Shown piece after piece: positions 1 to 64,000 of a stretch of DNA of 64,000 nucleotides. Within the stretch, counting starts at the first letter, position 1; every line of letters starts with the position of its first letter. Both the position numbers and the translations under genes were made by a program. The notes below the pieces were generated by a model, which saw nothing but the letters and a program-made list of their open reading frames with translations, was not told where the DNA came from and did not search any database. Source of the stretch: Desulfovibrio desulfuricans DSM 642 (lineage in GTDB: Bacteria > Desulfobacterota > Desulfovibrionia > Desulfovibrionales > Desulfovibrionaceae); NCBI RefSeq assembly GCF_000420465.1, contig NZ_ATUZ01000016.1, forward strand, positions 124,001-188,000. Direction: 5' to 3'.

Positions 1-620
1 GGTGCAAGACCGGGAGGAGTGGAAAGGCATTTTTGCGAACCGCTGTAAAAAGCGTCGATGCCCCATTCGTCCACGCGTACATCCACACCGCCCAGACCGG
101 CCACGCTGTCCACCAGAAAAAGCGTATCGCTGTTTTTGACCAGCGCGCCGAGTTCGGCCACAGGATTGTTCACGCCGGTGGATGTCTCGGCATGCACCAC
201 GGCAAGAATCCTGTATTTTTTCTGCGCCAGCTGTTTCTTCACTGCGTCCACAGAGATGGGCGCGCCCCACGGGCATTCCACAGTGTCTACCAGCGCGCCA
301 AGGCGCGAGGCCACTTCAACCATACGCGAGCAGAACAGGCCGTTGTTGACAATAAGCACGTTGTCGCCGTGTTCCACCAGATTGACAAAGCAGGCTTCCA
401 TACCTGCGGAGCCTGTGCCTGAAATGGGAAACGTCACGGCATTGCGCGTTTTGCACACAGCGCGAAGCTGCTCTTGCAGGGCGTCCATAACCTTGATGCA
501 GTCAGGGTCAAGATGCCCGAGAGTGGGCAGGCTCATGGCCTCAAGCACGTTGGCCGCAACCGGGCTGGGGCCGGGGGCCATCAGAAGCACATGGTCCAGT
601 GTTCCGAAAACCGTGGTCAT
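1..620 (-). CDS. Class V PLP-dependent aminotransferase, N-terminal part
   Basis: A reading frame on the minus strand starts at an ATG at 620 behind an AGGAG ribosome binding site and runs off the window's left edge, giving about 206 residues. It opens with a MAPGPSPV-type segment, has an HAETSTGV motif, then LVDSVAGLGG and the PLP-lysine segment GSQKCLSTPPG near the cut end. This is the layout of the alanine-glyoxylate / serine-pyruvate aminotransferase family (class V), which transfers an amino group between small amino acids and 2-oxo acids in the cytoplasm. The C-terminal half is outside the window, so the exact substrate cannot be called. A paralogue with the same motifs lies at 58810-59994. 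Confidence 0.88.
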   Translation of the reverse strand, partial: MTTVFGTLDHVLLMAPGPSPVAANVLEAMSLPTLGHLDPDCIKVMDALQEQLRAVCKTRNAVTFPISGTGSAGMEACFVNLVEHGDNVLIVNNGLFCSRMVEVASRLGALVDTVECPWGAPISVDAVKKQLAQKKYRILAVVHAETSTGVNNPVAELGALVKNSDTLFLVDSVAGLGGVDVRVDEWGIDAFYSGSQKCLSTPPGLA

Positions 621-1368
621 GACAATCTCCTGGTTTGTGTGGGGGCCTGCGCTGGCAGGTCCATGCCGGGCGCTTGCTGCGACGGCGGATAGAGAACGCT
701 ACCACGCATGGAAATGTTTCGGAACCGTCTTGCGGGGGGCGTGCCCGGCATTGTGGAACGGTGTACTTTTTGGGGTGAACCGCTCGACTGTCAGGTGTGT
801 GTGGGTGCAGAAGGGGCGGTACGCTCGAGGCCCACAGTAAGGCACTTGCCGCCTGCACTTTTTAAAACCCTTGTGGTTCCCCGTGGATGCTGCCAGCTAG
901 AAGCGTGGTTCACCAGAAGGCCTGACCTGATTGCACAGTCTGCGGCCATGCGCATTTTTGGAGATTGCGCATGGCCGTTTTGCGTTTTTGAGATAATGCT
1001 TGCCGGGAGCGGCCATGATTTGCCTTTGCAGCGGCAGAGGCGGGGGGTGAAAAAAATTTTAACCGGCATCCCTCTGACAGATTGTAAGCCAGCAGCGCGG
1101 AAATTTGGCTGCGTTCTGCAAAAAAATGACACTGTGACAGGTATGTGTCAGAAATTTTTTTTATATCTAGAGTTTGTTTAACCTGCTTAAATATAGATAA
1201 ATATGCAATATTGAGCCAAAGTTGCTCTTTTTTGGTAAAAATTTTTGCACGATAGGGCTTGCAAAGTGTTTAGGCCTTCCATATATTCACACCGAAGCGG
1301 GAAACCGCTCCATAGGCGTTTGTATGAAACCATAGTCCCAAGCGGGGCAAAAGAAAGGAAGGATAACC
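621..1368. other. 748-base non-coding leader upstream of the porin gene
   Basis: No convincing gene was found here. The first 400 bases are GC-rich and the last 300 become strongly AT-rich. At 1127-1160 a TGACAC/GTGTCA inverted repeat with a 12-base loop is followed by GAAA and an eight-T run, resembling a terminator or attenuator. At 1174-1203 a TTGTTT / TAAATA pair with 18-base spacing is a possible sigma70 promoter for the porin. A second tiny GAGC/GCTC hairpin followed by T6 lies around 1213-1233. The ribosome binding site of the porin is the AAGGAAGGA just before 1369. Confidence 0.5.
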
Positions 1369-2925
1369 ATGAAAAAGATCGCTACTCTTCTGTTGGCGGC
1401 CGGCCTTGTGTTCGGCGCTGCCACGGGCGCCAGCGCCATCGACTTCAAGGCCAAGGGCCAGTGGCTCATGAGCTTCGACTACGGCCAGAACGGCGGTTTC
1501 ACCGGCGGTAACGGTAAGACGGGCTTCAACCAGTCCAACAAGGCCTACAAGGGCGAAGACGAATTTGAAGCTCGTCAGCGCGTTCGTCTGCAGTTGGACG
1601 CCGTGGCTTCTGAAGCCCTGTCCGGCACCGTGTTCTTTGAAATCGGCGACCAGACCTGGGGCCGTTCCGACCAGGGCGGTTCCCTTGGCGCTGACGGCAA
1701 CAACGCTGTCGAAGTGAAGAACGCCTACATCGACTGGCTCGTTCCCCAGACCGACCTGAAGATCCGCATGGGCATTCAGGGCATGGCTCTGCCCAGCTTC
1801 ACCACCGGCAGCAACATCTTCAACGATGACGTGGCCGGCATCACCGCCTCCTACCAGTTCAACGAAACCGTTGGCGTGACCGCCCTGTGGGCCCGTCCTT
1901 ACAACGACAACTACAGCAACAGCTTTGACCACAACAGCAACCGCACCAACTACATGGACAACATGGACGTGTTTGCCCTGCTGGTGCCTCTGACCTTTGA
2001 TGGCGTGAAAGTGACCCCCTGGGCCATGTACAGCGCCATTGGTCCCAATACCTTCCGCAAAGAAGGCTACAACAACTACTACGGCAACGTTACCGGTACC
2101 AGCAACAAGTATCCTGCCGCTGGCATGATCCCCGTTGGTGGCGCCCTGCATAAGGACGGCACCGCCAGCACCAAGGCCATGGGCACCTACGGCAACGCCG
2201 TGTGGGCTGGCCTGACTGGCGAAGTGACCGCGTTTGATCCCTTCCGCTTCGCGTGGGATTTCAACTACGGTTCCGTCTCCTATGAAGACAGCCGCGCCAA
2301 CCGCGCTGGCTGGCTGGGTTCTTTGCTGTTTGAATACAAGCTTGATTGGGCCATCCCCGGCTTGTACGCTTGGTACGCTTCCGGCGACGACAGCAACCCG
2401 TCCAACGGTTCCGAACGCATGCCTTCCATCAGCGTGAACAACAACAACAACGGCTTCTCTGACTTCGCCTTCAACGGCGGACCCATGATCGGCCGCGAAG
2501 CCATCCTCGGCTACGACATGTCCGGCACCTGGGGTATCGGCGCCCGCTTGAAGGATATGAGCTTCATCGAAAACCTGAAGCACACCTTCCGCCTGAACCT
2601 CATCGGTGGTACCAACAGCACGACCATGACCCGTTACCTTACTGGTCGTAATACTGCTTACCAGGCCATCACCACCCAGGGTCCCAACTCCCAGCAGGCC
2701 GGTATGAACCCCTTGTACATGACCACCAACGACACCGCGTTGGAAATTGGTCTGTCCAACGAATACAAGATGTATGACAACTTCACCGTGGCTCTTGACG
2801 CGGCCTACATCGCCACCTGGCTTGACCAGTCCAAGGGCGTGTGGGGCACCAGCAAGATGAACGGCCGTAGCGACCAGGAACGTGATCCCTGGAACGTGAA
2901 CGTCCGTTTCGTGTACTCCTTCTAA
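1369..2925 (+). CDS. Outer-membrane porin (Desulfovibrio homotrimeric porin type)
   Basis: The protein is 518 residues. It begins with a clear Sec signal peptide (MKK, hydrophobic core, cleavage after Ala-Ser-Ala at about residue 23). The mature part is rich in Asn, Gly, Tyr and Trp, alternates polar and aromatic residues as beta-barrels do, and ends in VYSF with the C-terminal Phe used by the outer-membrane insertion machinery. It should form a general diffusion channel. Codon use is strongly biased to C-ending codons (AAC, TTC, GAC), which fits very high expression. A good ribosome binding site precedes the ATG and a strong terminator follows the stop. The gene is monocistronic. Family assignment rests on barrel features and resemblance to abundant Desulfovibrio porins; the substrate is unknown. 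Confidence 0.88.
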   Translation: MKKIATLLLAAGLVFGAATGASAIDFKAKGQWLMSFDYGQNGGFTGGNGKTGFNQSNKAYKGEDEFEARQRVRLQLDAVASEALSGTVFFEIGDQTWGRSDQGGSLGADGNNAVEVKNAYIDWLVPQTDLKIRMGIQGMALPSFTTGSNIFNDDVAGITASYQFNETVGVTALWARPYNDNYSNSFDHNSNRTNYMDNMDVFALLVPLTFDGVKVTPWAMYSAIGPNTFRKEGYNNYYGNVTGTSNKYPAAGMIPVGGALHKDGTASTKAMGTYGNAVWAGLTGEVTAFDPFRFAWDFNYGSVSYEDSRANRAGWLGSLLFEYKLDWAIPGLYAWYASGDDSNPSNGSERMPSISVNNNNNGFSDFAFNGGPMIGREAILGYDMSGTWGIGARLKDMSFIENLKHTFRLNLIGGTNSTTMTRYLTGRNTAYQAITTQGPNSQQAGMNPLYMTTNDTALEIGLSNEYKMYDNFTVALDAAYIATWLDQSKGVWGTSKMNGRSDQERDPWNVNVRFVYSF

Positions 2926-2945
2926 GAGTACCTAGCCTTACGATT

Positions 2946-2975
2946 AAAAGGGGAGCCTTCGGGTTCCCCTTTTTT
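2946..2975 (+). terminator. Rho-independent terminator of the porin gene
   Basis: AAAAGGGGA.CC pairs with GG.TCCCCTTTT around a UUCG tetraloop and is followed by a T-run, about 20 bases after the porin stop codon. Confidence 0.92.
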
Positions 2976-2979
2976 GTTG

Positions 2980-3365
2980 CCCGGCACGCAGGACGCTTCT
3001 GCAAGCCCGCAGCGTTAGTCATGATAGCTGCTGTGCCCCTACTTGTTTTATCCTTGCTCCTCATCTCGCGGTGTCCCCAAAGTGTATTGATGCGCTGCTG
3101 TTTCTCGGTATTGCATTCTATTGATTCTGGATGCTTGCAACTTGAGGGTTGATACAGTTCGGGAATCGGGTAGTGGTGCGTAGTATGAAACGTCAGTGGC
3201 CCCGCAATTCCCCACGACGTTTCTCTATTTTTTGTACACGAGCGTCATATGCATTAACCTGGGACATCCAGGTTGCCTGTCATCATGCTGTGCCCTCTCC
3301 GGTTGGTGCATTTGCTGCGGCACGATCAATAGCAACTGCGCATATGACCCAGCCGTATGAACGCC
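2980..3365. other. Intergenic stretch between two convergent terminators
   Basis: About 390 bases between the porin terminator and the hcp terminator. No gene, RNA or clear repeat could be supported; short frames here lack a ribosome binding site and any family resemblance. Confidence 0.5.
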
Positions 3366-3402
3366 AAAAGGCGGCGCACCCGTTACAGATGCGCCGCCTT
3401 TT
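3366..3402 (-). terminator. Terminator downstream of hcp
   Basis: A perfect AAAAGGCGGCGCA / TGCGCCGCCTTTT stem of 13 pairs with an 11-base loop lies 47 bases after the hcp stop codon. With T-tracts on both strands it may work in both directions. Confidence 0.85.
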
Positions 3403-3449
3403 GTATGCAGGGAGCGGCAGGGCAATCTGCCGCCCCTTTGAACCGGGGA

Positions 3450-5087
3450 TTAACCGAAGAAAGCCTTAAGGTCGTCCTGCGGAGTGCTGATGCCGCCGAT
3501 GCCGAACTGCTCCACCAGCACCTTGGCCACGTTGGGCGAAAGGAAAGCAGGCAGCGTGGGTCCAAGGTGGATGTTCTTCACGCCAAGGGCGAGCAGGGCC
3601 AGCAGTACGATAACAGCCTTCTGTTCGTACCAGGCAATGTTGTACACGATGGGCAGGTCGTTGATGTCGGCGAGGCCAAACACTTCCTTGAGCTTCAGAG
3701 CCACCACGGCCAGAGAGTAGGAATCGTTGCACTGACCGGCGTCAAGCACACGGGGGATACCGCCGATATCGCCGAGGTCAAGCTTGTTGTAACGGTATTT
3801 TGCACAACCGGCGGTAAGGATAACGGTATCCTTGGGCAGGCCTTCGGCAAATTCGGTGTAGTAGGAGCGGCCCTTGGCGCGGCCATCGCAGCCAGCCATG
3901 ACCACAAACTTTTTGATGGCGCCAGACTTCACAGCGTCAACAACCTTGTCGGCCAGGGCCAGCACCTGATTGTGCGCAAAGCCGCCCACAATCTCGCCGG
4001 TCTCAATTTCCGTGGGGGCCGGGCAGGTCTTGGCGTGAGCGATAATGGCCGAAAAGTCCTTGTGTTCGCCGATTTCGCCGGGGATGTGCTTGCAGCCGGG
4101 GAAGCCCACAACGCCTGTGGTGTACACGCGGTCTTTATAGCTGTCCTTGGGCGGCACAAGGCAGTTGGTGGTCAGCAGGATGGGGCCGTTGAAGGTGTCA
4201 AATTCTTCCTTCTGCTTCCACCACGCGTTGCCGTAGTTGCCCTTGAAGTGGCTGAACTTCTTGAAAGCGGGGTAGTAGTGGGCGGGCAGCATTTCGGAGT
4301 GGGTGTACACGTCCACGCCCGTACCTTCGGTCTGCTCGAGCAACATCTGCAGGTCGCGCAGATCGTGGCCGGAAATCAGGATGCCGGGGTTGGTGCCCAC
4401 GCCAATGTTGACCTTGGTGATCTCGGGATTGCCGTAGGTACCGGTGTTGGCGGCATCAAGCAGAGCCATAACGCTTACGCCCTTGTTGCCGGTTTCAAGG
4501 GTCAGGGCCACGAGATCGGCCACGGAAAGGCTGTCGTCCAGGGTCTTGGCCAGAGCTTCCTGCAGGAAGTTGTCCACGGCGGGATCATGCTTGCCCAGCA
4601 CATCGGCATGCTTGGCATAGGCGGCCATGCCCTTGAGGCCAAAGGTCACGAGCCAGCGCAGGGAACGAACATCGTCATCGCTTGTGGCAAGAACGCCCAC
4701 AGTAGCAGCCTTGGCGAGCATGGCGGCTTTGTCGTCCGCTTCCCACAGGGCAGCTTCGGCCAGCCCGTCGCGCGAGCCAAGCTCGGCCATCAGGGCTTTC
4801 TTGGCGGCACAGGTCTTGCGCACGCGCTCGGCGATCATGTCATCGTCAAAGTTGGCATTGGTGATGGTGCAGAAAAGGTTGCCCACGACCATGCGGTCGA
4901 TTTCGTGGTTCACGGTCTTGCCCAGGGCGCGCACTTTGGTGGCAACCTGCGAAAGGCCTTTGGTCACATATACCAGCACGTCCTGAAGGCCGGCTGTTTC
5001 GGGCTTTTTGCCGCATACGCCCACCTGGGTGCAGCCTTTGTTGCCCACGGTTTCCTGACACTGATAGCAGAACATGGCGTTACTCAT
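3450..5087 (-). CDS. hcp: Hybrid cluster protein (class I Hcp, hydroxylamine/NO reductase)
   Basis: The protein is 545 residues, counted from the ATG at 5087 that follows a CAGGAGAC ribosome binding site; an in-frame upstream start has none. The N-terminus shows C-x2-C-x8-C-x5-C (Cys7, 10, 19, 25), the class I spacing typical of Desulfovibrio, binding a cubane cluster. All hybrid-cluster ligands are visible in order: His in GHDLRD, Glu in HSEML, Cys in TNCLVPP, the persulfide Cys in AGCDGR, Cys in AGCAKYR, Cys in GQCNDSYS, and Glu/Lys in WYEQKAV. Hcp reduces NO or hydroxylamine and protects against nitrosative stress in the cytoplasm. It is the last gene of a likely cupin-hcp transcript with hcpR directly upstream. 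Confidence 0.97.
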
Positions 5088-5135
5088 GGGATGTCTCCTG
5101 ATACTCCGCAAAGCGGAGGCTGGGGGGTGATCCGC

Positions 5136-5489
5136 CTATGCGGGGGTCTTGGGGGTAGGAAAAACAACGGTAAGCAGCATCTTGAAGCGCTCTTGCGCGC
5201 GTACAGAGTGCGGCTGACCGGCGGGCATGATAATAACTTCACCCGCCTGCACGGTATGTGACTGGCCGCTGATGGTTACCTGCGCCGAGCCTTCGAGCAC
5301 GAGAACCATGGCATCGCCCGTGGAGGTGTGGGCGCTGATTTCTTCGTTGGCGTCAAAGGCAAACAGGGTGATGCCCACAGAGGCGTTTTGGATAAGGGTC
5401 TTGCTGGCGATCTGGCCAGGCTGGCACTCGACCTGCGCGGCCAGGGGCAGCGCTGCGGCGAATTCAAGGTTCTTGAGAATGTGGTCCAT
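5136..5489 (-). CDS. Small cupin protein preceding hcp
   Basis: The protein is 117 residues from the ATG at 5489, which has a strong AAGGAGG site 6 bases upstream. It is a single conserved-barrel cupin: HTSTGDAMVLVLEGSAQVT supplies the first cupin motif and GEVIIMPAGQPHSVRA the second, with the metal-binding His retained in both. It lacks a signal peptide, so it is cytoplasmic. It lies 48 bases upstream of hcp on the same strand and shares its promoter. Such stand-alone cupins often bind a metal ion or a small ligand; the role here is unknown, but the position suggests a part in the response to NO or oxygen. Confidence 0.85.
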   Translation of the reverse strand: MDHILKNLEFAAALPLAAQVECQPGQIASKTLIQNASVGITLFAFDANEEISAHTSTGDAMVLVLEGSAQVTISGQSHTVQAGEVIIMPAGQPHSVRAQERFKMLLTVVFPTPKTPA

Positions 5490-5515
5490 GAGGCCCTCCT
5501 TGTGTTGACGATTCC

Positions 5516-5557
5516 GTTCTATCAAGGCTGGGACAATGGTTCTGTAACAAATGTTAC
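5516..5557 (-). promoter_or_regulatory. Candidate HcpR-activated promoter of cupin-hcp
   Basis: A perfect inverted repeat GTAAC-N4-GTTAC lies at 5544-5557, in the spacer between hcpR and the cupin gene. A TAGAAC -10-like hexamer is at 5521-5516. If transcription starts 7 bases downstream (about 5509), the palindrome centre falls at -41.5, the class II position for CRP/FNR activators. The palindrome is seen directly; the assignment to HcpR is inferred from adjacency and family. Confidence 0.6.
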
Positions 5558-5652
5558 GGATGCTCAAGAAAATGAAAATATTTTTGGCGCGGGAGGAAAA
5601 AGGAGGCGATGTGCAATAACCTGAAATAACTTATGAAAAATAATAAATTCAA

Positions 5653-6342
5653 TCAGGCCGGGAAATATTCGCACAAAAAATTCAGTGAGGCTATGTCAGG
5701 CACGCGAATGCTTCTACCCTCCATTTGCAGAAGGCCTTCGTCGCGCATGGCTGCGAGTTCGCGCGAAAGTGAGGGGCGGGTTACACCCAGAAAATCAGCC
5801 ATCTGTTCACGGTTCATTGCCAGTGAAACCATGCCGTCAGGGCGGCGGTGTTCCAGCAGCAGGGCTGCAAGTTTGCGCCGCAAACTGCCGGAAGACAGCA
5901 GTGAAATGCGGCGTGTAAGAAAAAAAGCCTTGTGCGCAAAAATGCCGAGCATGTTGCGGATCATGCGTGAATGGACGGAGCAGGCTTTTTCGCAGGTGGC
6001 GTAGAAGAACCGGGCGGGTATGCCCAGTACGCGCACAGGGGTTTCGGCCAAGACGCTACAACCATAGCTTGGGCGGCCCAAAAAAACGTGCACCTCGCCA
6101 AACAGGTCGCCGGGTGCGTCCACGCGCGCCATGACGGCGCGTCTGCCTTCGGTTGATTCCCGGCACACGTTCACCGCACCCTCCAGCAGCACATACAGCC
6201 TTTGCGGCGGGTCGGATTCTGCAAAAATCAGCGCGCCCTTGCCGTGGTGTTCTTCAAATGCGCCGCTGCATGCAAGGCACATGCGCGCCTCCTGTCCGGT
6301 CATTCCAGAAAACAGGGGGGATGCTTCCAGGGCGCGTTCCAT
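5653..6342 (-). CDS. hcpR: CRP/FNR-family regulator HcpR
   Basis: The protein is 229 residues from the ATG at 6342, chosen because AAGAGGAA precedes it at good spacing; longer in-frame starts lack one. Residues 10-130 form a cyclic-nucleotide-binding-type beta-roll (LYVLLEGAVNV, PGDLFGEVHVF), then a dimer helix, then a C-terminal winged helix-turn-helix with MNREQMADFLGVTRPSLSRE as the recognition unit. HcpR proteins sense NO, in characterised cases through haem, and activate hcp. The gene sits immediately upstream of cupin-hcp on the same strand. Identification rests on family plus context. Confidence 0.85.
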   Translation of the reverse strand: MERALEASPLFSGMTGQEARMCLACSGAFEEHHGKGALIFAESDPPQRLYVLLEGAVNVCRESTEGRRAVMARVDAPGDLFGEVHVFLGRPSYGCSVLAETPVRVLGIPARFFYATCEKACSVHSRMIRNMLGIFAHKAFFLTRRISLLSSGSLRRKLAALLLEHRRPDGMVSLAMNREQMADFLGVTRPSLSRELAAMRDEGLLQMEGRSIRVPDIASLNFLCEYFPA

Positions 6343-6435
6343 GTATTCCTCTTGTAGATTCTGCATACCTTGCATGGACCATAACCCATATCCAGCTTGT
6401 GACGCAACCGCACGTTTGCACCCTGCGCGGATGAA

Positions 6436-6461
6436 ATAAAAAAGGGGGCAAAAGCCCCCTT
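6436..6461 (-). terminator. Terminator of the polysaccharide export gene
   Basis: The stem AAGGGGGC / GCCCCCTT with an AAAA loop is followed on the minus strand by six T residues, about 20 bases past the stop at 6482. Confidence 0.9.
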
Positions 6462-6481
6462 CTGATGAATTACGTAAAAGC

Positions 6482-8053
6482 TTACAATGATGGCATGCCC
6501 AGCAGCAACCGGGCGGAAACAACCACCTGCATGATAACCTGGGTGATGTCCTTGACTGCCTGCATATTTTTGGATTCCACCTTGGGCAGTACCATTACCT
6601 GATCGCCGGGCAGGATATCATCGCCGTTCTGCGACACCGAGCCGTTCTGGTGCAGCACCAGAACCTTGTCGTGGTCTGCGCGGTTGGTGTAACCGCCAGC
6701 TCCCTTGATGTAGTCGTCCACATCCTTCTTTTTGCCCCACAGCATGGCCTGCGGCATCATGACCTCGCCGCTTACCAGCACCACGTCGCTCTTGGGCGGG
6801 ATCACAATGATATCGCCGTCTTCCAGTGAGAGGTCGGCCTTGTCAGGCCCGCCGTCAAGCACAACCACGCCTTCCGGTTCCACGCTCTTGGCCCGCTCCA
6901 CAAATTTGGAGACCATCTCCGCCTCCTTGGCGCGGATGGCTGCTTCATCCGCGCTGGCAGAGGAAGCCGTGAGGGCTGTTTCCTCCAGTCTGCGCAGGGA
7001 ATCTGCAATGGCCTTTTTCTGTCGGGCGGCAACGCTCTTGCGTTTGATGTACATGGCCTGAAGGTTGGCGCGGCCAGGCTCCACGGCAATAAAGTTCTTC
7101 ACTTCCTGCAAACGGGCGCCGCGCCGCACGGGAAAGCGCGAAGCCCCGCGCACTGCGCCCTGCACCTCAACCATCATGGTATTGCCGGGCGCATCAGCAA
7201 TAAACTGCACCTGATCGCCGTCTTCAAGCATCAGGTTGCGCAGTTCCTTGAGCGGCAGATAGGTGCTGTAAGGCGCGCCGTTGCGGGTGCCGGAAAGGGC
7301 GATGTGCGAGGCGCTGTTTTGAGGTTCGGCCAGTTCAATCAGGGCCGTGCCTGTGGATTTTCCCTTGGGAAATTCAAATTTTGCGGAGGTGCGCACCGCG
7401 CCGATGGCCGTAATGGTGGGGCCTTTGTCGCCCACCACAAGCGTGTCGCCTTCCTGCACGCGCACTGCGGGCAACACGCCCTTGCGGGCAAAGGGGTAGA
7501 GGTCGAGGCTGGCAACGGCCTTGCCGTCACGCATCAGGCGGATGTCACGATAACTGCCGCGCATGGGGTCAAGGCCTCCGGCCTTGTCCAGAAAGCTCAG
7601 CAACGGGTCGCCGGGGGTGCCGGTGTAACGTCCAGGTCTGGCAACGCCGCCGGTGACAAAAACGGCCACAGGCCGGGCATCCAGAGGCGCAGCATAAATC
7701 TGCGCATCACCATGGCCGTTGGCGGCAAGTTTGCTGCGCAAGGCTTCGGCCAGCTTGTCGTAGCCAAGGCCAGCCACGGGTATGGCCCCCACCTCCGGTA
7801 CGTCCAGATGCCCGTCGGCGGCTACAGTCAGTGTGCTGTCCACCTTGAGGTCGCCGCCCCACAGGCGCAGCACCACCCGGTCGCCCGGTGCGATGATGGA
7901 GGCGTCTTTGGCGTCCTTGGCGGTGTCCTTGCTCTGCGAAAAATTGCCCTGAAACAGGTTGGCAGCGTAGGGCTGGGGTGCATTTTCGGCCTTGACCGCG
8001 CTGGACAGGGCGAAAAAGATCAGCAGAAAAGTGAAAATAGTTCTGTGCGACAT
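6482..8053 (-). CDS. Polysaccharide export outer-membrane protein (Wza/SLBB type)
   Basis: The protein is 523 residues from the ATG at 8053, where an N-terminal signal peptide (MSHRTIFTFLLIFFALSSAV) begins; an alternative start 11 codons upstream is possible and neither has a strong ribosome binding site. After the signal comes a Poly_export domain (APGDRVVLRLWGGDLKVDSTLTVAADGHLDVPEVG) and then several SLBB beta-grasp repeats (VFVTGGVARPGRYTG, VEVQGAVRGASRFPVRRGA, VLVSGEVMMPQAMLWG). A Lys/Arg/Glu-rich, probably coiled-coil segment of about 70 residues interrupts the middle SLBB units. Such proteins form the outer-membrane channel for capsule or exopolysaccharide. No synthesis genes are adjacent, so it may be an orphan or work with a distant locus. 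Confidence 0.85.
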   Translation of the reverse strand: MSHRTIFTFLLIFFALSSAVKAENAPQPYAANLFQGNFSQSKDTAKDAKDASIIAPGDRVVLRLWGGDLKVDSTLTVAADGHLDVPEVGAIPVAGLGYDKLAEALRSKLAANGHGDAQIYAAPLDARPVAVFVTGGVARPGRYTGTPGDPLLSFLDKAGGLDPMRGSYRDIRLMRDGKAVASLDLYPFARKGVLPAVRVQEGDTLVVGDKGPTITAIGAVRTSAKFEFPKGKSTGTALIELAEPQNSASHIALSGTRNGAPYSTYLPLKELRNLMLEDGDQVQFIADAPGNTMMVEVQGAVRGASRFPVRRGARLQEVKNFIAVEPGRANLQAMYIKRKSVAARQKKAIADSLRRLEETALTASSASADEAAIRAKEAEMVSKFVERAKSVEPEGVVVLDGGPDKADLSLEDGDIIVIPPKSDVVLVSGEVMMPQAMLWGKKKDVDDYIKGAGGYTNRADHDKVLVLHQNGSVSQNGDDILPGDQVMVLPKVESKNMQAVKDITQVIMQVVVSARLLLGMPSL

Positions 8054-8375
8054 GGCAGTGTTGATGCAATGGATTCGGGCTTGCATGGCCCCCAGAGGTG
8101 GTTCCGCAAACAGGCTGTATGGCCCCAGGGTTCCGTAGTCAATATCCTCGTAATGCCTTGTATCTCCAGTATCTGGAGGCCTTGCGGCCTGCTCGGTTCA
8201 TGCCGGGTCAACAGGGCTGCGAGACTGCAACTGCAACAAGGAAAGCGCACGGGCGTGGTATTCGCCGTGCGCTTCCATAAATAATCACATTTGCCCGGTT
8301 TAGCCAGAGGCAATGCACCCTTGATCGTTTTTTGCCAAAGGGCCTGCTGGCAAAAAAGCCGGAGTCTCGGTCTTG
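8054..8375. other. Intergenic region with a 10-base-pair hairpin
   Basis: This separates the lipoprotein gene from the export gene on the minus strand. A perfect AAGCGCACGG / CCGTGCGCTT stem with a 12-base loop at 8243-8274 is followed on the minus strand by TTTCCTTGTT and may be a weak terminator of the lipoprotein gene. Nothing else could be supported. Confidence 0.5.
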
Positions 8376-8762
8376 CTACTGCGAAAGACCCTGTCCCCAC
8401 ACTCGCGGGGCCATGATCCAGCGGCCTTTGTCGTCTTTGCAGATGACAATAACTTCCGCTTCACGCTGGCCCGAAAGTACGGTGCCGCGTTTGCAGTCCT
8501 CGCCTTTGGCCGAGGTGAAAAGTTCGTCCAGGCTCACGCGCACCCCCTTGCCAAAATCAGGGTCGTCAACAGTAGCGGTTTCTCCCACTGCGGAGACGAT
8601 CATGAAGCCAGTGACAGGGCCGGGGGGCGTTTCGGGCTGGGCCGGAGCCCCGCCGAAGCCGCACCCGCCGAGCAGCAGGGCCGTAAGAACCGCCAGACCG
8701 GAAAGGCCCAGGCGGCTTTTGCCGGGCAGAGCCATCGGCCAATGAGCTGAACGCGTTTGCAT
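8376..8762 (-). CDS. Small lipoprotein of unknown function
   Basis: The protein is 128 residues from the ATG at 8762 behind AAAAGGAA; the longer upstream frame has no signal-peptide logic. It has a basic start, a hydrophobic stretch and a lipobox-like LLGGC at about residue 33, so it is probably lipidated. After a Pro-rich linker the soluble part is small (FMIVSAVGETATVDDPDFG to GRWIMAPRVWG) and contains one Cys pair candidate (ECKRG / VICKDD). I do not recognise the family. It is transcribed alone, away from the molybdopterin gene on the opposite strand. Confidence 0.75.
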   Translation of the reverse strand: MQTRSAHWPMALPGKSRLGLSGLAVLTALLLGGCGFGGAPAQPETPPGPVTGFMIVSAVGETATVDDPDFGKGVRVSLDELFTSAKGEDCKRGTVLSGQREAEVIVICKDDKGRWIMAPRVWGQGLSQ

Positions 8763-8993
8763 GGCATTTCCTTTTAATGGCTGCCGTATTTTTTGGTAAA
8801 TACAGCGGCTTTTTCCCTTCCCTCTCGCAAAGAAACGCGCGGCTGTCAATGCCGCACGAATTTGAGACCTTGGCTCAGTATTTGCCCTGGGGATAATAGT
8901 CACGCTTTTTGCAAAAAACAGGAATTTATCTGTTGATACCATTTAAAGCCAGATGGTTAGCAAAAGCACAATTAATAAATAACGAATTTTATT

Positions 8994-9021
8994 TTGCAAT
9001 TTGTTGTAAGGGTGGTATTTT
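8994..9021 (+). promoter_or_regulatory. Candidate sigma70 promoter for the molybdopterin-binding gene
   Basis: TTGCAA at 8994-8999 and TATTTT at 9016-9021, 16 bases apart, in an AT-rich stretch 35 bases before the start codon at 9056. The 290-base divergent region from 8763 holds no gene. Confidence 0.45.
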
Positions 9022-9055
9022 ATGCACAATCTAGAAGTCAGCTTCGGGAGAGGTC

Positions 9056-10096
9056 ATGTCCAAACTGGCAATGAAAACCATCCATGTGCATGACGCCGTG
9101 GGCAGTATTTTGTGTCACGACATCACCAGAATTATTCCTGGTGAAAGCAAAGGGCCTGTTTTTCGCAAAGGCCATGTTGTGCGGGAAGAAGACGTGGAGG
9201 TGCTGCTGCAGGTCGGCAAAGAGCATCTTTATGTTTTTGAATCCCTGCCCGGCATGGTTCACGAAAATGATGCCGCCGCGCGTGTTATTTCTGCCGTTTC
9301 CGGCGGCAACCTGACATGCACGGAACCCAAGGAAGGGCGTATTGACCTCAAGGCTGCCTGTGACGGGTTGCTGCGGGTGGATGTGCCTGTTCTCAACCGT
9401 ATAAACAGCCTTGGCGAAATTTCTGTCGCAACCATCCACACCATGCAGCACGTAACCAAGGGGCGCTCGGTAGCGGGAGCCCGCGTGGTGCCGTTGATGA
9501 TTGAGGATGAAAAATTGCGGCAGCTTGAATCGTTCGTCGACGGGCCAGTCGTTGAAGTTCTGCCGCTGCGCCGCGCCAGGGTTGGCGTGGTCACAACAGG
9601 CAGCGAAGTGTTTTACGGGCGCATTCAGGATGCCTTTGGCCCTGTGCTGCGCAAAAAGTTTGTCGCTCTGGGCAGCACGGTGGTGGGGCAGACCCTTACC
9701 AGCGACGAAGTGCCCATGACTGCCGGAGCGATCAGGGATTTTCTCGAACAAGGTGCTGATTTTATTGTGGTAACAGGCGGAATGTCTGTTGACCCTGACG
9801 ACCGTACGCCAACCGCCATCCGCGCTTCCGGAGCGGAGGTGGTCAGCTATGGCGCGCCGGTGTATCCGGGCGCCATGTTCCTTCTGGCCTATGCCCAGGG
9901 GGCGGCAGGCCGGGTGCCCGTGTTGGGGCTGCCCGGCTGCGTCATGTACCACAAGGCCAGTATTTTTGATCTCGTTGTGCCGCGCCTGCTGGCCGGCATT
10001 GAGGTAACGGCTGCCGATGTGGCGGCATTGGGGCACGGGGGCTTTTGCTCCCAGTGTGAAGAATGCCGCTATCCGATCTGTCCGTTCGGGAAATAG
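9056..10096 (+). CDS. MoeA/MogA-like molybdopterin-binding protein with Cys-rich tail
   Basis: The protein is 346 residues, starting at an ATG behind GGGAGAGG. The second half is a MoCF-biosynthesis (MogA-like) domain: VGVVTTGSEVFYGRI, VVTGGMSVDPDDRTP and VLGLPGCVMYHKASIFD carry the molybdopterin-binding loops. The first half is only loosely MoeA-like and the family is shorter than MoeA (about 400). The last 16 residues hold four Cys (CSQCEECRYPIC), which look like a metal or Fe-S site. It lies 76 bases before mop on the same strand, so it probably helps handle the molybdenum cofactor for Mop, for instance in molybdate insertion. The role is inferred from domain and position. Confidence 0.85.
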   Translation: MSKLAMKTIHVHDAVGSILCHDITRIIPGESKGPVFRKGHVVREEDVEVLLQVGKEHLYVFESLPGMVHENDAAARVISAVSGGNLTCTEPKEGRIDLKAACDGLLRVDVPVLNRINSLGEISVATIHTMQHVTKGRSVAGARVVPLMIEDEKLRQLESFVDGPVVEVLPLRRARVGVVTTGSEVFYGRIQDAFGPVLRKKFVALGSTVVGQTLTSDEVPMTAGAIRDFLEQGADFIVVTGGMSVDPDDRTPTAIRASGAEVVSYGAPVYPGAMFLLAYAQGAAGRVPVLGLPGCVMYHKASIFDLVVPRLLAGIEVTAADVAALGHGGFCSQCEECRYPICPFGK

Positions 10097-10172
10097 GAGG
10101 CGGAAATCTGACCCCGGGCGCGGATTTACCGCGCAGGCATATACCTTTGTTCATCATTAAAAGGAGTCGCGC

Positions 10173-12896
10173 ATGGAAACAAAAACCCTTGTGATTAACG
10201 GCATTCCCCGGCGCTTGCTGGCTAACCCTGACGATATGCTTGTGGACGTGCTGCGCGACCAGTTGCAGCTCACCAGTGTCAAAGTTGGCTGCGGCAAGGG
10301 CCAGTGCGGTGCCTGCACGGTGATCCTTGACGGCAAGGTTGTACGCGCCTGCGTGGTCAAAATGAGCCGCGTGGCGGAAAACGCCGCCGTGACCACGCTT
10401 GAGGGCGTGGGCACCCCCAGCAACCTGCATCCGCTCCAGCATTCCTGGATTTACCACGGCGCGGCCCAGTGCGGTTTCTGTACCCCTGGTTTCATCGTTT
10501 CGGCCAAGGCCCTGCTTGATTCCAATCCCAATCCCAGCCGTGAAGACGTGCGCGACTGGTTCCAGAAAAATCACAACGTCTGCCGCTGTACGGGCTACAA
10601 GCCCCTGGTGGACGCGGTCATGGACGCAGCCGCCCTCATGCGCGGCGATAAAACGCTGGACGACGTTACCTTCAAGATGCCTGCCGATGGCCGCATCTGG
10701 GGCTCCACCATGCCCCGTCCTTCTGCCGTCGCCAAGGTGACGGGCACCGCCGAATTCGGCGCGGACGCGGCGCACCGCCTGCCCGCCAACACCCTGCACC
10801 TCGCCATTGCCCAGGCCAAGGTATCCCATGCCAACATCAAGGGCATCGACACCTCTGAAGCCGAAAAAATGCCCGGCGTGTACAAGGTGCTGACCCACAA
10901 GGATGTGAAGGGCAGGAACCGCATCACCGGCCTGATCACCTTCCCCACCAACAAGGGCGACGGCTGGGAACGTCCCATCCTTAACGATACCAAAATCTTC
11001 CAGTACGGCGATGCGCTTGCCATCGTCTGCGCTGACTCCGAATGCAACGCCCGCGCCGCAGCTGAAAAGGTCAAGTTTGACCTTGAGCTGCTGCCCGAAT
11101 ACATGAGCGCTCCGGAGGCCATGGCCCCGGACGCCATCGAAATCCACCCCGGCACCCCCAACATCTACTATGACCAGATTGAGGAAAAAGGCGCGGATAC
11201 CGCTCCCTTCTTCAATGATCCGGCAAACGTTGTCGCGGAAGGCGATTACTACACCCAGCGCCAGCCCCACCTGCCCATCGAACCCGATGTGGGCTATGGC
11301 TATGTGAACGACAAGGGCCAGGTGGTTCTCCACTCCAAGTCCGTTGCCATCCATCTGCACGCGCTGATGATCGCCCCCGGCCTCGGCCTGGAATTCCCCA
11401 AGGATCTCGTGCTGGTGCAGAACACCACGGGCGGCACCTTTGGCTACAAGTTCAGCCCCACCATGGAAGCCCTTGTGGGCGTGGCCGTTATGGCTACCGG
11501 CCGTCCCTGTCATCTGCGCTACAACTACGAGCAGCAGCAGAACTACACCGGCAAACGTTCGCCCTTCTGGACGACCGTGCGTTTTGCCGCCAACAAGCAG
11601 GGCAAAATTCTTGCCATGGAAACGGACTGGAGCGTTGACCACGGTCCTTATTCCGAATTTGGCGATCTGCTCACCCTGCGCGGTGCGCAGTACATCGGCG
11701 CTGGTTACGGCATCGCCAACATTCGCGGCAAGGGCCGCACCGTTGCCACCAACCACTGCTGGGGTGCGGCTTTCCGCGGTTACGGCTCGACGGAATCCGA
11801 ATTCCCCTCCGAAGTGCTTATGGATGAACTGGCTGAAAAGCTGGGCATGGATCCCTTCGACATCCGCGAGCTGAACTGCTACCGCGAAGGCGATACCAAT
11901 CCCTCTGGTCAGGTGCCTGAAGTCATGAGCCTGCCCGAAATGTTCCAGAAAATGCGCCCCTACTACGAAGAAGCCAAAAAGACCGTCAAGGCCAAGTCCA
12001 CCGCCGAAGTCAAACGCGGCGTGGGTATTGCCCTTGGCGTGTACGGCGCTGGCCTTGACGGGCCGGACACCTCCGAAGCCTGGGCCGAACTGAACCCCGA
12101 TGGCAGCGTAACCGTGGGCAACTCGTGGGAAGATCACGGTCAGGGCGCGGATTCCGGCACCCTGGGTACCGCTCACGAAGCCCTGCGCCCCCTGAATGTC
12201 AAGCCCGAAAACATCCATCTGGTCATGAACGACACCAGCAAGACCCCCAATTCCGGCCCTGCTGGCGGTTCGCGCTCCCAGGTTGTCACGGGCAACGCCA
12301 CCCGCGTGGCCTGCGAAATGCTTATTGAAGGCATGCGCAAGCCCAGTGGCGGCTTCTTCACCTATGAGGAAATGAAGGCCGAAGGCCGCCCCGTGCACTA
12401 TGACGGCAAGTGGTCTGCTCCGGCCAAGGACTGCGACGCCAAGGGCCAGGGCGAACCCTTTGCCTGCTACATGTACGGTCTGTTCCTTGCCGAAGTGGCC
12501 GTTGAGGTCGCGACCGGCAAGACCACGGTTGAAAAGCTTGTGTGCGTGGCCGACATCGGCACCCTGTGCAACAAGCTGGTGGTTGACGGCCAGATCTACG
12601 GCGGCTTGGCGCAGGGCGTTGGCCTTGCCCTGACCGAAGACTACGAAGACCTGAAGAAGCACAGCACCCTTGCTGGCGCGGGCGTGCCCACCATCAAGAT
12701 GATTCCTGACGACATGGAAATCGTCTATGTGCAGACCCCCCGCAAGGCTGGCCCCTTCGGCGCTTCCGGCGTGGGCGAAATGCCCCTTACCGCGCCGCAT
12801 CCTGCCATCATCAACGCCATCTACAATGCTTGCGGCGCGCGTGTGCGCCACTTGCCCGCCCGCCCCGAAAAGGTGTTGGCGGCCATGCCCAAGTAG
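10173..12896 (+). CDS. mop: Molybdenum aldehyde oxidoreductase Mop
   Basis: The protein is 907 residues, exactly the length of the D. gigas enzyme, with an AAGGAG site before the ATG. A plant-type [2Fe-2S] domain has Cys40, 45, 48 and 60; a second, helical [2Fe-2S] domain has Cys100, 103, 137 and 139. The rest is the xanthine-oxidase-family molybdenum domain. The catalytic base is Glu869 in GVGEMPL, at the same number as in D. gigas Mop. The enzyme oxidises aldehydes to carboxylic acids and passes electrons out through the Fe-S centres. It has no FAD domain, as expected, and no signal peptide. Characterised Desulfovibrio Mop carries molybdopterin cytosine dinucleotide, which suits the nucleotidyltransferase at 19910. 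Its codon use suggests high expression. Confidence 0.97.
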   Translation: METKTLVINGIPRRLLANPDDMLVDVLRDQLQLTSVKVGCGKGQCGACTVILDGKVVRACVVKMSRVAENAAVTTLEGVGTPSNLHPLQHSWIYHGAAQCGFCTPGFIVSAKALLDSNPNPSREDVRDWFQKNHNVCRCTGYKPLVDAVMDAAALMRGDKTLDDVTFKMPADGRIWGSTMPRPSAVAKVTGTAEFGADAAHRLPANTLHLAIAQAKVSHANIKGIDTSEAEKMPGVYKVLTHKDVKGRNRITGLITFPTNKGDGWERPILNDTKIFQYGDALAIVCADSECNARAAAEKVKFDLELLPEYMSAPEAMAPDAIEIHPGTPNIYYDQIEEKGADTAPFFNDPANVVAEGDYYTQRQPHLPIEPDVGYGYVNDKGQVVLHSKSVAIHLHALMIAPGLGLEFPKDLVLVQNTTGGTFGYKFSPTMEALVGVAVMATGRPCHLRYNYEQQQNYTGKRSPFWTTVRFAANKQGKILAMETDWSVDHGPYSEFGDLLTLRGAQYIGAGYGIANIRGKGRTVATNHCWGAAFRGYGSTESEFPSEVLMDELAEKLGMDPFDIRELNCYREGDTNPSGQVPEVMSLPEMFQKMRPYYEEAKKTVKAKSTAEVKRGVGIALGVYGAGLDGPDTSEAWAELNPDGSVTVGNSWEDHGQGADSGTLGTAHEALRPLNVKPENIHLVMNDTSKTPNSGPAGGSRSQVVTGNATRVACEMLIEGMRKPSGGFFTYEEMKAEGRPVHYDGKWSAPAKDCDAKGQGEPFACYMYGLFLAEVAVEVATGKTTVEKLVCVADIGTLCNKLVVDGQIYGGLAQGVGLALTEDYEDLKKHSTLAGAGVPTIKMIPDDMEIVYVQTPRKAGPFGASGVGEMPLTAPHPAIINAIYNACGARVRHLPARPEKVLAAMPK

Positions 12897-13139
12897 CGTA
12901 AGATTGCGGTAAACATCTGGAGACACTGGGGAGAATCCTGCTTGAAAAGGGATTCTCCCCATATCCCAGCCCCATGTTTATTCGTCAGGTTTACCGCGCG
13001 CCGTTACGGTGTGCAATGTTTTTTGCAGCGGGGCTTTCGGGGGTATCTCTGAAAGCCCTGTTTGTATTTTCGGCGGCAATCTGCGCCGCCTGCCCTTGCC
13101 GCAGCGCCTGTCTGCACCAAGCCAGCGAGAACAATCGCC
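12897..13139 (+). promoter_or_regulatory. Three consecutive hairpins between mop and the following operon
   Basis: Just after the mop stop, GGGGAGAATCC pairs with GGGATTCTCCCC (12928-12960), without a T-run. GGGCTTTC pairs with GAAAGCCC (13031-13058), followed by TGTTTGTATTTT, like an intrinsic terminator. GGCGGC pairs with GCCGCC at 13072-13090. Together they could partly terminate or process the transcript so that mop is made in excess of the downstream genes. No strong promoter is visible in the gap. Confidence 0.55.
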
Positions 13140-15653
13140 ATGATGGATCAACAACGTCTGCACGAAATAGAGTCGCACTGTACACAGGAAAGCCCGCCCC
13201 GTTGTCGGGTGGCCTGTCCTTTTGATCTGGATGTGCGCGCCTTCATGGCCCGCATGGCTGAAGGCAAGCAGGGCGAGGCCCGCAAGGTGCTTGAGCGGCA
13301 TTTGCCCCTGCCCGGCATTGTTGCCCGCATTTGCGACCACCCCTGTGAAAACGCCTGTCTGCGGCAGGATCTGGGCGGCAGCCTTGCCATGCATGGGCTT
13401 GAACTCTCGTGCATGCTTGCGGTGGGTACGCAGACCCGTCTGTTGCCTTTACCACCCAAAAAATTTCGTATGGCTGTGATGGGCGCCGGGCTTGCCGGGC
13501 TCACGGCAGCCTGGGATCTGTCGCGCAAGGCCTATCCTGTTGCAGTCTTTCACTCGGGCGCGCCGGGCGAATTTTTGCTGGCAGCGCATCCTGCTCTGGC
13601 GGCAGTCAATACGGCGGGCATTGCCAAGAATTTTTTGGCGGAAGACATGGAAACCCTTGGCCGCCAGAAGGTCAGTTTTACAAAGGCGACGCTTGATGCC
13701 GCGCTGCTGGAAAAGCTGGCTGCGGAGTACGACGCCGTGCTGGTGGACGCCGATGCCGTGCAGCAGCTTGCACCCGGCCTTGTACCAGACGAAGCGCAGG
13801 TGGATGCGGAAACCCTGCTCTGGCGCGACAATATCTGCTGCGCTGGCTGGCGCAGCCGCACCCCCACAGGCCACACTTTCGCCTCACCTTCGCGTCAGGC
13901 CGGGCAGGGGCGGCATGCGGCGCAGACTATGGAACGCGTGACCAGCGGCGTTTCACTCACAGCCGCGCGGGACAAATCTCAGGGGCCGCTGCACACCGAT
14001 GTAACGGGCATAAGCCCCGTGCCGCGTGTGGAACCTGCCGCGCAGGCTGCTTGCGGCGAGTCGCTCTATTCGGCGGAGGAATCCGCGCGCGAGGCGGAGC
14101 GCTGCCTGCAATGCCAGTGCATGATCTGCGTGCGCGAATGCGTGTACCTGCAGAAATACAAGGGCTACCCGCGCCTCTACGCGCGTCAGGTCAATAACAA
14201 CGCGTCCATCGTCAAGGGGCTGCACACGGCCAATGCCCTCATCAACGGCTGCGCCCTGTGCGGTCAGTGCGAGGAACTGTGCCCGGAGAATTTTTCCATG
14301 GCCGAACTGTGCCTTTCCGCACGGGAAGACATGGTGGACCGCGGCTTTATGCCCCCCACGGCCCACGAGTTTGCGCTTGAGGATATGGAAAGCGCCTCCG
14401 GGCCGGAATGCGCCCTTGTGCTGCCGCCCTTGTTGCCAGCCGCAGAATCCCAGGGCGCTGGCGCGAATCTGGATGCAGGCGAACAGTGGCTGTTTTTTCC
14501 CGGTTGTCAGTTGGCTGCAGCCCGCGTGGAACAAACGGCGGCGCTTTATGATCTGCTGCGCGAAAAACTTGGCAACGGTTTGAAGTCCGGCGTGGGCATC
14601 ATGCTTTCCTGCTGCGGCATCCCAGCGCGCTGGGCCGGAAGAACCACCCTGTTCAAGGAGCATACGGACAAACTGCGCAAGGCTTGGGAGGGGCTGGGCA
14701 AACCGCGCATCATGGCGGCCTGTTCTTCCTGCATTGCGGCCTTGCGCGAGGCCCTGCCGGAAGCGCAGACTGTTTCCGTGTGGGAGGTGCTGGACAGCTT
14801 GCCGTTTGAGGCTCCCACTGCTGGTAATTCCCTGCCCTCGGTTTTTTCCATTCAGGATCCCTGTACCGCTCGGCACGATGCGTCATGGCTTGCCGCTGTG
14901 CGCAGCCTGGCTGGCAAATGCGGGGCAAAAATTGAAGAACCGCGCCTTTCCGGTGCTTCCACAGCCTGTTGCGGCTACGGCGGCCTTGTGTGGTGCGCCC
15001 AGCCGGAAACCGCCCGCGCCATGAGCGATCACCGGGCCGCCCAGCTTGAGCACCCCGGCCTTGCCTCATGCATCATGTGCCGTGACCGCATGGCGGCCAG
15101 CGGCAAGGAATGCTGGCATCTGCTTGATCTGTTGCTGCCCGTGTCAGCCAAGGCGCAGTCCGGCGCGGCTCAAGGCCCCGGTCTTTCGGCGCGCCGCGCC
15201 AACAGGGCTGCCTTGCGCCGCAAACTGCTGGAGAAATACGGCAGTGCCGCCGGGCAACAGGCCCTGCTTGCAAACACGCCCGAGCAGGCGGGAAAGGGCA
15301 GGGTGCTGGTGACGGAGGAAGTGCTGGCGCGGCTGGAAGAGCGGCATATCCTGCTCTCAGACGTGGAAGGGGCCGTTGTGGGGGCCGAGGCCAGCGGCCA
15401 CTGGTTTGAAAATCTGGATGACGGGCATCGTCTTGGTTCGTGGCGGCCCAGAAAGGTGACTTTTTGGGTGGAATACGAAGCGCAGGGCGAGGCCTTTGTC
15501 CTGCACGATGCGTGGTGCCACCGTATGGTGGTGCCGGGTTCCGGCGGTCAGGAAGCTGCGGATGTCATCAACAGCCACCAGTGCTGCACCGATGGGCAGC
15601 GTCCCAATATGCAGGGTGCGCAAAATGGCGGGCAGAGAGGTGAACAGTCATGA
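13140..15653 (+). CDS. Pyridine-nucleotide-disulfide oxidoreductase / dicluster / CCG-domain fusion
   Basis: The protein is about 837 residues if the ATG at 13140 is used (13143 is equally possible; the ribosome binding site is poor). Order of parts: a GltD-like N-terminal Cys region (CRVACPFDLDV, CDHPCENACLRQ); a Rossmann fold with GAGLAG near residue 116; two ferredoxin-like Cys groups (CLQCQCMICVREC, CALCGQCEELCPENF); two CCG heterodisulfide-reductase-type domains (LSCCGIPARW and ACCGYGGLVWC); and a C-terminal 120-residue tail. It is probably a cytoplasmic electron-transfer hub linking NAD(P)H, Fe-S centres and a disulfide- or CoA-like partner. It resembles what I remember as the DVU_1558-type 'dicluster-binding' family. 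It overlaps the next gene by 4 bases. Confidence 0.85.
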   Translation: MMDQQRLHEIESHCTQESPPRCRVACPFDLDVRAFMARMAEGKQGEARKVLERHLPLPGIVARICDHPCENACLRQDLGGSLAMHGLELSCMLAVGTQTRLLPLPPKKFRMAVMGAGLAGLTAAWDLSRKAYPVAVFHSGAPGEFLLAAHPALAAVNTAGIAKNFLAEDMETLGRQKVSFTKATLDAALLEKLAAEYDAVLVDADAVQQLAPGLVPDEAQVDAETLLWRDNICCAGWRSRTPTGHTFASPSRQAGQGRHAAQTMERVTSGVSLTAARDKSQGPLHTDVTGISPVPRVEPAAQAACGESLYSAEESAREAERCLQCQCMICVRECVYLQKYKGYPRLYARQVNNNASIVKGLHTANALINGCALCGQCEELCPENFSMAELCLSAREDMVDRGFMPPTAHEFALEDMESASGPECALVLPPLLPAAESQGAGANLDAGEQWLFFPGCQLAAARVEQTAALYDLLREKLGNGLKSGVGIMLSCCGIPARWAGRTTLFKEHTDKLRKAWEGLGKPRIMAACSSCIAALREALPEAQTVSVWEVLDSLPFEAPTAGNSLPSVFSIQDPCTARHDASWLAAVRSLAGKCGAKIEEPRLSGASTACCGYGGLVWCAQPETARAMSDHRAAQLEHPGLASCIMCRDRMAASGKECWHLLDLLLPVSAKAQSGAAQGPGLSARRANRAALRRKLLEKYGSAAGQQALLANTPEQAGKGRVLVTEEVLARLEERHILLSDVEGAVVGAEASGHWFENLDDGHRLGSWRPRKVTFWVEYEAQGEAFVLHDAWCHRMVVPGSGGQEAADVINSHQCCTDGQRPNMQGAQNGGQRGEQS

Positions 15654-15865
15654 GCATGGGGCCAAACTACGGGCCGGACGGCGGCCAGTGGGTGTGCGGG
15701 CGTTGCCACGTTGCCCTTGAGCAGGTGAAGGTTCCGGTTTTTTATCTCAACAGCGCCTTTGACGTGTTTTTGCCGCGGTGCCCCAAGTGCGGGCTGACGC
15801 AGGTGCCCAAATCTTTGGCCGAAGGCAAGATGCTTGAGGTGGAAGCACTGCTGGAAGATAAATGA
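15650..15865 (+). CDS. Small CxxC redox protein (DVU_1557 type)
   Basis: The protein is 71 residues and has two CxxC pairs, CGRC near residue 16 and CPKC near residue 44, separated by a hydrophobic stretch. This is a rubredoxin- or zinc-ribbon-like arrangement, so it could carry one metal ion or an Fe-S centre. The start ATG overlaps the stop of the previous gene (ATGA) and its stop overlaps the start of the next gene the same way. I recall a Desulfovibrio family of this size and position named after DVU_1557; its biochemical role is unknown. An electron carrier for the adjacent oxidoreductase is the simplest guess. Confidence 0.8.
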   Translation: MSMGPNYGPDGGQWVCGRCHVALEQVKVPVFYLNSAFDVFLPRCPKCGLTQVPKSLAEGKMLEVEALLEDK

Positions 15866-16740
15866 ACGCACTGTGGGAAAGGCCCGACTTTCGCCGCGCG
15901 GCTGGTGACGCATGGCGTCCCGGCGGCGTGGAACTGACGCGCCGCGCCCTGGCGTGGTGCGCCTCTGCGGGCCTGCTCGCGCCCGGTGGGCTGGTTCTTG
16001 ACTTTGGCAGCGGGGCAGGGGCGACATTGCGCCTGCTTACGCAGATGGGCTACCGCGCCGTGGGGCTGGACAAACACGCTGAGGCCGGGATTTCTGTCGA
16101 TGCCAGCCCCTCAGTCAACGCGCCACATAGTGATGATTGCCGCCTTGTGCGGGCCGACCTTGAGCGCCCGCCGCTGGCCGCAAACTCCTGCGACTGCATA
16201 GTGTGCGAGTGCGTTCTTTCTCTGCTGCACAATCCTCTTGCAACCTTGCGCGCCGCCTGCAGCGCTCTGCGCCCCGGCGGTCTGCTGGTGGTCAGCGACC
16301 TCATGCTGCGGCCAGGGTATGAACGCCCCGCCAGCGGTGGCTGCTCTGGTACAGGCTCTTCCCGCTCAGGTTGTTCCTGTTCCGGGCATGCAAGCGGATT
16401 GCAGTCAGGTGCGCCCCAATACAGCCCGCTGGAAACAGAAACGGCTCAGGCCCTTCCGGCAGAATACGCTGCGCCGGGTTCATCGTGCCTCGCGGGTGCG
16501 CGGCCTGAATCAGCGTGGCGGGGGCTTGTGGAAGCGGCTGGCTTGCGCCTGCTGCATTTTGAGGACAACAGCCGCGCTCTGGTGGAGCTGGCCGCCCGCA
16601 TGATCTGGTACGGCGATGATGCAACCCGGCCCGTGGCGAATTACGGCAGCCAGGGCTGCGCATGCGGGGGCGCTGCCCCCGGCAAAGCTTGGCGCGCCTA
16701 CGGATACGGTCTTTGGATTGCCCGAAAGGAGACGCTATGA
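15862..16740 (+). CDS. trsM: SAM-dependent methyltransferase (DVU_1556 / TrsM type)
   Basis: The protein is 292 residues and begins at an ATG overlapping the preceding stop by 4 bases. Class I methyltransferase motifs are visible: motif I as VLDFGSGAGATLRLL followed by the acidic residue in GLDKHAEA, and the post-motif ALRPGGLLVVSDL. An insertion rich in Gly, Ser and Cys (around residues 155-185) interrupts the C-terminal half. The substrate is unknown. The symbol follows a family name I remember for methyltransferases always found with this gene set; it has not been checked here. Its fixed place between the CxxC protein and the radical SAM gene suggests it acts on a product or cofactor of the same pathway. 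Confidence 0.8.
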   Translation: MNALWERPDFRRAAGDAWRPGGVELTRRALAWCASAGLLAPGGLVLDFGSGAGATLRLLTQMGYRAVGLDKHAEAGISVDASPSVNAPHSDDCRLVRADLERPPLAANSCDCIVCECVLSLLHNPLATLRAACSALRPGGLLVVSDLMLRPGYERPASGGCSGTGSSRSGCSCSGHASGLQSGAPQYSPLETETAQALPAEYAAPGSSCLAGARPESAWRGLVEAAGLRLLHFEDNSRALVELAARMIWYGDDATRPVANYGSQGCACGGAAPGKAWRAYGYGLWIARKETL

Positions 16741-17201
16741 ATCCCATGATGATGGAATTGCTGCCCCTGGTGCATCAGGGCTATTGTTGCAGCCAGTTGC
16801 TGCTCCTGCTCATGTTGCAGGCTCAGGACAGGCAGAACCCCGGTGTTGTGCGCGCCGCGCAAGGCCTGTGTCACGGCATCGGTCAATCGGACGGTCCCTG
16901 TGGTCTCTTGACCGGCGGGGCCTGCGCCCTGGCTCTGGTTGCGGGTAAAGGAGCGGAAGATGAAATTCCGCATCCCATGCTCACCCCCCTGCTCAATGAT
17001 TACGCCACGTGGTTTTATGACCGCACGGAAGCTTACGGCGGTCAGCGTTGCGGGCAGATTGCGGCTGGGCTTGGCGCGACTTCCGGCGCTGCGGGCGAGC
17101 AGCCAAATCCTGTGGCCTGCGGCGACTTGCTGGCAGAATGCTGGGGAAAAATTATGGAACTGGTTCAGAGTTACGAGCTGGATCTGACGGAAAAGGCATG
17201 A
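16737..17201 (+). CDS. C_GCAxxG_C_C family protein (DVU_1555 type)
   Basis: The protein is 154 residues, taking the ATG at 16737 that overlaps the methyltransferase stop (ATGA); a longer frame runs inside that gene. Hallmarks are an N-terminal GYCCSQLLLLLM helix and CHGIGQSDGPCGLLTGGACAL, matching the Cys-Gly pattern of the C_GCAxxG_C_C redox-active or metal-binding family, plus a later conserved-looking VACGDLLAECW. Members are cytoplasmic and typically accompany oxidoreductases. The function is unknown. Its stop overlaps the radical SAM start by 4 bases. Confidence 0.82.
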   Translation: MNPMMMELLPLVHQGYCCSQLLLLLMLQAQDRQNPGVVRAAQGLCHGIGQSDGPCGLLTGGACALALVAGKGAEDEIPHPMLTPLLNDYATWFYDRTEAYGGQRCGQIAAGLGATSGAAGEQPNPVACGDLLAECWGKIMELVQSYELDLTEKA

Positions 17202-18667
17202 CCCTGCGCCGCACCCAGAGCCTCTGCCCCGTATGCCTGCGCCGGGTAGAGGCGACCTATGAACGCTCGGCAAAGGATGCACTCACTGTCGTACTGCGCA
17301 AAACCTGCCCGGATCATGGCACGTTCAGCGTCCCCGTATGGCAGGAAGCCAAGCCAGGAGAGGTTGCTACGCCGCCCTTTACAGCATGGTCACGGCCCAA
17401 AAGCCCCTCCTACCCGGCCAATCCGCACACGCCAATCCGCGAGGGCTGCCCCTTTGACTGCGGCCTTTGTCCTGCTCACGCCCAGCATACCTGCACCGGT
17501 CTGTTTGAAGTGACCATGCGGTGCGACATGGCCTGCCCTGTGTGCTATGCCTCTGCTGGTTCTATGTCGAATCAAAATTCTGGAGCGACGGCTGACGTGC
17601 CGCTGAGCGTGATTGCCGCGCAAATGGACACCCTCAAGGGAGCGTCCGGCCCCTGCAACGTGCAGATATCCGGCGGGGAGCCGACCATGCGCCATGACCT
17701 GCCGCAGATCATCACGCTTGCGCGGCAACGCGGTTTTGGGCTGGTGCAGATCAATACCAACGGGCTGCGTCTGTCGCGTGAGCAGGGCTATGCCCATGCG
17801 CTGCGCGAGGCCGGGCTTGATTCCATCTACCTGCAATGGGACGGCGTGCGCGAAAGCAGTTTTACAAGCCTGCGGGGTAGGGAATGCCTCGATTTCAAGC
17901 GCCGTGCCGTGCGCAACTGCGCAGAGGCCGGGCTTGGCGTGGTGCTGGTGGCGACCCTTGTGCGCGGCGTCAATGATGGTGAACTGGGCGATCTGCTGCG
18001 CATGGCGCTGGAGCTTGGCCCCGCGGTGCGGGGTTTGCACATGCAGCCAGCCGCCTTTTTTGGGCGTTACCCCTGGCGGCTGGAGGAAGCCCCGCGCCTG
18101 ACCCTGCCCGAAGTCATGGCAGCGCTTGCCCGGCAGGCACCGGAAATAGTCAGCCTCAGTCACCTGCACCCGCCGGGATGCGAAAACGAGCTGTGTTCCT
18201 TTAGTGCCGTGTATCGCCGGGTGCAGAAGAACGGCGTACCTTCGCTGGAATGGCTGGCCGATGCGGGGCAGTCGTGCTGTTCACCTGCGCCGCAGTCCGC
18301 TGGCGCGGAAGTGCCTCCGCCCGCTGAGGACGGGGCGCGTAAGGCCAAGCAGTTTGTGGCCCTGCACTGGAAGGGCGGCACCGGCTGTGGGGAATCTGCC
18401 TGTGCCTGCGGGGGAGCCTCTGGCTCTGACGCTGACAGCGCAGGCAACAATGCCAGTGCGGATGGCTTCAGCCGGTTTCTTGCCCAGGCCGGGGCAGAGC
18501 AGCGCTTCACGCTTTCGGCCATGGCCTTTCAGGATGCCCTGAGCCTCGACCTTGACCGCGTGCGCGGCTGCTGCATCCATGTGGTGCGGCCAGACGGGCG
18601 CATGATTCCGTTCTGCCTGCACAACCTCACTGCCAGCGATGGCACGCGCCTGTATGGTGATGCCTAG
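17198..18667 (+). CDS. trsS: Radical SAM protein (TrsS type)
   Basis: The protein is 489 residues from the ATG at 17198, overlapping the upstream stop. The radical SAM cluster motif C-x3-C-x2-C is at Cys109, 113 and 116 (RCDMACPVC), followed by a GGEPT motif (SGGEPTMR). An N-terminal CPVC pair and a CPFDCGLC segment at about residues 83-90 add further metal-site cysteines. A C-terminal Gly/Cys-rich insertion (GCGESACACGG) is odd, and related proteins are, as I recall, sometimes selenoproteins; here Cys codons are used and no in-frame TGA is seen. It probably makes an unknown modification or cofactor in the cytoplasm. The stop overlaps the next GTG start by one base. Confidence 0.85.
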   Translation: MTLRRTQSLCPVCLRRVEATYERSAKDALTVVLRKTCPDHGTFSVPVWQEAKPGEVATPPFTAWSRPKSPSYPANPHTPIREGCPFDCGLCPAHAQHTCTGLFEVTMRCDMACPVCYASAGSMSNQNSGATADVPLSVIAAQMDTLKGASGPCNVQISGGEPTMRHDLPQIITLARQRGFGLVQINTNGLRLSREQGYAHALREAGLDSIYLQWDGVRESSFTSLRGRECLDFKRRAVRNCAEAGLGVVLVATLVRGVNDGELGDLLRMALELGPAVRGLHMQPAAFFGRYPWRLEEAPRLTLPEVMAALARQAPEIVSLSHLHPPGCENELCSFSAVYRRVQKNGVPSLEWLADAGQSCCSPAPQSAGAEVPPPAEDGARKAKQFVALHWKGGTGCGESACACGGASGSDADSAGNNASADGFSRFLAQAGAEQRFTLSAMAFQDALSLDLDRVRGCCIHVVRPDGRMIPFCLHNLTASDGTRLYGDA

Positions 18668-19821
18668 TGACAGATGACGTAAATCATCCTTCCAGAGCAG
18701 GTTTCGGCTCCTGCCCGCTTAATCTCTGGCTGGCCCGTCAGTGCGGCGCGTACAGCCCTGCGGAACTGCCCGGCAAGCTGGAGGCTGCGCAAACGGCCTT
18801 GCTGCGCAGCACCTTGCGGCAGGCCCTGTGCGGGGCGTTTTATGCCAGGCATTTGCGGGAGTGCGATCTGGATATAACCAGTATGGATCATCTGGAGCGC
18901 CTGCCCTTCACCACTGCGGAAGACCTGCGCAACTGGGGGGATTTTTTGTGCGTTTCGCAGGGGGATGTGCAGCGTATGGTCACGCTGCACACGTCAGGCA
19001 CCACGGGGCAGCCCAAACGGCTTGCCTTTACTGATGAGGACTTGGCCCGTACGCGCGATTTTTTTGCCGTGGGTATGAGCCAGCTTGTGGGCGCGGGGCA
19101 GCGGTTGGCAGTGCTGTTGCCCGGTGCGGAGCGGCCTGACGGCGTGGCCGACCTGCTGCGGCAGGCTTTGAGCGCGGCGGGTGTGGAAGTGCTGGCTCCA
19201 CCGCCGGAAGTCCACGCGGCCCCAGCGCCAGATGCTGGCTCTTGTGTGGAGGCGGGCGGAGAGCCATGCAGTATGCCACCCCCGGGCAAAGCTCTTGCCC
19301 AATGGCTGGAGCAGGCAAAGCCCCATTGCCTTGTGGCCGCGCCGGCGCAACTCGCCCTTTTACTGAAGTACTTTCCCCACCGGGGGCCGCAGGGGCTTGC
19401 GGGCATCCTCACCAGCGCGGAGCCTCTGGATGATGCGCTTGGTCTGGCCTTGCGCCGGGCGTGGCAATGCGAGATTCTGGATCACTACGGCCTTACCGAA
19501 ACCGCTTACGGCTGCGCGGTGGAATGCCGGGCGCATCAGGGCTTTCATGTGCGCGAACTGGACGTTCTGATAGAAATAGTAGATATTTCAGGGCGTAAAA
19601 TATTGGCCCAAGGCGAGGAGGGCGAGGTCGTCATTACCACGCTCCAACGTCAGGCCATGCCCTTGGTGCGATATCGAACCGGTGATGTGGCCTGTCTGCT
19701 CACGGCTCCTTGCGCCTGCGGCAGCCCTTTGCGCAGGCTTGGCCCTGTGCGTGGACGCATTGAGCGCAAAAACGGGCAACCGACGCGCATCGTGCGTCCC
19801 GCCAAGGGGCGGGGTGTTTAG
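18667..19821 (+). CDS. AMP-dependent CoA-ligase-like protein (DVU_1553 type)
   Basis: The protein is 384 residues and begins at a GTG sharing a base with the previous TAG. It has the adenylate-forming P-loop LHTSGTTGQPKRLAF near residue 107, the YGLTE motif near 273, and MPLVRYRTGDVACLL near the C-terminus, as in phenylacetate-CoA ligase and coenzyme F390 synthetase. The C-terminal mobile domain is short compared with PaaK (about 430). It should activate a carboxylate with ATP, possibly the acid produced by Mop, or adenylate a cofactor; neither is shown. No CoA-binding determinants can be read with certainty. Confidence 0.82.
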   Translation: MTDDVNHPSRAGFGSCPLNLWLARQCGAYSPAELPGKLEAAQTALLRSTLRQALCGAFYARHLRECDLDITSMDHLERLPFTTAEDLRNWGDFLCVSQGDVQRMVTLHTSGTTGQPKRLAFTDEDLARTRDFFAVGMSQLVGAGQRLAVLLPGAERPDGVADLLRQALSAAGVEVLAPPPEVHAAPAPDAGSCVEAGGEPCSMPPPGKALAQWLEQAKPHCLVAAPAQLALLLKYFPHRGPQGLAGILTSAEPLDDALGLALRRAWQCEILDHYGLTETAYGCAVECRAHQGFHVRELDVLIEIVDISGRKILAQGEEGEVVITTLQRQAMPLVRYRTGDVACLLTAPCACGSPLRRLGPVRGRIERKNGQPTRIVRPAKGRGV

Positions 19822-19909
19822 CGTCTGATGCCATGCCCGGCAATGGGGCTTATTGTATCTGCTCCATACTTTGATTGTTTTCAGCGCAGAAACGCGAAGA
19901 AGAAAGCAC

Positions 19910-21157
19910 ATGAAACCAGCCGTTCTGATTCTTGCCGCAGGTATGGCCTCGCGCATGGGCGCAGCCAAGGCCCTGCTTTCCCTGCCATCGTTGCCCGAAG
20001 GCGCGAGCTGCTCCGCCCTGAGGGGGCTGGTCTGTCTGTACCGCGCCCTTGGTGTGGAAAATGTGGTGATCATCAGCGGCTTCCACGCCGAAGTTGTGGA
20101 AGCAGAGGCACTGGTGCTGGGACTGACCGCAGTGCGGAATCCCGACCCGCAGCGGGGCATGTTTTCATCTGTGCAGACTGGTGTGGAGGCCCTGGTGAAG
20201 GGCGGTTTTGACGGGCAGTTTTTTGTGCAGCCTGTGGATGTGCCGCTGGTGCGGCCCCTGACCATCACGGCATTGCTTGATGCCGCAGGGCAGGAAGAGG
20301 CCAACCAATCGGCAGCTCTGGCCGTGAGCGGCAAGGCCGCGCCCATGCCGGTGCTTGTGCCGACATTTGACGGACAGGAGGGGCATCCTCCCCTGATTCC
20401 CATGACTTTGGCCACGCATATTCTGGCGCACCAGGGGCAAAACGGGCTGCGCGGGGCGCTGGAAGGCGCACCCCTGCGGCATGTACCTGTGGCTGACGCC
20501 CTGATTCTGGAAGATATGGACACCCCCGATGACTATGCGCGCCTGCGCGTGCTGGCCCGTGAGCGGTATACTCTCTCGCCTGTGGAGGCGGAATGCCTGC
20601 TGCACACGTGCAATGTGCCGGAAAAAGGCTTGCGCCATGCGCGGGCAGTGGGGGCTGTGGCCTGCTGTCTGGCTGAGGCTCTGGCGCATGCGCGTGAGGC
20701 CGCAGGCTATGATGCCGGGGTGGACCCCCGTCTGGCGCTGGCTGGCGGGTTGCTGCACGATATCTGCAAAGGCCAGCCCAGGCATGAGGCGGCTGCTGGG
20801 GAATTTTTGCGGCGGCTGGAACTGCCGGAAATGGCGCGTCTGGTGCAGGATCACCGCGATCTGTCCTTGCCGGAGGACGAACCGGTCACAGAGCGCGAAT
20901 TGGTCTATCTGGCGGACAAATATTGCTACGGCGGCAACTTTGTGCCCGTGCAGCGGCGTTTTGGCCTCAAAATGGAGGCTTACGCCCAGGATGCCCCGGC
21001 CTGCGAGGCCATCCATGGGCGGCTTGGTCGCGTCAAGGCGCTGGAAGAGCGCATTGCCCGCGAAATAGGCAAAGAACCCGCCCTGGTGGCGGAACGCGCC
21101 CTTGTGCGTAATTGCAATGCAGCGCGCAGCAATGCTGCCCGGCGTGAGGTTGCATGA
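19910..21157 (+). CDS. MobA/MocA-like nucleotidyltransferase fused to HD domain (DVU_1551 type)
   Basis: The protein is 415 residues from the ATG at 19910; an upstream frame extension lacks support. The first 200 residues form a nucleotidyltransferase with LILAAGMASRMGAAKALL as its nucleotide loop and a VQPVDVPLVRP metal-binding segment. From about residue 240 an HD-type domain follows (HARAVGAV ... GGLLHDICKGQPRHE, HD near residue 283). MocA-type enzymes attach CMP to molybdopterin; since Desulfovibrio Mop uses the cytosine dinucleotide form, this is the best candidate to make it. The HD part may be a phosphohydrolase. The assignment is an inference from fold and place. It overlaps the next start by 4 bases. 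Confidence 0.83.
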   Translation: MKPAVLILAAGMASRMGAAKALLSLPSLPEGASCSALRGLVCLYRALGVENVVIISGFHAEVVEAEALVLGLTAVRNPDPQRGMFSSVQTGVEALVKGGFDGQFFVQPVDVPLVRPLTITALLDAAGQEEANQSAALAVSGKAAPMPVLVPTFDGQEGHPPLIPMTLATHILAHQGQNGLRGALEGAPLRHVPVADALILEDMDTPDDYARLRVLARERYTLSPVEAECLLHTCNVPEKGLRHARAVGAVACCLAEALAHAREAAGYDAGVDPRLALAGGLLHDICKGQPRHEAAAGEFLRRLELPEMARLVQDHRDLSLPEDEPVTERELVYLADKYCYGGNFVPVQRRFGLKMEAYAQDAPACEAIHGRLGRVKALEERIAREIGKEPALVAERALVRNCNAARSNAARREVA

Positions 21158-21726
21158 GCGGCATCTGGCTGGTGCGGCACGGCATGTTGCCGCCCAATCC
21201 GGAGCGGCGCATGGTCGGCGCGCGGGATATCCCCTTAAGCCCTGCGGGCAGGGAGCAGATACGCCTTTTGGCGCGGCAGTTCATGCCAGCGGTGCAGGGC
21301 GCGCTTGGCGCGGTCATCTGCTCGGATCTTGACCGCTGCCGGGAGACTGCCGCCATCCTGATGGAGGCATTGCCGGGGCGGCCTCCCCTGCATGTGGAGC
21401 CCGGTCTGCGCGAGATTGACCTTGGCCTCTGGCAGGGAATGACCAAGGCGGAAATTGAGCTCGCATGGCCCGGAGCGCATGCCGCGCGCGGGCAGGATAT
21501 GGCGCACTTTTGCCCCCCGCATGGCGAAAGCTTCATGCAGGCCCAGCGCCGCGCTCTGGCGGCTGTGGCGCGCTGGAGGAGGTTTTACCCCGGTGCAACC
21601 CTGCTCATGGTTTCGCATGCGGGTATTCTGGGCAGCCTGCTGGCCCACTACCTTGCCCTGCCGCTCAAGGATGTGCTGCGCATACCCCAATACTACGGGT
21701 GCCGCGCCTTTGTGCCGGAATGGTAG
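21154..21726 (+). CDS. Histidine phosphatase family protein
   Basis: The protein is 190 residues and starts within the stop of the preceding gene (ATGA). It has the phosphohistidine signature LVRHGML at residues 6-12, an SDLDRCRETA segment, the acid/base Glu in LREIDLGLWQG and the second catalytic His in MVSHAGI. Such enzymes include CobC (alpha-ribazole phosphatase) and phosphoglycerate-mutase-like phosphatases. No cobalamin genes lie nearby, so the role is more likely tied to the mop-linked operon, of which it is the last gene; the substrate is unknown. Confidence 0.85.
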   Translation: MSGIWLVRHGMLPPNPERRMVGARDIPLSPAGREQIRLLARQFMPAVQGALGAVICSDLDRCRETAAILMEALPGRPPLHVEPGLREIDLGLWQGMTKAEIELAWPGAHAARGQDMAHFCPPHGESFMQAQRRALAAVARWRRFYPGATLLMVSHAGILGSLLAHYLALPLKDVLRIPQYYGCRAFVPEW

Positions 21727-21771
21727 TCTGCTAGCCGCAACCAGTACGCGCTGGCAGCACTCCTCCTTGCC

Positions 21772-22311
21772 TCAGATCCAGGCCGTGGGATTGTACACGC
21801 GGATGTGCAGCTTGATGTAACGGTCTGTGAGCACCTCTGCGGGCAGATTCAGGGCGATATGCTCCTGCTCGTGCTGGCTGAATTTTGCCAGCCAGTCCGC
21901 CGCTTCGCGTCCCAGTTCCGCCATGCGCGCCTGCGGCGTAAAGAGCGAAGCCGGGCAAATCTGATAAAGGTACATCTCTCCCGCGTTCAGCACAAAAGGA
22001 AAAAGCCCGCAGGCCACAGGCCGTTCTGGCCGGGGCAGGCGGCAACCCTGATTTGTGCACGAGCGGCAACCCCGCCCGTCCATAAAGGCCGTATCCTTGT
22101 TGAGCAGATAAAAGTCGTTGGCAAGACCGGGGCGCAACTGCTCGGGCAGCAGGCCCATGGGAAAAAGCTCGTTGGAATCCTGCGGGCCGCAGCAATAGCG
22201 GCAATCGCGGCAATAGCCGTTTTGCAGCCAGCCTTCACGCCAGTTGACGGCGCGGCGGCGGGGAAAGATCTTCTGCCAGTGCGACAGGTAGTCCCAAAAA
22301 CCTTTGCTCAT
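21772..22311 (-). CDS. YkgJ-like cysteine-cluster protein
   Basis: The protein is 179 residues from the ATG at 22311. It has CRDCRYCCGP near residue 34, CRSCTNQGCRLP near 82 and later CGLFPF and CPASL cysteines, the pattern of the YkgJ/FliB zinc- or iron-chelating family. It has no signal peptide, so it is cytoplasmic. It lies 33 bases after mdtI on the same strand and could be its third operon member. The gene converges with the mop-linked operon with only 45 bases between stops, and no clear terminator is seen there. The function is not known. Confidence 0.78.
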   Translation of the reverse strand: MSKGFWDYLSHWQKIFPRRRAVNWREGWLQNGYCRDCRYCCGPQDSNELFPMGLLPEQLRPGLANDFYLLNKDTAFMDGRGCRSCTNQGCRLPRPERPVACGLFPFVLNAGEMYLYQICPASLFTPQARMAELGREAADWLAKFSQHEQEHIALNLPAEVLTDRYIKLHIRVYNPTAWI

Positions 22312-22344
22312 ACGTTCTCCTGAAAGCAGCTATCCGGCCCTAAA

Positions 22345-22686
22345 TCAGCTTGTGTGCAGCAGCACCATGCCGCAGACAAGCAGGGCAATACCTGCAAATG
22401 CGCAGGGGTAGAGCTTTTGGCGCAGCAACAGCCATCCGCCCACGGATGTGCCAAGCACGCCAAAACCGCCCCACATGGCGTAAGCCACGGCCAAATCCAT
22501 ATGATGAACTGCCAGTGAAAGGCAATAGAAAGCCAGCCCCACCAGCGCAAGGGCCAGCAGGCCCACGGCGCGGCGGCGGAAGCTGTCGGAGCGCACAAGC
22601 AGCATGTTGACGGTCACGTCCAGCGCGGCGGCCAGCAAAACCAGCGGCAGGGCGGCGTTCTGGAACAGGCTTGAAATATCCATCAT
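22345..22686 (-). CDS. mdtI: SMR-family efflux subunit, MdtI-like
   Basis: The protein is 113 residues with four hydrophobic segments spanning nearly its whole length, the size and topology of small multidrug resistance proteins. It starts at 22686 behind AGGAGG, overlapping the stop of the partner gene by 4 bases. The segment AYAMWGGFGVLGTSVGGWLLL is the SMR signature region. SMR pairs such as MdtJI form heterodimers that export spermidine or cationic compounds in exchange for protons. In the first segment an Asp (ALDVTVN) takes the place of the usual Glu, which fits the non-catalytic or paired-type subunit. Confidence 0.82.
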   Translation of the reverse strand: MMDISSLFQNAALPLVLLAAALDVTVNMLLVRSDSFRRRAVGLLALALVGLAFYCLSLAVHHMDLAVAYAMWGGFGVLGTSVGGWLLLRQKLYPCAFAGIALLVCGMVLLHTS

Positions 22687-23150
22687 CTGTTCCCTCCTGC
22701 AGCAAGGCCGTTATTCAGGGCAGGCCCTTCTGCGCGCGGCTTGCGGGCTACAGCCTTGCCGCTGGCCGTGGGGGATTCCTCGCGACTGGGCTTGGGTGTT
22801 CCGTGCCCGGTTCCGTAATTGACCAGCAAAGCGCCAGAAAGCACGCAGGCCAGACCCAACGCGCGGCGCAAGGTCAGGGCTTCGTTCAGAAAAAGCACGC
22901 TGCCCAGAGTGATGCAGGTCAGGCCCAGCCCTTCCCAGAAGGCAAAGGTCACGCCGACGGGAATGCCCGTAACGGCCTTGGACAAAAAAAAGTAGGACAT
23001 GGCGATGGCCAGCCACATGACAACCAGCCCCAAAATCTGTGCGTGGGGAAAAGCCCAGCCCTGCGCCAGCTTCATGACAAGTGTTCCGCCCACCTCCAGA
23101 AATACGGAGGCAACAAGGCAGCACCAATGGTACGGTTTTGATCTAAGCAT
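22683..23150 (-). CDS. mdtJ: SMR-family efflux subunit, MdtJ-like, with C-terminal tail
   Basis: The protein is 155 residues from the ATG at 23150 (MLRSKPYH); an upstream in-frame start lacks a ribosome binding site. Four membrane segments follow, the first carrying the essential Glu (ASVFLEVGGTLVMK), with YFFLSKAVTGIPVGVTFAFWEG as the SMR signature (quoted in two parts: YFFLSKAVTG and IPVGVTFAFWEG). Compared with MdtJ (about 120) it has an extra 40-residue basic, Pro/Ser-rich tail, which would be cytoplasmic. It is paired with the MdtI-like gene by an ATGATG overlap. Likely substrates are polyamines or cations. Confidence 0.82.
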   Translation of the reverse strand: MLRSKPYHWCCLVASVFLEVGGTLVMKLAQGWAFPHAQILGLVVMWLAIAMSYFFLSKAVTGIPVGVTFAFWEGLGLTCITLGSVLFLNEALTLRRALGLACVLSGALLVNYGTGHGTPKPSREESPTASGKAVARKPRAEGPALNNGLAAGGNR

Positions 23151-23463
23151 AAAAATCTCTCGCGGAAAATAGAAAGACAATCCTTCAGCATTGAAGGACA
23201 ACAATGGCTATGACCAGAGGAAGTAGCGAGAGATGCTAGAGCAGGGAACGCCAGTAGCGTTCTTCAGGAAAGCCTGAAACGCATGGGCGTAAAAGAGGCA
23301 TAAAAGCAGAGTTGAAGCATAACATGCATAGATCATAAGGCCGTGAGATGGGGGAGTCAAGGTTGCAGTATGTGCTGGCTATTCCCGATACTCACTGATG
23401 CAGGATCATTCAAGCCGCCCTATGATTGCGCCTTGAAGGCGTAAGCGAGCGAAAGTTCAGCAT
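23151..23463. other. Intergenic region upstream of mdtJI
   Basis: About 310 bases between the mdtJ start and the hisA terminator. It should contain the mdtJI promoter; no clear promoter elements, gene or RNA could be named. Confidence 0.4.
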
Positions 23464-23492
23464 AAAAAAAGGCGGGCCATGCGGCCCGCCTT
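23464..23492 (-). terminator. Terminator of the his-tat-gua block
   Basis: AAGGCGGGCC pairs perfectly with GGCCCGCCTT around an ATGC loop and is followed on the minus strand by seven T residues, 22 bases past the hisA stop. Confidence 0.93.
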
Positions 23493-23513
23493 GAATCTGC
23501 AATGGCATGCCGA

Positions 23514-24245
23514 CTATTGAGCGGCGATCCAGGCGTTGGCTTCCTCAAGGTTGAGGGTGCCCTCGTACAGCGCCCTGCCGCTCACCGCGCCCACAAGGCT
23601 GGTAGTGCGGGTGAGGGGGTAGAGCTTCTGCACATCTGCCAGCGTTGCAACGCCGCCCGCCGCAATGACAGGCACCGTGGAAAGGCGCGAAAGATGCTCC
23701 AGAGCAGCCACGTTAACGCCGCACTGCATGCCGTCGCGTTCGATATCGGTATAGATGATGAATGCAGCGCCATCGGCCAGCAGGCGGGGCAGCGCCCCAT
23801 CAACGGTCAGGCCGGTGTCGGCAACCCATCCACGTGTCTTGAGCTTGCCGCCTTCCGCATCCAGCGAAACGCCAATGCGGCCAGGAAAGGCGCGGCACAT
23901 CTCGGCAAAAAGCTCGGGCTGTTCCAGAGCCAGGGTGCCGATAATCAGGCGTGAAACACCCGCATCAAAGTAGGCCTGCGCTGTCGCCATGTCGCGGATA
24001 CCGCCGCCAAGCTGCACTGGAATGGACAGCGCGGTGCAGATGCGGCGCACGATCTCGCGGCTTTTGGCCGCGCCGTCAAAGGCTCCATCCAGATCAACCA
24101 CGTGCAGCCAGTGAGCGCCGTGCGCTTCCCAGGCTTTGGCGGCATCTGTGGGGTCTTCGGCAAAGACGGTGCTTTCATGAGCGCGGCCCTGCTTGAGGCG
24201 CACGGCCTTGCCGTCCTGAATGTCCACGGCGGGAAACAGAATCAT
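23514..24245 (-). CDS. hisA: Phosphoribosylformimino-AICAR-phosphate isomerase HisA
   Basis: The protein is 243 residues from the ATG at 24245 ([10 protein letters not shown], the normal HisA start), with AAGGATATGGG upstream. Two half-barrel repeats are evident: [15 protein letters not shown] with the first catalytic Asp, QLGGGIRD phosphate-binding loop, and in the second half YTDIERDGM with the second Asp and VIAAGGVAT. It catalyses the fourth step of histidine synthesis, opening the ribose of ProFAR to PRFAR. It is the last gene of the block; its ATG overlaps the stop of the lipoprotein gene. Confidence 0.95.
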
Positions 24246-24901
24246 AAACCCATATCCTTTACTACTTTGCGCATGCCGTCTCCGGTCAGTTCTTCGGCCG
24301 TGACCCACTGGCCGCGCCGCTTGAAGAACGTGCCGACGTTCATCAGATTGTCCGCAAGGCCTTCCTGCTTTTCTTCAAAGACAGAGCGCGACATGATGGA
24401 GCCATTGGCAACGTTGATGAGGAAAAATTCCACGCGCACATGGGCGGGCTCGGTAACACCGGCAGTGGAGCCCTGGCGTTCGTGCCAGTCAAGAATCTGC
24501 GGCACCAGCAGCAGTTGCGCGCCCTGCTTTTTGCCATAGGCAATCCAGAGCGGCAGCGCCTGCGGCTGTTCGGAACTATGGAAGCGCGTAAGATCCCTGG
24601 GCAGATCAATGGCATTGATAAATTTGAACTGACGCTTGGAATCGGCGGTAAGCACATTGTGGAACCGGCGGTCAAGCGAGGGCAGCTGCTCATCAGCAAT
24701 GCGGCCCTGATTATCAGGGATACGCCCGGTAATAAGCTGGCTTGCGTTGATCGGCTGGGTAAAGGGCGCAACCGATATGACATACGAAGGCGAAATAACG
24801 CGGGGAACGTCCGCCGTGCTTGTGGGACGGCGACTGCAGGCGCAGGCGATCAGCATGAGGCAAAGCGCGGGCAGCAACAGCATACGAAGTCGGGATTGCA
24901 T
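24242..24901 (-). CDS. Lipoprotein of unknown function between hisB and hisA
   Basis: The protein is 219 residues. The ATG at 24901 shares one base with the hisB stop (TGATG) and the stop overlaps the hisA start, so it is fully embedded in the operon. It has a lipoprotein signal with a LMLIACAC region, giving Cys near residue 20-22. The mature part mixes beta segments ([50 protein letters not shown]) that recall periplasmic proteins of the LpoB/GNA1162 kind with a nucleoside-binding-like fold; this resemblance is only by eye. It has no evident link to histidine synthesis. Confidence 0.8.
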
Positions 24902-25500
24902 CAATCAAGACCTCCCTTTGTGCTTCTGATGGTTGTGCCGTTCCGGCGCACTGCCTGGGCCAGGGCAAGCCCCAGGCCCTTGGCCGCCGATTCCAGCAGA
25001 TGATGACCGTTCTGGCCATAGCGGAACTCCACATGCAGATTGCAGCGCGCACTGCTTGCAAATGCCTTGTAAAATTCCCGCCAGAGGTCTTTTTCTTCCC
25101 CGGCCAGAACCGGGGGCAGCAATTCGCCGCCTCGCCACTCAAGCCAGGGGCGGCCCGAGATATCAACAGTGGCTTCTGCCAGGGCTTCGTCCATGGGAAC
25201 ACGCCCATAGCCCACGCGGGCAATGCCCGCCCTGTCGCCAAGGGCTTCAAGCAGCGCCTTGCCGAGCAGCAGCCCCACGTCTTCCGTGGTGTGGTGGGCG
25301 TCCACTTCCATGTCGCCCTCGCACACCAGACGCAGATCCATACCAGCCCAAAAAGCTGTCAGCGTCAACATATGGTCGAGCAGGCCAAAACCTGTTTTCA
25401 CGTCCGTAATGCCCTGACCGTCAATGTTCAGTTCAAGCCGGATGTCGGTTTCGGCGCTTTTGCGCTCTTGCGTGGAGGTTCTGGGGGCGGTGTCGCTCAT
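24901..25500 (-). CDS. hisB: Imidazoleglycerol-phosphate dehydratase HisB
   Basis: The protein is 199 residues, the normal length of a monofunctional HisB. Both manganese-binding motifs are present: [15 protein letters not shown] near residue 70 and [17 protein letters not shown] near residue 170, with DHMLT upstream. It dehydrates imidazoleglycerol phosphate to imidazoleacetol phosphate (sixth step of histidine synthesis). GGAGAAG precedes the ATG, which overlaps the tatC stop (ATGA). Confidence 0.95.
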
Positions 25501-26744
25501 GGCTTCTCCGAGGTATTTTCATCCTTGCCCGTTTTTGTCTCGGCATCGGCGGTTTCGCCGTCTTCGCCTTCAGACTTTTCTTTGGATTCGTCTTCTTCCT
25601 TCGCAGGCTTTTTGCCAAAGCCAGCGGCTACAAAGATGCTCACTTCATAAAGAACAAGCATGGGCGCGGCCATGAGCAGCTGCGACACCACATCGGGCGG
25701 TGAAAGAATTGCCGCCACGATGAAAATGGCCAGAATGGCATAACGCCGTACACGACGCATGAGTTCTGCGGTAATAATGCCCATGCGCGCCAGAAAGAAG
25801 GCAAACAGCGGCATTTCAAACACAAGGCCAAAGGCAAGAATGAGCTTGAGTACAAAACTCAGGTAATCGCTGATCTTGGGCATGGCCACGATGGTGTCTG
25901 TGGCGTAGCTCATAAAGAAGGCAAATGCATTGGGAAAAACTATGAAATAACAGAAGGCTCCGCCGCTGACAAAGAAGAAGGCCGACATAACGGCAACGGG
26001 TATGATGCTCCGTTTTTCTTCTTCATACAGGCCGGGAGCGATGAAAGCCCACACCTGATAAAAAATTGCAGGGCTGCTCACAAACACGCCAGCCACAAAG
26101 GCAATATGCATGCGGGTGAAAAAGCCTTCGGGCAGGGTGGTGTAAATGGCGTGCGAGCCGTCAGGCAGAACGCTCAGCAGAGGTGCCACAAGGGCGTCAA
26201 AAATGGGATCAACCACGGCCCAGCAGGCTATAAAGCCCACCATGACAGCGAGGCAGCAGCGCACAAGGCGACCGCGCAGCTCCGAGAGGTGGTCCATGAG
26301 GCCCATGGGCCTGTCGTCAGCCTCTTCTTTCTCCGCCTCGTCTTCCGGCGTGGCTGGAGGCGTGCTTTCGCTCAGGATGGGCAGGTTTTCAGGCTCTGCC
26401 GCAGGGCTTTGCACGGCACCTGCCGGAGGAACCGGGGGCAGAGGGGGCTGCCCGCCTGCCAGTGTTTCCGGCGTGGCTTCTGGCGCAGCTGCTGCCGCGG
26501 GTTCTCCTGAAGATTCCGCCACAAGTTCGGGTGCAGTTTCTGCGCCCGATGGAGCACGGGCTTCGGGTGTTGACGCGGCAGACGCTTCTGCCGCTTCTAC
26601 AGGCGTATCCGCAGGGGCCGCCCCCTGGATGGACGGCTCCGCTGCGGTTTCATTTGTCTTGTTGAGATCGGAATGTTCCCCTGCGGTCTCAGGGGCAGAC
26701 GGGGATGCGGCCACCTCGGGGCTCAAGGGTTTATCCGCACTCAT
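25497..26744 (-). CDS. tatC: Twin-arginine translocase subunit TatC with long N-terminal extension
   Basis: The protein is 415 residues, whereas TatC is usually about 250. Residues 1-143 are a low-complexity Ala/Pro/Glu/Ser stretch; the TatC core then begins with [14 protein letters not shown] and shows six membrane segments, including the conserved EGFF region ([15 protein letters not shown]), [18 protein letters not shown] and [10 protein letters not shown]. The last 35 residues are again charged (Lys/Glu/Asp). TatC is the receptor for folded, twin-arginine-signal proteins such as periplasmic hydrogenases. It overlaps tatB by 4 bases. The extension is cytoplasmic by TatC topology and is probably unstructured. 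Confidence 0.95.
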
Positions 26745-27424
26745 GCCTTGCCGCCATTGTCAGGGGTAGCGGCGGCTTGGGGCGCGCCCAAGGGGGCAGA
26801 GGCCAGCTTGGCTTCCGCGGCTTCTGCCTCGGCCTTTGTTTTGGCAAGGGCTTCAGCCAGAGGGCTGCCAGCAGGCGGAGCAACGGGGGCTGCCCCTTCG
26901 GCGGATGCTGCCGTGCCCGCGACAGGCTGGGCTTCGGCCTTGGCCTCTGCGGTGTGGGCTGCTTCGACAACCGGAGCGTCCGCAACCGTGGGCTTTGGGG
27001 CCTCGGGCTGAGCCGTTTCGTTTGTTGGAGTGGCTGTGTTCTGCCCCGCATCGGCGACAGGCCGGGTAGCCGTGGCGTCAATAACCACCTCTGAGGCAGG
27101 AATATTGTCAGCCTGTGCTGTTGTCGTTGCAGCAGGCTGGGCCTCGGTTGCCGCTGCGGCAGCGGTAGCCATTTCGGCGGCGTGGGCTTCCTTGGCGGCA
27201 GCAGCAGCTTCCTTTGCCGCTCTGGCGGCTTCCTGCTTGCGCTTACGCTGTTCCTCTTCCTCTGCCTCAGCATTCAGCGTGCGCTGAAAATCTGTGGAAA
27301 CGCGGCGGAACTCCCCCATGGCCTTGCCCAGTGTGCGCGACACGTTGGCAAGGCTTTTGGGGCCAAGTACAATGAGGGCCACCACAAGGATGACCAGAAG
27401 TTCAGTGCTTCCTATCCCGAACAT
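26741..27424 (-). CDS. tatB: Twin-arginine translocase subunit TatB
   Basis: The protein is 227 residues. It starts with the short membrane helix and hinge of TatA/TatB (MFGIGSTELLVILVVALIVLGPKSL; first 20 are MFGIGSTELLVILVVALIVL), then an amphipathic helix (ANVSRTLGKAMGEFRR) and a Lys/Glu/Ala-rich coiled-coil-like stretch. From about residue 90 the tail is Ala/Pro/Glu/Thr-rich low complexity, as in the TatC extension next door. The E at position 8 and the length favour TatB over TatA. It lies 9 bases after guaA and shares 4 bases with tatC. TatA must be encoded elsewhere. Confidence 0.9.
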   Translation of the reverse strand: MFGIGSTELLVILVVALIVLGPKSLANVSRTLGKAMGEFRRVSTDFQRTLNAEAEEEEQRKRKQEAARAAKEAAAAAKEAHAAEMATAAAAATEAQPAATTTAQADNIPASEVVIDATATRPVADAGQNTATPTNETAQPEAPKPTVADAPVVEAAHTAEAKAEAQPVAGTAASAEGAAPVAPPAGSPLAEALAKTKAEAEAAEAKLASAPLGAPQAAATPDNGGKA

Positions 27425-27433
27425 GCTGCCCCC

Positions 27434-28969
27434 TTATTCCCACTCAATTGTGCTCGGCGGCTTGGAAGAAACGTCGTACACCACGCGGTTGACGCCCTTG
27501 ACCTCGTTGATGATGCGGCTCGACATGCGCTCGATCAGTTCCGCAGGCAGGCGCGCCCAGTCAGCTGTCATGGCGTCCACGCTGTCGACCACGCGCAGGG
27601 CGATAACATGTTCGTAGGTGCGGCCATCGCCCATGACGCCAACGGTCTTGAGCGGCAGCAGCACGGCAAAGCCCTGCCATACCTTGCGGTACCAGCCGGA
27701 TTCGCGCAGTTCCTGCTGTACGATCTTGTCGGCCAGGCGCAGAATCTGGAGGCGTTCTTCGGTGATTTCGCCAAGCACGCGGATGGCGAGGCCGGGGCCG
27801 GGGAAGGGATGCCGCCACACGATGGAGTCGGGCATGCCAAGCTCTGCGGCAACCTTGCGCACTTCGTCCTTGAAGAGTTCGCGCAGGGGCTCGATGAGCT
27901 TGAGCTTCATGGTATCGGGCAGACCGCCCACGTTGTGGTGGCTCTTGATAACGGCGCTGGGACCTTTGTGCGAGATGGATTCGATAACGTCAGGGTACAG
28001 GGTGCCCTGCGCCAGAAAGTCCACCTGGGGCAGCTTTTTGGATTCTTCGTCGAAAATTTCAATAAAGGTGTGCCCGATGATCTTGCGCTTCTTTTCGGGA
28101 TCATCCACGCCTGCAAGCTTGGAAAGAAAACGTTCCTGAGCCTGCACAAAGTCGAGGTTGAGGTCAAAGTGTTCGCGCAGGTAGCTGACCACTTCGTCGC
28201 CTTCGCCAAGGCGCAGCAGGCCGTTATCCACGAAGATGCAGTGCAGGCGCTTGCCGATGGCCCTGTTGAGCAGCACGGCCACCACTGTGGAATCTATGCC
28301 GCCAGAAAGGGCGCAGACCACGTGGCGGTCGCCCACCTGCTCGGCCATTTCGGCAACCACGCGCTCCACAAACGAAGACATGGTCCAGTCGGGCTTGATG
28401 CCCGCAACCTTGAACAGGAAGTTGCGCAGCATGCGCTCGCCGTCCACGCTGTGGTGCACTTCGGGGTGGAACTGCACGGCGTAGATTTTGCGGGCTTCGT
28501 CAGCCATGGCGGCCACATCCAGAGTCGGCGTGCGGCCCGTCACGGTAAAGCCTGGCGGCGGCGCAAGCACCTTGTCGCCGTGGCTCATCCATACGCGGCT
28601 GGTGGATTCAATGCCTTCCCACAGGGCGCAGGGCGCGGTGAGGGTGAGGTCGGAGGGGCCGTATTCGCGCGTGAGCGACTGGGCAAGCTGGCCGCCAAGG
28701 TTCTGGGCCAGCAGCTGCATGCCGTAGCAGATGCCGAGCACCGGCACGCCAAGCTCAAGAAAAGCGGGGTCAAGAACCGGAGCATCGGCTTCGCCAACGC
28801 TGGCCGGGCCACCGGAAAGGATGATGGCGGAAGGCTTCATTGCCGCCACCTGGGCGGCGGTGGTGATGCAGGAATGTATTTCGGAGTAAACCCCGGCTTC
28901 GCGCACGCGGCGCGCGATGAGCTGGGTAACCTGTGAGCCGTAGTCAATAATTATGACTTTGCTGGGCAT
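27434..28969 (-). CDS. guaA: GMP synthase (glutamine-hydrolysing)
   Basis: The protein is 511 residues. The N-terminal class I glutaminase domain has its nucleophile Cys81 in GICYGMQLL and a catalytic His in the QFHPEVHHS segment. The ATP pyrophosphatase P-loop is [12 protein letters not shown] near residue 232. The C-terminal dimerisation domain ends in PPSTIEWE, the usual GuaA terminus. It converts XMP to GMP. guaB lies upstream with a 300-base gap that contains a terminator and a long inverted repeat. Confidence 0.97.
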
Positions 28970-29170
28970 ATGTGTCCTCGCCTGGTGCTGGCCGTGGCCT
29001 GTTGCTGTGCGCCGCTACTGCGCGCCCGGTTGATCTTGCTCCTGATCTTTTTCTGATCTTTTGCCCGATGGTAGTGATGCCGGGGCCTGCGGGCAATGTG
29101 CGGCTTTGTGGGCCGCTGCGTTTGCCGCATGTGTTGCCGCAGGATTTTTTGTCCTCCGCCAAACAAGACG

Positions 29171-29222
29171 CGCCTGCTTTTCCGGTTGGTGCTTTAGCGG
29201 CACGTTGCCGGAAAAGCAGGCG
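29171..29222. repeat. Perfect 15-base inverted repeat upstream of guaA
   Basis: CGCCTGCTTTTCCGG at 29171-29185 is repeated as its exact reverse complement at 29208-29222, with a 22-base loop. It lies in the 300-base guaB-guaA gap, 200 bases before guaA. On neither strand does a T-run follow, so it is not a standard terminator; it could be an RNA stem in the guaA leader or a remnant of an element. Confidence 0.75.
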
Positions 29223-29245
29223 AAATCTGATACCGCCGGAGGGCA

Positions 29246-29267
29246 AAAGACCGCTGGCAGCGGTTTT
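29246..29267 (-). terminator. Terminator after guaB
   Basis: On the minus strand AAAACCGCT pairs with AGCGGTCTTTT around a short GCC loop, starting 3 bases after the guaB stop. It implies guaA may have its own promoter or be read through only in part. Confidence 0.7.
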
Positions 29268-29269
29268 GC

Positions 29270-31281
<2,012 letters not shown>

Positions 31282-31310
31282 TTGACGTGGTGCATCAAAC
31301 AGCCTATGAA
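31282..31310 (+). promoter_or_regulatory. Sigma70 promoter of the ffh operon
   Basis: TTGACG at 31282-31287 and TATGAA at 31305-31310 are exactly 17 bases apart, about 110 bases before the ffh start codon. Five of six and four of six consensus bases match. Confidence 0.7.
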
Positions 31311-31420
31311 TCAGCACTTCGACCAATGCGCGGCTGCACTGTGTGAACAGCGGCTGCCGCAGGGCGGGTGCGAGAGCGCCGATTTTTTCGCCGCAGAGGC
31401 TGCGGTGCAATGGGGACTTC

Positions 31421-32965
31421 ATGTTCGAGAGCCTTTCCGACAGACTTTCAGGCGTATTCCGCACATTCAGCGGGCGCGGGCAGCTTACCGAAGAAAATGT
31501 GCAGGCTGGCCTGCGCGAGGTGCGCCTTGCCCTGCTTGAGGCGGACGTCAACTTCAAGGTCGTTAAAGACTTTGTGGAAAGCGTGCGCGAAAAGTGCCTG
31601 GGGCAAGAGGTGCTCAAGGGTGTGAGCCCTGCCCAGCAAGTCATCAAGATTGTTAACGATGAACTTGTGCAGCTGCTTGGCGGCGAAACCGCCGGGCTGA
31701 ATCTGCAAGGGCGCGAACCTGCGGTCATCATGCTTGTGGGCTTGCAGGGCTCTGGTAAAACGACTTCTGCGGGCAAGATCGCCAATATTCTGCGCAAGCA
31801 GAAGCTGCGCCCCTATCTGGTGCCTGCTGACGTGTACCGCCCGGCGGCTATTGATCAGCTGACCGTGCTGGCCAAGCAGCTCGACATGCCTTGCTTCCCC
31901 TCCACGGTGGACATGAACCCCGTGGACATTGCCAAGGCCGCGCTTGAAAAAGCCCGCGAAGAGCAGGCCACCGTGCTGCTGATCGACACCGCGGGCCGCC
32001 TGCACGTGGACGAGCCGCTCATGCAGGAGCTGGCCGCCATCAAGCAGGCCGTGCAGCCGCAGGAAATTCTGTTTGTTGCCGACGCCATGACCGGTCAGGA
32101 CGCCGTGACTGTGGCCGAAAGCTTTAACGAGCGCCTTGGCATAACCGGCGTGGTGCTCACCAAGATGGACGGCGATGCGCGCGGCGGCGCTGCTCTCTCC
32201 ATCCGCTCGGTTACGGGCGCGCCTGTCAAGTTTGTGGGCATGGGCGAAAAACTGTCGGAGATGGAAGTCTTCCACCCCGACCGTATCGCTGGCCGCATCC
32301 TCGGCATGGGCGACGTGCTCACCCTTGTTGAAAAGGCGCAGAGCACCATTAACGCCGAAGAAGCCGAAGAACTGGCCCTCAAGATGAAGAAGGCCAGCTT
32401 TGATCTTGAAGATTTCCGCACTCAGATGCGCCGTATCAAAAAACTCGGCTCGCTCGACAGCATCCTTAAAATGATCCCCGGCATGGGCGGCCTGCGCGAC
32501 AAGCTGGCCGAGGCCAGCGGGGCCATGCCTGAAAAGGAAATGGCGCGCACTGAGGCTATCATCAGTTCCATGACCATGGCTGAACGCCGCAATCCCGACA
32601 TCCTCAACGGCAGCCGCAGGGCGCGCATAGCAAAGGGCGCAGGTGTTGCTGTTGCCCAGGTTAACCAGCTTGTGCGCCAGTTTGAGCAGATGCGCCAGAT
32701 GATGAAGGGCATGATGGGCGGCAAGGGCGCCAAAATGCCCGCAATGCCGCGCATGCGTGGTATGCCCCCTGGCATGAACCTGCCCAAGGGGCTTGGCGGT
32801 ATGCCCAATCTTGGCGGCATGGGCGGAATGCCCGGCATGCCGGGGATGGGTGGAATGCCTGGAATGCCCGGCATGGAAGGTATGCCCGGCGCTCGCGCTG
32901 GCGCAACCAAGGCTGCGCCCAAAAAGCGCAAGAAAAAAGAGCGCCCCAAGCGCAAGAAAAAGTAA
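31421..32965 (+). CDS. ffh: Signal recognition particle protein Ffh (SRP54)
   Basis: The protein is 514 residues from the ATG at 31421 (MFESLSDRLSG). An N-domain four-helix bundle is followed by the GTPase with G1 GLQGSGKTTSAGK near residue 107, ADVYRPAA, DTAGR and TKMDGDARGG. The M domain follows (RRIKKLGSLDSILKMIPGM) and ends in an unusually long Gly/Met/Pro tail of repeated GMPGM units, then a Lys-rich end (KKRKKKERPKRKKK). Ffh binds signal sequences and 4.5S RNA and targets ribosomes to the membrane. It heads the rpsP-khpA-rimM cluster. Confidence 0.97.
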   Translation: MFESLSDRLSGVFRTFSGRGQLTEENVQAGLREVRLALLEADVNFKVVKDFVESVREKCLGQEVLKGVSPAQQVIKIVNDELVQLLGGETAGLNLQGREPAVIMLVGLQGSGKTTSAGKIANILRKQKLRPYLVPADVYRPAAIDQLTVLAKQLDMPCFPSTVDMNPVDIAKAALEKAREEQATVLLIDTAGRLHVDEPLMQELAAIKQAVQPQEILFVADAMTGQDAVTVAESFNERLGITGVVLTKMDGDARGGAALSIRSVTGAPVKFVGMGEKLSEMEVFHPDRIAGRILGMGDVLTLVEKAQSTINAEEAEELALKMKKASFDLEDFRTQMRRIKKLGSLDSILKMIPGMGGLRDKLAEASGAMPEKEMARTEAIISSMTMAERRNPDILNGSRRARIAKGAGVAVAQVNQLVRQFEQMRQMMKGMMGGKGAKMPAMPRMRGMPPGMNLPKGLGGMPNLGGMGGMPGMPGMGGMPGMPGMEGMPGARAGATKAAPKKRKKKERPKRKKK

Positions 32966-33090
32966 CAATATTTACGGGGCAAGGAGCGCCGCCACGCGCG
33001 GCGATGAATCTCTTTGCGCCAGGGCTTCCCGCCCTTGCCCTTTCCCGGGCGCAACGCTAACATAACATCAATCAAAAGGGAGTTGGACTC

Positions 33091-33330
33091 ATGGCAGTAA
33101 AGTTGAAATTGACCCGCCTCGGCAGCAAAAAGCACCCCTTCTACCGTGTGGTGGCCGCGAATGACGAAACCCGTCGTGATGGCCGTCCGCTGGAATTTCT
33201 GGGCTACTACAATCCCATGGTCAATCCGGCTGAAGTGAAGCTTGACGCTGGCAAGATCAAGGAATGGCTGGGTCGTGGCGCTGAGCCCACCAACACTGTT
33301 CGCGCTCTTATCAAAGAGCACCTGGGCTAG
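33091..33330 (+). CDS. rpsP: 30S ribosomal protein S16
   Basis: The protein is 79 residues, typical for S16, starting [20 protein letters not shown] with [12 protein letters not shown] and [13 protein letters not shown], all conserved S16 positions. A strong AAAAGGGAG site precedes it. It is part of the small ribosomal subunit and needed for its assembly. A 125-base gap separates it from ffh, and 220 bases, including a GGGCGCGC/GCGCGCCC hairpin around 33498-33517, lie before khpA. Confidence 0.97.
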
Positions 33331-33550
33331 TTTATTAGGCTTATCTTTGCGGCAGCGCAGAGCCTACGGCAAATCTCTTTCAGGCATGCCCTGAAGGAGA
33401 ACTTTGCTGCTGGCTGTTTTTTGGGAAAGCTCAGGCAATATCTGTCCCGGTTCATCAGAACCGGCGGTGGTCTGCAAGCAGGCCCCGTTTGAGCCGGGGG
33501 CGCGCTTGGCGCGCCCGAGGCCCACTGGCTGACCCCCACTGGAGGTACAC

Positions 33551-33781
33551 ATGAAGGCCCTGATAGAATATATTGCCAAATCCCTGGTGGATCATCCCGA
33601 AGAAGTGCAAGTCAGCGAAGTAGAAGGCGAGCAGACCACGGTTCTTGAGCTCAAGGTCGCCAAAGAGGACCTGGGCAAGGTTATCGGCAAGCAGGGGCGC
33701 ACGGCCCGGGCCATGCGCACCATTCTGGGCGCCGCTTCCATCAAGTGCAAAAAACGCACAGTGCTGGAAATTCTGGAGTAG
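33551..33781 (+). CDS. khpA: KH-domain RNA-binding protein KhpA
   Basis: The protein is 76 residues, the usual size. It is a single type II KH fold with the GxxG loop in [16 protein letters not shown] and the [15 protein letters not shown] start. Ribosome binding site is GGAGG. KhpA binds structured RNAs, often with KhpB, and is commonly found between rpsP and rimM, as here. Confidence 0.95.
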
Positions 33782-33910
33782 CGCCGCGTTCTTTCCAGTC
33801 CTTTGTTCCCTGACGGAAACGGGGAATGGGAAAAACCCGGTTCCGCCTGCTGCAATGCCTGGCATTGCAGCTACGCCTCAGCCCGCCGGAAACCCGGCAG
33901 AACTGGAAGT

Positions 33911-34489
33911 ATGACGGAAACCTGGATTCATATGGGCACGCTGGCGCGGCCCCACGGCATCAAAGGGGAGATCTGCATCGACTGGCATGCGGACTCCCCC
34001 TTGCTTTTGGACACCCCCCTCTGGCTACAGAAGGGCAAGGACGCGCCGCGCCGTGTCAAGATTGCGGCTGTGCGCAGCCACAAGGAGCGGCCTTTGCTCC
34101 TGCTTGAGGGCGTGGCCGACCGCACGGCGGCAGAAGCCCTGCGCGGCTGCAAGCTGTTTGTGCGGCGCGAAGATCTGCCGGAGCCTGATGACGACGAAGT
34201 CTATCTGGAAGATCTGCTCGGCTGCGACGTGGTGCTGCCTGACGGTGCCCGCATCGGCAGACTCGACCATTTTGAGTATCCTGCGGGCCTTGAAATGTGG
34301 GTCATCATGACCGACGATGACAAGGAAGTGCTCTTCCCCGCGCGGCCTGAATTTATTGCGGGCTTTGATCTGGAAATTCCCGCTGTGGTCATTGACCCGC
34401 CCGAAGGCCTGCTGAATATTTATCTTGCCGAGAGCAAGGCCGAGAGCAAGGCCAAGAGCAAGCCAGAGGACAAGGCAGAAAACAGTTAA
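33911..34489 (+). CDS. rimM: Ribosome maturation factor RimM
   Basis: The protein is 192 residues, choosing the ATG at 33911 just before the conserved GTLARPHGIKGEICI; the in-frame extension upstream is not conserved-looking. The N-terminal RimM domain is followed by the PRC-barrel (VYLEDLLGCDVVLPDGARIG, VLFPARPEFIAGFDLE). It assists 30S head assembly and binds S19. The last 20 residues are repeats of ESKA/KSKP units from a 12-base tandem repeat (about 34435-34470). trmD, which normally follows, is not present. Confidence 0.95.
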   Translation: MTETWIHMGTLARPHGIKGEICIDWHADSPLLLDTPLWLQKGKDAPRRVKIAAVRSHKERPLLLLEGVADRTAAEALRGCKLFVRREDLPEPDDDEVYLEDLLGCDVVLPDGARIGRLDHFEYPAGLEMWVIMTDDDKEVLFPARPEFIAGFDLEIPAVVIDPPEGLLNIYLAESKAESKAKSKPEDKAENS

Positions 34490-34648
34490 GGCACGGCGCA
34501 GGCTGTGCGGCGCAAGGTTTTCTGCTGTTCTGGCGGGCAAGATTTGATTGCGCGGCATGAGCCGCACTGAAACGGGGGAGGAACTTTCGGCGGAAGGTTC
34601 TTCCCCCGAAGTCATTGTACGCACCGCCAGCCACACACAGGAATGATC

Positions 34649-35509
34649 ATGCCGGAATTGCCAGAAGTTGAAACAGTGGCACGCACCTTGCGTCCCCATG
34701 TGGAAGGCTGCGTCATCACGGGTGCAACCCTGCTGCGTGATTCAAGCCTGCACCCCCTGAGTCTGCGGCCCGAGGATCTGCAGGGTTGCGTCATTACTGG
34801 CGTGGGCAGACGTGGCAAGCTGCTGCTGCTTGAGCTGGACGCCGCAAAAGCCGCCAGGGCTGACCTGCGCGACGCAACCGGCCTGCGCCTTGCCCTGCAC
34901 CTGCGCATGACGGGTCGCCTCATGACCTATGCCGCCCATACCGCGCCCGGCCCGCATACGCGCTGCGTGTTTGACCTCACGGACGCGCAGGGGCACGTGC
35001 GCCGCCTTTTTTTTGATGATGTGCGGGCCTTTGGCCTGCTGCTGGCAGGAACGCCCCAAACCATGCAGCAGTGGAGCTTCTGGCGGGAGCTTGGCCCTGA
35101 ACCGCTGGAACTGATGGACGCCGCCTTTTCCGCCCGGCTTGACGGCAGAAATTCGGCCATCAAGGCCGTGTTGCTGGATCAGAAGGTCATTGCGGGCGTG
35201 GGCAATATCTATGCGGACGAAAGCCTGTTTGCCGCAGGCATCGACCCGCGCCGCAAGGCTGCCTCGCTTTCCGCAGCGCAACGCAGCCGTTTGCTACGCT
35301 GTCTCAAGGATGTGCTGGAGCTTTCCATATCGCAGTGCGGCAGCTCCATACGCGATTACCGCGATGCCAACGGCAATGTGGGCGCTTTCCAGAACAGTTT
35401 TGCCGTCTATGGCCGCAACGGTCAGGCCTGCAAGGCCTGTGGACGCGCCCTTGAAAAAATCAAGGTGGCAGGTCGCGCCACCGTGTACTGCCCTCACTGC
35501 CAGAAGTAG
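34649..35509 (+). CDS. mutM: Formamidopyrimidine-DNA glycosylase (MutM/Fpg)
   Basis: The protein is 286 residues. The second ATG (34649) is chosen because the catalytic Pro2 must follow the removed Met: PELPEVETVARTL is the Fpg N-terminus. The H2TH region is GNIYADESLFAAGIDPRR, and the C-terminal zinc finger is CKACGRALEKIKVAGR...CPHCQ, complete with four Cys. It excises 8-oxoguanine and other oxidised bases. It follows rimM by 160 bases. Confidence 0.97.
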   Translation: MPELPEVETVARTLRPHVEGCVITGATLLRDSSLHPLSLRPEDLQGCVITGVGRRGKLLLLELDAAKAARADLRDATGLRLALHLRMTGRLMTYAAHTAPGPHTRCVFDLTDAQGHVRRLFFDDVRAFGLLLAGTPQTMQQWSFWRELGPEPLELMDAAFSARLDGRNSAIKAVLLDQKVIAGVGNIYADESLFAAGIDPRRKAASLSAAQRSRLLRCLKDVLELSISQCGSSIRDYRDANGNVGAFQNSFAVYGRNGQACKACGRALEKIKVAGRATVYCPHCQK

Positions 35510-35571
35510 CGGTCGGCGGATAATTTCCTTCTTCTCCGCAACACTCCAGAATGGCAAACCGCCACTCCCTT

Positions 35572-35724
35572 CTAGGGGCTGTTTCTCCATGAATAATTTT
35601 GCGCCGAGGACAAGGAAAACAATGTTTTTTACGATAAGAGTGGACTTTTCCTGTCCATGACTGGAGTAAAAAAGCTGGATGACGCAGGGATCGGTCAAAA
35701 GAATTATTGAGAAGCAGCCCCTAG
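35572..35724. mobile_element. MITE-like element, 153 bp, with inverted ends and CTAG flanks
   Basis: Both ends begin CTAGGGGCTG reading inwards. The left end continues TTTCTC, CATG, AATAATT; the right end, reverse-complemented, continues CTTCTC, AATAATT. This gives terminal inverted repeats of about 23 bases with a 4-base gap and one mismatch. CTAG at each edge may be a target duplication or part of the ends. The inside has no gene. The right CTAG contains the TAG stop codon of pbpC. Small non-coding elements of this build are usually mobilised by a full-length insertion sequence elsewhere. Confidence 0.7.
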
Positions 35725-38108
35725 GGTGCAGGCCTCACGCGAATATTGCGGCGTGCCGCCCGGCCCGCATCGTCCACCACCCTCACGCTCACATCACCTG
35801 TCGCGGCCTGCCAGAGCAGCGGCTCGCCCGGTGCGGTGCTGCCCACATAACTATCGTTGGCAAACCAGAAAAGTTCGTTCACACCAGCCTCGGCATGGGC
35901 CATAAAAACCATGCTGCCGTTTTGCGCGTCCGTTGTGCGGCGGTAAACAAGTCCGCTCTTGGGCTGAATGATGGTGGGCGGCTGACCGGATATTTTCTGC
36001 TCGCGGCGACACTGCTCTTCAAATGGCGGTGGCGGCGGTTTGGGCATGCCCGCGCGGGCAAACATGCGGGCCAGATCGCTGGGCCAGAACTCCCATACGC
36101 GCTGCTCCGTGCGGCCATCCTGCGGGGCGCAGGCCCGCAGACCGCTGACCTTGTCTATCAGGATGGTGCGGAACACGCCCGAGGGTGCCACGGGCGACAC
36201 TCCGGGGATGAACCATGTGAGGGTGGTTTCCGGGCAGAGGCTCGTATCAAGGTCGCCAGTTGCCACGCAGACGCGCAGTTTTTCCACATTGAGGCTGGGG
36301 GCCGGATCGCGGAAGGGATCTGTCATGAGTTCCGCTGCCGTCAGCTCGCGGGCCATATCCATAAACAGCGGCGCGGCCACCATGCCGCCCACCAGCAGCG
36401 GATTGGCGGTATTGTTGAAATTGCCCACCCAGACGGCCAGCACATAGGGGCCGAACTGGCCCACGGCCCAGGCATCCCGAAAGCCGTTGGACGTGCCGGT
36501 TTTGAGCCGTACGGGCAGCACAGCGCCGCCCTGCGAACGGGCCATCTTGTCCGGGTCCGGCGCTTCCAGCATGGAGAGGGTCACAAAGGCCGCCTCCGGC
36601 GTCAGCAGGGGCAGGGCGGGTGTTGACGGCGCTTCGTCCGATAGAAAGCGCAGGGGCCGCCATACGCCCTTGTTGGCGAGCATGGCATACAGGCCCGCCA
36701 GTTCGCGCATGCTCACTTCCGCTCCGCCAAGCACCAGCGACAGGCCGTAGTGGTCTGCGCCATCGGCAAACTCCACCCCGGCGCGACGCAAAAATTCATA
36801 GAGGCTTGGGCGGGTCAGTTTGGCTGCGAGGGTTATGGCTGGCACGTTGCGGCTGGCGCGCAGGGCTTCTGCCGCAGAAAGGGGGCCACGGAACGCTCCG
36901 TCATAATTTTCCGGATCATAGCCTGCAAAGCTGTGCGGCGTGTCTGCCAGCAGGCTTTGCGGATGGATAAGGCCCTGCTCCAGCGCAAGAGCGTAGATCA
37001 TGGGCTTGAGGGTGGAGCCGGGGGAGCGCCGCGCGCGAGTGCCGTCCACCTGCCCTTCGATGGATTTGTTGAAAAAGTCGGCGGATCCAGCCAGCGCGCG
37101 GACTTCCATACTGGGCCAGTGCAGCAGGAGGGCCGCGCAGTTGGTGAGGCCGTAGGCGCTGTGCCGCGCTGCAAAGCGGGCGAGCTGGCGCTCTATGCGG
37201 CGTTGGGCCGTGGTGTCCAGTGTTGTGCGCAGTATGTCTGCGCCGGGGCGCTGCAACAGTTCGGTGCTGAGATGCGGCGCGATAAAGGGCATGTCCTGCG
37301 GGCTGTAAACGCGCAGGGGAGCGGATTCCTTTTTGCCGAACCACGTTTCGTTGAGCCTGCGCACGGCCTGGCTGAAGGCCTTGTTGTCGCGGGCCGGTCT
37401 GCGGCGGGAGGGGTTTTGCGGCACCAGCATAAGGGCGGCGCTTTCCGCAGGGGCAAGCTGGGCAGCTGTTTTGTGAAAATAGCACACCGCCGCCGCGCCC
37501 AGACCCTCCACATTGCCGCCGTAAGGTGCAAGGTTGAAGTAGGCCTCGAGGATTTCTTCCTTGCTGAAGTGCCATTCCAGTTGCAGGGCCAGCAGCATCT
37601 GCCGCAGCTTGGCCCCCATTTTCCCGGTTTCCAGCCCGTATGCCAGGCGGGCCACCTGCATGGTGATGGTGGAGCCGCCCATGCGGCGGCCCCCCGTTAC
37701 TATGCCTGCGGCGGCGCGGAAGAGCGAAAGGGGATTGATGCCGGGGTGGTGCCAGAAGAACCTGTCCTCGTAGCGAAGAACGGTGTCCACGGCAGCAGGG
37801 GGAATATCCGCCAGCCGTGTGCGGATGCGGTATTTCTGATCGGCGGAAAGGCTGACCCGCATGATGCCGCCGCGTTTGTCCAGCACCATGCGCGAGAACT
37901 CCACTCCCGCCAGTGGGTGAGGGCAGGGGGCAAAGGCCAGCCAAAGCAGCAGGGCCGCCAGCGGCAGAGCCAGCAGGCCTGCCGCAACTGCCAAACGCCT
38001 TCTGTGCCGCAGCAGGGCACAGAAAGCGTCTGGCATATGGGCAGCCCGGTTCCGCACAAGCGGCAAAGCCATACGGAACCGGGCCAGAAGTTTATTCGAC
38101 AGTGACAT
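35721..38108 (-). CDS. pbpC: Penicillin-binding protein 1C
   Basis: The protein is 795 residues. An N-terminal membrane anchor (LAVAAGLLALPLAALLLWLAF) is followed by the glycosyltransferase domain with EDRFFWHHPG near residue 113 and GGSTITMQVARL near 145. The transpeptidase domain has SPGSTLKP (active Ser and Lys of SxxK) near residue 364 and KTGTSNGFRDAW near 540. The PbpC C-terminal domain follows. It polymerises peptidoglycan in the periplasm. It overlaps the alpha-2-macroglobulin gene by 17 bases, the classic pbpC-yfhM pair. The stop codon lies in the end of the MITE-like element. Confidence 0.95.
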   Translation of the reverse strand: MSLSNKLLARFRMALPLVRNRAAHMPDAFCALLRHRRRLAVAAGLLALPLAALLLWLAFAPCPHPLAGVEFSRMVLDKRGGIMRVSLSADQKYRIRTRLADIPPAAVDTVLRYEDRFFWHHPGINPLSLFRAAAGIVTGGRRMGGSTITMQVARLAYGLETGKMGAKLRQMLLALQLEWHFSKEEILEAYFNLAPYGGNVEGLGAAAVCYFHKTAAQLAPAESAALMLVPQNPSRRRPARDNKAFSQAVRRLNETWFGKKESAPLRVYSPQDMPFIAPHLSTELLQRPGADILRTTLDTTAQRRIERQLARFAARHSAYGLTNCAALLLHWPSMEVRALAGSADFFNKSIEGQVDGTRARRSPGSTLKPMIYALALEQGLIHPQSLLADTPHSFAGYDPENYDGAFRGPLSAAEALRASRNVPAITLAAKLTRPSLYEFLRRAGVEFADGADHYGLSLVLGGAEVSMRELAGLYAMLANKGVWRPLRFLSDEAPSTPALPLLTPEAAFVTLSMLEAPDPDKMARSQGGAVLPVRLKTGTSNGFRDAWAVGQFGPYVLAVWVGNFNNTANPLLVGGMVAAPLFMDMARELTAAELMTDPFRDPAPSLNVEKLRVCVATGDLDTSLCPETTLTWFIPGVSPVAPSGVFRTILIDKVSGLRACAPQDGRTEQRVWEFWPSDLARMFARAGMPKPPPPPFEEQCRREQKISGQPPTIIQPKSGLVYRRTTDAQNGSMVFMAHAEAGVNELFWFANDSYVGSTAPGEPLLWQAATGDVSVRVVDDAGRAARRNIRVRPAP

Positions 38109-41100
38109 TACCGCCGCCCGTGCGGGCGTTTACAGCCGGGTTGTACATGGCTTCCGCAGTGGCTGCGGGCAGCACAAAGCGCCCTCTGGAGGCCGCCCGC
38201 ACCTTGTAGGTGAAGGTCTGGCGGTCGCCGTTCAGATCCACAAAGAAGATGCCCCTGTCCTCGCGGCGTTCGTAGCGCACCAGCCCGTCCTGCGGCTGAC
38301 TTTGCCCGTTCTTTTCCAGCACGGGTTCAAAGCCGCCGGGCAGCAGATCCAGCAACACCACGTTGTTGATTTCTCCGCTGGCCTGAACCGCCAGCTCAAC
38401 AGTGATGACATCACCAAGTCTGGCCGTGGTAATGGCCTCGCCTTTGGAATCAAGGTAGCGCCTTTGCAGGCTGATGCCATTGGAAGCATCGCTCATGACC
38501 GCGCGGTCAAAACCTTCTGTGGTTACCAGCAGGCTGAGCAATGGCTCGCCCTGCGGCATTTCGGCGCGGTAGCGGGTGCAGCCCGGCGCATCAAGAACAA
38601 GCGCTCCGCCAAGGGGCGATGCCTTGCCCTCCGCCGGGGTAAAGCCCTGCGCGTACTGCTGGCAGGTCAGGCTGAGGCTGTCCGCCTTGAGAGCAGTTGC
38701 GTCACCTATGACCAGCAGGGTTCTGGCCACAAGGCCCATATCCACAGTGGTGGCGTAAGTGCTGAAGGCGCTGTCCAGCAGGTCGGCCATGCGGAGCTGT
38801 TTTTTCTTTTCCGGGAAGTGACGCACCACCATGAGGGCGTGCAGCGCCCGGACAGCGCCGTTGCTCATGAACTCGTCATCACAGCGGGTGAGTACCGCAG
38901 GCATGCGCTGTTCGGCCCTGCGCCGTAAGCGCAGCATGTCGTAGCTGTCCGCCAGAAAGGCGGCGGCTATGTCGTTTTCCCATCCCTTGAAGTTGTCCTT
39001 GAGCCACTGCTCGATGCGCTCCAGATCCTGCGTCATGATGCGGCCATCACGTTGCAGAATCCAGGCTCCGTAGAGCTTGACGCGGGCATCGGCCATGTCG
39101 GTGGGCGAGCGGCCCACAATGGATTCAAGGGTATCGAGCAGGTTGTGCGAAAGCCCCTCGGGCGTGACGGTTCCGCTGTCCCGCAGGGTCAGCAGAAAGT
39201 CCGCCGCGTAGGCGGTGACAAAGTCGTTGGCCGTGCCGCCGGGCCACAGGCTTACGCCTTCATATTGGGTAAAGTTGCCCATGATGGTGCTCAATGCGGC
39301 GCTGATGACCTTGTTGCCGCGCTTGAGCATGGTTTCTGGGCTGAGGTTGGGATTGCGCAAGACCTCGTGCCGTGCCTCGGGCGAACCCAGCAGGGCGGCG
39401 TAGGGCATGGCTCGGCTGATGAGCTGCTCCGTGCAGCCGTAAGGGTATGTGTTCAACTTTGCAAGCAGGGAACGCAGGGCAAGCACGGGCATAGCGCCCA
39501 CGCTGGCCTGCCCCTGAGCTTCAAAAGGATACAGGTTGCGCTGCAGGTCAACGCTTGTGGGGCCGCGCAGCGGGGTAACGCTCTCCGTGCGCAGGCGCGG
39601 CATGGGCGGGCGTATGGATACCGTCTGCGTGCGAATGATGGGCTTGTCTGCCCCGATGTTGTCTGGCCCGGCTTTGTCTGCCTTGGAGTTTTCAAGGCTT
39701 GCGGTAAAGCGCACGGCGGCTTCGCCAAGGATATCCTGCGCCCGCATGCGGAAGTTGATGGTTGCCTCGCCGTTTTCATCCACGGTCACGGTTTGGGGTG
39801 CGGGTTCCTGAGCAAAGGCCAGCCCGCCGGAGGCGCTTTCCATCTTCACGCGTACCCGCGCGCCGGAGCCGCTGCCTTCAATGGTGTTGGCCACAACCAG
39901 CGCGCCGTCAAACTCATCGCCGGGGGCGGCTGCCAGCGGCAGCAAGGGCTTGAGAATAAGCGTGCCGCGCACTTCCATGGAAGCCTCTGTTCTGCCCGCC
40001 AGGGCAATGCCCTGCCTGGGTGCGGCGCTGCCCACGGCCATGATGCGGATTTTGCCGCTGGCGTACTGCGGCACGGTAAAGCGCACCTCAGTACCCTTGG
40101 CGTCCACAGGCACAATTTCCTGCCACAGAGCAAAGGGCGGCTCGCCCCTGCGTTTGAAAGGATTGAGGAAGCGCCCGCCGGGGCCGGACATGTCGCCGCC
40201 GAAACCGGGAATGCGGCCACGCAGGCGCGCATGGTCGGGCATGAGCAAGTCAAATATCTGGGCGGTGCTTACATCCAGCGCCCGGTCGCCCAAAAGGTCG
40301 CGCAACGGGTCTGGCGTGGTAAATCCCGTGAGTTGCAACACGCCTTCATCCACGGCAAAGATCAGCGCGCGGCCCGGCACCCGGGAGGTAAGCCGCACGG
40401 TGACGGTATCGCCCGGCAAGGCGCGCGCCGGGGCGGTGAGGGCAAGGCCCAGATCGCGCTGGTCAATGCCCGCCATAAAGGGAGCCACAGCGACCACGTG
40501 CGGTTTCATATAGACCACGTCCGAATCCAGCGAACGGGCGTAGGAAACGTTTACATAGCCCCGCCCCTGGAAGTCATCGGGAATGCGGATCTCCTGCACG
40601 CTTTCGCCAGCCTGGGCCGTGAACCATGCCTGAGCCAGCACGTTTTCGCGTTCAATGGTTATGAGGCCCGCACCCGCGTAGGGCGTGGAAATGCGCATCT
40701 TGATGGTGTCGCCCGGGGCGTACTGCTGCTTGTCGAGCTTGAGGCGCAGATCGCCCTTGGCAAGGGATTCGGTGGAAAGTGCCGAAGGCTGGGCAAGCCT
40801 GTCGCCAGCCACCGTGTAGGGAATGACCGCCAGCACGGCCCCGTCTGGCTGCCGCACGGTGAGCAGGAAATCGCCCGCATCCGTAGTGGGTAGGGGCAGG
40901 GAGAGGCCCTGCGCCCCGAGATCGAGGGTTTTGCGCGTCAGTTCCGTATCGATGGGCGTGGCGTCATAGCGGTATTCGCCTCTGGAATCCGTCACCAGAC
41001 TGTTGACGTAGCGCCGGGCGGAAAACACGGCTTCGGCCTTGGCAAGGTTTACGGGCGCAAGGTCGTTGTTCAGCACCAGCAGGCGCAGGGATGCCTTGGC

Positions 41101-43833
41101 GTTTTGCGGGATGTAGTCAAGGTTGTTGACCTCGCCTTCAGGCTTGTAGCCAAGGGCCACCGCCAGAGGCGAGAACAGCGCATCAAGCTGGCGGGTAACG
41201 GCCCTGCCGCCCGCAGGCTCAAAGCCTTCGATCTGCACGGCCCCGCGCAGGGTACCGGCCTGCAACCTGCCCAGAGGCAGGGCAAAGGCGGCTATGCCCT
41301 TGCTGTCGGTAAATGCGGCGGGCAGTTCCAGCGACTGGCCTTCGCCCTCAAAGCCCGCAGGCTCATAGAATGTATAGTCTTCGTACCCTGCAAAGTGCAG
41401 GCGGCTTTTTTCCGTGCGCAGGGTGGCCTGAACCCGGTGATTGACCGCAGGTTCGCCATACAGATTGTCCAGCCGCGCCTGTGCTTCCACAGCCAGGGCG
41501 TCCTGCCCTGTGCGTATCCAGCCTTTGGGCGCTGCGGGGGTAAACGAGGCCGCAAGGGCCAGAGTGTCGGGCTGAAATTCTTCAACACGCACACGGGTGC
41601 TGCCCAGCACGGGCGAAGCGCCGGATCGGGTAGTGTCGCCCGGCAGGCGCACATCCAGCTGGTACGAGCCCACGGCTGCATCTTCGAGGCAGGCCCAGTC
41701 AAAGGAGTTCAGGCCGTCATCGCCAACGGTAAAGGCGCGTCGCATGACCTCTGCCCCGGTGGGGCTGACAAGCACCGCCTCCAACGGCAGACCGGCGGGC
41801 ATGGGCTGCCAGTCAAACCGCCGCACAATGCAGCCAAAATGCAGGGTTTCGCCCGGCAGGTAGATGCCGCGCTGGCTGAAAACCGAGGCGCTCAGGCCAT
41901 CGGCCGAGGTGTGGCGGCCAGAAATGGCAAAGTTGCTGTAATCCACCATGCGGGTGGCATCGTCCAGCGAGATCCATGCCAGATCCTGCGGGCCAGTATC
42001 TTTGCCCGCATCGGCGGCCTTCCCGGCTGCGGGGGCCAGAGCCACCACGGCCACGGGGCGTTTTCCGCGTTCAAGGCCATTGGCGGGCGGCAGGTCGGCG
42101 CGGCCCTGCGCGTTGGTGACGGCGCTTTGCAGCGGCAAACCGTTAAGGCCCAGCAGGCGCACTTCCGCGCCTTGCACGGGCTTGCCGGTGCCCAGATGCT
42201 GCACAAAGACCGTACGCGCTCCGTCCCCCGCCATTTTAACGGTCAGGCCCATATCTGTGACAAGCAGCAGGCGGGCAGCGTAGGCAATGGATTTATCGCC
42301 GCTGTACCCGGTCAGCTCTATGCGCATGAGGCCGTGCACCGGCTCCTTGCCGCCGCGCAGCAACGGGGCCAGATCAAGCACGGGAAAGGATGAAACGCCT
42401 GCCTGTTCCTTGCGAACTTCAATGCGGCCTTCCACCACATCGCTCATCACGTCCATATCTGCCGTGGGGTATTCAAACCCCGATTCTTTTGCGGCAAGGG
42501 CCAGGAAAGGATCGCGGACGCGCTCGGCGCGCCAGGCCACGGAGGTAAGGCCCGTGGCGTAAATATCCAGCTTTTTCTGGCCGCTCAGGGTCAGCACGTT
42601 GCCGGGCTGCAAAAAGCCCACTTCGGTTCCGAGGGAGGGTACAGTCATGATAAAGCGGCGAACCTGCGCTGTTTCCGGCCCTGCGGTGGAGGGCAGGCCC
42701 TTGTCCACTGCGGCCAGCAGGCCGCGCCCGGCCTCTGCGGGAATGCGCAGCAGGATGCGGTCTGCCGGTTCATCGGCTGCCTGCATCAGCTCCGGCTTGA
42801 GGCGAGTGCCATTTTTGACGTCTTCAGGGCTGATGGCGGGCATTTTTGTCCAGTCAGCATCTTTCCCTGCCTCGGCGGTGAGCTTGCGGGGCAACTGGAT
42901 AAGCTCAAGCTTGCGCAGCAGCTCTGTGGGCAGGACGCGCAGGGTGGTTTTGACCTCAAGCTGGAATTTTTTGTCCAGTTTGTCGTCATAGACGGGATTA
43001 ATAGTAATTTTAGCCACATCCATCAGGCGGGCACGCCCGGTGATGGAGAAGAGGGCCTCCACGCTTGGCGGGGCCTTGGCGTCTTTTTTGGGCGCGGCAA
43101 CCACGCACTTGCCCGAGCCTTCGGCAAAGGCGGGCAAACCCTTGATGCTGATGCGGGCGGCGGCGTTGTTCTCCGGCAGGGCTATTACGGGCGCGGTGAC
43201 GACCACCTCGTCGCGGCGTTCGTTCCACACAAGGCGGGGCGCGCCAAGGGCAAGGCCGCTTTTGGCATCGCTGGGGGCAATGGTGATGCGGCCATCCATA
43301 TCCTGCGTGCCTACGGGCCAGATAAAGCGCAAGGGGACGGAAACGGCATGCGCGCCCTTGGGCGAGGGATCAATCCAGAAGGTTTCCTTGCCAACGCGCA
43401 CGGCCTGGGGCTGGGTGGCGTACACAGTCTGTCGCTTGAGAGAGAATCGCCCCGGCAAAGCCATTTTTTCCAGAGAAATGGTGTAGCGGGTGTCGGGCGA
43501 CAGGTGTTCCTTGGGGGTGAATTCCATGGTGGAGTCGTCAACCCAGCGCCACACGCCAGCCACAGGCGGGGTCATGCGCACGGCATCCACAACGCGTCCT
43601 TCCTCCCCTGCGGGGGAAGAGGCGCACTGGCGCGACCAGTCCGCGCCGTATTCTTTTTTGCAGCGGGCTTCATCCACCTGAAAAGTTATGGAAAACCCTT
43701 CGCGGCGCAGCCAGTTGTCCTCCTGCGGATTGCTGGGCGCAGCCACCCTGTAGGCAGGCCCGGCCAGCGCGGGTGCGGCTTGCAGAAACACGGCCAGAAT
43801 TATGAACAGGAAACGCAGTGGCGTTGTCGGCAT
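38092..43833 (-). CDS. Bacterial alpha-2-macroglobulin (YfhM type) with thioester
   Basis: The protein is 1913 residues, somewhat longer than E. coli YfhM (about 1650). The ATG at 43833 follows GGAGGAATC and starts a Sec signal peptide (cleavage near ALA-GPA, residue 25); there is no lipobox. A series of beta-sandwich MG domains follows, with the bait region in between, then the thioester motif PYGCTEQ near residue 1464 inside the alpha-alpha barrel. The protein should sit in the periplasm and trap proteases covalently, guarding the wall with its partner PbpC. Confidence 0.95.
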   Translation of the reverse strand: MPTTPLRFLFIILAVFLQAAPALAGPAYRVAAPSNPQEDNWLRREGFSITFQVDEARCKKEYGADWSRQCASSPAGEEGRVVDAVRMTPPVAGVWRWVDDSTMEFTPKEHLSPDTRYTISLEKMALPGRFSLKRQTVYATQPQAVRVGKETFWIDPSPKGAHAVSVPLRFIWPVGTQDMDGRITIAPSDAKSGLALGAPRLVWNERRDEVVVTAPVIALPENNAAARISIKGLPAFAEGSGKCVVAAPKKDAKAPPSVEALFSITGRARLMDVAKITINPVYDDKLDKKFQLEVKTTLRVLPTELLRKLELIQLPRKLTAEAGKDADWTKMPAISPEDVKNGTRLKPELMQAADEPADRILLRIPAEAGRGLLAAVDKGLPSTAGPETAQVRRFIMTVPSLGTEVGFLQPGNVLTLSGQKKLDIYATGLTSVAWRAERVRDPFLALAAKESGFEYPTADMDVMSDVVEGRIEVRKEQAGVSSFPVLDLAPLLRGGKEPVHGLMRIELTGYSGDKSIAYAARLLLVTDMGLTVKMAGDGARTVFVQHLGTGKPVQGAEVRLLGLNGLPLQSAVTNAQGRADLPPANGLERGKRPVAVVALAPAAGKAADAGKDTGPQDLAWISLDDATRMVDYSNFAISGRHTSADGLSASVFSQRGIYLPGETLHFGCIVRRFDWQPMPAGLPLEAVLVSPTGAEVMRRAFTVGDDGLNSFDWACLEDAAVGSYQLDVRLPGDTTRSGASPVLGSTRVRVEEFQPDTLALAASFTPAAPKGWIRTGQDALAVEAQARLDNLYGEPAVNHRVQATLRTEKSRLHFAGYEDYTFYEPAGFEGEGQSLELPAAFTDSKGIAAFALPLGRLQAGTLRGAVQIEGFEPAGGRAVTRQLDALFSPLAVALGYKPEGEVNNLDYIPQNAKASLRLLVLNNDLAPVNLAKAEAVFSARRYVNSLVTDSRGEYRYDATPIDTELTRKTLDLGAQGLSLPLPTTDAGDFLLTVRQPDGAVLAVIPYTVAGDRLAQPSALSTESLAKGDLRLKLDKQQYAPGDTIKMRISTPYAGAGLITIERENVLAQAWFTAQAGESVQEIRIPDDFQGRGYVNVSYARSLDSDVVYMKPHVVAVAPFMAGIDQRDLGLALTAPARALPGDTVTVRLTSRVPGRALIFAVDEGVLQLTGFTTPDPLRDLLGDRALDVSTAQIFDLLMPDHARLRGRIPGFGGDMSGPGGRFLNPFKRRGEPPFALWQEIVPVDAKGTEVRFTVPQYASGKIRIMAVGSAAPRQGIALAGRTEASMEVRGTLILKPLLPLAAAPGDEFDGALVVANTIEGSGSGARVRVKMESASGGLAFAQEPAPQTVTVDENGEATINFRMRAQDILGEAAVRFTASLENSKADKAGPDNIGADKPIIRTQTVSIRPPMPRLRTESVTPLRGPTSVDLQRNLYPFEAQGQASVGAMPVLALRSLLAKLNTYPYGCTEQLISRAMPYAALLGSPEARHEVLRNPNLSPETMLKRGNKVISAALSTIMGNFTQYEGVSLWPGGTANDFVTAYAADFLLTLRDSGTVTPEGLSHNLLDTLESIVGRSPTDMADARVKLYGAWILQRDGRIMTQDLERIEQWLKDNFKGWENDIAAAFLADSYDMLRLRRRAEQRMPAVLTRCDDEFMSNGAVRALHALMVVRHFPEKKKQLRMADLLDSAFSTYATTVDMGLVARTLLVIGDATALKADSLSLTCQQYAQGFTPAEGKASPLGGALVLDAPGCTRYRAEMPQGEPLLSLLVTTEGFDRAVMSDASNGISLQRRYLDSKGEAITTARLGDVITVELAVQASGEINNVVLLDLLPGGFEPVLEKNGQSQPQDGLVRYERREDRGIFFVDLNGDRQTFTYKVRAASRGRFVLPAATAEAMYNPAVNARTGGGNVTVE

Positions 43834-44153
43834 GATTCCTCCGCAGTGCGGTAGAGGGCAGGAGCGAAAATCCGGTGCCCGCATGGCCCGGAGCGCTGCA
43901 AAACAGGTGGAATTATGAAGGAAGTGCCCGCTAACGCTACGCGTTAACAGGTGCTATGCTATGAATGCCGGATTCGGCAGTATTTGTCTACGGCGGTCAT
44001 GAAACAGGGGCGGGTGCTGCCGGATTGCGCCGGGGGGAGGCGCAAGCAGCAAATGGTACAGAAGTATACAGGGCCGTATGGCAAGGTGATCGGCACGCAC
44101 ACAGAACATGTGCAGAATCGCGGCAGCCTCGTGCGTTGAGGCCGCGTGTCGGC
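43834..44153. other. Intergenic region between ppx and the macroglobulin gene
   Basis: About 320 bases. No gene, terminator hairpin or repeat could be supported; the GGAGG ribosome binding site of the macroglobulin gene is at its left edge. Confidence 0.4.
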
Positions 44154-45074
44154 CTAGTGCGCCAGCCCAGGGCAGGCCCGGTCTTCAAGGCTGTCCGCAT
44201 TGAGCCACATATGGCGGATGATGCCGTCCACAAGGCCTATCTTGGGTATGACAAACTGCTTTGCGCCCGACATGTCGACTACGCCGAGGAATATGTCCAG
44301 TGCCGGAACAATAACGTCCGCGCGGTAGGCGTTGAGACCGTATTTTTCCATACGGCCTTCCAGCGGCAGGGCCAGCAGATCCTTGTACAGGGCGCGCAGT
44401 TCCGGCGCGCCAACGGGCTTGCCGTCCCGTTTTTCGAGCAGCTTTGAAACCTTGTTGATATTGCCGCCAGAGGCAATGACGCATTCCGGCGCGTAAGTTT
44501 CACCCAGTCTGCGCATTTCTGCGGCAAAGCGCTCGCGTTCCGCCGGGTTCACCGCATTGGCGAGAATGCGCACCGTGCCGAGCTGAAAGGAAAAAGCCTC
44601 TTGCAGCTTGCCATCGCGCAGGGCAACCACCTCTGTGCTGCCGCCGCCCACATCCACATATAGGGCGCTTTCCACATCGGCATATCTGGCGAGGGCGTTG
44701 GCATTAAAGAGAATCTGCGCTTCTTCCAGCCCGCTGATGATATCTATGCGCAGGCCTGTTTTTTCGCGCACCAGATTCATGATGTCCTGCCCGTTGGCGG
44801 CATCGCGCATGGCGCTGGTGGCGCAGATGCGGTAGTGGTCAACCCCGTAGGCCCGCATGATGTGGGCAACGCCGATCATGGCGTCCACAAGGGCAGCCTG
44901 CTTTTGTTCTGAGATGGCCCCGTAAAGGAAAACATCCGTCCCAAGGCGAATGGGAATGCGAAGGTAGGCATTTTTTTTGACTGGCTTGTCGGGGCTCAGC
45001 TCTTCAACGTTGCTGATGAGAAAGCGTATGGCGTTGGAGCCCACGTCAATGGCGGCAAGCATGCTGGGTTTCAC
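44154..45074 (-). CDS. Ppx/GppA-family phosphatase (exopolyphosphatase)
   Basis: The protein is 306 residues. It has the ASKHA-fold motifs AAIDVGSNAIRFLI at the start, ATSAMRDAANG, a SGLEEA segment and YVDVGGGSTEVVAL near residue 140, and ASGGNINKV near 205. The length fits the short Ppx/GppA form without the C-terminal HD domain. It probably removes phosphate from polyphosphate or pppGpp in the cytoplasm. It lies 384 bases downstream of ppk on the same strand; the pair suggests control of polyphosphate. Confidence 0.9.
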   Translation of the reverse strand: MKPSMLAAIDVGSNAIRFLISNVEELSPDKPVKKNAYLRIPIRLGTDVFLYGAISEQKQAALVDAMIGVAHIMRAYGVDHYRICATSAMRDAANGQDIMNLVREKTGLRIDIISGLEEAQILFNANALARYADVESALYVDVGGGSTEVVALRDGKLQEAFSFQLGTVRILANAVNPAERERFAAEMRRLGETYAPECVIASGGNINKVSKLLEKRDGKPVGAPELRALYKDLLALPLEGRMEKYGLNAYRADVIVPALDIFLGVVDMSGAKQFVIPKIGLVDGIIRHMWLNADSLEDRACPGLAH

Positions 45075-45458
45075 TCGGTCTCCTCTGGAGCATTTAACAC
45101 TTGAAATACTCGCTTACGGCAGGCAAAACCTGCCTGCGCGTATTTCGTGGCAAGGATTTTCAGAAAAATCCTTGCAGAGCAATTAACTCACTTCATTCGT
45201 AAACTGCTCTTGCGGCAGGGTGTGGAATGCCTTGTGGTAGTTACCGCACGCCCTGAGGCGCGGTTCAGCAAGACTACACCAAAACCGCAGGAATATACAC
45301 TGGTTTTTGGGGCGGAGCGTGCGGGAAAGCCTGCGTCTCCAGAGCATCATTGTGTCGAATTTGCCTGTCCGCAAGGCTGGATCGCCGTGCAGGCGTCCAG
45401 AGTGCGGATTGTTTTCATAATCCGCGTACGGCAGCAAATCCATTGAAGGATAATCGCT
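45075..45458 (-). other. 384-base ppk-ppx gap with two strong hairpins
   Basis: No gene is seen. At 45105-45146 AATAC, CGC and GGCAGG pair with CCTGCC, GCG and GTATT around a CAAAA loop. At 45150-45175 GCAAGGATTTT pairs with AAAATCCTTGC around a 3-4 base loop. Both lie close to the ppx start, in its leader on the minus strand. No T-run follows them, so their role is uncertain. Confidence 0.5.
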
Positions 45459-47663
45459 CTAGGTTTCGGCCAGTGCGCCAGCGGTATCGCCCTGCACGGC
45501 GGAGGGGGGCTTGCGCACGGGCTTTCGGCTTTTGGTTGCAGGTGTCCGCGACTTTTTGGCCCGGCTTATTTCGTTCTGAGCGGCAGGCGTATCTGCCGCA
45601 GGGCGGGCGGCCATGCGGCTGTAATATTCGTGCAGCACCGTCTGCGAGCGGCAGGGGGCCACGGATTCGCCCTTGCTGTATTTGTTGGCCCCGGTGCCGT
45701 CAAGAATGCGGGCCTTGACGTTGTCCGCCCACTGGATGTCAAAAATGTCCCGCAGATTCTGGCGCAGGGCCGGGCAGTGGACAGGCGCCGCCACCTCCAG
45801 CCTGCGGTCAAGATTGCGGGGCATCCAGTCGGCGCTTGAAATATAGGCCAGTTCACTGCCGTTGTTGCAAAAGAGCGCAATGCGCGCATGCTCGAGAAAT
45901 TTGTCCACAATGCTGATGGCCCGGATGTTTTCGCTCAGATCCTGAACCTGCGGCTTGAGGCAGCAGGCGCTGCGCACGATAAGGCGTATTTCCACCCCGG
46001 CCTTGCTGGCGCGGTAAAGCAGCCGGATCATGGATTCATCGGTAAGGCTGTTGAGTTTTACGTGGATGTATGCCTTTTTCCCGGCTTTGGCATTGCGTAT
46101 TTCTCGCTCGATGGCGTTGGTGAAAAAGGCGCGCATGCACTGGGGGGCCGCCACCAGCTCCCGGCACGAAACCGGCTTGTGCGAGGCATTGAGAAAATTG
46201 AATATGGTGCGGGCGTCTTCCGCAAATCCGGGATTGGCTGTCAGCAGCCCCATGTCGCTGTACAGGCGGGCCGTGTCTTCGTTGAAGTTGCCGGTGCCGA
46301 TATAGACATAGCCTGTTTTTTTGCTGCCCTCGATGCGCTCCACAAGAATGACCTTGCTGTGCACCTTGAGGTCTTTGAGACCGTGGATAACGCGCACTCC
46401 GCCCTGATGCAGCATGTCGATGCTTTTGACGTTGCGCTCTTCGTCAAAGCGGGCCATGAGCTCCACGCAGGCCGTAACCCTTTTGCCGTTCTGCGCGGCA
46501 TTGATGAGGGCATTGATGATGCGCGAATGGTCTGCCATGCGGTACAGGGTGATGGAAATATCCGTCACCTTGGGGCCGATGGCCGCCTCGCACAGAAATT
46601 CCACCACATGGTTGAAGGTGTGGTAGGGAAAGTGCAGCAGAATATCCTTGTTGCGCACTACCTTGAGAATGCTGGAGAATGGTTTGATGTCCGGATGTGT
46701 GAGGGCGGGCATGACGGCGTTTTCCAGATCGGGCCGCACACGCGGAAAGTTCATGAGGCTGCGCATCATATGGTAGCGCGCGCCGGGGTCAAGTTCGCTC
46801 TTTTTAAGGTTGAGCTTTGAGCCCAGCAGAAAGAGCAGGTCTTCGGGCATGGCGCTGTCGTAGATAAGGCGCACCGGGCGGCCCCGCAGGCGGTGTTCCA
46901 GGCCTTCTTCCATTTTTTCAATGAGGCTTTTGGACACATCGTCGTCAAGGCTCAGCTCCGCATCGCGCATTACCTTGAAGGTGTATGCGGAAATGCGGTC
47001 GTAGTTGAACATGAAGAAAATATTGTTCAGGCACAGTCTGATGATGTCGTCCACAAAGATGATATCGTGGCAGCCGGGTGACGAGGGCATTTCCACAAAG
47101 CGCGGGCAGGCCGCGTTGACGGGGATGCGCAATACCGCATAGCGGCATTTGCCGGGGGCCGCATCTGATTCCATCTTGATGGCATGGTATATCTGGCTGT
47201 CTTGCAGAAAGGGCAGCCGGGCGGATTTGTTCAGAATAAGCGGCACCAGCTGCGGATAGACCACATTGCCGAAATATCCCCGGCAAAAGGCATCCTGGCC
47301 TTCGCTGAGTTCGGTTTCATCACGCACGCGTATGCCCTCGTGCTCCATGGCGTCCAGCACTTCCTCGTAGGTTTCGCGAAAGGCCGTTTGCGCGGTGGCG
47401 GCCTTGTCGTTAACGCGCTGCAAGGCTTCATCCGGGGTCAAGCCGCCCATGAGCAGCGGCTTTATTTTGCTCTTGGAGCGGGTAAGGCGCACAAGGGACG
47501 CCACGCGAACCTTGATGAATTCGTCCTGATTGCTGGAAAAAATACCCAGAAAGCGCAGCCGCTGCATAAGCGGCGTGGAGTGGTCGCGGGCTTCCTGCAA
47601 TATTCGTTCGTTAAAGCTGAGCCAGCTCAATTCCCTGTTGTTCATAACAGCCGAAGGCTTCAT
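45459..47663 (-). CDS. ppk1: Polyphosphate kinase 1
   Basis: The protein is 734 residues from the ATG at 47663 (GGGAG upstream). The N-terminal domain has NRELSWLSFNERILQEA; the head domain follows; then the phospholipase-D-like catalytic domains with VHSKVILVERI, containing the His that is phosphorylated, and a second His region (AYIHVKLNSLTDESMIRLLY). It reversibly makes polyphosphate from ATP. The last 55 residues are a Lys/Arg/Pro/Ala tail not usual for Ppk. Confidence 0.96.
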   Translation of the reverse strand: MKPSAVMNNRELSWLSFNERILQEARDHSTPLMQRLRFLGIFSSNQDEFIKVRVASLVRLTRSKSKIKPLLMGGLTPDEALQRVNDKAATAQTAFRETYEEVLDAMEHEGIRVRDETELSEGQDAFCRGYFGNVVYPQLVPLILNKSARLPFLQDSQIYHAIKMESDAAPGKCRYAVLRIPVNAACPRFVEMPSSPGCHDIIFVDDIIRLCLNNIFFMFNYDRISAYTFKVMRDAELSLDDDVSKSLIEKMEEGLEHRLRGRPVRLIYDSAMPEDLLFLLGSKLNLKKSELDPGARYHMMRSLMNFPRVRPDLENAVMPALTHPDIKPFSSILKVVRNKDILLHFPYHTFNHVVEFLCEAAIGPKVTDISITLYRMADHSRIINALINAAQNGKRVTACVELMARFDEERNVKSIDMLHQGGVRVIHGLKDLKVHSKVILVERIEGSKKTGYVYIGTGNFNEDTARLYSDMGLLTANPGFAEDARTIFNFLNASHKPVSCRELVAAPQCMRAFFTNAIEREIRNAKAGKKAYIHVKLNSLTDESMIRLLYRASKAGVEIRLIVRSACCLKPQVQDLSENIRAISIVDKFLEHARIALFCNNGSELAYISSADWMPRNLDRRLEVAAPVHCPALRQNLRDIFDIQWADNVKARILDGTGANKYSKGESVAPCRSQTVLHEYYSRMAARPAADTPAAQNEISRAKKSRTPATKSRKPVRKPPSAVQGDTAGALAET

Positions 47664-47811
47664 CGTGTACTCCCGTGGCATTGACGTAAACATCAGGGCA
47701 ATAACTACCCGCGCCTACGACTGTTATGTATGATGGATTTGTTACAATTGCGTGGCGCAAGCCCGTATTTGTCGATGCGCGGGCAAGGCTTTGCCGCATT
47801 TGCCGCGCGCC

Positions 47812-47857
47812 AAATTAAAAGGGCGTCCGCCTATGCATGGCGTCCGCCCTTTAATTT
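47812..47857. terminator. Hairpin with T-tracts on both strands
   Basis: AATTAAAAGGGCG and inner GGCG/CGCC segments pair with CGCCCTTTAATT around a TATGCAT loop. It lies between the chemoreceptor stop and the ppk start, 120 bases beyond the chemoreceptor stop and 150 upstream of ppk. It may end the chemoreceptor transcript. Confidence 0.7.
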
Positions 47858-47982
47858 TGTGCGTGTGTAAGAATAGACAACTTTACCGTCTTGGCCCTGC
47901 AAGAATTTTGTGGGGAAAACAGTAATAAGGGTTTTAGGGGGGAGGGTCCCCCCCGTAAGACATCTCAATACTATAAAATGTG

Positions 47983-50073
47983 TCAGCCGCGCTTCATGTC
48001 GGCCACCAGCTGGCTCAGCGTGTTGGCCTGAGTTGCCAGATCCGCCACAGAGCCGGAAGCGGCGTTCATGGCGTGGGCCGTCTGCTCGGAGCGCTCGTTG
48101 ACCTCAAGAATGGACTTGTTGATCTCATCGCTGCTTGCGGACTGTTCCTCACTGGCAGTTGCGATGGCGCGCACCTGATCGGCTGTGGAAAGCGCGTTGT
48201 TGACGATTTCGCGCAGGGCTTCGCCCGATTTGTTGGCAAACGTTGTGGCGGTTTGCACCTGTTCAAGGGCGTTGTCCATGCTTTGCACGCTCTTGGATGT
48301 GCTTTGCTGGATGGCCGCAATGGCGTTGCCCACATCGTTGGTGGAAGCCATGGTTTTTTCCGCCAGTTTGCGCACTTCATCGGCCACCACGGCAAAGCCG
48401 CGCCCGGCCTCGCCAGCGCGGGCGGCTTCAATGGCGGCGTTGAGGGCCAGCAGGTTGGTCTGGTCGGCTATGTCTGAAATAACGTTCATGATGCGGCTGA
48501 TGGCCTGGGCATGCTCGTTGAGCGTACCCATATCATCCTTGAGCGCCATGGAAACCGAGTGTACGCGGTCAATGCTTTGCAGGGCCTGCTGCACGATTTT
48601 TTCGCCGTTTTCAGCATTGGCTCTGGTCTGGTCAGACATGTCGGAAGCGGACGAGGCATTGCTCGCCACCTCGCGCACTGTGGCGTTCATCTGGTTCATG
48701 GCTGTGGCAGCATCACCGAGGCGCAGGGCCGACTCGCTCGAAAGGTGGTTGGCCTGGCCGATGTGGGCTTCAAGCTCGTTGGACGCGGAGGATACGACCT
48801 TCACCACTTCTTCCAGTTGCATGGCGGCAGAGAGCATGCCTTCTCGGCGGGCGTTTTCCGCCTCTTTGCGGGCGGCCTCTGCCTGCTCTGTGGCGGCTTT
48901 TGCCAGGGCGGTCTGCTGTTCGGCTTCCTCGCCTTTCTGGCGGGCGGTGGTGATCATTTCCTGCAGGTTGCCAACCATGTTCAGCAGGGCAGCGTGCAGC
49001 TCGGCCAGCTCGCCGTAAAACTGCCGGGCGTCAAGGTTCACGTTGAGATCGCCGGTGGCGACCTTGTCGGCCTCCTTAACAATAAGGCTCAAGGGCCGAT
49101 TGATGGAGCGCGCTATGGCCCAGGCGATCAGTAGCATGATCAGGGCCACGCTGAGGGTAATGATCACGCTGGCGCGCACGGCGGTGTTGGTGGCCGCAAG
49201 AATTTCTTCCTCAGACTGGAGCATGAGGATCTTCCAGCCGTGCGGCGTGGTGAGCACATTGGCACGTACTTCGTGCCCGTTTACAACGGTTTGCAGCATG
49301 CCGTCCTTGGCGCCAAACAGCTTTACAAGGCCGGGATCCTGTATGTCCTTGCCAATGATCTTGCCCGTCAGATCCTTGTTGCGCGGGTCGCAGAGGATGC
49401 GCCCCGTGTTTTCGAGCAGCATGAAGTAGCCGGTCTTGCCGAAATTGAGTTCGGCAAAGCGCTGCGACAGGCCGTTGAGCGAAACGTCGATGCCCAGAAC
49501 GCCTGTAAAGTCGCCCCGGCGTGAAAACATTTTGTGCGTGATGGCCACCACCAGTTCACCAGTGATGGAAAGGTAGCTGTCGGCCAGGCCGACCTTTTGC
49601 GACGAAGCCGCGCGCTGCGTGTACCAGGGCCGCTTGCTGGTATTGTAGCCAGCGGGCACCTTGGTATTGTCGGCAGAGGTCGCGTAGCTGCCGTCAGTGT
49701 AGCCTGCGTAGGCTTCCACGTAATCTTCGGAGCCTTCGTCAAGCCGCACCAGCGGCTGAACGGTTTTGAAGGCATCTACCGAAAGATCGGCCCGAAGAAA
49801 AACGTCCGCCTCTTTATTGTTGGAGAAGTTGGGGAAAAGACCCACAGCTTCAGCAATGTAAGGTTCCTGCGCCAGAAGGGCGACGTCGCGTTCAGCCCCG
49901 CTGATGAATGTTTCCACATAGTTGTTCATGAGGCGCAACTGGGTTGAGGAATTGGAAGTATAGCTTTCCTCGGCATTGTTGCGCATGGTCATGATCATAA
50001 AGGGCAGGGTGCCTGCTGCCATCACAATAATTGTAAAAAGGAATCCAAGAATAACGCGCAGTCTGATAGTCAT
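47983..50073 (-). CDS. Methyl-accepting chemotaxis protein with Cache sensor
   Basis: The protein is 696 residues from the ATG at 50073 (AGGAG upstream). A first membrane helix ([21 protein letters not shown]) is followed by a periplasmic double-Cache-type domain (residues 35-290; [20 protein letters not shown] and [14 protein letters not shown]), a second helix ([19 protein letters not shown]), HAMP, a coiled coil and the signalling tip ([20 protein letters not shown]; core [19 protein letters not shown]). The ligand is unknown; amino or organic acids are usual. No CheR-binding pentapeptide is at the C-terminus. Confidence 0.95.
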
Positions 50074-50374
50074 AGCAAGGCTCCTGCTCAATCTGAAGTG
50101 GACTTGCGGCCAGTCTGGCGGATCTGACGCATAACATGACTATCGGTTTGTTTTTTGGAATCTTAACATCTGAAATACAAATGTAACATGAAAAAAACGA
50201 CGAAGGCAGACACATACGTACTACCCCCCCGTGCGCGCAAAAGGGGCAGACCGCACTTGCCTGCGGCCCATGAGTGCGTATACCGTCAGATTGCAATACG
50301 TCAGCATCCGGTGTTGCTGCGCGGTCAGGCTGCACACCGCCGGTTAATCAAAATTAAAGATCGGGAAGGTTTGC
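50074..50374. other. Divergent promoter region of the chemoreceptor and mntH
   Basis: About 300 bases with AT-rich parts near 50140-50200. No promoter could be named with certainty, and no gene or RNA was seen. Confidence 0.4.
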
Positions 50375-51640
50375 ATGAGTGCAACAAGCTTTTGGAGCAA
50401 GTGCAATGTGTCGGGCATTACCCACAAGGGCGAGGAGTTCCTCAAATTTGTGGGGCCTGGGCTGCTGGTGACAGTGGGTTTTATCGACCCCGGCAACTGG
50501 GCCGCCAATCTGGCCGCCGGGGCGGAGTACGGTTATTCCCTGCTGTGGATGGTGAGCCTTTCCACCTTTATGCTTATTGTATTGCAGCACAATGCGGCGC
50601 ATCTGGGCATTGTGACGGGCAAGTGCATGGCCGAGGCCATAACGGAGTATTTTCCCTGCACCATTGGCCGGCTCGTGCTGTTTAGCGCCTTTGGCGCTTC
50701 GGTCATGACCAGCATGGCTGAAATCCTCGGCGGGGCCATTGCCCTGCGCATGCTCTTTTCCATTCCCCTGCCCATTGGCGCAACTCTTACGGCCCTTCTG
50801 GCTGGCGGCCTTTTGTTGTTCAATTCGTACACCAAGGTTGAAAAGTGGATCATCGGCTTTGTGTCGCTGATCGGCATTGCCTTTTTGTACGAGTTGTGGC
50901 TGGTGCCTGCCGGGTGGGTTCCCAAGGCTGCTGTGGGATGGGTGATGCCAGCCTTTCCCGAAGGTTCCATGCTGGTGATCATGAGCGTGCTTGGCGCGGT
51001 GGTCATGCCCCACAATCTTTTTTTGCATTCCGAAATTATTCAGAGCCGTCAGTGGAATCTTGAGGGCGATGCCTTTATCGAAAAAAGGCTCGACTATGAA
51101 TTTTTTGACACGCTCTTTGCCATGCTGGTGGGTTGGGCCATCAACAGCGCCATGATTATTCTGGCTGCTGCGGTGTTCTGGACGGCGGGGGAACACGTGA
51201 CGGAACTTGAACAGGCCCGCGACCTGCTCAAGCCCCTGCTGGGCGACAGCGCCTCGGTGATTTTTGCCGTGGCCCTGCTGTTTGCCGGGGTGGCCTCGTC
51301 CGTCACATCGGGCATGGCTGGCGGCATCATGACCTCGGGCATGGCTGGCGAAGCCTACAACACCAAGGACAAGCACAGCGTCATGGGCATTGTTGGCTCG
51401 CTGGGCTGCGGCCTTGTGCTCATTTGGCTGACCAGCGATCCCTTCAAGGGCTTGCTGCTTTCGCAGATGGCTCTTTCGGTACAGTTGCCCATCACCATGA
51501 TTTCGCTGGTGGCGCTGACATCGTCCCCCAAGGTCATGGGCAAATACGCCAACGGCAAGGGCACAAAGCTGCTGCTCTACACGCTCGCAGGCATCGTGAC
51601 CGTGCTGAACATCATGCTGCTCTTCAGCGCGCTGGATTAG
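50375..51640 (+). CDS. Nramp-family divalent metal transporter
   Basis: The protein is 421 residues with about 11 membrane segments. The Nramp motifs are present: DPGNWAANLAAGAEYG near residue 38 (metal-binding DPGN) and VVMPHNLFLHSEII near residue 210 (MPHN in place of MPHN/L). It imports Mn2+, Fe2+ or similar ions with protons across the cytoplasmic membrane. GGAAGG precedes the ATG. The next gene on the strand is the signal-less binding protein 207 bases later, in front of a metal-type GTPase. Confidence 0.93.
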   Translation: MSATSFWSKCNVSGITHKGEEFLKFVGPGLLVTVGFIDPGNWAANLAAGAEYGYSLLWMVSLSTFMLIVLQHNAAHLGIVTGKCMAEAITEYFPCTIGRLVLFSAFGASVMTSMAEILGGAIALRMLFSIPLPIGATLTALLAGGLLLFNSYTKVEKWIIGFVSLIGIAFLYELWLVPAGWVPKAAVGWVMPAFPEGSMLVIMSVLGAVVMPHNLFLHSEIIQSRQWNLEGDAFIEKRLDYEFFDTLFAMLVGWAINSAMIILAAAVFWTAGEHVTELEQARDLLKPLLGDSASVIFAVALLFAGVASSVTSGMAGGIMTSGMAGEAYNTKDKHSVMGIVGSLGCGLVLIWLTSDPFKGLLLSQMALSVQLPITMISLVALTSSPKVMGKYANGKGTKLLLYTLAGIVTVLNIMLLFSALD

Positions 51641-51683
51641 CGACGCTTCGGAGACCACCCACCATATGTCCCGGACAGCGGAC

Positions 51684-51722
51684 ACAATATTGTATTGCCG
51701 TGCGGCTATAGTACAATATTGT
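51684..51722 (+). promoter_or_regulatory. Two copies of a perfect 10-base palindrome in front of the binding-protein operon
   Basis: ACAATATTGT occurs at 51684-51693 and again at 51713-51722, 29 bases apart start to start. The second abuts a possible -35 (TTGGAC, 51723-51728) with TGTAAA as -10 at 51746-51751. The pair looks like a tandem operator for a dimeric regulator. The regulator is not identified. Confidence 0.7.
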
Positions 51723-51847
51723 TTGGACTCCGACTGAAGGTGAACTGTAAATTAAGATACATATCGGTATGTTGAGCAAGGCCTTTCATCGGCATGTTCC
51801 TTGCTCTACCCAGAGCGGTTCCCAAACTTTTTGCGGAAAGAGGCACC

Positions 51848-52864
51848 ATGAAAAGGCTTGAACATCTCATGCAGGCATTGCAACAGCAGGAGGACATCCC
51901 CGTCATGGGCAAAACCGACCTGCTGCTTTATGCCCCCTGTCCGGTAAAGCTTGTGGTCAAGGAGCGCATCGAGGCCATTGCCGCAGCGGCAAATCCGCCT
52001 CTGACGGTGCATATTCCCATGGGCTGCACCTCGGTTGATCCTTACGACCCGCTGTATATGGAATCTGATGCAAACAAATTGCCCGCCGTTATCGCGTCCA
52101 TTGGCTACGGCGACTTCTGGCGCGGCGAATTTGTGCGGCGTTTTGTCAGCACGGGCATATTTGAAAGCGTCCAGCCACGCGTGTTGAACCCCCTGTATGC
52201 CGATGCCGGGCTGATTGACCCTGCCGGGGCCTATACCATCTACGGTGTGACCCCGTACATTTTTCTGGTAGACCACAAAAAGCTGGACGGCCTGCCAGCG
52301 CCGAAAAACTGGGCAGACCTCATGAACCCCCGTTATCGCGGGCAGATTGTCATGTGCGGCGATGGCGACGACATGGCCGACGCCGTGCTGCTCAACCAGT
52401 ACAAGGATTTTGGCGAACCGGGCGTTACCGGGCTTGCCGCCAACATCAAAAGCTTCATGCACTCCTCGCGCATGGCAAAGGTCTGCGGCACCGCCGCGCC
52501 CGATGCCGGGGGCATCTTTATCATCCCCCTGTTTTTTGCCGAGAGCACCAAGCTGCCGGAGCATGTGGAAATTGTCTGGCCCGAGGACGGCGCAGCCGCA
52601 AGCCCCCTCTATCTGCTGGCAAAAAAATCAGAAAAGGCGCGTCTGGCCCCGGTGCTGAACTTTTTTGCCAATGGCTTTGGCGGCATAGACAGCGCCGCCT
52701 GGTTCATCCCTGTGGACGGTTCGCGCCCCTCGCAGTTGCCCGCAGGGGCAAAGCTCAAATGGGTGGGCTGGGATTTTGTGGAAAGCAACGACGTGAACAG
52801 CCTGCGCGATATTTTGGCCTTGAAGTTCCGGCGGTTGCAGGCGGGCACGGCATGCGTCTCATAA
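51848..52864 (+). CDS. Substrate-binding-type protein without signal peptide
   Basis: The protein is 338 residues from the ATG at 51848, behind AGAGG; the 18-codon upstream extension has no signal peptide either. The fold is that of iron- or spermidine-type periplasmic binding proteins (TPYIFLVDHKKLDGLPAP; NWADLMNPRYRGQIVMCGDG; GGIFIIPLFFAEST). No hydrophobic N-terminus, lipobox or twin-arginine motif is seen, so it is probably cytoplasmic. It overlaps the GTPase gene by 13 bases. No permease is present in the operon. What it binds is unknown; a metal or metal complex is the best guess from its neighbours. Confidence 0.8.
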   Translation: MKRLEHLMQALQQQEDIPVMGKTDLLLYAPCPVKLVVKERIEAIAAAANPPLTVHIPMGCTSVDPYDPLYMESDANKLPAVIASIGYGDFWRGEFVRRFVSTGIFESVQPRVLNPLYADAGLIDPAGAYTIYGVTPYIFLVDHKKLDGLPAPKNWADLMNPRYRGQIVMCGDGDDMADAVLLNQYKDFGEPGVTGLAANIKSFMHSSRMAKVCGTAAPDAGGIFIIPLFFAESTKLPEHVEIVWPEDGAAASPLYLLAKKSEKARLAPVLNFFANGFGGIDSAAWFIPVDGSRPSQLPAGAKLKWVGWDFVESNDVNSLRDILALKFRRLQAGTACVS

Positions 52865-53553
52865 CCGTGGCGGGGCCGCCCGCGTGCGGCAAAACCTCGC
52901 TTGTGGTCAGGGCTGGCGCGGCCCTGAAGGCGCGGGGCGCGACCTGCGCCGTCATCAAGTTTGACTGCCTGCAAACCCGCGATGACGAACTCTACGCCGC
53001 GGCTGATATTCCCGTTTCCGTTGCGCTTTCCGGCGGGCTCTGCCCCGACCACTTTTTTGCCACCAATCTGGAAGAAGCCTTTGCCTGGGCCGCAGAAACC
53101 GGGGCCGACATCTGCATTATCGAAACTGCGGGCCTGTGCAACCGCTGTTCGCCGCATCTGCGCGGGGCCCTGGCCCTGTGCGTCATCGACAACCTCATGG
53201 GCATAGACGCGCCGGAAAAAATTGGCCCCATGCTGCGGCTGGCCGATGTGGTGGCCGTGACCAAGGGTGATCTTGTTTCGCAGGCAGAACGCGAGGTCTA
53301 CCGCTACCGCATCCGGCAGATGAACCAACGGGCCGTTATCCGGCACGTGAACGGTCTGACAGGGCAGGGTTGCGCGGAGCTTGCCGCCATCATGGCCATC
53401 GCGCCGGACATTGCCTCCGTTACCGACATGCGGCTGCGCTTCGCCATGCCCGCAGCCATCTGCTCCTATTGCCTGAGCGAAATGCGCATTGGCGCGCGTT
53501 ACCAGAAGGGCAACGTCAAAAAGGCGGAATTTGGAGAAGGTCATGGAGCGTGA
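52852..53553 (+). CDS. G3E-family GTPase with CxxC motifs (metallochaperone type)
   Basis: The protein is 233 residues. The P-loop is AGPPACGKTS at residues 7-16; the Walker B-like IIETAGLCNRCSPH has the Glu of the ExxG motif that defines the HypB/UreG/CobW (G3E) group; TKGDL is the guanine-specificity motif. Two CxxC pairs, CNRC after the ExxG motif and CSYC near the C-terminus, suggest a metal site. Known relatives insert nickel or cobalt into enzymes using GTP. It overlaps the flanking genes by 13 and 11 bases, so all three are translated together. Confidence 0.87.
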   Translation: MRLITVAGPPACGKTSLVVRAGAALKARGATCAVIKFDCLQTRDDELYAAADIPVSVALSGGLCPDHFFATNLEEAFAWAAETGADICIIETAGLCNRCSPHLRGALALCVIDNLMGIDAPEKIGPMLRLADVVAVTKGDLVSQAEREVYRYRIRQMNQRAVIRHVNGLTGQGCAELAAIMAIAPDIASVTDMRLRFAMPAAICSYCLSEMRIGARYQKGNVKKAEFGEGHGA

Positions 53554-54331
53554 AAATATGGAACTGGCCCTGCGCAGCCTGAGCCTGACCCCAGGCCGCG
53601 ACAAGGCAGGCCAGCCGGAAAAAACGCAGATTCACTTCCGCCCCGGTGAAATCACGGCCCTGCTGGGGCCAACGGGCGCTGGCAAGAGCCGCTTTTTAAG
53701 CGATATTGAATCCCTTGCCGCAGGCGATACCCCAACTGGCCGCACCGTGCTGCTCAACGGCGCGGAACCCGATGAAGACACGCGCTTTGATCTGCAGGGG
53801 CGGCTGGTGGCCCAGCTGACCCAGAATATGAACTTTGTGCTGGACATGGGCGTCATGGATTTTTTGCGCACCCACGCCCTGAGCCGCGAGGTGCCAGACC
53901 CCGAAGCCGCTGCGGCCAGGGTTTTTGCCGCCGCCAACGAACTGGCTGGCGAATCCTTTGGCGGGAGCACGCAGCTGACCCAGCTTTCCGGCGGGCAGTC
54001 GCGCGCCCTGATGATTGCGGATACTGCCCTGCTCAGCTGGTCGCCCGTGCTGCTCATTGACGAAATTGAAAACGCCGGAGTGGACAAGCGTAAGGCCCTT
54101 GATCTGCTGCTGGCATCGGACAAGATTATTGTCATGGCGACGCACGATCCCGTGCTGGCCTTGGCGGCAGACAGGCGGCTGGTGTTCGAGCAAGGGGCCG
54201 TGGCCGCTGTGCTGGCGCGCACCCCGGCGGAAGACGCCCTGCTGGCCCGACTGGAAGATATGGAACGGCACTGGTCTGACGTGCGCGAGGCCCTGCGCAA
54301 AGGGGCGGATATGTCGCCCTGGGGTATTTAA
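53543..54331 (+). CDS. ABC-type ATPase
   Basis: The protein is 262 residues, choosing the ATG at 53543 (GGAGAAGG upstream; 53558 is also possible). It has Walker A LLGPTGAGKSRFLSD, the ABC signature QLSGGQSRALMIAD and Walker B VLLIDEIENAGV. The switch His region is MATHDPVLALA. It has no membrane segment. Without a permease, it may drive a protein-remodelling or insertion step rather than transport. It ends the unit; a strong terminator follows. Confidence 0.88.
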   Translation: MERENMELALRSLSLTPGRDKAGQPEKTQIHFRPGEITALLGPTGAGKSRFLSDIESLAAGDTPTGRTVLLNGAEPDEDTRFDLQGRLVAQLTQNMNFVLDMGVMDFLRTHALSREVPDPEAAAARVFAAANELAGESFGGSTQLTQLSGGQSRALMIADTALLSWSPVLLIDEIENAGVDKRKALDLLLASDKIIVMATHDPVLALAADRRLVFEQGAVAAVLARTPAEDALLARLEDMERHWSDVREALRKGADMSPWGI

Positions 54332-54440
54332 TTGGTATTTTTCGCGTTGGAAGCGCCCCACACCAATAGCCAGTTGTTTTACTTGCAGTTTTGTCAGGCC
54401 TTATCTGAAAGAGGGGCAAGAGCAGAATGCGCAACGTGTA

Positions 54441-54478
54441 AAATGCAGAGGCCGTCCCAAGGGACGGCCTCTGCATTT
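54441..54478. terminator. Perfect 18-bp palindrome between convergent genes
   Basis: AAATGCAGAGGCCGTCCC is followed after AA by its exact reverse complement. It lies between the ABC ATPase stop and the small minus-strand gene, and probably terminates both. Confidence 0.85.
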
Positions 54479-54499
54479 GCATATCTTGTGCAGCGAAAA

Positions 54500-54691
54500 T
54501 TATTTCTTTTCAAACATCTCGATCTGGGCAACCACCATGCGGCTGAACACGGCGGCAATGCTCTCTGCATCCACAGTGGCGGAGCCGGAACCGGCAAAGG
54601 CTTCGGCCACCTTTTGCGCATTGCTCACCATGGTGGAAAAAATCTGCGGGGTCACAGTAGCGTTCATGGCGCGTTGGTAGGTGGAATCCAT
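54500..54691 (-). CDS. Small protein of unknown function
   Basis: The protein is 63 residues from the ATG at 54691 with AAGGAAA upstream; the longer in-frame start is unlikely. It is a helical-looking sequence, Ala- and Val-rich (TMVSNAQKVAEAFAGSG, SIAAVFSRMVVAQIEMFEKK), without Cys or membrane segment. I do not recognise it. The gene is isolated between two terminator-like palindromes. Codon use and the good ribosome binding site support real coding. Confidence 0.6.
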   Translation of the reverse strand: MDSTYQRAMNATVTPQIFSTMVSNAQKVAEAFAGSGSATVDAESIAAVFSRMVVAQIEMFEKK

Positions 54692-54856
54692 ATTTTTTCC
54701 TTTCAGGCAGGGGACTCCTGCTTTTGGTTGAAATAAAGACAACAGTTTCAGGGGCTTCTCCGTAACTATCTCTGCTTTCGAATTGTTTTGGCAAATTGTT
54801 TTAATAAATTATTCTGGGCTGTTGGCACTACGAGGAGTTTTGTTTCCTGCCAAGGA

Positions 54857-54919
54857 AGAAAGCCTTTTTATCGAGGGAGCGTAGCTCTGAGGCTACTCGA
54901 CCGGAATAAAAGGCTTTCT
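54857..54919 (-). repeat. Palindromic repeat/terminator, copy 1
   Basis: AGAAAGCCTTTTTA at 54857-54870 pairs with TAAAAGGCTTTCT at 54907-54919; an inner arm around GAGCGTAGCTC adds structure. It follows the hypE stop by 40 bases on the minus strand and has T-tracts both ways. A related element is at 57155-57213. Confidence 0.7.
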
Positions 54920-54959
54920 AACGTGGGCAGGGGGCAAAAGAGCCATAGTGGCAGCAGGC

Positions 54960-55964
54960 CTAACAGATGCGGGGCAACTGCGCGCCCTCAAGCATGCCCA
55001 GCAGGCGGCGGCCCCCGATGCGGGTTTGCAGCGCCACCTGGGCCTTGCCTTCCGTTACCGTGCCGATGCGGGCCGCTTCCTTGCCATAGGGCGAACGGCG
55101 CATGGCCTCAAGGGCTGCTTCGGCGCTGTTTTCGGGCACGATGCAGATGCACTTGCCCTCATTGGCAAGGTACAGAGGATCCATGCCGAGGAAGGAACAG
55201 CCGTTGCGCACGGCTTCGTGAACGGGGACGCTGGCCTCGTCAAGCAGGATGGACACCTGCGACTGCTCGGCGATTTCGTTGAGCGTGGTGGCAAGCCCTC
55301 CGCGCGTGGGGTCGCGCAGCACATGCACCTCGCCCACGGTATTGATGATGTCTTCAATCATGTGGTTGAGCGGGGCGGAGTCCGAAGCCACGTCCGTAAG
55401 GAAGGACAGGCCTTCGCGGCTGCCCATGACCGTGAGGCCGTGGTCGCCCATGGCTCCGCTGACCAGCACCGCATCGCCGGGCCGGGCATTGTGGCCCGAG
55501 GGCGAGGGCGAGGCAAACACCTGCCCGATGCCTGTGGTATTGATGAAAATCTTGTCGCAAGCACCGCGCGGCACGACCTTGGTATCGCCCGTCACAATGC
55601 TCACGCCCGCCTCGCGAGCTGCCGCGCCCATGTCGGCCACGACGCGCTCAAGGGTTTCGAGGGGCAGGCCTTCTTCAAGAATGAATCCGCAGCTCAGGTA
55701 GCGGGGCCGTGCGCCCAGCATGGCAACATCGTTGACGGTGCCGTGCACAGCCAGACTGCCGATGCTGCCGCCTGCGAAAAACAGGGGCGTAACCGTGTAG
55801 GAATCGGTGCTCATGGCCAGCGGGCCGGAGATATCGGTCAAAAGCGCCGCATCGTCCATGCGTTCCAGCAGGGGATTGGCAAAATGGTGCATGAAACACT
55901 GGGCAATAAGGCGCTGCGAGGCTCTGCCGCCGCTGCCAGCATCAAGAAGAAGGCAATCGTCCAT
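54960..55964 (-). CDS. hypE: Hydrogenase maturation protein HypE
   Basis: The protein is 334 residues. It has the N-terminal GSGGRASQRLI and MDDAALL region, an AIR-synthase fold (STDSYTVTPLFFAGG, GDTKVVPRG, DPTRGGLATTLNEIA) and ends in PRIC, whose C-terminal Cys carries the thiocyanate made from carbamoyl phosphate by HypF. It dehydrates this to the CN ligand of NiFe hydrogenases. Its ATG shares a base with the hypD stop (TAATG). HypC, HypF, HypA and HypB are not in the window. Confidence 0.97.
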   Translation of the reverse strand: MDDCLLLDAGSGGRASQRLIAQCFMHHFANPLLERMDDAALLTDISGPLAMSTDSYTVTPLFFAGGSIGSLAVHGTVNDVAMLGARPRYLSCGFILEEGLPLETLERVVADMGAAAREAGVSIVTGDTKVVPRGACDKIFINTTGIGQVFASPSPSGHNARPGDAVLVSGAMGDHGLTVMGSREGLSFLTDVASDSAPLNHMIEDIINTVGEVHVLRDPTRGGLATTLNEIAEQSQVSILLDEASVPVHEAVRNGCSFLGMDPLYLANEGKCICIVPENSAEAALEAMRRSPYGKEAARIGTVTEGKAQVALQTRIGGRRLLGMLEGAQLPRIC

Positions 55965-57055
55965 TATCGCTCCGAATATTTAAAGTAGGCCGCGCAGCTG
56001 CCCTCGGTGGAAACCATGCAGGGGCCAACGGGATTGGCGGGGGTGCAGCGCTTGCCGAAAAGCGGGCAGTCCGGCGGGGTAATGCGTCCTTTGAGCACAT
56101 CACCGCAGCGACAGCCGGGCAGGGGGGGGACGTCCGGCAGGGTGAGGTCAAGGCGCTTCATGGCGTCCATGCTCTCATATTCCGGGCGCAGGGTCAGGCC
56201 GCTCTGGGGTATGCGGCCTATGCCGCGCCACAGGGCGTCCGCCGGTTGGAAAAACTGTTCCAGCAGGGCGCGGGCGCGGGGGTTGCCCGTGTCGTCCACG
56301 GCGCGGGGGTAGGCATTGACCACATCGGGTTTGCCGTCGCGCATCTGCTCGGCCATGAGGCAGAGGGCCAGCAGAATGTCGGCGGGCTGGAAGCCGCCCA
56401 CGATGCCGGGAACATGAAAATCGCGCGCCAGAAAGGCGTAAGGTTCCAGCCCAAGAATGGTGGAAACGTGCCCCGGCAGCAAAAAGGCTTCCACGCCGCA
56501 CTGGCTGTCTTCAAGCAGGATGCGCAGGGCAGGGGGCACAAGCTTGTGCAGGGAGAGCACGCAGAAGTTGTTCAGCCCGCGCTGCTGGGCGGTGAGCAGT
56601 GTGGCTGCCACGGTAGGGGCGGTGGTTTCAAAACCAATGCCCAGAAAGACCACCGTGTCGCCGGGGTTGGCCGCCGCAAGGGTCAGGGCGTCCAGAGGCG
56701 AATAGACAATCTCAACCCGCGCCCCTTGGGCCTGAGCGTGTTTGAGGCTGAGGCCGCCGGGGCCGGGCACGCGCAACAGGTCGCCAAAAGTGGCTATGAT
56801 GACGCGGTCGCGGCCCGCAAGCTCAAGAAAGGCGGCTACTTCCGCATCGTGCGTGACGCATACGGGGCAGCCTGGGCCGGAAAGGTGCGTTACCGATTTG
56901 GGCAGGAGCGAGCGCAGGCCGCTCTGGAAGATGGCAACTGTATGGGTGCCGCACACTTCCATGAAGCGCATTGTGCGACCATCAAGGGCGCGGTTAAGGC
57001 GATCAAGAAGGCTGTGGCACAGTTGCGGATTCTGAAAGGCGGTTTCCAGTTGCAT
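55964..57055 (-). CDS. hypD: Hydrogenase maturation protein HypD
   Basis: The protein is 363 residues, taking the ATG at 57055 because AAAAAAGGA is then 6 bases away; the ATG at 57061 is too close to it. Conserved features are CGTHT, GPGCPVCVT with its Cys pair, GFETTAPT and the C-terminal Fe-S cysteines (CRCGDVLKG, CPLFGKRCTP, GSCAAYFKY). HypD with HypC assembles the Fe(CN)2CO unit. It is the first gene of hypDE. Confidence 0.97.
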   Translation of the reverse strand: MQLETAFQNPQLCHSLLDRLNRALDGRTMRFMEVCGTHTVAIFQSGLRSLLPKSVTHLSGPGCPVCVTHDAEVAAFLELAGRDRVIIATFGDLLRVPGPGGLSLKHAQAQGARVEIVYSPLDALTLAAANPGDTVVFLGIGFETTAPTVAATLLTAQQRGLNNFCVLSLHKLVPPALRILLEDSQCGVEAFLLPGHVSTILGLEPYAFLARDFHVPGIVGGFQPADILLALCLMAEQMRDGKPDVVNAYPRAVDDTGNPRARALLEQFFQPADALWRGIGRIPQSGLTLRPEYESMDAMKRLDLTLPDVPPLPGCRCGDVLKGRITPPDCPLFGKRCTPANPVGPCMVSTEGSCAAYFKYSER

Positions 57056-57154
57056 GGGCATTCCTTTTTTGCGGCCCGCAGGGGATCGGCGGGCAAAACT
57101 CTGGCGGCATTCTCCGGGGCAAAGGCTCGGCCATTACTGGCGGTTCCGGCAAGG

Positions 57155-57213
57155 AGAAAGGCTTTTTACCTGCAACGCATGTGCTGCATCCAGCAGGAAT
57201 AAAAAGCCTTTCT
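57155..57213 (-). repeat. Palindromic repeat/terminator, copy 2
   Basis: AGAAAGGCTTTTT at 57155-57167 pairs with AAAAAGCCTTTCT at 57201-57213, with outer GGCTCGGC / GGCTCGGC complement pairing at 57124-57131 and 57214-57221. It lies 30 bases past the argC stop on the minus strand. It shares the AGAAAGSCTTTTTA arm and the GGAATAAAA flank with copy 1. Confidence 0.7.
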
Positions 57214-57244
57214 GCCGAGCCGTAATAATCGTGTACGTGTAGGG

Positions 57245-58300
57245 CTAGGCCAGCGGGGCCAAAGTGTTGAGGCCCGTTTCTACCGGCAGCCCGCACATGA
57301 GGTTGGCGTTGGCCATGGCCTGACCGGATGCGCCCCTGCACAGGTTGTCGATGGCGGAAACGATGATGAGTCGCCCTGTCCGGGGGTCTACCACAAGACC
57401 AAGGTCGCAGAACATGCTGCCGCGCACAAAACGCGTTTCCGGCAGCGCCCCCTTGGGGAGAATGCGAATCCACGGGCTGTGTTCCCACGTGCGGGTAAAG
57501 ACCTCGCGCACTTCGTCCAGGCTGATGCCGGGATTTTTGAGCTTGGTGTAGATGGTGGACAAAATGCCCCTGTTGGTGGGCAGAATGTGCGTGTTGAACG
57601 AAACCCGCAAGTCGTGGCCCGCCAGCAGGCTGAGTTCCTGCTCGATTTCCGGCGTATGCCGGTGCGTGGGCAGGCCGTAGGCGCGGAAATTGTCGGAAAT
57701 TTCGCAGAACAGCGTAGGCACAACTGCCTTGCGGCCAGCTCCCGTGGCCCCGGATTTGGCATCCACCACGATGTCGTCTGTATGCACGAGGTCGTTCTTG
57801 ATGGCGGCGTACAGGCCCAGAATCACCGAGGTGGGGTAACAGCCGGGGTTGGCGATAAGCTTGGCGCCCGCGATTTCAGCGGCATACAGTTCGGGCAGGC
57901 CGTACACGGCCGTGTGCAGCAGATCAGTGCACACGTGCTCGCGTTTGTACCATGTCGCATATGTTTCTGGGTCTCGCAGGCGAAAATCCGCAGAGAGGTC
58001 AACAACCTTCACCCCGGCGCGCAGCAGCATTTCAGCCATATCCATGGCTGTGCCTGCGGGCACGGCAAGAAAAACCACGTCGCACTGGCGGGCGGCTTCC
58101 TGCGGGTCAAAAACGCTGATGACCACATCCGCGCCGGGCATGTGGTTCAGAAAAGGATAGAAATCCCCCAGCCGCTTGCCGGATTCCGCCCGCGAACAGG
58201 CCATGGCAAGCCTCATGGAAGGATGGCTCACGAGAAGCCGCGTCAGCTCCATGCCCGCGTAGCCGGTAATGCCCACCAGACCCACATTGATTGTCTTCAT
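57245..58300 (-). CDS. argC: N-acetyl-gamma-glutamyl-phosphate reductase
   Basis: The protein is 351 residues. It starts with the NADP-binding GLVGITGYAGMELTRLL, has the catalytic Cys in NPGCYPTSVILG near residue 150, SGATGAGRKAV and a His in AYGLPTHRHTPEI. It reduces N-acetylglutamyl phosphate to the semialdehyde in arginine synthesis. AAGGA precedes the ATG. No other arginine gene is near. Confidence 0.97.
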   Translation of the reverse strand: MKTINVGLVGITGYAGMELTRLLVSHPSMRLAMACSRAESGKRLGDFYPFLNHMPGADVVISVFDPQEAARQCDVVFLAVPAGTAMDMAEMLLRAGVKVVDLSADFRLRDPETYATWYKREHVCTDLLHTAVYGLPELYAAEIAGAKLIANPGCYPTSVILGLYAAIKNDLVHTDDIVVDAKSGATGAGRKAVVPTLFCEISDNFRAYGLPTHRHTPEIEQELSLLAGHDLRVSFNTHILPTNRGILSTIYTKLKNPGISLDEVREVFTRTWEHSPWIRILPKGALPETRFVRGSMFCDLGLVVDPRTGRLIIVSAIDNLCRGASGQAMANANLMCGLPVETGLNTLAPLA

Positions 58301-58394
58301 GCCGCCGATCCTTTGGAAACTATGGTCAATGGTAGTGACGGGGCCGCGCCGCGCAGACGGCAGATTGCCGCTGGTCGTGCCGCACCGCAGTGCC

Positions 58395-58709
58395 TCAAGC
58401 TTTTTTTGACTGACAAGCGCAGTCCGGGCCGCACTTCATGACGAACTTCATGCGCAGCTCGTACAAAATGCTTTCCAGCAGATTTCGTTCCTGTTCTTCC
58501 AGCCCGTTTTCGGTCTTGGCGCGCAGCATTTCCAGCACGTCAATGCTGTGCTTTGCCAGTGGCAGGCTTGTTTCCGTGTCGCCGGTTTCGGGATTGGGCA
58601 CTTCGCCCAGATGCACCAGAGCTGATGACGCCAGCGAAATGATAAAGGTCGAAAACGTCACTTCCGGCATGGGGCCATCGGCCTTGCAGCCGCAGTTATT
58701 GTCACTCAT
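58395..58709 (-). CDS. DUF1844 family protein
   Basis: The protein is 104 residues. The central part PEVTFSTFIISLASSALVHLGE is the DUF1844 core (quoted from VTFSTFIISLASSALVHLGE), followed by a helical segment (LEMLRAKTENGLEEQERNLLESIL). The start has a NNCGC pair and the end CGPDCAC, so extra metal-binding cysteines are likely. The function is unknown. It precedes argC by about 95 bases on the same strand. Confidence 0.85.
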   Translation of the reverse strand: MSDNNCGCKADGPMPEVTFSTFIISLASSALVHLGEVPNPETGDTETSLPLAKHSIDVLEMLRAKTENGLEEQERNLLESILYELRMKFVMKCGPDCACQSKKA

Positions 58710-58809
58710 GGCGACCTCGTGGCACGTAAACGGTTACGGTAACAGCAGTTTGCGCCAAATGCTTGCGTTCAACATACAAGCTTTTACCGCCAGCGCAAGA
58801 GCTTGCGCC

Positions 58810-59994
58810 CTAGCTGTGGATCAGCGGCAGCGGCTCGCCGGGTTTGCCCGCCAGAGCCATGCGATAAGCGGCCAGCGCTTCTTCAAGATAGTCACGCGAG
58901 CCGCAGTGTCCACCCGCTTCAATGATGCCCCGGTTAAGGGCATGCAGCCCTGCCACCAGATCGGCCCAGTCCACCCAGCCCATATGGCCTATGCGCACCA
59001 TCCGGCCCTTCATGTGATCCTGACCGCCAGCCATGCACACGCCGTAGTTGTCCATGGCGATGCGCAGCACCTCGGTGCCGTCAACGCCCGCAGGCAGCAT
59101 GACGCTGGTGATGCCCCAGGCAAAGTGGGTTTTGGCGTAAAGCTCAAGGCCCATGGCGGCAACTCCCGCGCGTGCCAGCATGGTCAGCGCCCACTGCTTG
59201 GCGTAAATGGCTTCAAGCCCGTTTTCCAGCAGCATTTCAAGGCTTTCGTCCAGGCCGACCACAAGGTTCACTGCGGAGGTGAACAATGTCTGCCCTTGGG
59301 CGATCTTGGCCCTTTCCTTGGGCAGATTGAAATAGAAGCAGCCGGGCGTGATGCTTTCGGCCCTTTTCCATGCGCGGGGCGAGAGCGCCAGCAGCGCAAG
59401 GCCGGGGGGCAGCATGAGGCCTTTTTGCGAGCCGGTGACAAGGCAGTCGATACCCCACTGGTCCATGGGGCAGGGCGCGAGGCTCACGGCAGAGATGCCG
59501 TCCACCAACAGCAGGGTGTCGGTATCGCGCGTGATGCGGGCCACTTCTTCCACAGGGTGCAGGACGCCGGTGGAGGTTTCGGAGTGCTGGATAAGCACCG
59601 CCGCGATGCCCGGATCGGCCTTGAGGGCCGCCGCCACGTCCTGCGGGTTAACGGCTTCGCCCCACGGCACTTCAATGGTGGTGACTTCAAGCCCGCGTGA
59701 AACCGCGATCTCGCGCCAGCGCTGACCAAACTTGCCGCCCTCGACCACCAGTACCCGCTGGCCGGGGGTAAACAGACTGTACACCGCCGCCGTCATGGCG
59801 CCCGTGCCGGAACAGGAAAGGGGCAGAACCACATCGCCCGTGCCGAACAGCACGCGCAGGCGCTCCTGAACCCGGCCCATCACGGCCTTGAATTCGCTTT
59901 TGCGGTGGTGGATCATGTCTTTGGCAAGCACAAGACGCACGCGCTCCGGCAGAGGCGTGGGGCCAGGGGTGAGCAGGCGGACTTTGTTCAGCAT
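58810..59994 (-). CDS. Class V aminotransferase (alanine-glyoxylate / serine-pyruvate type)
   Basis: The protein is 394 residues. Motifs: LLTPGPTPLPERV at the start, HSETSTGVLHPVEE, LLVDGISAVSLAPC, PLP-lysine in TGSQKGLMLPPG near residue 195, and RIGHMGWVDWADL near the end. These match the family that includes serine-pyruvate and alanine-glyoxylate aminotransferases and the 42-kDa 'soluble hydrogenase' subunit of cyanobacteria. It is cytoplasmic. It is a paralogue of the partial gene at the left edge. Which 2-oxo acid it uses cannot be told. Confidence 0.92.
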   Translation of the reverse strand: MLNKVRLLTPGPTPLPERVRLVLAKDMIHHRKSEFKAVMGRVQERLRVLFGTGDVVLPLSCSGTGAMTAAVYSLFTPGQRVLVVEGGKFGQRWREIAVSRGLEVTTIEVPWGEAVNPQDVAAALKADPGIAAVLIQHSETSTGVLHPVEEVARITRDTDTLLLVDGISAVSLAPCPMDQWGIDCLVTGSQKGLMLPPGLALLALSPRAWKRAESITPGCFYFNLPKERAKIAQGQTLFTSAVNLVVGLDESLEMLLENGLEAIYAKQWALTMLARAGVAAMGLELYAKTHFAWGITSVMLPAGVDGTEVLRIAMDNYGVCMAGGQDHMKGRMVRIGHMGWVDWADLVAGLHALNRGIIEAGGHCGSRDYLEEALAAYRMALAGKPGEPLPLIHS

Positions 59995-60009
59995 GTCAAA
60001 TCCTTCTAG

Positions 60010-61191
60010 TTACGCGCCCACTTGGGCGATAAAGCACTTCAGATAGGCCGTTTCGGGCATGGCGGCGTGGATGGGATGATCCGGCCCCTGGCCCCCGGCA
60101 AAAAGAATACGGGCATGCAGTTTGCGCTTGGCGGCAGCCTGCGTCAAGCAAGCGCGCAAAGACTGCGTTTCAAGATGGTGCGAACAGGACGAGGTGGCAA
60201 GTATGCCCCCCGGCGCCAGCAGTTGCACCGCGAGGTCATTGGCCTGCTTGTAGGCCGCAAGCCCGAGGGCCGCGTCCTTGCGGCGCTTGATGAAGGCCGG
60301 GGGATCAAGGCTGATGGCCTGAAAACGGCGGCCCTCGTCGCGCATCTGGCGCAGCAGGTCAAAGGCGTCGCCGCACAGAGTCTGGGCTTCGCAGCCGGGA
60401 GCGTTGGCCCTGGAGTTTTCTTCCGCAAAGGCGAGCGCCTGGGCCGAGGCATCCACAAAGGTGACGGAGCGCGCGCCCGCAGCCGCAGCGGTAACGCCGA
60501 ACCCGCCAACATAGCTGAAAATATCCAGCACATCGGCATCCTTGGCATAGCGCGCCAGTTCCGCCCTGTTGGGGCGCTGGTCGAAAAACCAGCCGGTTTT
60601 CTGGCCTGTGGCGCAGGGCGCGAAAAAGCGGCAGCCGTTTTCCGGTACTTCCAGCCTTTCGGGCAATTGCCCTTCGCTCTGCTGCTCGCGGGAGAGGTTT
60701 TCAAGCCCGCGCGCGGCAAGGTCGTTGGCCCAGAGAATGGACGTGGGATGCAGCAGCGTGTGCAGGGCGGCTGTGAGCGCTTCGCGCCTTTGCTCCATGC
60801 CCGCAGTGGTGACCTGCACGGTCAGGTGGTCGCCGTAGCGGTCAATGACCAGACCGGGCAAAAAATCGCCCTCGCCGTGGCAAAGCCGATACCAGGGGCC
60901 GGGGTAGAGGCGCTGGCGCAGGGCCAGTGCCGATTCCAGCCTTTGGGCCAGCAGGGCCTCGTCCAGCTCCACATCGGGCTTGCGGCTGTGCAGGCGGGCG
61001 CAGATAAGCGAAGCAGGATTGACGTACACGCTGCCAAGAGGCGCGCCGCGCCAGTCGCACAGGGTTGCGGCTTCGCCGGGGGCAAAGTCGGTAAGCGGGC
61101 TTTGTTTTACGTCCACCTCATTGGCGAAAATCCAGAGGTGCCCGGCGCGCAGACGCCGATCTTCATTTTTTTTGAGACAGAGTTTGCGCAT
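60010..61191 (-). CDS. rlmI: RlmI-type 23S rRNA cytosine methyltransferase
   Basis: The protein is 393 residues. An N-terminal PUA-like domain (KKNEDRRLRAGHLWIFANEV) is followed by an EEHUB-like part and the class I methyltransferase with VLDIFSYVGGFGVTAAAAG (motif I), FVDAS and SLDPPAFIKRRKDA, where the catalytic Cys is replaced by the DPPAF type seen in RlmI. The final SCSHHLE is also conserved. It likely methylates C1962 of 23S rRNA. Confidence 0.9.
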   Translation of the reverse strand: MRKLCLKKNEDRRLRAGHLWIFANEVDVKQSPLTDFAPGEAATLCDWRGAPLGSVYVNPASLICARLHSRKPDVELDEALLAQRLESALALRQRLYPGPWYRLCHGEGDFLPGLVIDRYGDHLTVQVTTAGMEQRREALTAALHTLLHPTSILWANDLAARGLENLSREQQSEGQLPERLEVPENGCRFFAPCATGQKTGWFFDQRPNRAELARYAKDADVLDIFSYVGGFGVTAAAAGARSVTFVDASAQALAFAEENSRANAPGCEAQTLCGDAFDLLRQMRDEGRRFQAISLDPPAFIKRRKDAALGLAAYKQANDLAVQLLAPGGILATSSCSHHLETQSLRACLTQAAAKRKLHARILFAGGQGPDHPIHAAMPETAYLKCFIAQVGA

Positions 61192-61194
61192 ATG

Positions 61195-62745
61195 TTACTT
61201 TCCCGCTGCTTCGGCGGGGGCGGATGTTTTGGCGGTTTGCGCCGCAATGGCGTTGATCTGTTCTTCCAGCGTTTTCTGACCGGCAACGGCGGTACAGGTA
61301 AACAGCGCGCCGGGGTCGTTCAGGGCGGCCAGTATTTGCAGAATACCTATGCGCTGGCCTTTGGCGCTGGCGGCTTCAAGCTGGCCGGGGCGTTGCACAA
61401 AGGTCAGCAGGGCCTGACGGATGGCGTTGTTCTGCGGGGTGGGGACGAGATCCATCCCCTTGTCCAGGGTCTGGTGCAGGGCCGTGGCCGCTGCGCGCCC
61501 ATCGTGGGAAAGATTGAGGCCAACCCAGGCCAGCGCGCCGTGATCCTTCACGGCGAGGTGCAGATCGCTGAAGCTTTGCATCAGCAGGGCCTGCTCGCTG
61601 GTGCTGATGATTCCGGCATCGTACAGGGTGAATGAACAGTCCACGTCCGCGAGGCCTTCGGCCTTGATGGACATTGTTTTTTTGTGCGAGGCAGTGCTCA
61701 GGCCAAGGCTTTCAAAGGTCATGCTGGCCTTGAGCGCGGGCATGGCAAGGCCGGAAGCCTCCTCAAGCAGACTTTTGGAGGCCGCAAGATCGCGAATAAA
61801 GCTGGTTGTGTGGCGCGGCGAGTTGGAAAGCCAGTCAAAACCCACGCTGCCAACAGTCACGCTGCCGTTTTCCACGGCAAAGGTCATGCCCGATGCGCGC
61901 ACCTGCCGCACAAGGGGCGGGTCGGCAGCCAGAATTTCTTCCACCACCGGGCCAAGGGCCTTAACGGCTGCGTCCATGTCGCTTTCGCTCATGGCGGCTG
62001 TGTCCATAAGGCGGTGCAGCAGGCCCAGCTCCGGCAGGGTGAGGCCGTTGGCTTCAAAGCTCGCCATGCGCATGCTCTCGTGCCCATCGAGGCGGCTCTG
62101 CATGTCTTCGATGCGCATATGCTCGACGGAAGCGCCGTCCCATCCCTTGATCAGCGATTCTTTAATGGTCAGCTGGGTCAGGCCTTCCTTGCCGGGAAGG
62201 CTGACGCTCAGAAAAAAGCTGTGCGCCTTGTCTGCACCCATGAGGTACGTGGCGGCCAGTGCGTCAATGGGGGCTCCGTCAAGAAAACGGGCCACAAGTT
62301 CACTCTGGCTGCGCAATTCGTCAATTTCTTCACGCTGCACCGAGCCTCGGGCCTCGGGTGTGCGCAGGGCCAGATTGCGCAGCACGATGTTTTCGGCCAC
62401 GGGCATCATGCCCACATCCTTCAGCACCATGGGCCGCAAGGGGGTGTAGGCCAGCAGCATGCGCATGGGAATGCGGAGCGAAACCTCCGCCACTTCATAC
62501 GCAAGGGGGCCCTGGGGCGTTTCACCGCGCAGGCGCAGGCCGTACAGCGTCAGGGTGCGCGAAAGGGGCGAAAATTCCACCCTGTCCACCGCGGCCTGCG
62601 TGGATATGCCGTCGCCGGAGATGCCGATGCTCTGGATGCCCCTCTGCACCTGCCCCTCCACCAGAGGGCTCAGGCCGAAAAACAGACCCAGAAAACCCGC
62701 CGCGATCAGAATCACCACGGCGGCAGGCAAATATGCTTTTTTCAT
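61195..62745 (-). CDS. Membrane-anchored protein of unknown function
   Basis: The protein is 516 residues. One N-terminal membrane helix (AYLPAAVVILIAAGFLGLFF) is followed by a large soluble, probably periplasmic part with AsmA-like or DUF945-like alternation of beta strands (LYGLRLRGETPQGPLAYEVAEVSLRI in part; SFTLYDAGIIST). No catalytic motif is visible. It lies 3 bases from rlmI on the same strand. I do not recognise it with confidence. Confidence 0.75.
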   Translation of the reverse strand: MKKAYLPAAVVILIAAGFLGLFFGLSPLVEGQVQRGIQSIGISGDGISTQAAVDRVEFSPLSRTLTLYGLRLRGETPQGPLAYEVAEVSLRIPMRMLLAYTPLRPMVLKDVGMMPVAENIVLRNLALRTPEARGSVQREEIDELRSQSELVARFLDGAPIDALAATYLMGADKAHSFFLSVSLPGKEGLTQLTIKESLIKGWDGASVEHMRIEDMQSRLDGHESMRMASFEANGLTLPELGLLHRLMDTAAMSESDMDAAVKALGPVVEEILAADPPLVRQVRASGMTFAVENGSVTVGSVGFDWLSNSPRHTTSFIRDLAASKSLLEEASGLAMPALKASMTFESLGLSTASHKKTMSIKAEGLADVDCSFTLYDAGIISTSEQALLMQSFSDLHLAVKDHGALAWVGLNLSHDGRAAATALHQTLDKGMDLVPTPQNNAIRQALLTFVQRPGQLEAASAKGQRIGILQILAALNDPGALFTCTAVAGQKTLEEQINAIAAQTAKTSAPAEAAGK

Positions 62746-62870
62746 TCAGGTTTCTCCAGCTTCAAAACTTCAGTGGGCAAATCGCAGTTGCAGGCATGCG
62801 CCGCGCAACGCAGACATTCAGCCGATTTTGCTAAAAAGTGTTCAGGCAAGGGCCGTGGCCGACATGCACT

Positions 62871-64000
62871 TTAATCCACCCGGTGGTGGCAGCCAATACT
62901 TACCTTGTTGCGCAACGCGGCCTGCGTGATGATATACGAGGTCTGCGAGCCGTGGAAAAGATCCACCAGCCGCCGCGATATGCGTGTGCGCTTGTAAAAG
63001 TCGTGGATATGCCGCACAAGGTCGCGCATATCTTCAAAGGCGCGGCGCAGGCGCGCCTCTGTGCGGGCAATGCCCACATAGTTCCACATGGTATTGCGGA
63101 TGTTTGTCCAGTCCTGAGCCACAAGGGCCGGGTCGTCCCTGCGTTCGTCGCCTTCATGTTTCCAGTCGGGGATGGCGGAGGCCAGAGCCTTGGGCAGGCC
63201 GCTTTCGGCCACCACGCGGTGGGCCAGATCCTTGCCGCTGCTCACGCCCCATACCAATGCCTCAAGCAGGGATGTGCTGGCAAGGCGGTTGGCCCCGTGC
63301 AGGCCGGTGCAGGCGCATTCGCCGATGGCGTAGAGTCCGTGCAGCGAGGTGCGGCCATGCACATCGGTGAGTACGCCGCCGCAGAAGTAGTGGGCCGCGG
63401 GCACGACGGGGATGGGCTCCTTGAGGATGTCGATGCCGGCCTCGCGGCACTTTTCGTATACGGTAGGAAAGCGCGTGGGCACGTCCTGCTCCACGCCGCT
63501 CACGTCCAGATAGAGGCAGGGCGCGCCGGTGTGCAGCATCTCGTCCATCATGGCCTGGGCCACCACGTCACGCGGGGCCAGGTCGCCCCTGGGGTCGTGG
63601 TCGAGCATGAAGGCGCGGCCCTTGCTGTCAAGCAGGCGCGCGCCCTCGCCGCGCATGGCCTCGGTAATGAGCGAGCGGCGGTTGCTGCGTTCTTCGTACA
63701 GCGCGGTTGGGTGGAACTGCATGAACTCGAGGTTGGCAAGGTCAACGCCTGCGCGAAAGGCCATGGACATGCCCGTGCCCACGCAGCCGGGCGCGTTGGT
63801 GGAGTGCAGAAACACCTGCCCCACGCCGCCGGTGGCAAGCACTGTCCAGTCCGCGAGGATTGTTTCCGTCTCGCCGGTTTCTTCATTGAGCACGTACGCG
63901 CCGAGGCAGCGGTTGCGCACTTCATATCGGTACTGCGAGGCCTTGGCGTGGTGGTGGCTGGTCAGAAGGTCGATGGCGGCGCGGCGGTGCAGCCGCGTGA
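62871..64000 (-). CDS. nadB: L-aspartate oxidase, C-terminal part
   Basis: The frame runs off the right edge, leaving about 376 of the usual 530 residues. It contains ATGGVGQVFLHSTNAPGCVGTGM (FAD-binding loop region), FMQFHPTALYE, an active-site segment GEGARLLDSKGRAFM, and HGANRLASTSLLEALVWG near residue 210 of the visible part. The C-terminal helical domain follows. NadB oxidises aspartate to iminoaspartate in NAD synthesis. The N-terminal FAD-binding part is outside the window. Confidence 0.95.
   Translation of the reverse strand, partial: TRLHRRAAIDLLTSHHHAKASQYRYEVRNRCLGAYVLNEETGETETILADWTVLATGGVGQVFLHSTNAPGCVGTGMSMAFRAGVDLANLEFMQFHPTALYEERSNRRSLITEAMRGEGARLLDSKGRAFMLDHDPRGDLAPRDVVAQAMMDEMLHTGAPCLYLDVSGVEQDVPTRFPTVYEKCREAGIDILKEPIPVVPAAHYFCGGVLTDVHGRTSLHGLYAIGECACTGLHGANRLASTSLLEALVWGVSSGKDLAHRVVAESGLPKALASAIPDWKHEGDERRDDPALVAQDWTNIRNTMWNYVGIARTEARLRRAFEDMRDLVRHIHDFYKRTRISRRLVDLFHGSQTSYIITQAALRNKVSIGCHHRVD

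Follow-up and report, generated by a model that had tools for sequence, protein, structure and literature searches.

Genes behind the aldehyde oxidoreductase gene mop of Desulfovibrio desulfuricans form two pieces, one probably serving Mop and one a separable module around the radical SAM enzyme TrsS

The selenium-dependent molybdenum hydroxylase cassette, in which we take MocA- and XdhC-type genes to be included, is one of the described systems closest to the locus reported here. Another is tetraether lipid synthase (Tes, also GDGT-MAS) of M. jannaschii, whose metal sites and motifs we took from PMC9433317; that paper leaves the role of the bacterial Tes relatives for later work. For the molybdopterin-dependent aldehyde oxidoreductase Mop of Desulfovibrio, flavodoxin is named as a putative natural partner only, and the purified D. 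gigas enzyme has dye-linked activity and was run in a flavodoxin chain without an extra unknown factor, according to the accessible sections of PMC10223205. NCBI curators have already made models for nearly every gene of the set described below (NF045645, NF045646 and NF045663-NF045669, covering the DVU_1551-1557 families, TrsS, XdhC_rel_AOR and Mop), which give names with no function attached. In the literature searched we found no function assigned to this set, the genes behind the well-studied Desulfovibrio Mop. The name TrsS reportedly comes from a 2025 paper by Haft and Tolstoy, cited in PMC13188914, that is said to cover this family, and parts of our findings may already be in print there.

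We analysed a 64,000-nucleotide stretch of D. desulfuricans DSM 642 (the window). Behind mop, eight genes lie on the + strand at 13140-21726, as taken from the list of open reading frames with starts picked from the sequence. The features are as follows.

9056..10096, + strand: MoCF-domain (molybdopterin-binding) protein, 346 aa; PF00994, 77.5 bits
10173..12896, + strand: Mop, molybdopterin-dependent aldehyde oxidoreductase, 907 aa; NF045668, 1655.6 bits (cut-off 1100)
12927..12961, + strand: 13-bp hairpin between mop and the operon; folding calculation
13140..15653, + strand: FAD/4Fe-4S/CCG protein (dicluster-binding); NF045663, 865.4 bits (cut-off 530)
15650..15862, + strand: DVU_1557-type small protein (DUF7479) with two CxxC pairs; NF045645, 86.1 bits (cut-off 60)
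15862..16740, + strand: DVU_1556-type SAM methyltransferase; NF045667, 188.4 bits (cut-off 155)
16737..17201, + strand: C-GCAxxG-C-C redox-type protein; NF045669, 158.6 bits (cut-off 103)
17198..18667, + strand: TrsS, radical SAM enzyme related to Tes; NF045646, 553.8 bits (cut-off 490)
18667..19821, + strand: DVU_1553-type PaaK-like putative adenylate-forming protein, 384 aa, GTG start; NF045666, 384.8 bits (cut-off 300)
19822..19909, no strand: 88-base gap, the usual XdhC slot; an XdhC gene lies there in 39/51 related loci
19910..21157, + strand: DVU_1551-type MocA-like nucleotidyltransferase fused to an HD domain; NF045665, 375.3 bits (cut-off 315)
21154..21726, + strand: histidine phosphatase, nearest to alpha-ribazole phosphatase; PF00300, 152.9 bits

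The near-universal overlaps and the eight gene types named in a preliminary description of this DNA were both borne out. Six of the seven junctions overlap (by 4, 1, 4, 4 and 1 bases and, after the 88-base gap, by 4). Window genes scored over the cut-off for eight models of the NCBIfam set, Mop and TrsS among them. The phosphatase reached the cut-off of no named NCBIfam family, alpha-ribazole phosphatase CobC included (TIGR03162, 125.2 vs 162.9 bits), and the MoCF protein that of no NCBIfam model; the MoCF gene recurs upstream of mop across loci. The XdhC gene lies elsewhere in the genome, the 88-base gap marking its usual place, and XdhC_rel_AOR is still its best family at a score just under the cut-off (NF045664, 310.7 vs 350 bits). 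The 243 bases between the end of mop (12896) and the first operon gene include a 104-base stretch that contains the hairpin and has a folding energy of -41.3 kcal/mol (z -4.3 relative to 200 shuffles). They also include a terminator-like site at 13027-13062; with 24 sites of this kind over the two strands of 13.2 kb, where shuffles average 13.8, it is weak evidence for a terminator. Because of the hairpin and this site, co-transcription of the operon with mop is not certain.

The arrangement was said to be conserved around mop in Desulfovibrio, and it extends far beyond that genus. Of 59 sampled loci that extend 7 kb or more upstream of trsS, 56 have mop upstream on the same strand, and mop with the gene set was found in at least four bacterial phyla; the 80 loci are the best-scoring ones and lean towards the Mop type. 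This conservation excludes chance as the origin of the arrangement. Co-occurrence was counted in 887 genomes of three groups, with Mop defined by the curated cut-off and lower-scoring relatives treated as other families or fragments. TrsS was also present in 45/46 genomes with Mop (25/26, 14/14 and 6/6 by group), so that Mop lacked TrsS in 1/46; TrsS lacked a full-score Mop in 9/54. The latter count includes three genomes whose contigs break beside the module: G104, where mop sits on two contig ends, and G253 and G765, both with contig ends there. The module occurs without Mop in six genomes of the sample. The pattern put forward as a refutation, in which the eight genes are mostly scattered and away from mop, is not what the genomes show, and the co-occurrence of Mop and TrsS is strong.

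TrsS is kept in Desulforhabdus, where it is unlinked from mop (L101 with L132); in G644 and G593 the operon slot has lost trsS and the genome still keeps one. A metagenome-assembled genome, G241 (94% complete), has Mop together with the remaining module genes and no TrsS. G417, of the Clostridia, has a partial sub-cut-off Mop (793 bits, covering positions 400-905), with no TrsS match at E 1e-60. In G763 Mop is broken and TrsS is absent. Solitary second Mop genes occur in some genomes (L129, L130 and L131). Sub-cut-off Mop matches alone were found in 23/297 genomes of the window's phylum, 21 of them without TrsS over the cut-off, and in 8/249 genomes of the class Anaerolineae, none with TrsS over the cut-off.

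The set consists of two pieces. One probably serves Mop and comprises the MoCF protein, the MocA-like/HD protein, the phosphatase, XdhC and the flavin/Fe-S protein. The other is the separable TrsS module, made up of TrsS, the methyltransferase, the C-GCAxxG protein, the DUF7479 protein, the PaaK-like enzyme and the dicluster/CCG protein; the tree places it as the older. The methyltransferase followed TrsS, being over the cut-off in 49/54 TrsS genomes and present at the TrsS locus with 110-152 bits in the other five. The MocA-like/HD protein followed Mop (over the cut-off in 28/45 genomes with Mop and TrsS and in 0/6 without Mop), and the six loci of the Mop-less genomes contain no MocA-like/HD, phosphatase or XdhC genes. 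A single eight-gene pathway was therefore rejected, since these genes are missing from the Mop-less loci while the methyltransferase stays with TrsS. Of the pathway tied to Mop that had been suggested, the conserved association with Mop is supported and the unity is not; a cofactor or redox carrier linked with Mop is still a plausible product. The presence of TrsS in six Mop-less genomes means that the product would have other uses besides Mop. At module loci without mop, the neighbours are AFOR-family enzymes in L101 and L113 and HGD-D-family proteins in L119, L121 and L169; L120 and L122-L124 have neither. These few loci suggest a theme of low-potential enzymes.

TrsS is homologous to Tes over nearly its full length (profile vs 7tol, E 2.5e-124) and falls under the Tes cut-off (NF045702, 300.7 vs 450 bits). 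In 18/18 aligned rows, C10, C13, C37 and H40 (rubredoxin-like site), C84, C88, C91 and H94 (N-terminal 4Fe-4S site with His), C109, C113 and C116 (CX3CX2C radical SAM cluster) and M442, C458 and C473 are invariant. The Tes Cys beside the labile Met is replaced; C333 may stand in for it at the C-terminal 4Fe-4S site. The TrsS family is listed with selenoprotein members in PMC13188914, selenocysteine occurring in some members and not being a condition of membership. The window protein is not one of these, its gene reading through with no internal TGA or other stop. No internal TGA was found among the trsS matches listed, and the TGA flagged in the G473 match is the gene's own end.

The FAD/4Fe-4S/CCG gene accompanies mop even where the TrsS module lies elsewhere (L132, L172, L179). 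In L081, the family member has no counterpart of the NAD(P)H-binding part found in its GltD-type relatives, and the protein is a concrete candidate for the missing flavin partner of Mop. Its C-terminal ~90 residues make up a domain of their own, which elsewhere exists as a free-standing gene (in L123 it matches profile positions 674-755). The predicted model of this tail (pLDDT 90.0) is closest to RelE/BrnT-type folds (3u97, Z 7.6, rmsd 2.9, 75 aligned); Foldseek gave no match with E < 0.001, and a predicted fold shared at Z 7.6 carries no functional meaning.

The DUF7479 protein has four Cys in 86/86 sequences and a conserved C-terminal tail. The tail prompted the idea that TrsS modifies this protein, for which no supporting evidence was found. 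A rubredoxin was also considered; the model is poor (mean pLDDT 72.4) and the Foldseek matches are weak, the best (E 0.057) being a small zinc-finger protein. In the methyltransferase, Cys117 is present in 86/86 sequences and Cys209 in 80/86; these two may correspond to the arsenite-binding pair. Arsenite methyltransferase is the second-best model for this type, and structures of arsenic methyltransferases turn up among its profile matches, though not as the best ones. The window PaaK-like protein stops short of a 433-aa relative in L081 and is under the cut-off for phenylacetate-CoA ligase PaaK (TIGR02155, 100.5 vs 646.3 bits); CoA-ligase-like is here a family name, and the activity is putative. 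The MocA-like/HD protein is likewise under the MocA cut-off (TIGR03310, 89.2 vs 186.45 bits) and may work like MocA.

Our leading reading, at a probability of roughly 0.4, is that the Mop unit was assembled from two pieces and that the TrsS module makes a cofactor or electron carrier for Mop and other low-potential enzymes. We infer the reaction steps, the product and its link to Mop from the observed gene content, conservation, co-occurrence, separability, homology and metal-site conservation. In the Mop piece, the MocA-like/HD protein would put a cytidylyl group on the pterin cofactor of Mop, the phosphatase would work in the same branch, and XdhC would load the cofactor into Mop. The FAD/4Fe-4S/CCG protein would accept electrons from Mop, replacing the flavin subunit that Mop lacks. 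In the module, the PaaK-like protein would adenylate an acid and the methyltransferase would add a methyl to a pathway intermediate. TrsS, acting like Tes, would cleave SAM, abstract hydrogen from an unactivated sp3 carbon, keep that carbon bound to a sulfur atom in its C-terminal cluster and then complete a C-C or C-S bond. Electrons would be supplied or buffered by the C-GCAxxG, DUF7479 and dicluster/CCG proteins. The product would be required by Mop and used also by other low-potential enzymes. Speaking against this reading are G241, G417 and G763 with their full, partial or broken Mop and no TrsS, the solitary second Mop genes, the activity of purified D. gigas Mop without a further factor, and the loci L120 and L122-L124 that lack AFOR or HGD-D neighbours. 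The specific version in which a Tes-type radical C-C or C-S bond yields the carrier or cofactor for Mop, AFOR-type and 2-hydroxyacyl-CoA-dehydratase-type enzymes, unrelated low-potential families of anaerobes, is rather unlikely.

The strict rule from Mop to TrsS, and the MocA-, XdhC- and MoCF-type genes within the same run, would also suit a maturation cassette in which TrsS, together with the methyltransferase and the PaaK-like protein, modifies Mop or its pterin cofactor, in the manner of XdhC and MocA; molybdate-transport-like genes, named by eye, lie near several loci. We consider this unlikely, given the module without Mop in six genomes and a window Mop that aligns over 1-907 with PDB 1dgj (1925 bits) and is covered end to end by this solved structure. 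High-resolution D. gigas Mop structures are moreover described without an unusual group in the accessible text of PMC3877041.

Mop might instead feed electrons to TrsS, with aldehyde oxidation delivering the very low-potential electrons that set off the radical reaction, a part played elsewhere by AFOR- or HGD-D-type enzymes. The gene order, which places Fe-S, CCG and CxxC proteins between Mop and TrsS, fits this, as do the other low-potential enzymes beside Mop-less modules, but TrsS should then be tied to its donor more than Mop to TrsS, and the counts are reversed. Radical SAM enzymes also usually draw on ferredoxin or flavodoxin, and this arrangement seems distinctly improbable. We are equally doubtful of a catabolic or lipid route, with Mop oxidising a pathway aldehyde, the PaaK-like protein activating the acid, and TrsS joining or cleaving alkyl chains. 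TrsS is kin of a lipid-coupling enzyme, and genes resembling alcohol and aldehyde dehydrogenases, as well as sigma-54 regulators, are found repeatedly nearby (by eye). Against this, a radical SAM step consumes SAM at each turnover, which is expensive for bulk catabolism, cofactor-type genes lie in the same run, and no lipid-synthesis genes were recognised by eye among the top 30 recurrent neighbour clusters.

That Mop practically never occurs without TrsS is a rule testable by a single deletion. If the module makes a carrier, this would be a new cofactor; if not, its role would still assign a function to a sizeable group of bacterial relatives of Tes. Compared with the selenium-dependent molybdenum hydroxylase cassette, the window set shares MocA- and XdhC-type genes, and its flavin/Fe-S protein is weakly similar to YgfK (66.5 bits), whereas we know of no TrsS, DVU_1556 or DVU_1553 types there. 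Compared with Tes, which joins archaeal lipid chains and has no Cys aligned to the invariant Cys99 and Cys333, TrsS sits in an operon with Mop and has no known lipid action, but it shares the ligands of three metal sites and the labile Met.

Eight closely spaced genes lie behind mop, the gene of a molybdopterin-dependent aldehyde oxidoreductase (Mop), and the layout given in the preliminary description was borne out. The features concerned are as follows (open reading frames and starts of the run are from sequence).

9056-10096, MoCF-domain gene, upstream of the run
10173-12896, mop, upstream of the run
12927-12961, hairpin between mop and the run
13027-13062, terminator-like site between mop and the run
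13140-21726, + strand, eight-gene run

The junctions of the run are, in order, overlaps of 4, 1, 4, 4 and 1 bases, a gap of 88 bases and an overlap of 4 bases. Given the hairpin and the terminator-like site, mop and the run may differ in expression level. Mop aligned over all 907 residues with PDB 1dgj, which we take to be the Mop of D. desulfuricans ATCC 27774. The sequence and crystals of the Mop of that strain are reported in the excerpted text of PMC10223205.

NCBIfam models over cut-off were found for Mop and seven of the eight run genes, namely the flavin/dicluster protein (FAD/4Fe-4S/CCG; NF045663), the DVU_1557 type (NF045645), the methyltransferase (NF045667), the C-GCAxxG protein (NF045669), the radical SAM enzyme TrsS (NF045646), the PaaK-like DVU_1553 type (NF045666) and the MocA-like/HD DVU_1551 type (NF045665). 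The phosphatase was nearest to the alpha-ribazole phosphatase family, with a score under its cut-off. The XdhC of related loci has its own model, NF045664, named aldehyde oxidoreductase maturation factor, so nearly every gene of the set has already been modelled by NCBI curators. TrsS is a selenoprotein family in the list of a 2026 review, as excerpted, with Haft and Tolstoy 2025 as source (PMC13188914). Elsewhere the window encodes a hybrid cluster protein (3450-5111, minus strand, over its family cut-off), a Crp/Fnr-type regulator (5653-6522, minus strand) and a small SMR-type transporter gene pair (22345-23204, minus strand; nearest MdtI/MdtJ, under cut-off).

With a TrsS profile of 18 proteins we took the best 80 of 542 confirmed matches, a sample biased to the Mop type because it was chosen by score. 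Among these 80 loci, 59 had 7 kb or more of sequence in front of trsS, and in 56 of the 59 mop lay upstream on the same strand (exceptions L098, L101 and L113; L numbers denote loci in other genomes). Hosts in the sample include Desulfovibrionaceae and other Thermodesulfobacteriota, Bacillota (Clostridium, Acetobacterium, Geosporobacter), Chloroflexota (Anaerolineae) and Campylobacterota (Sulfurospirillum). Conservation around mop, proposed earlier for Desulfovibrio, is much wider than supposed. The fetched stretch lacked mop in 16 of the 80 loci; their genomes had Mop over cut-off elsewhere (9), in pieces (3) or not at all (4).

Co-occurrence was also counted over whole genomes. TrsS and Mop were over cut-off in 33 and 26, respectively, of 297 genomes of the window's phylum (both in 25), in the identical 14 of the 341 genomes in the class to which C. 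carboxidivorans belongs, and in 7 and 6 of 249 genomes of the class of the Anaerolineae locus L068 (all 6 shared). Pooled, 45 of 46 Mop genomes had TrsS and 45 of 54 TrsS genomes had Mop (Fisher p 2e-65, uncorrected for kinship). The exception, genome G241, carries mop and the flavin/dicluster, DVU_1557, methyltransferase, C-GCAxxG and DVU_1553 genes in order with the trsS slot empty, and no TrsS was found elsewhere in its assembly (best E 5.7e-16). In G644 and G593 trsS is likewise gone from its slot (L173 and L174) and TrsS is retained elsewhere (L171 and L162). That TrsS is mostly kept once unlinked speaks for functional need rather than hitch-hiking. Genomes with a partial (G417) or broken (G763) Mop, both under cut-off, were without TrsS, as were 21 additional genomes of the phylum and 7 others from the Anaerolineae class with weaker, sub-cut-off Mop relatives. 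The mop gene at L182:8600-11354 is split between two ORFs; the 19.9 kb fetched for this locus hold no module gene, and at E 1e-60 the genome gave no TrsS match.

The proposal that the eight genes look like one pathway tied to Mop is supported in part. The tie is real and close to obligatory; the single set gives way to a composite of a TrsS module and a Mop-serving piece. In Desulforhabdus TSK (the genome of L101 and of G296, by identical match coordinates) the L132 contig holds MoCF, mop, flavin/dicluster, DVU_1557, XdhC and MocA/HD/phosphatase genes, and L101, on another contig, holds a free C-terminal domain, DVU_1557, methyltransferase, C-GCAxxG, TrsS and DVU_1553. Six phylum genomes (G212, G131, G075, G108, G125, G152) had TrsS without Mop over cut-off. 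Their loci, L119-L124, all contain the methyltransferase and match the DUF7479 type, two of them weakly (32 bits). The DVU_1553 type is present in five of the six loci, and five have a shorter dicluster/CCG protein instead of the flavoprotein. MocA/HD, phosphatase and XdhC matches were found in none of these loci. Of 56 genomes tested genome-wide, 28 had the MocA/HD family over cut-off; each of the 28 had both Mop and TrsS, and the six were not among them. The methyltransferase family was over cut-off in 50 of the 56 (49 of the 54 TrsS genomes, and G241).

A tree of 105 sequences, TrsS and Tes-like (Tes, tetraether lipid synthase), was made by a quick method with a midpoint root and has long outgroup branches. 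In it, one branch with 96% support led to the 88 Mop-type rows, and ten rows whose loci lack mop branched on the Tes-like side. Six of the ten are from the genomes without Mop and four (L164, L169) from two Clostridia genomes with Mop elsewhere. On these sequences, the simplest reading would be an older TrsS module recruited to Mop once. The two Clostridia genomes have tandem TrsS gene pairs with a diverged second copy (L164:6885-9474, L169:2646-5241). L163, L165, L172 and L176 encode a second Mop type, which is longer (about 975 residues) and scores lower (about 1160-1175 bits vs about 1600). It comes with a separate flavin/dicluster gene and, except in L172, with a separate TrsS type.

Away from mop, the module adjoins AFOR-family enzymes (L101, L113, the latter also with MoeA), HGD-D-family proteins (L119, L121, L169) and BadF-type activators (L119, L121). 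This neighbour pattern weakly suggests that the product would be useful to low-potential enzymes. A protein of L164 that looks similar had no Pfam family match, and L120 and L122-L124 had no neighbour of the AFOR, HGD-D or BadF types (partly by eye). The function of the set is now a directly testable question.

The flavin/dicluster gene lies directly behind mop even in loci away from the TrsS module (L132, L172, L179). In L081 the FAD half of the family member can be aligned with GltD-type flavoproteins, after which about 160 residues of the partner chain have no counterpart (query 204 to 206 vs chain 290 to 453), in the region of the NAD(P)H-binding domain. From this position and missing stretch, and from Mop being without the flavin of its relatives, we infer that the protein is the natural flavin partner of Mop; in the excerpted text of PMC10223205, which describes that lack, flavodoxin is a partner of Mop only putatively. 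The tail domain (window approximately 15340-15600) has a modelled RelE/BrnT-like fold; some module loci carry it as a gene by itself, e.g. L101:8221-8493.

An XdhC gene lies between the DVU_1553 and DVU_1551 types in 39 of 51 loci carrying both. The run in the window is without it, its usual place being the 88-base gap; the genome has one XdhC elsewhere (C11; closest family NF045664, 310.7 bits vs cut-off 350), behind a gene resembling topoisomerase I by eye. This placement would fit a looser need for the sulfur-loading chaperone, in keeping with D. gigas Mop being active with an oxo instead of a sulfido ligand (PMC3877041, as excerpted).

Gene fusions were seen in L098:9914-13165 (DVU_1553, DVU_1551 and phosphatase types in one 1083-residue ORF) and, for MocA/HD and phosphatase types, in L083:4740-6656, L115:5624-7390 and L132:15721-17466. 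The PaaK-like protein (window 18667-19821) is short, and many other loci of Desulfovibrionaceae share this length range (about 357-392 residues); ORFs in most other loci of the 80-locus sample have 432-482. PaaK-like, adenylate-forming enzymes have a mobile C-terminal domain, which may be absent here given the early end of the ORF. A DUF5714 protein adjoins TrsS in L125:9477-10295 and L169:6621-7202, where no C-GCAxxG gene was found, and may replace that protein. A 238-residue protein is encoded at L123:2010-2726 and L124:11468-12184, flanked by the genes for the DUF7479 protein and the methyltransferase; that of L123 had no Pfam family match and no NCBIfam match at E 1e-10.

The TrsS profile (18 sequences, positions 2-429 of 438) matched the M. 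jannaschii Tes (PDB 7tol) over residues 25-495 of 526 with E 2.5e-124. As excerpted, PMC9433317 describes in Tes a rubredoxin-like iron, three 4Fe-4S clusters and a labile Met ligand, with two sp3 carbons coupled via a carbon-sulfur intermediate on one cluster, and notes Tes homologues in bacteria without known lipids of that kind. By the curated Tes cut-off TrsS is not a Tes; it lacks the Cys that stands next to the Met in Tes, and Cys99 and Cys333, invariant in TrsS, are non-Cys in aligned Tes. All 18 TrsS rows keep the ligands of three Tes sites (rubredoxin-like, N-terminal cluster, radical SAM cluster), and the Met and two C-terminal Cys are also invariant in them. Because of this homology and the kept metal ligands, the chemistry of TrsS is probably Tes-like.
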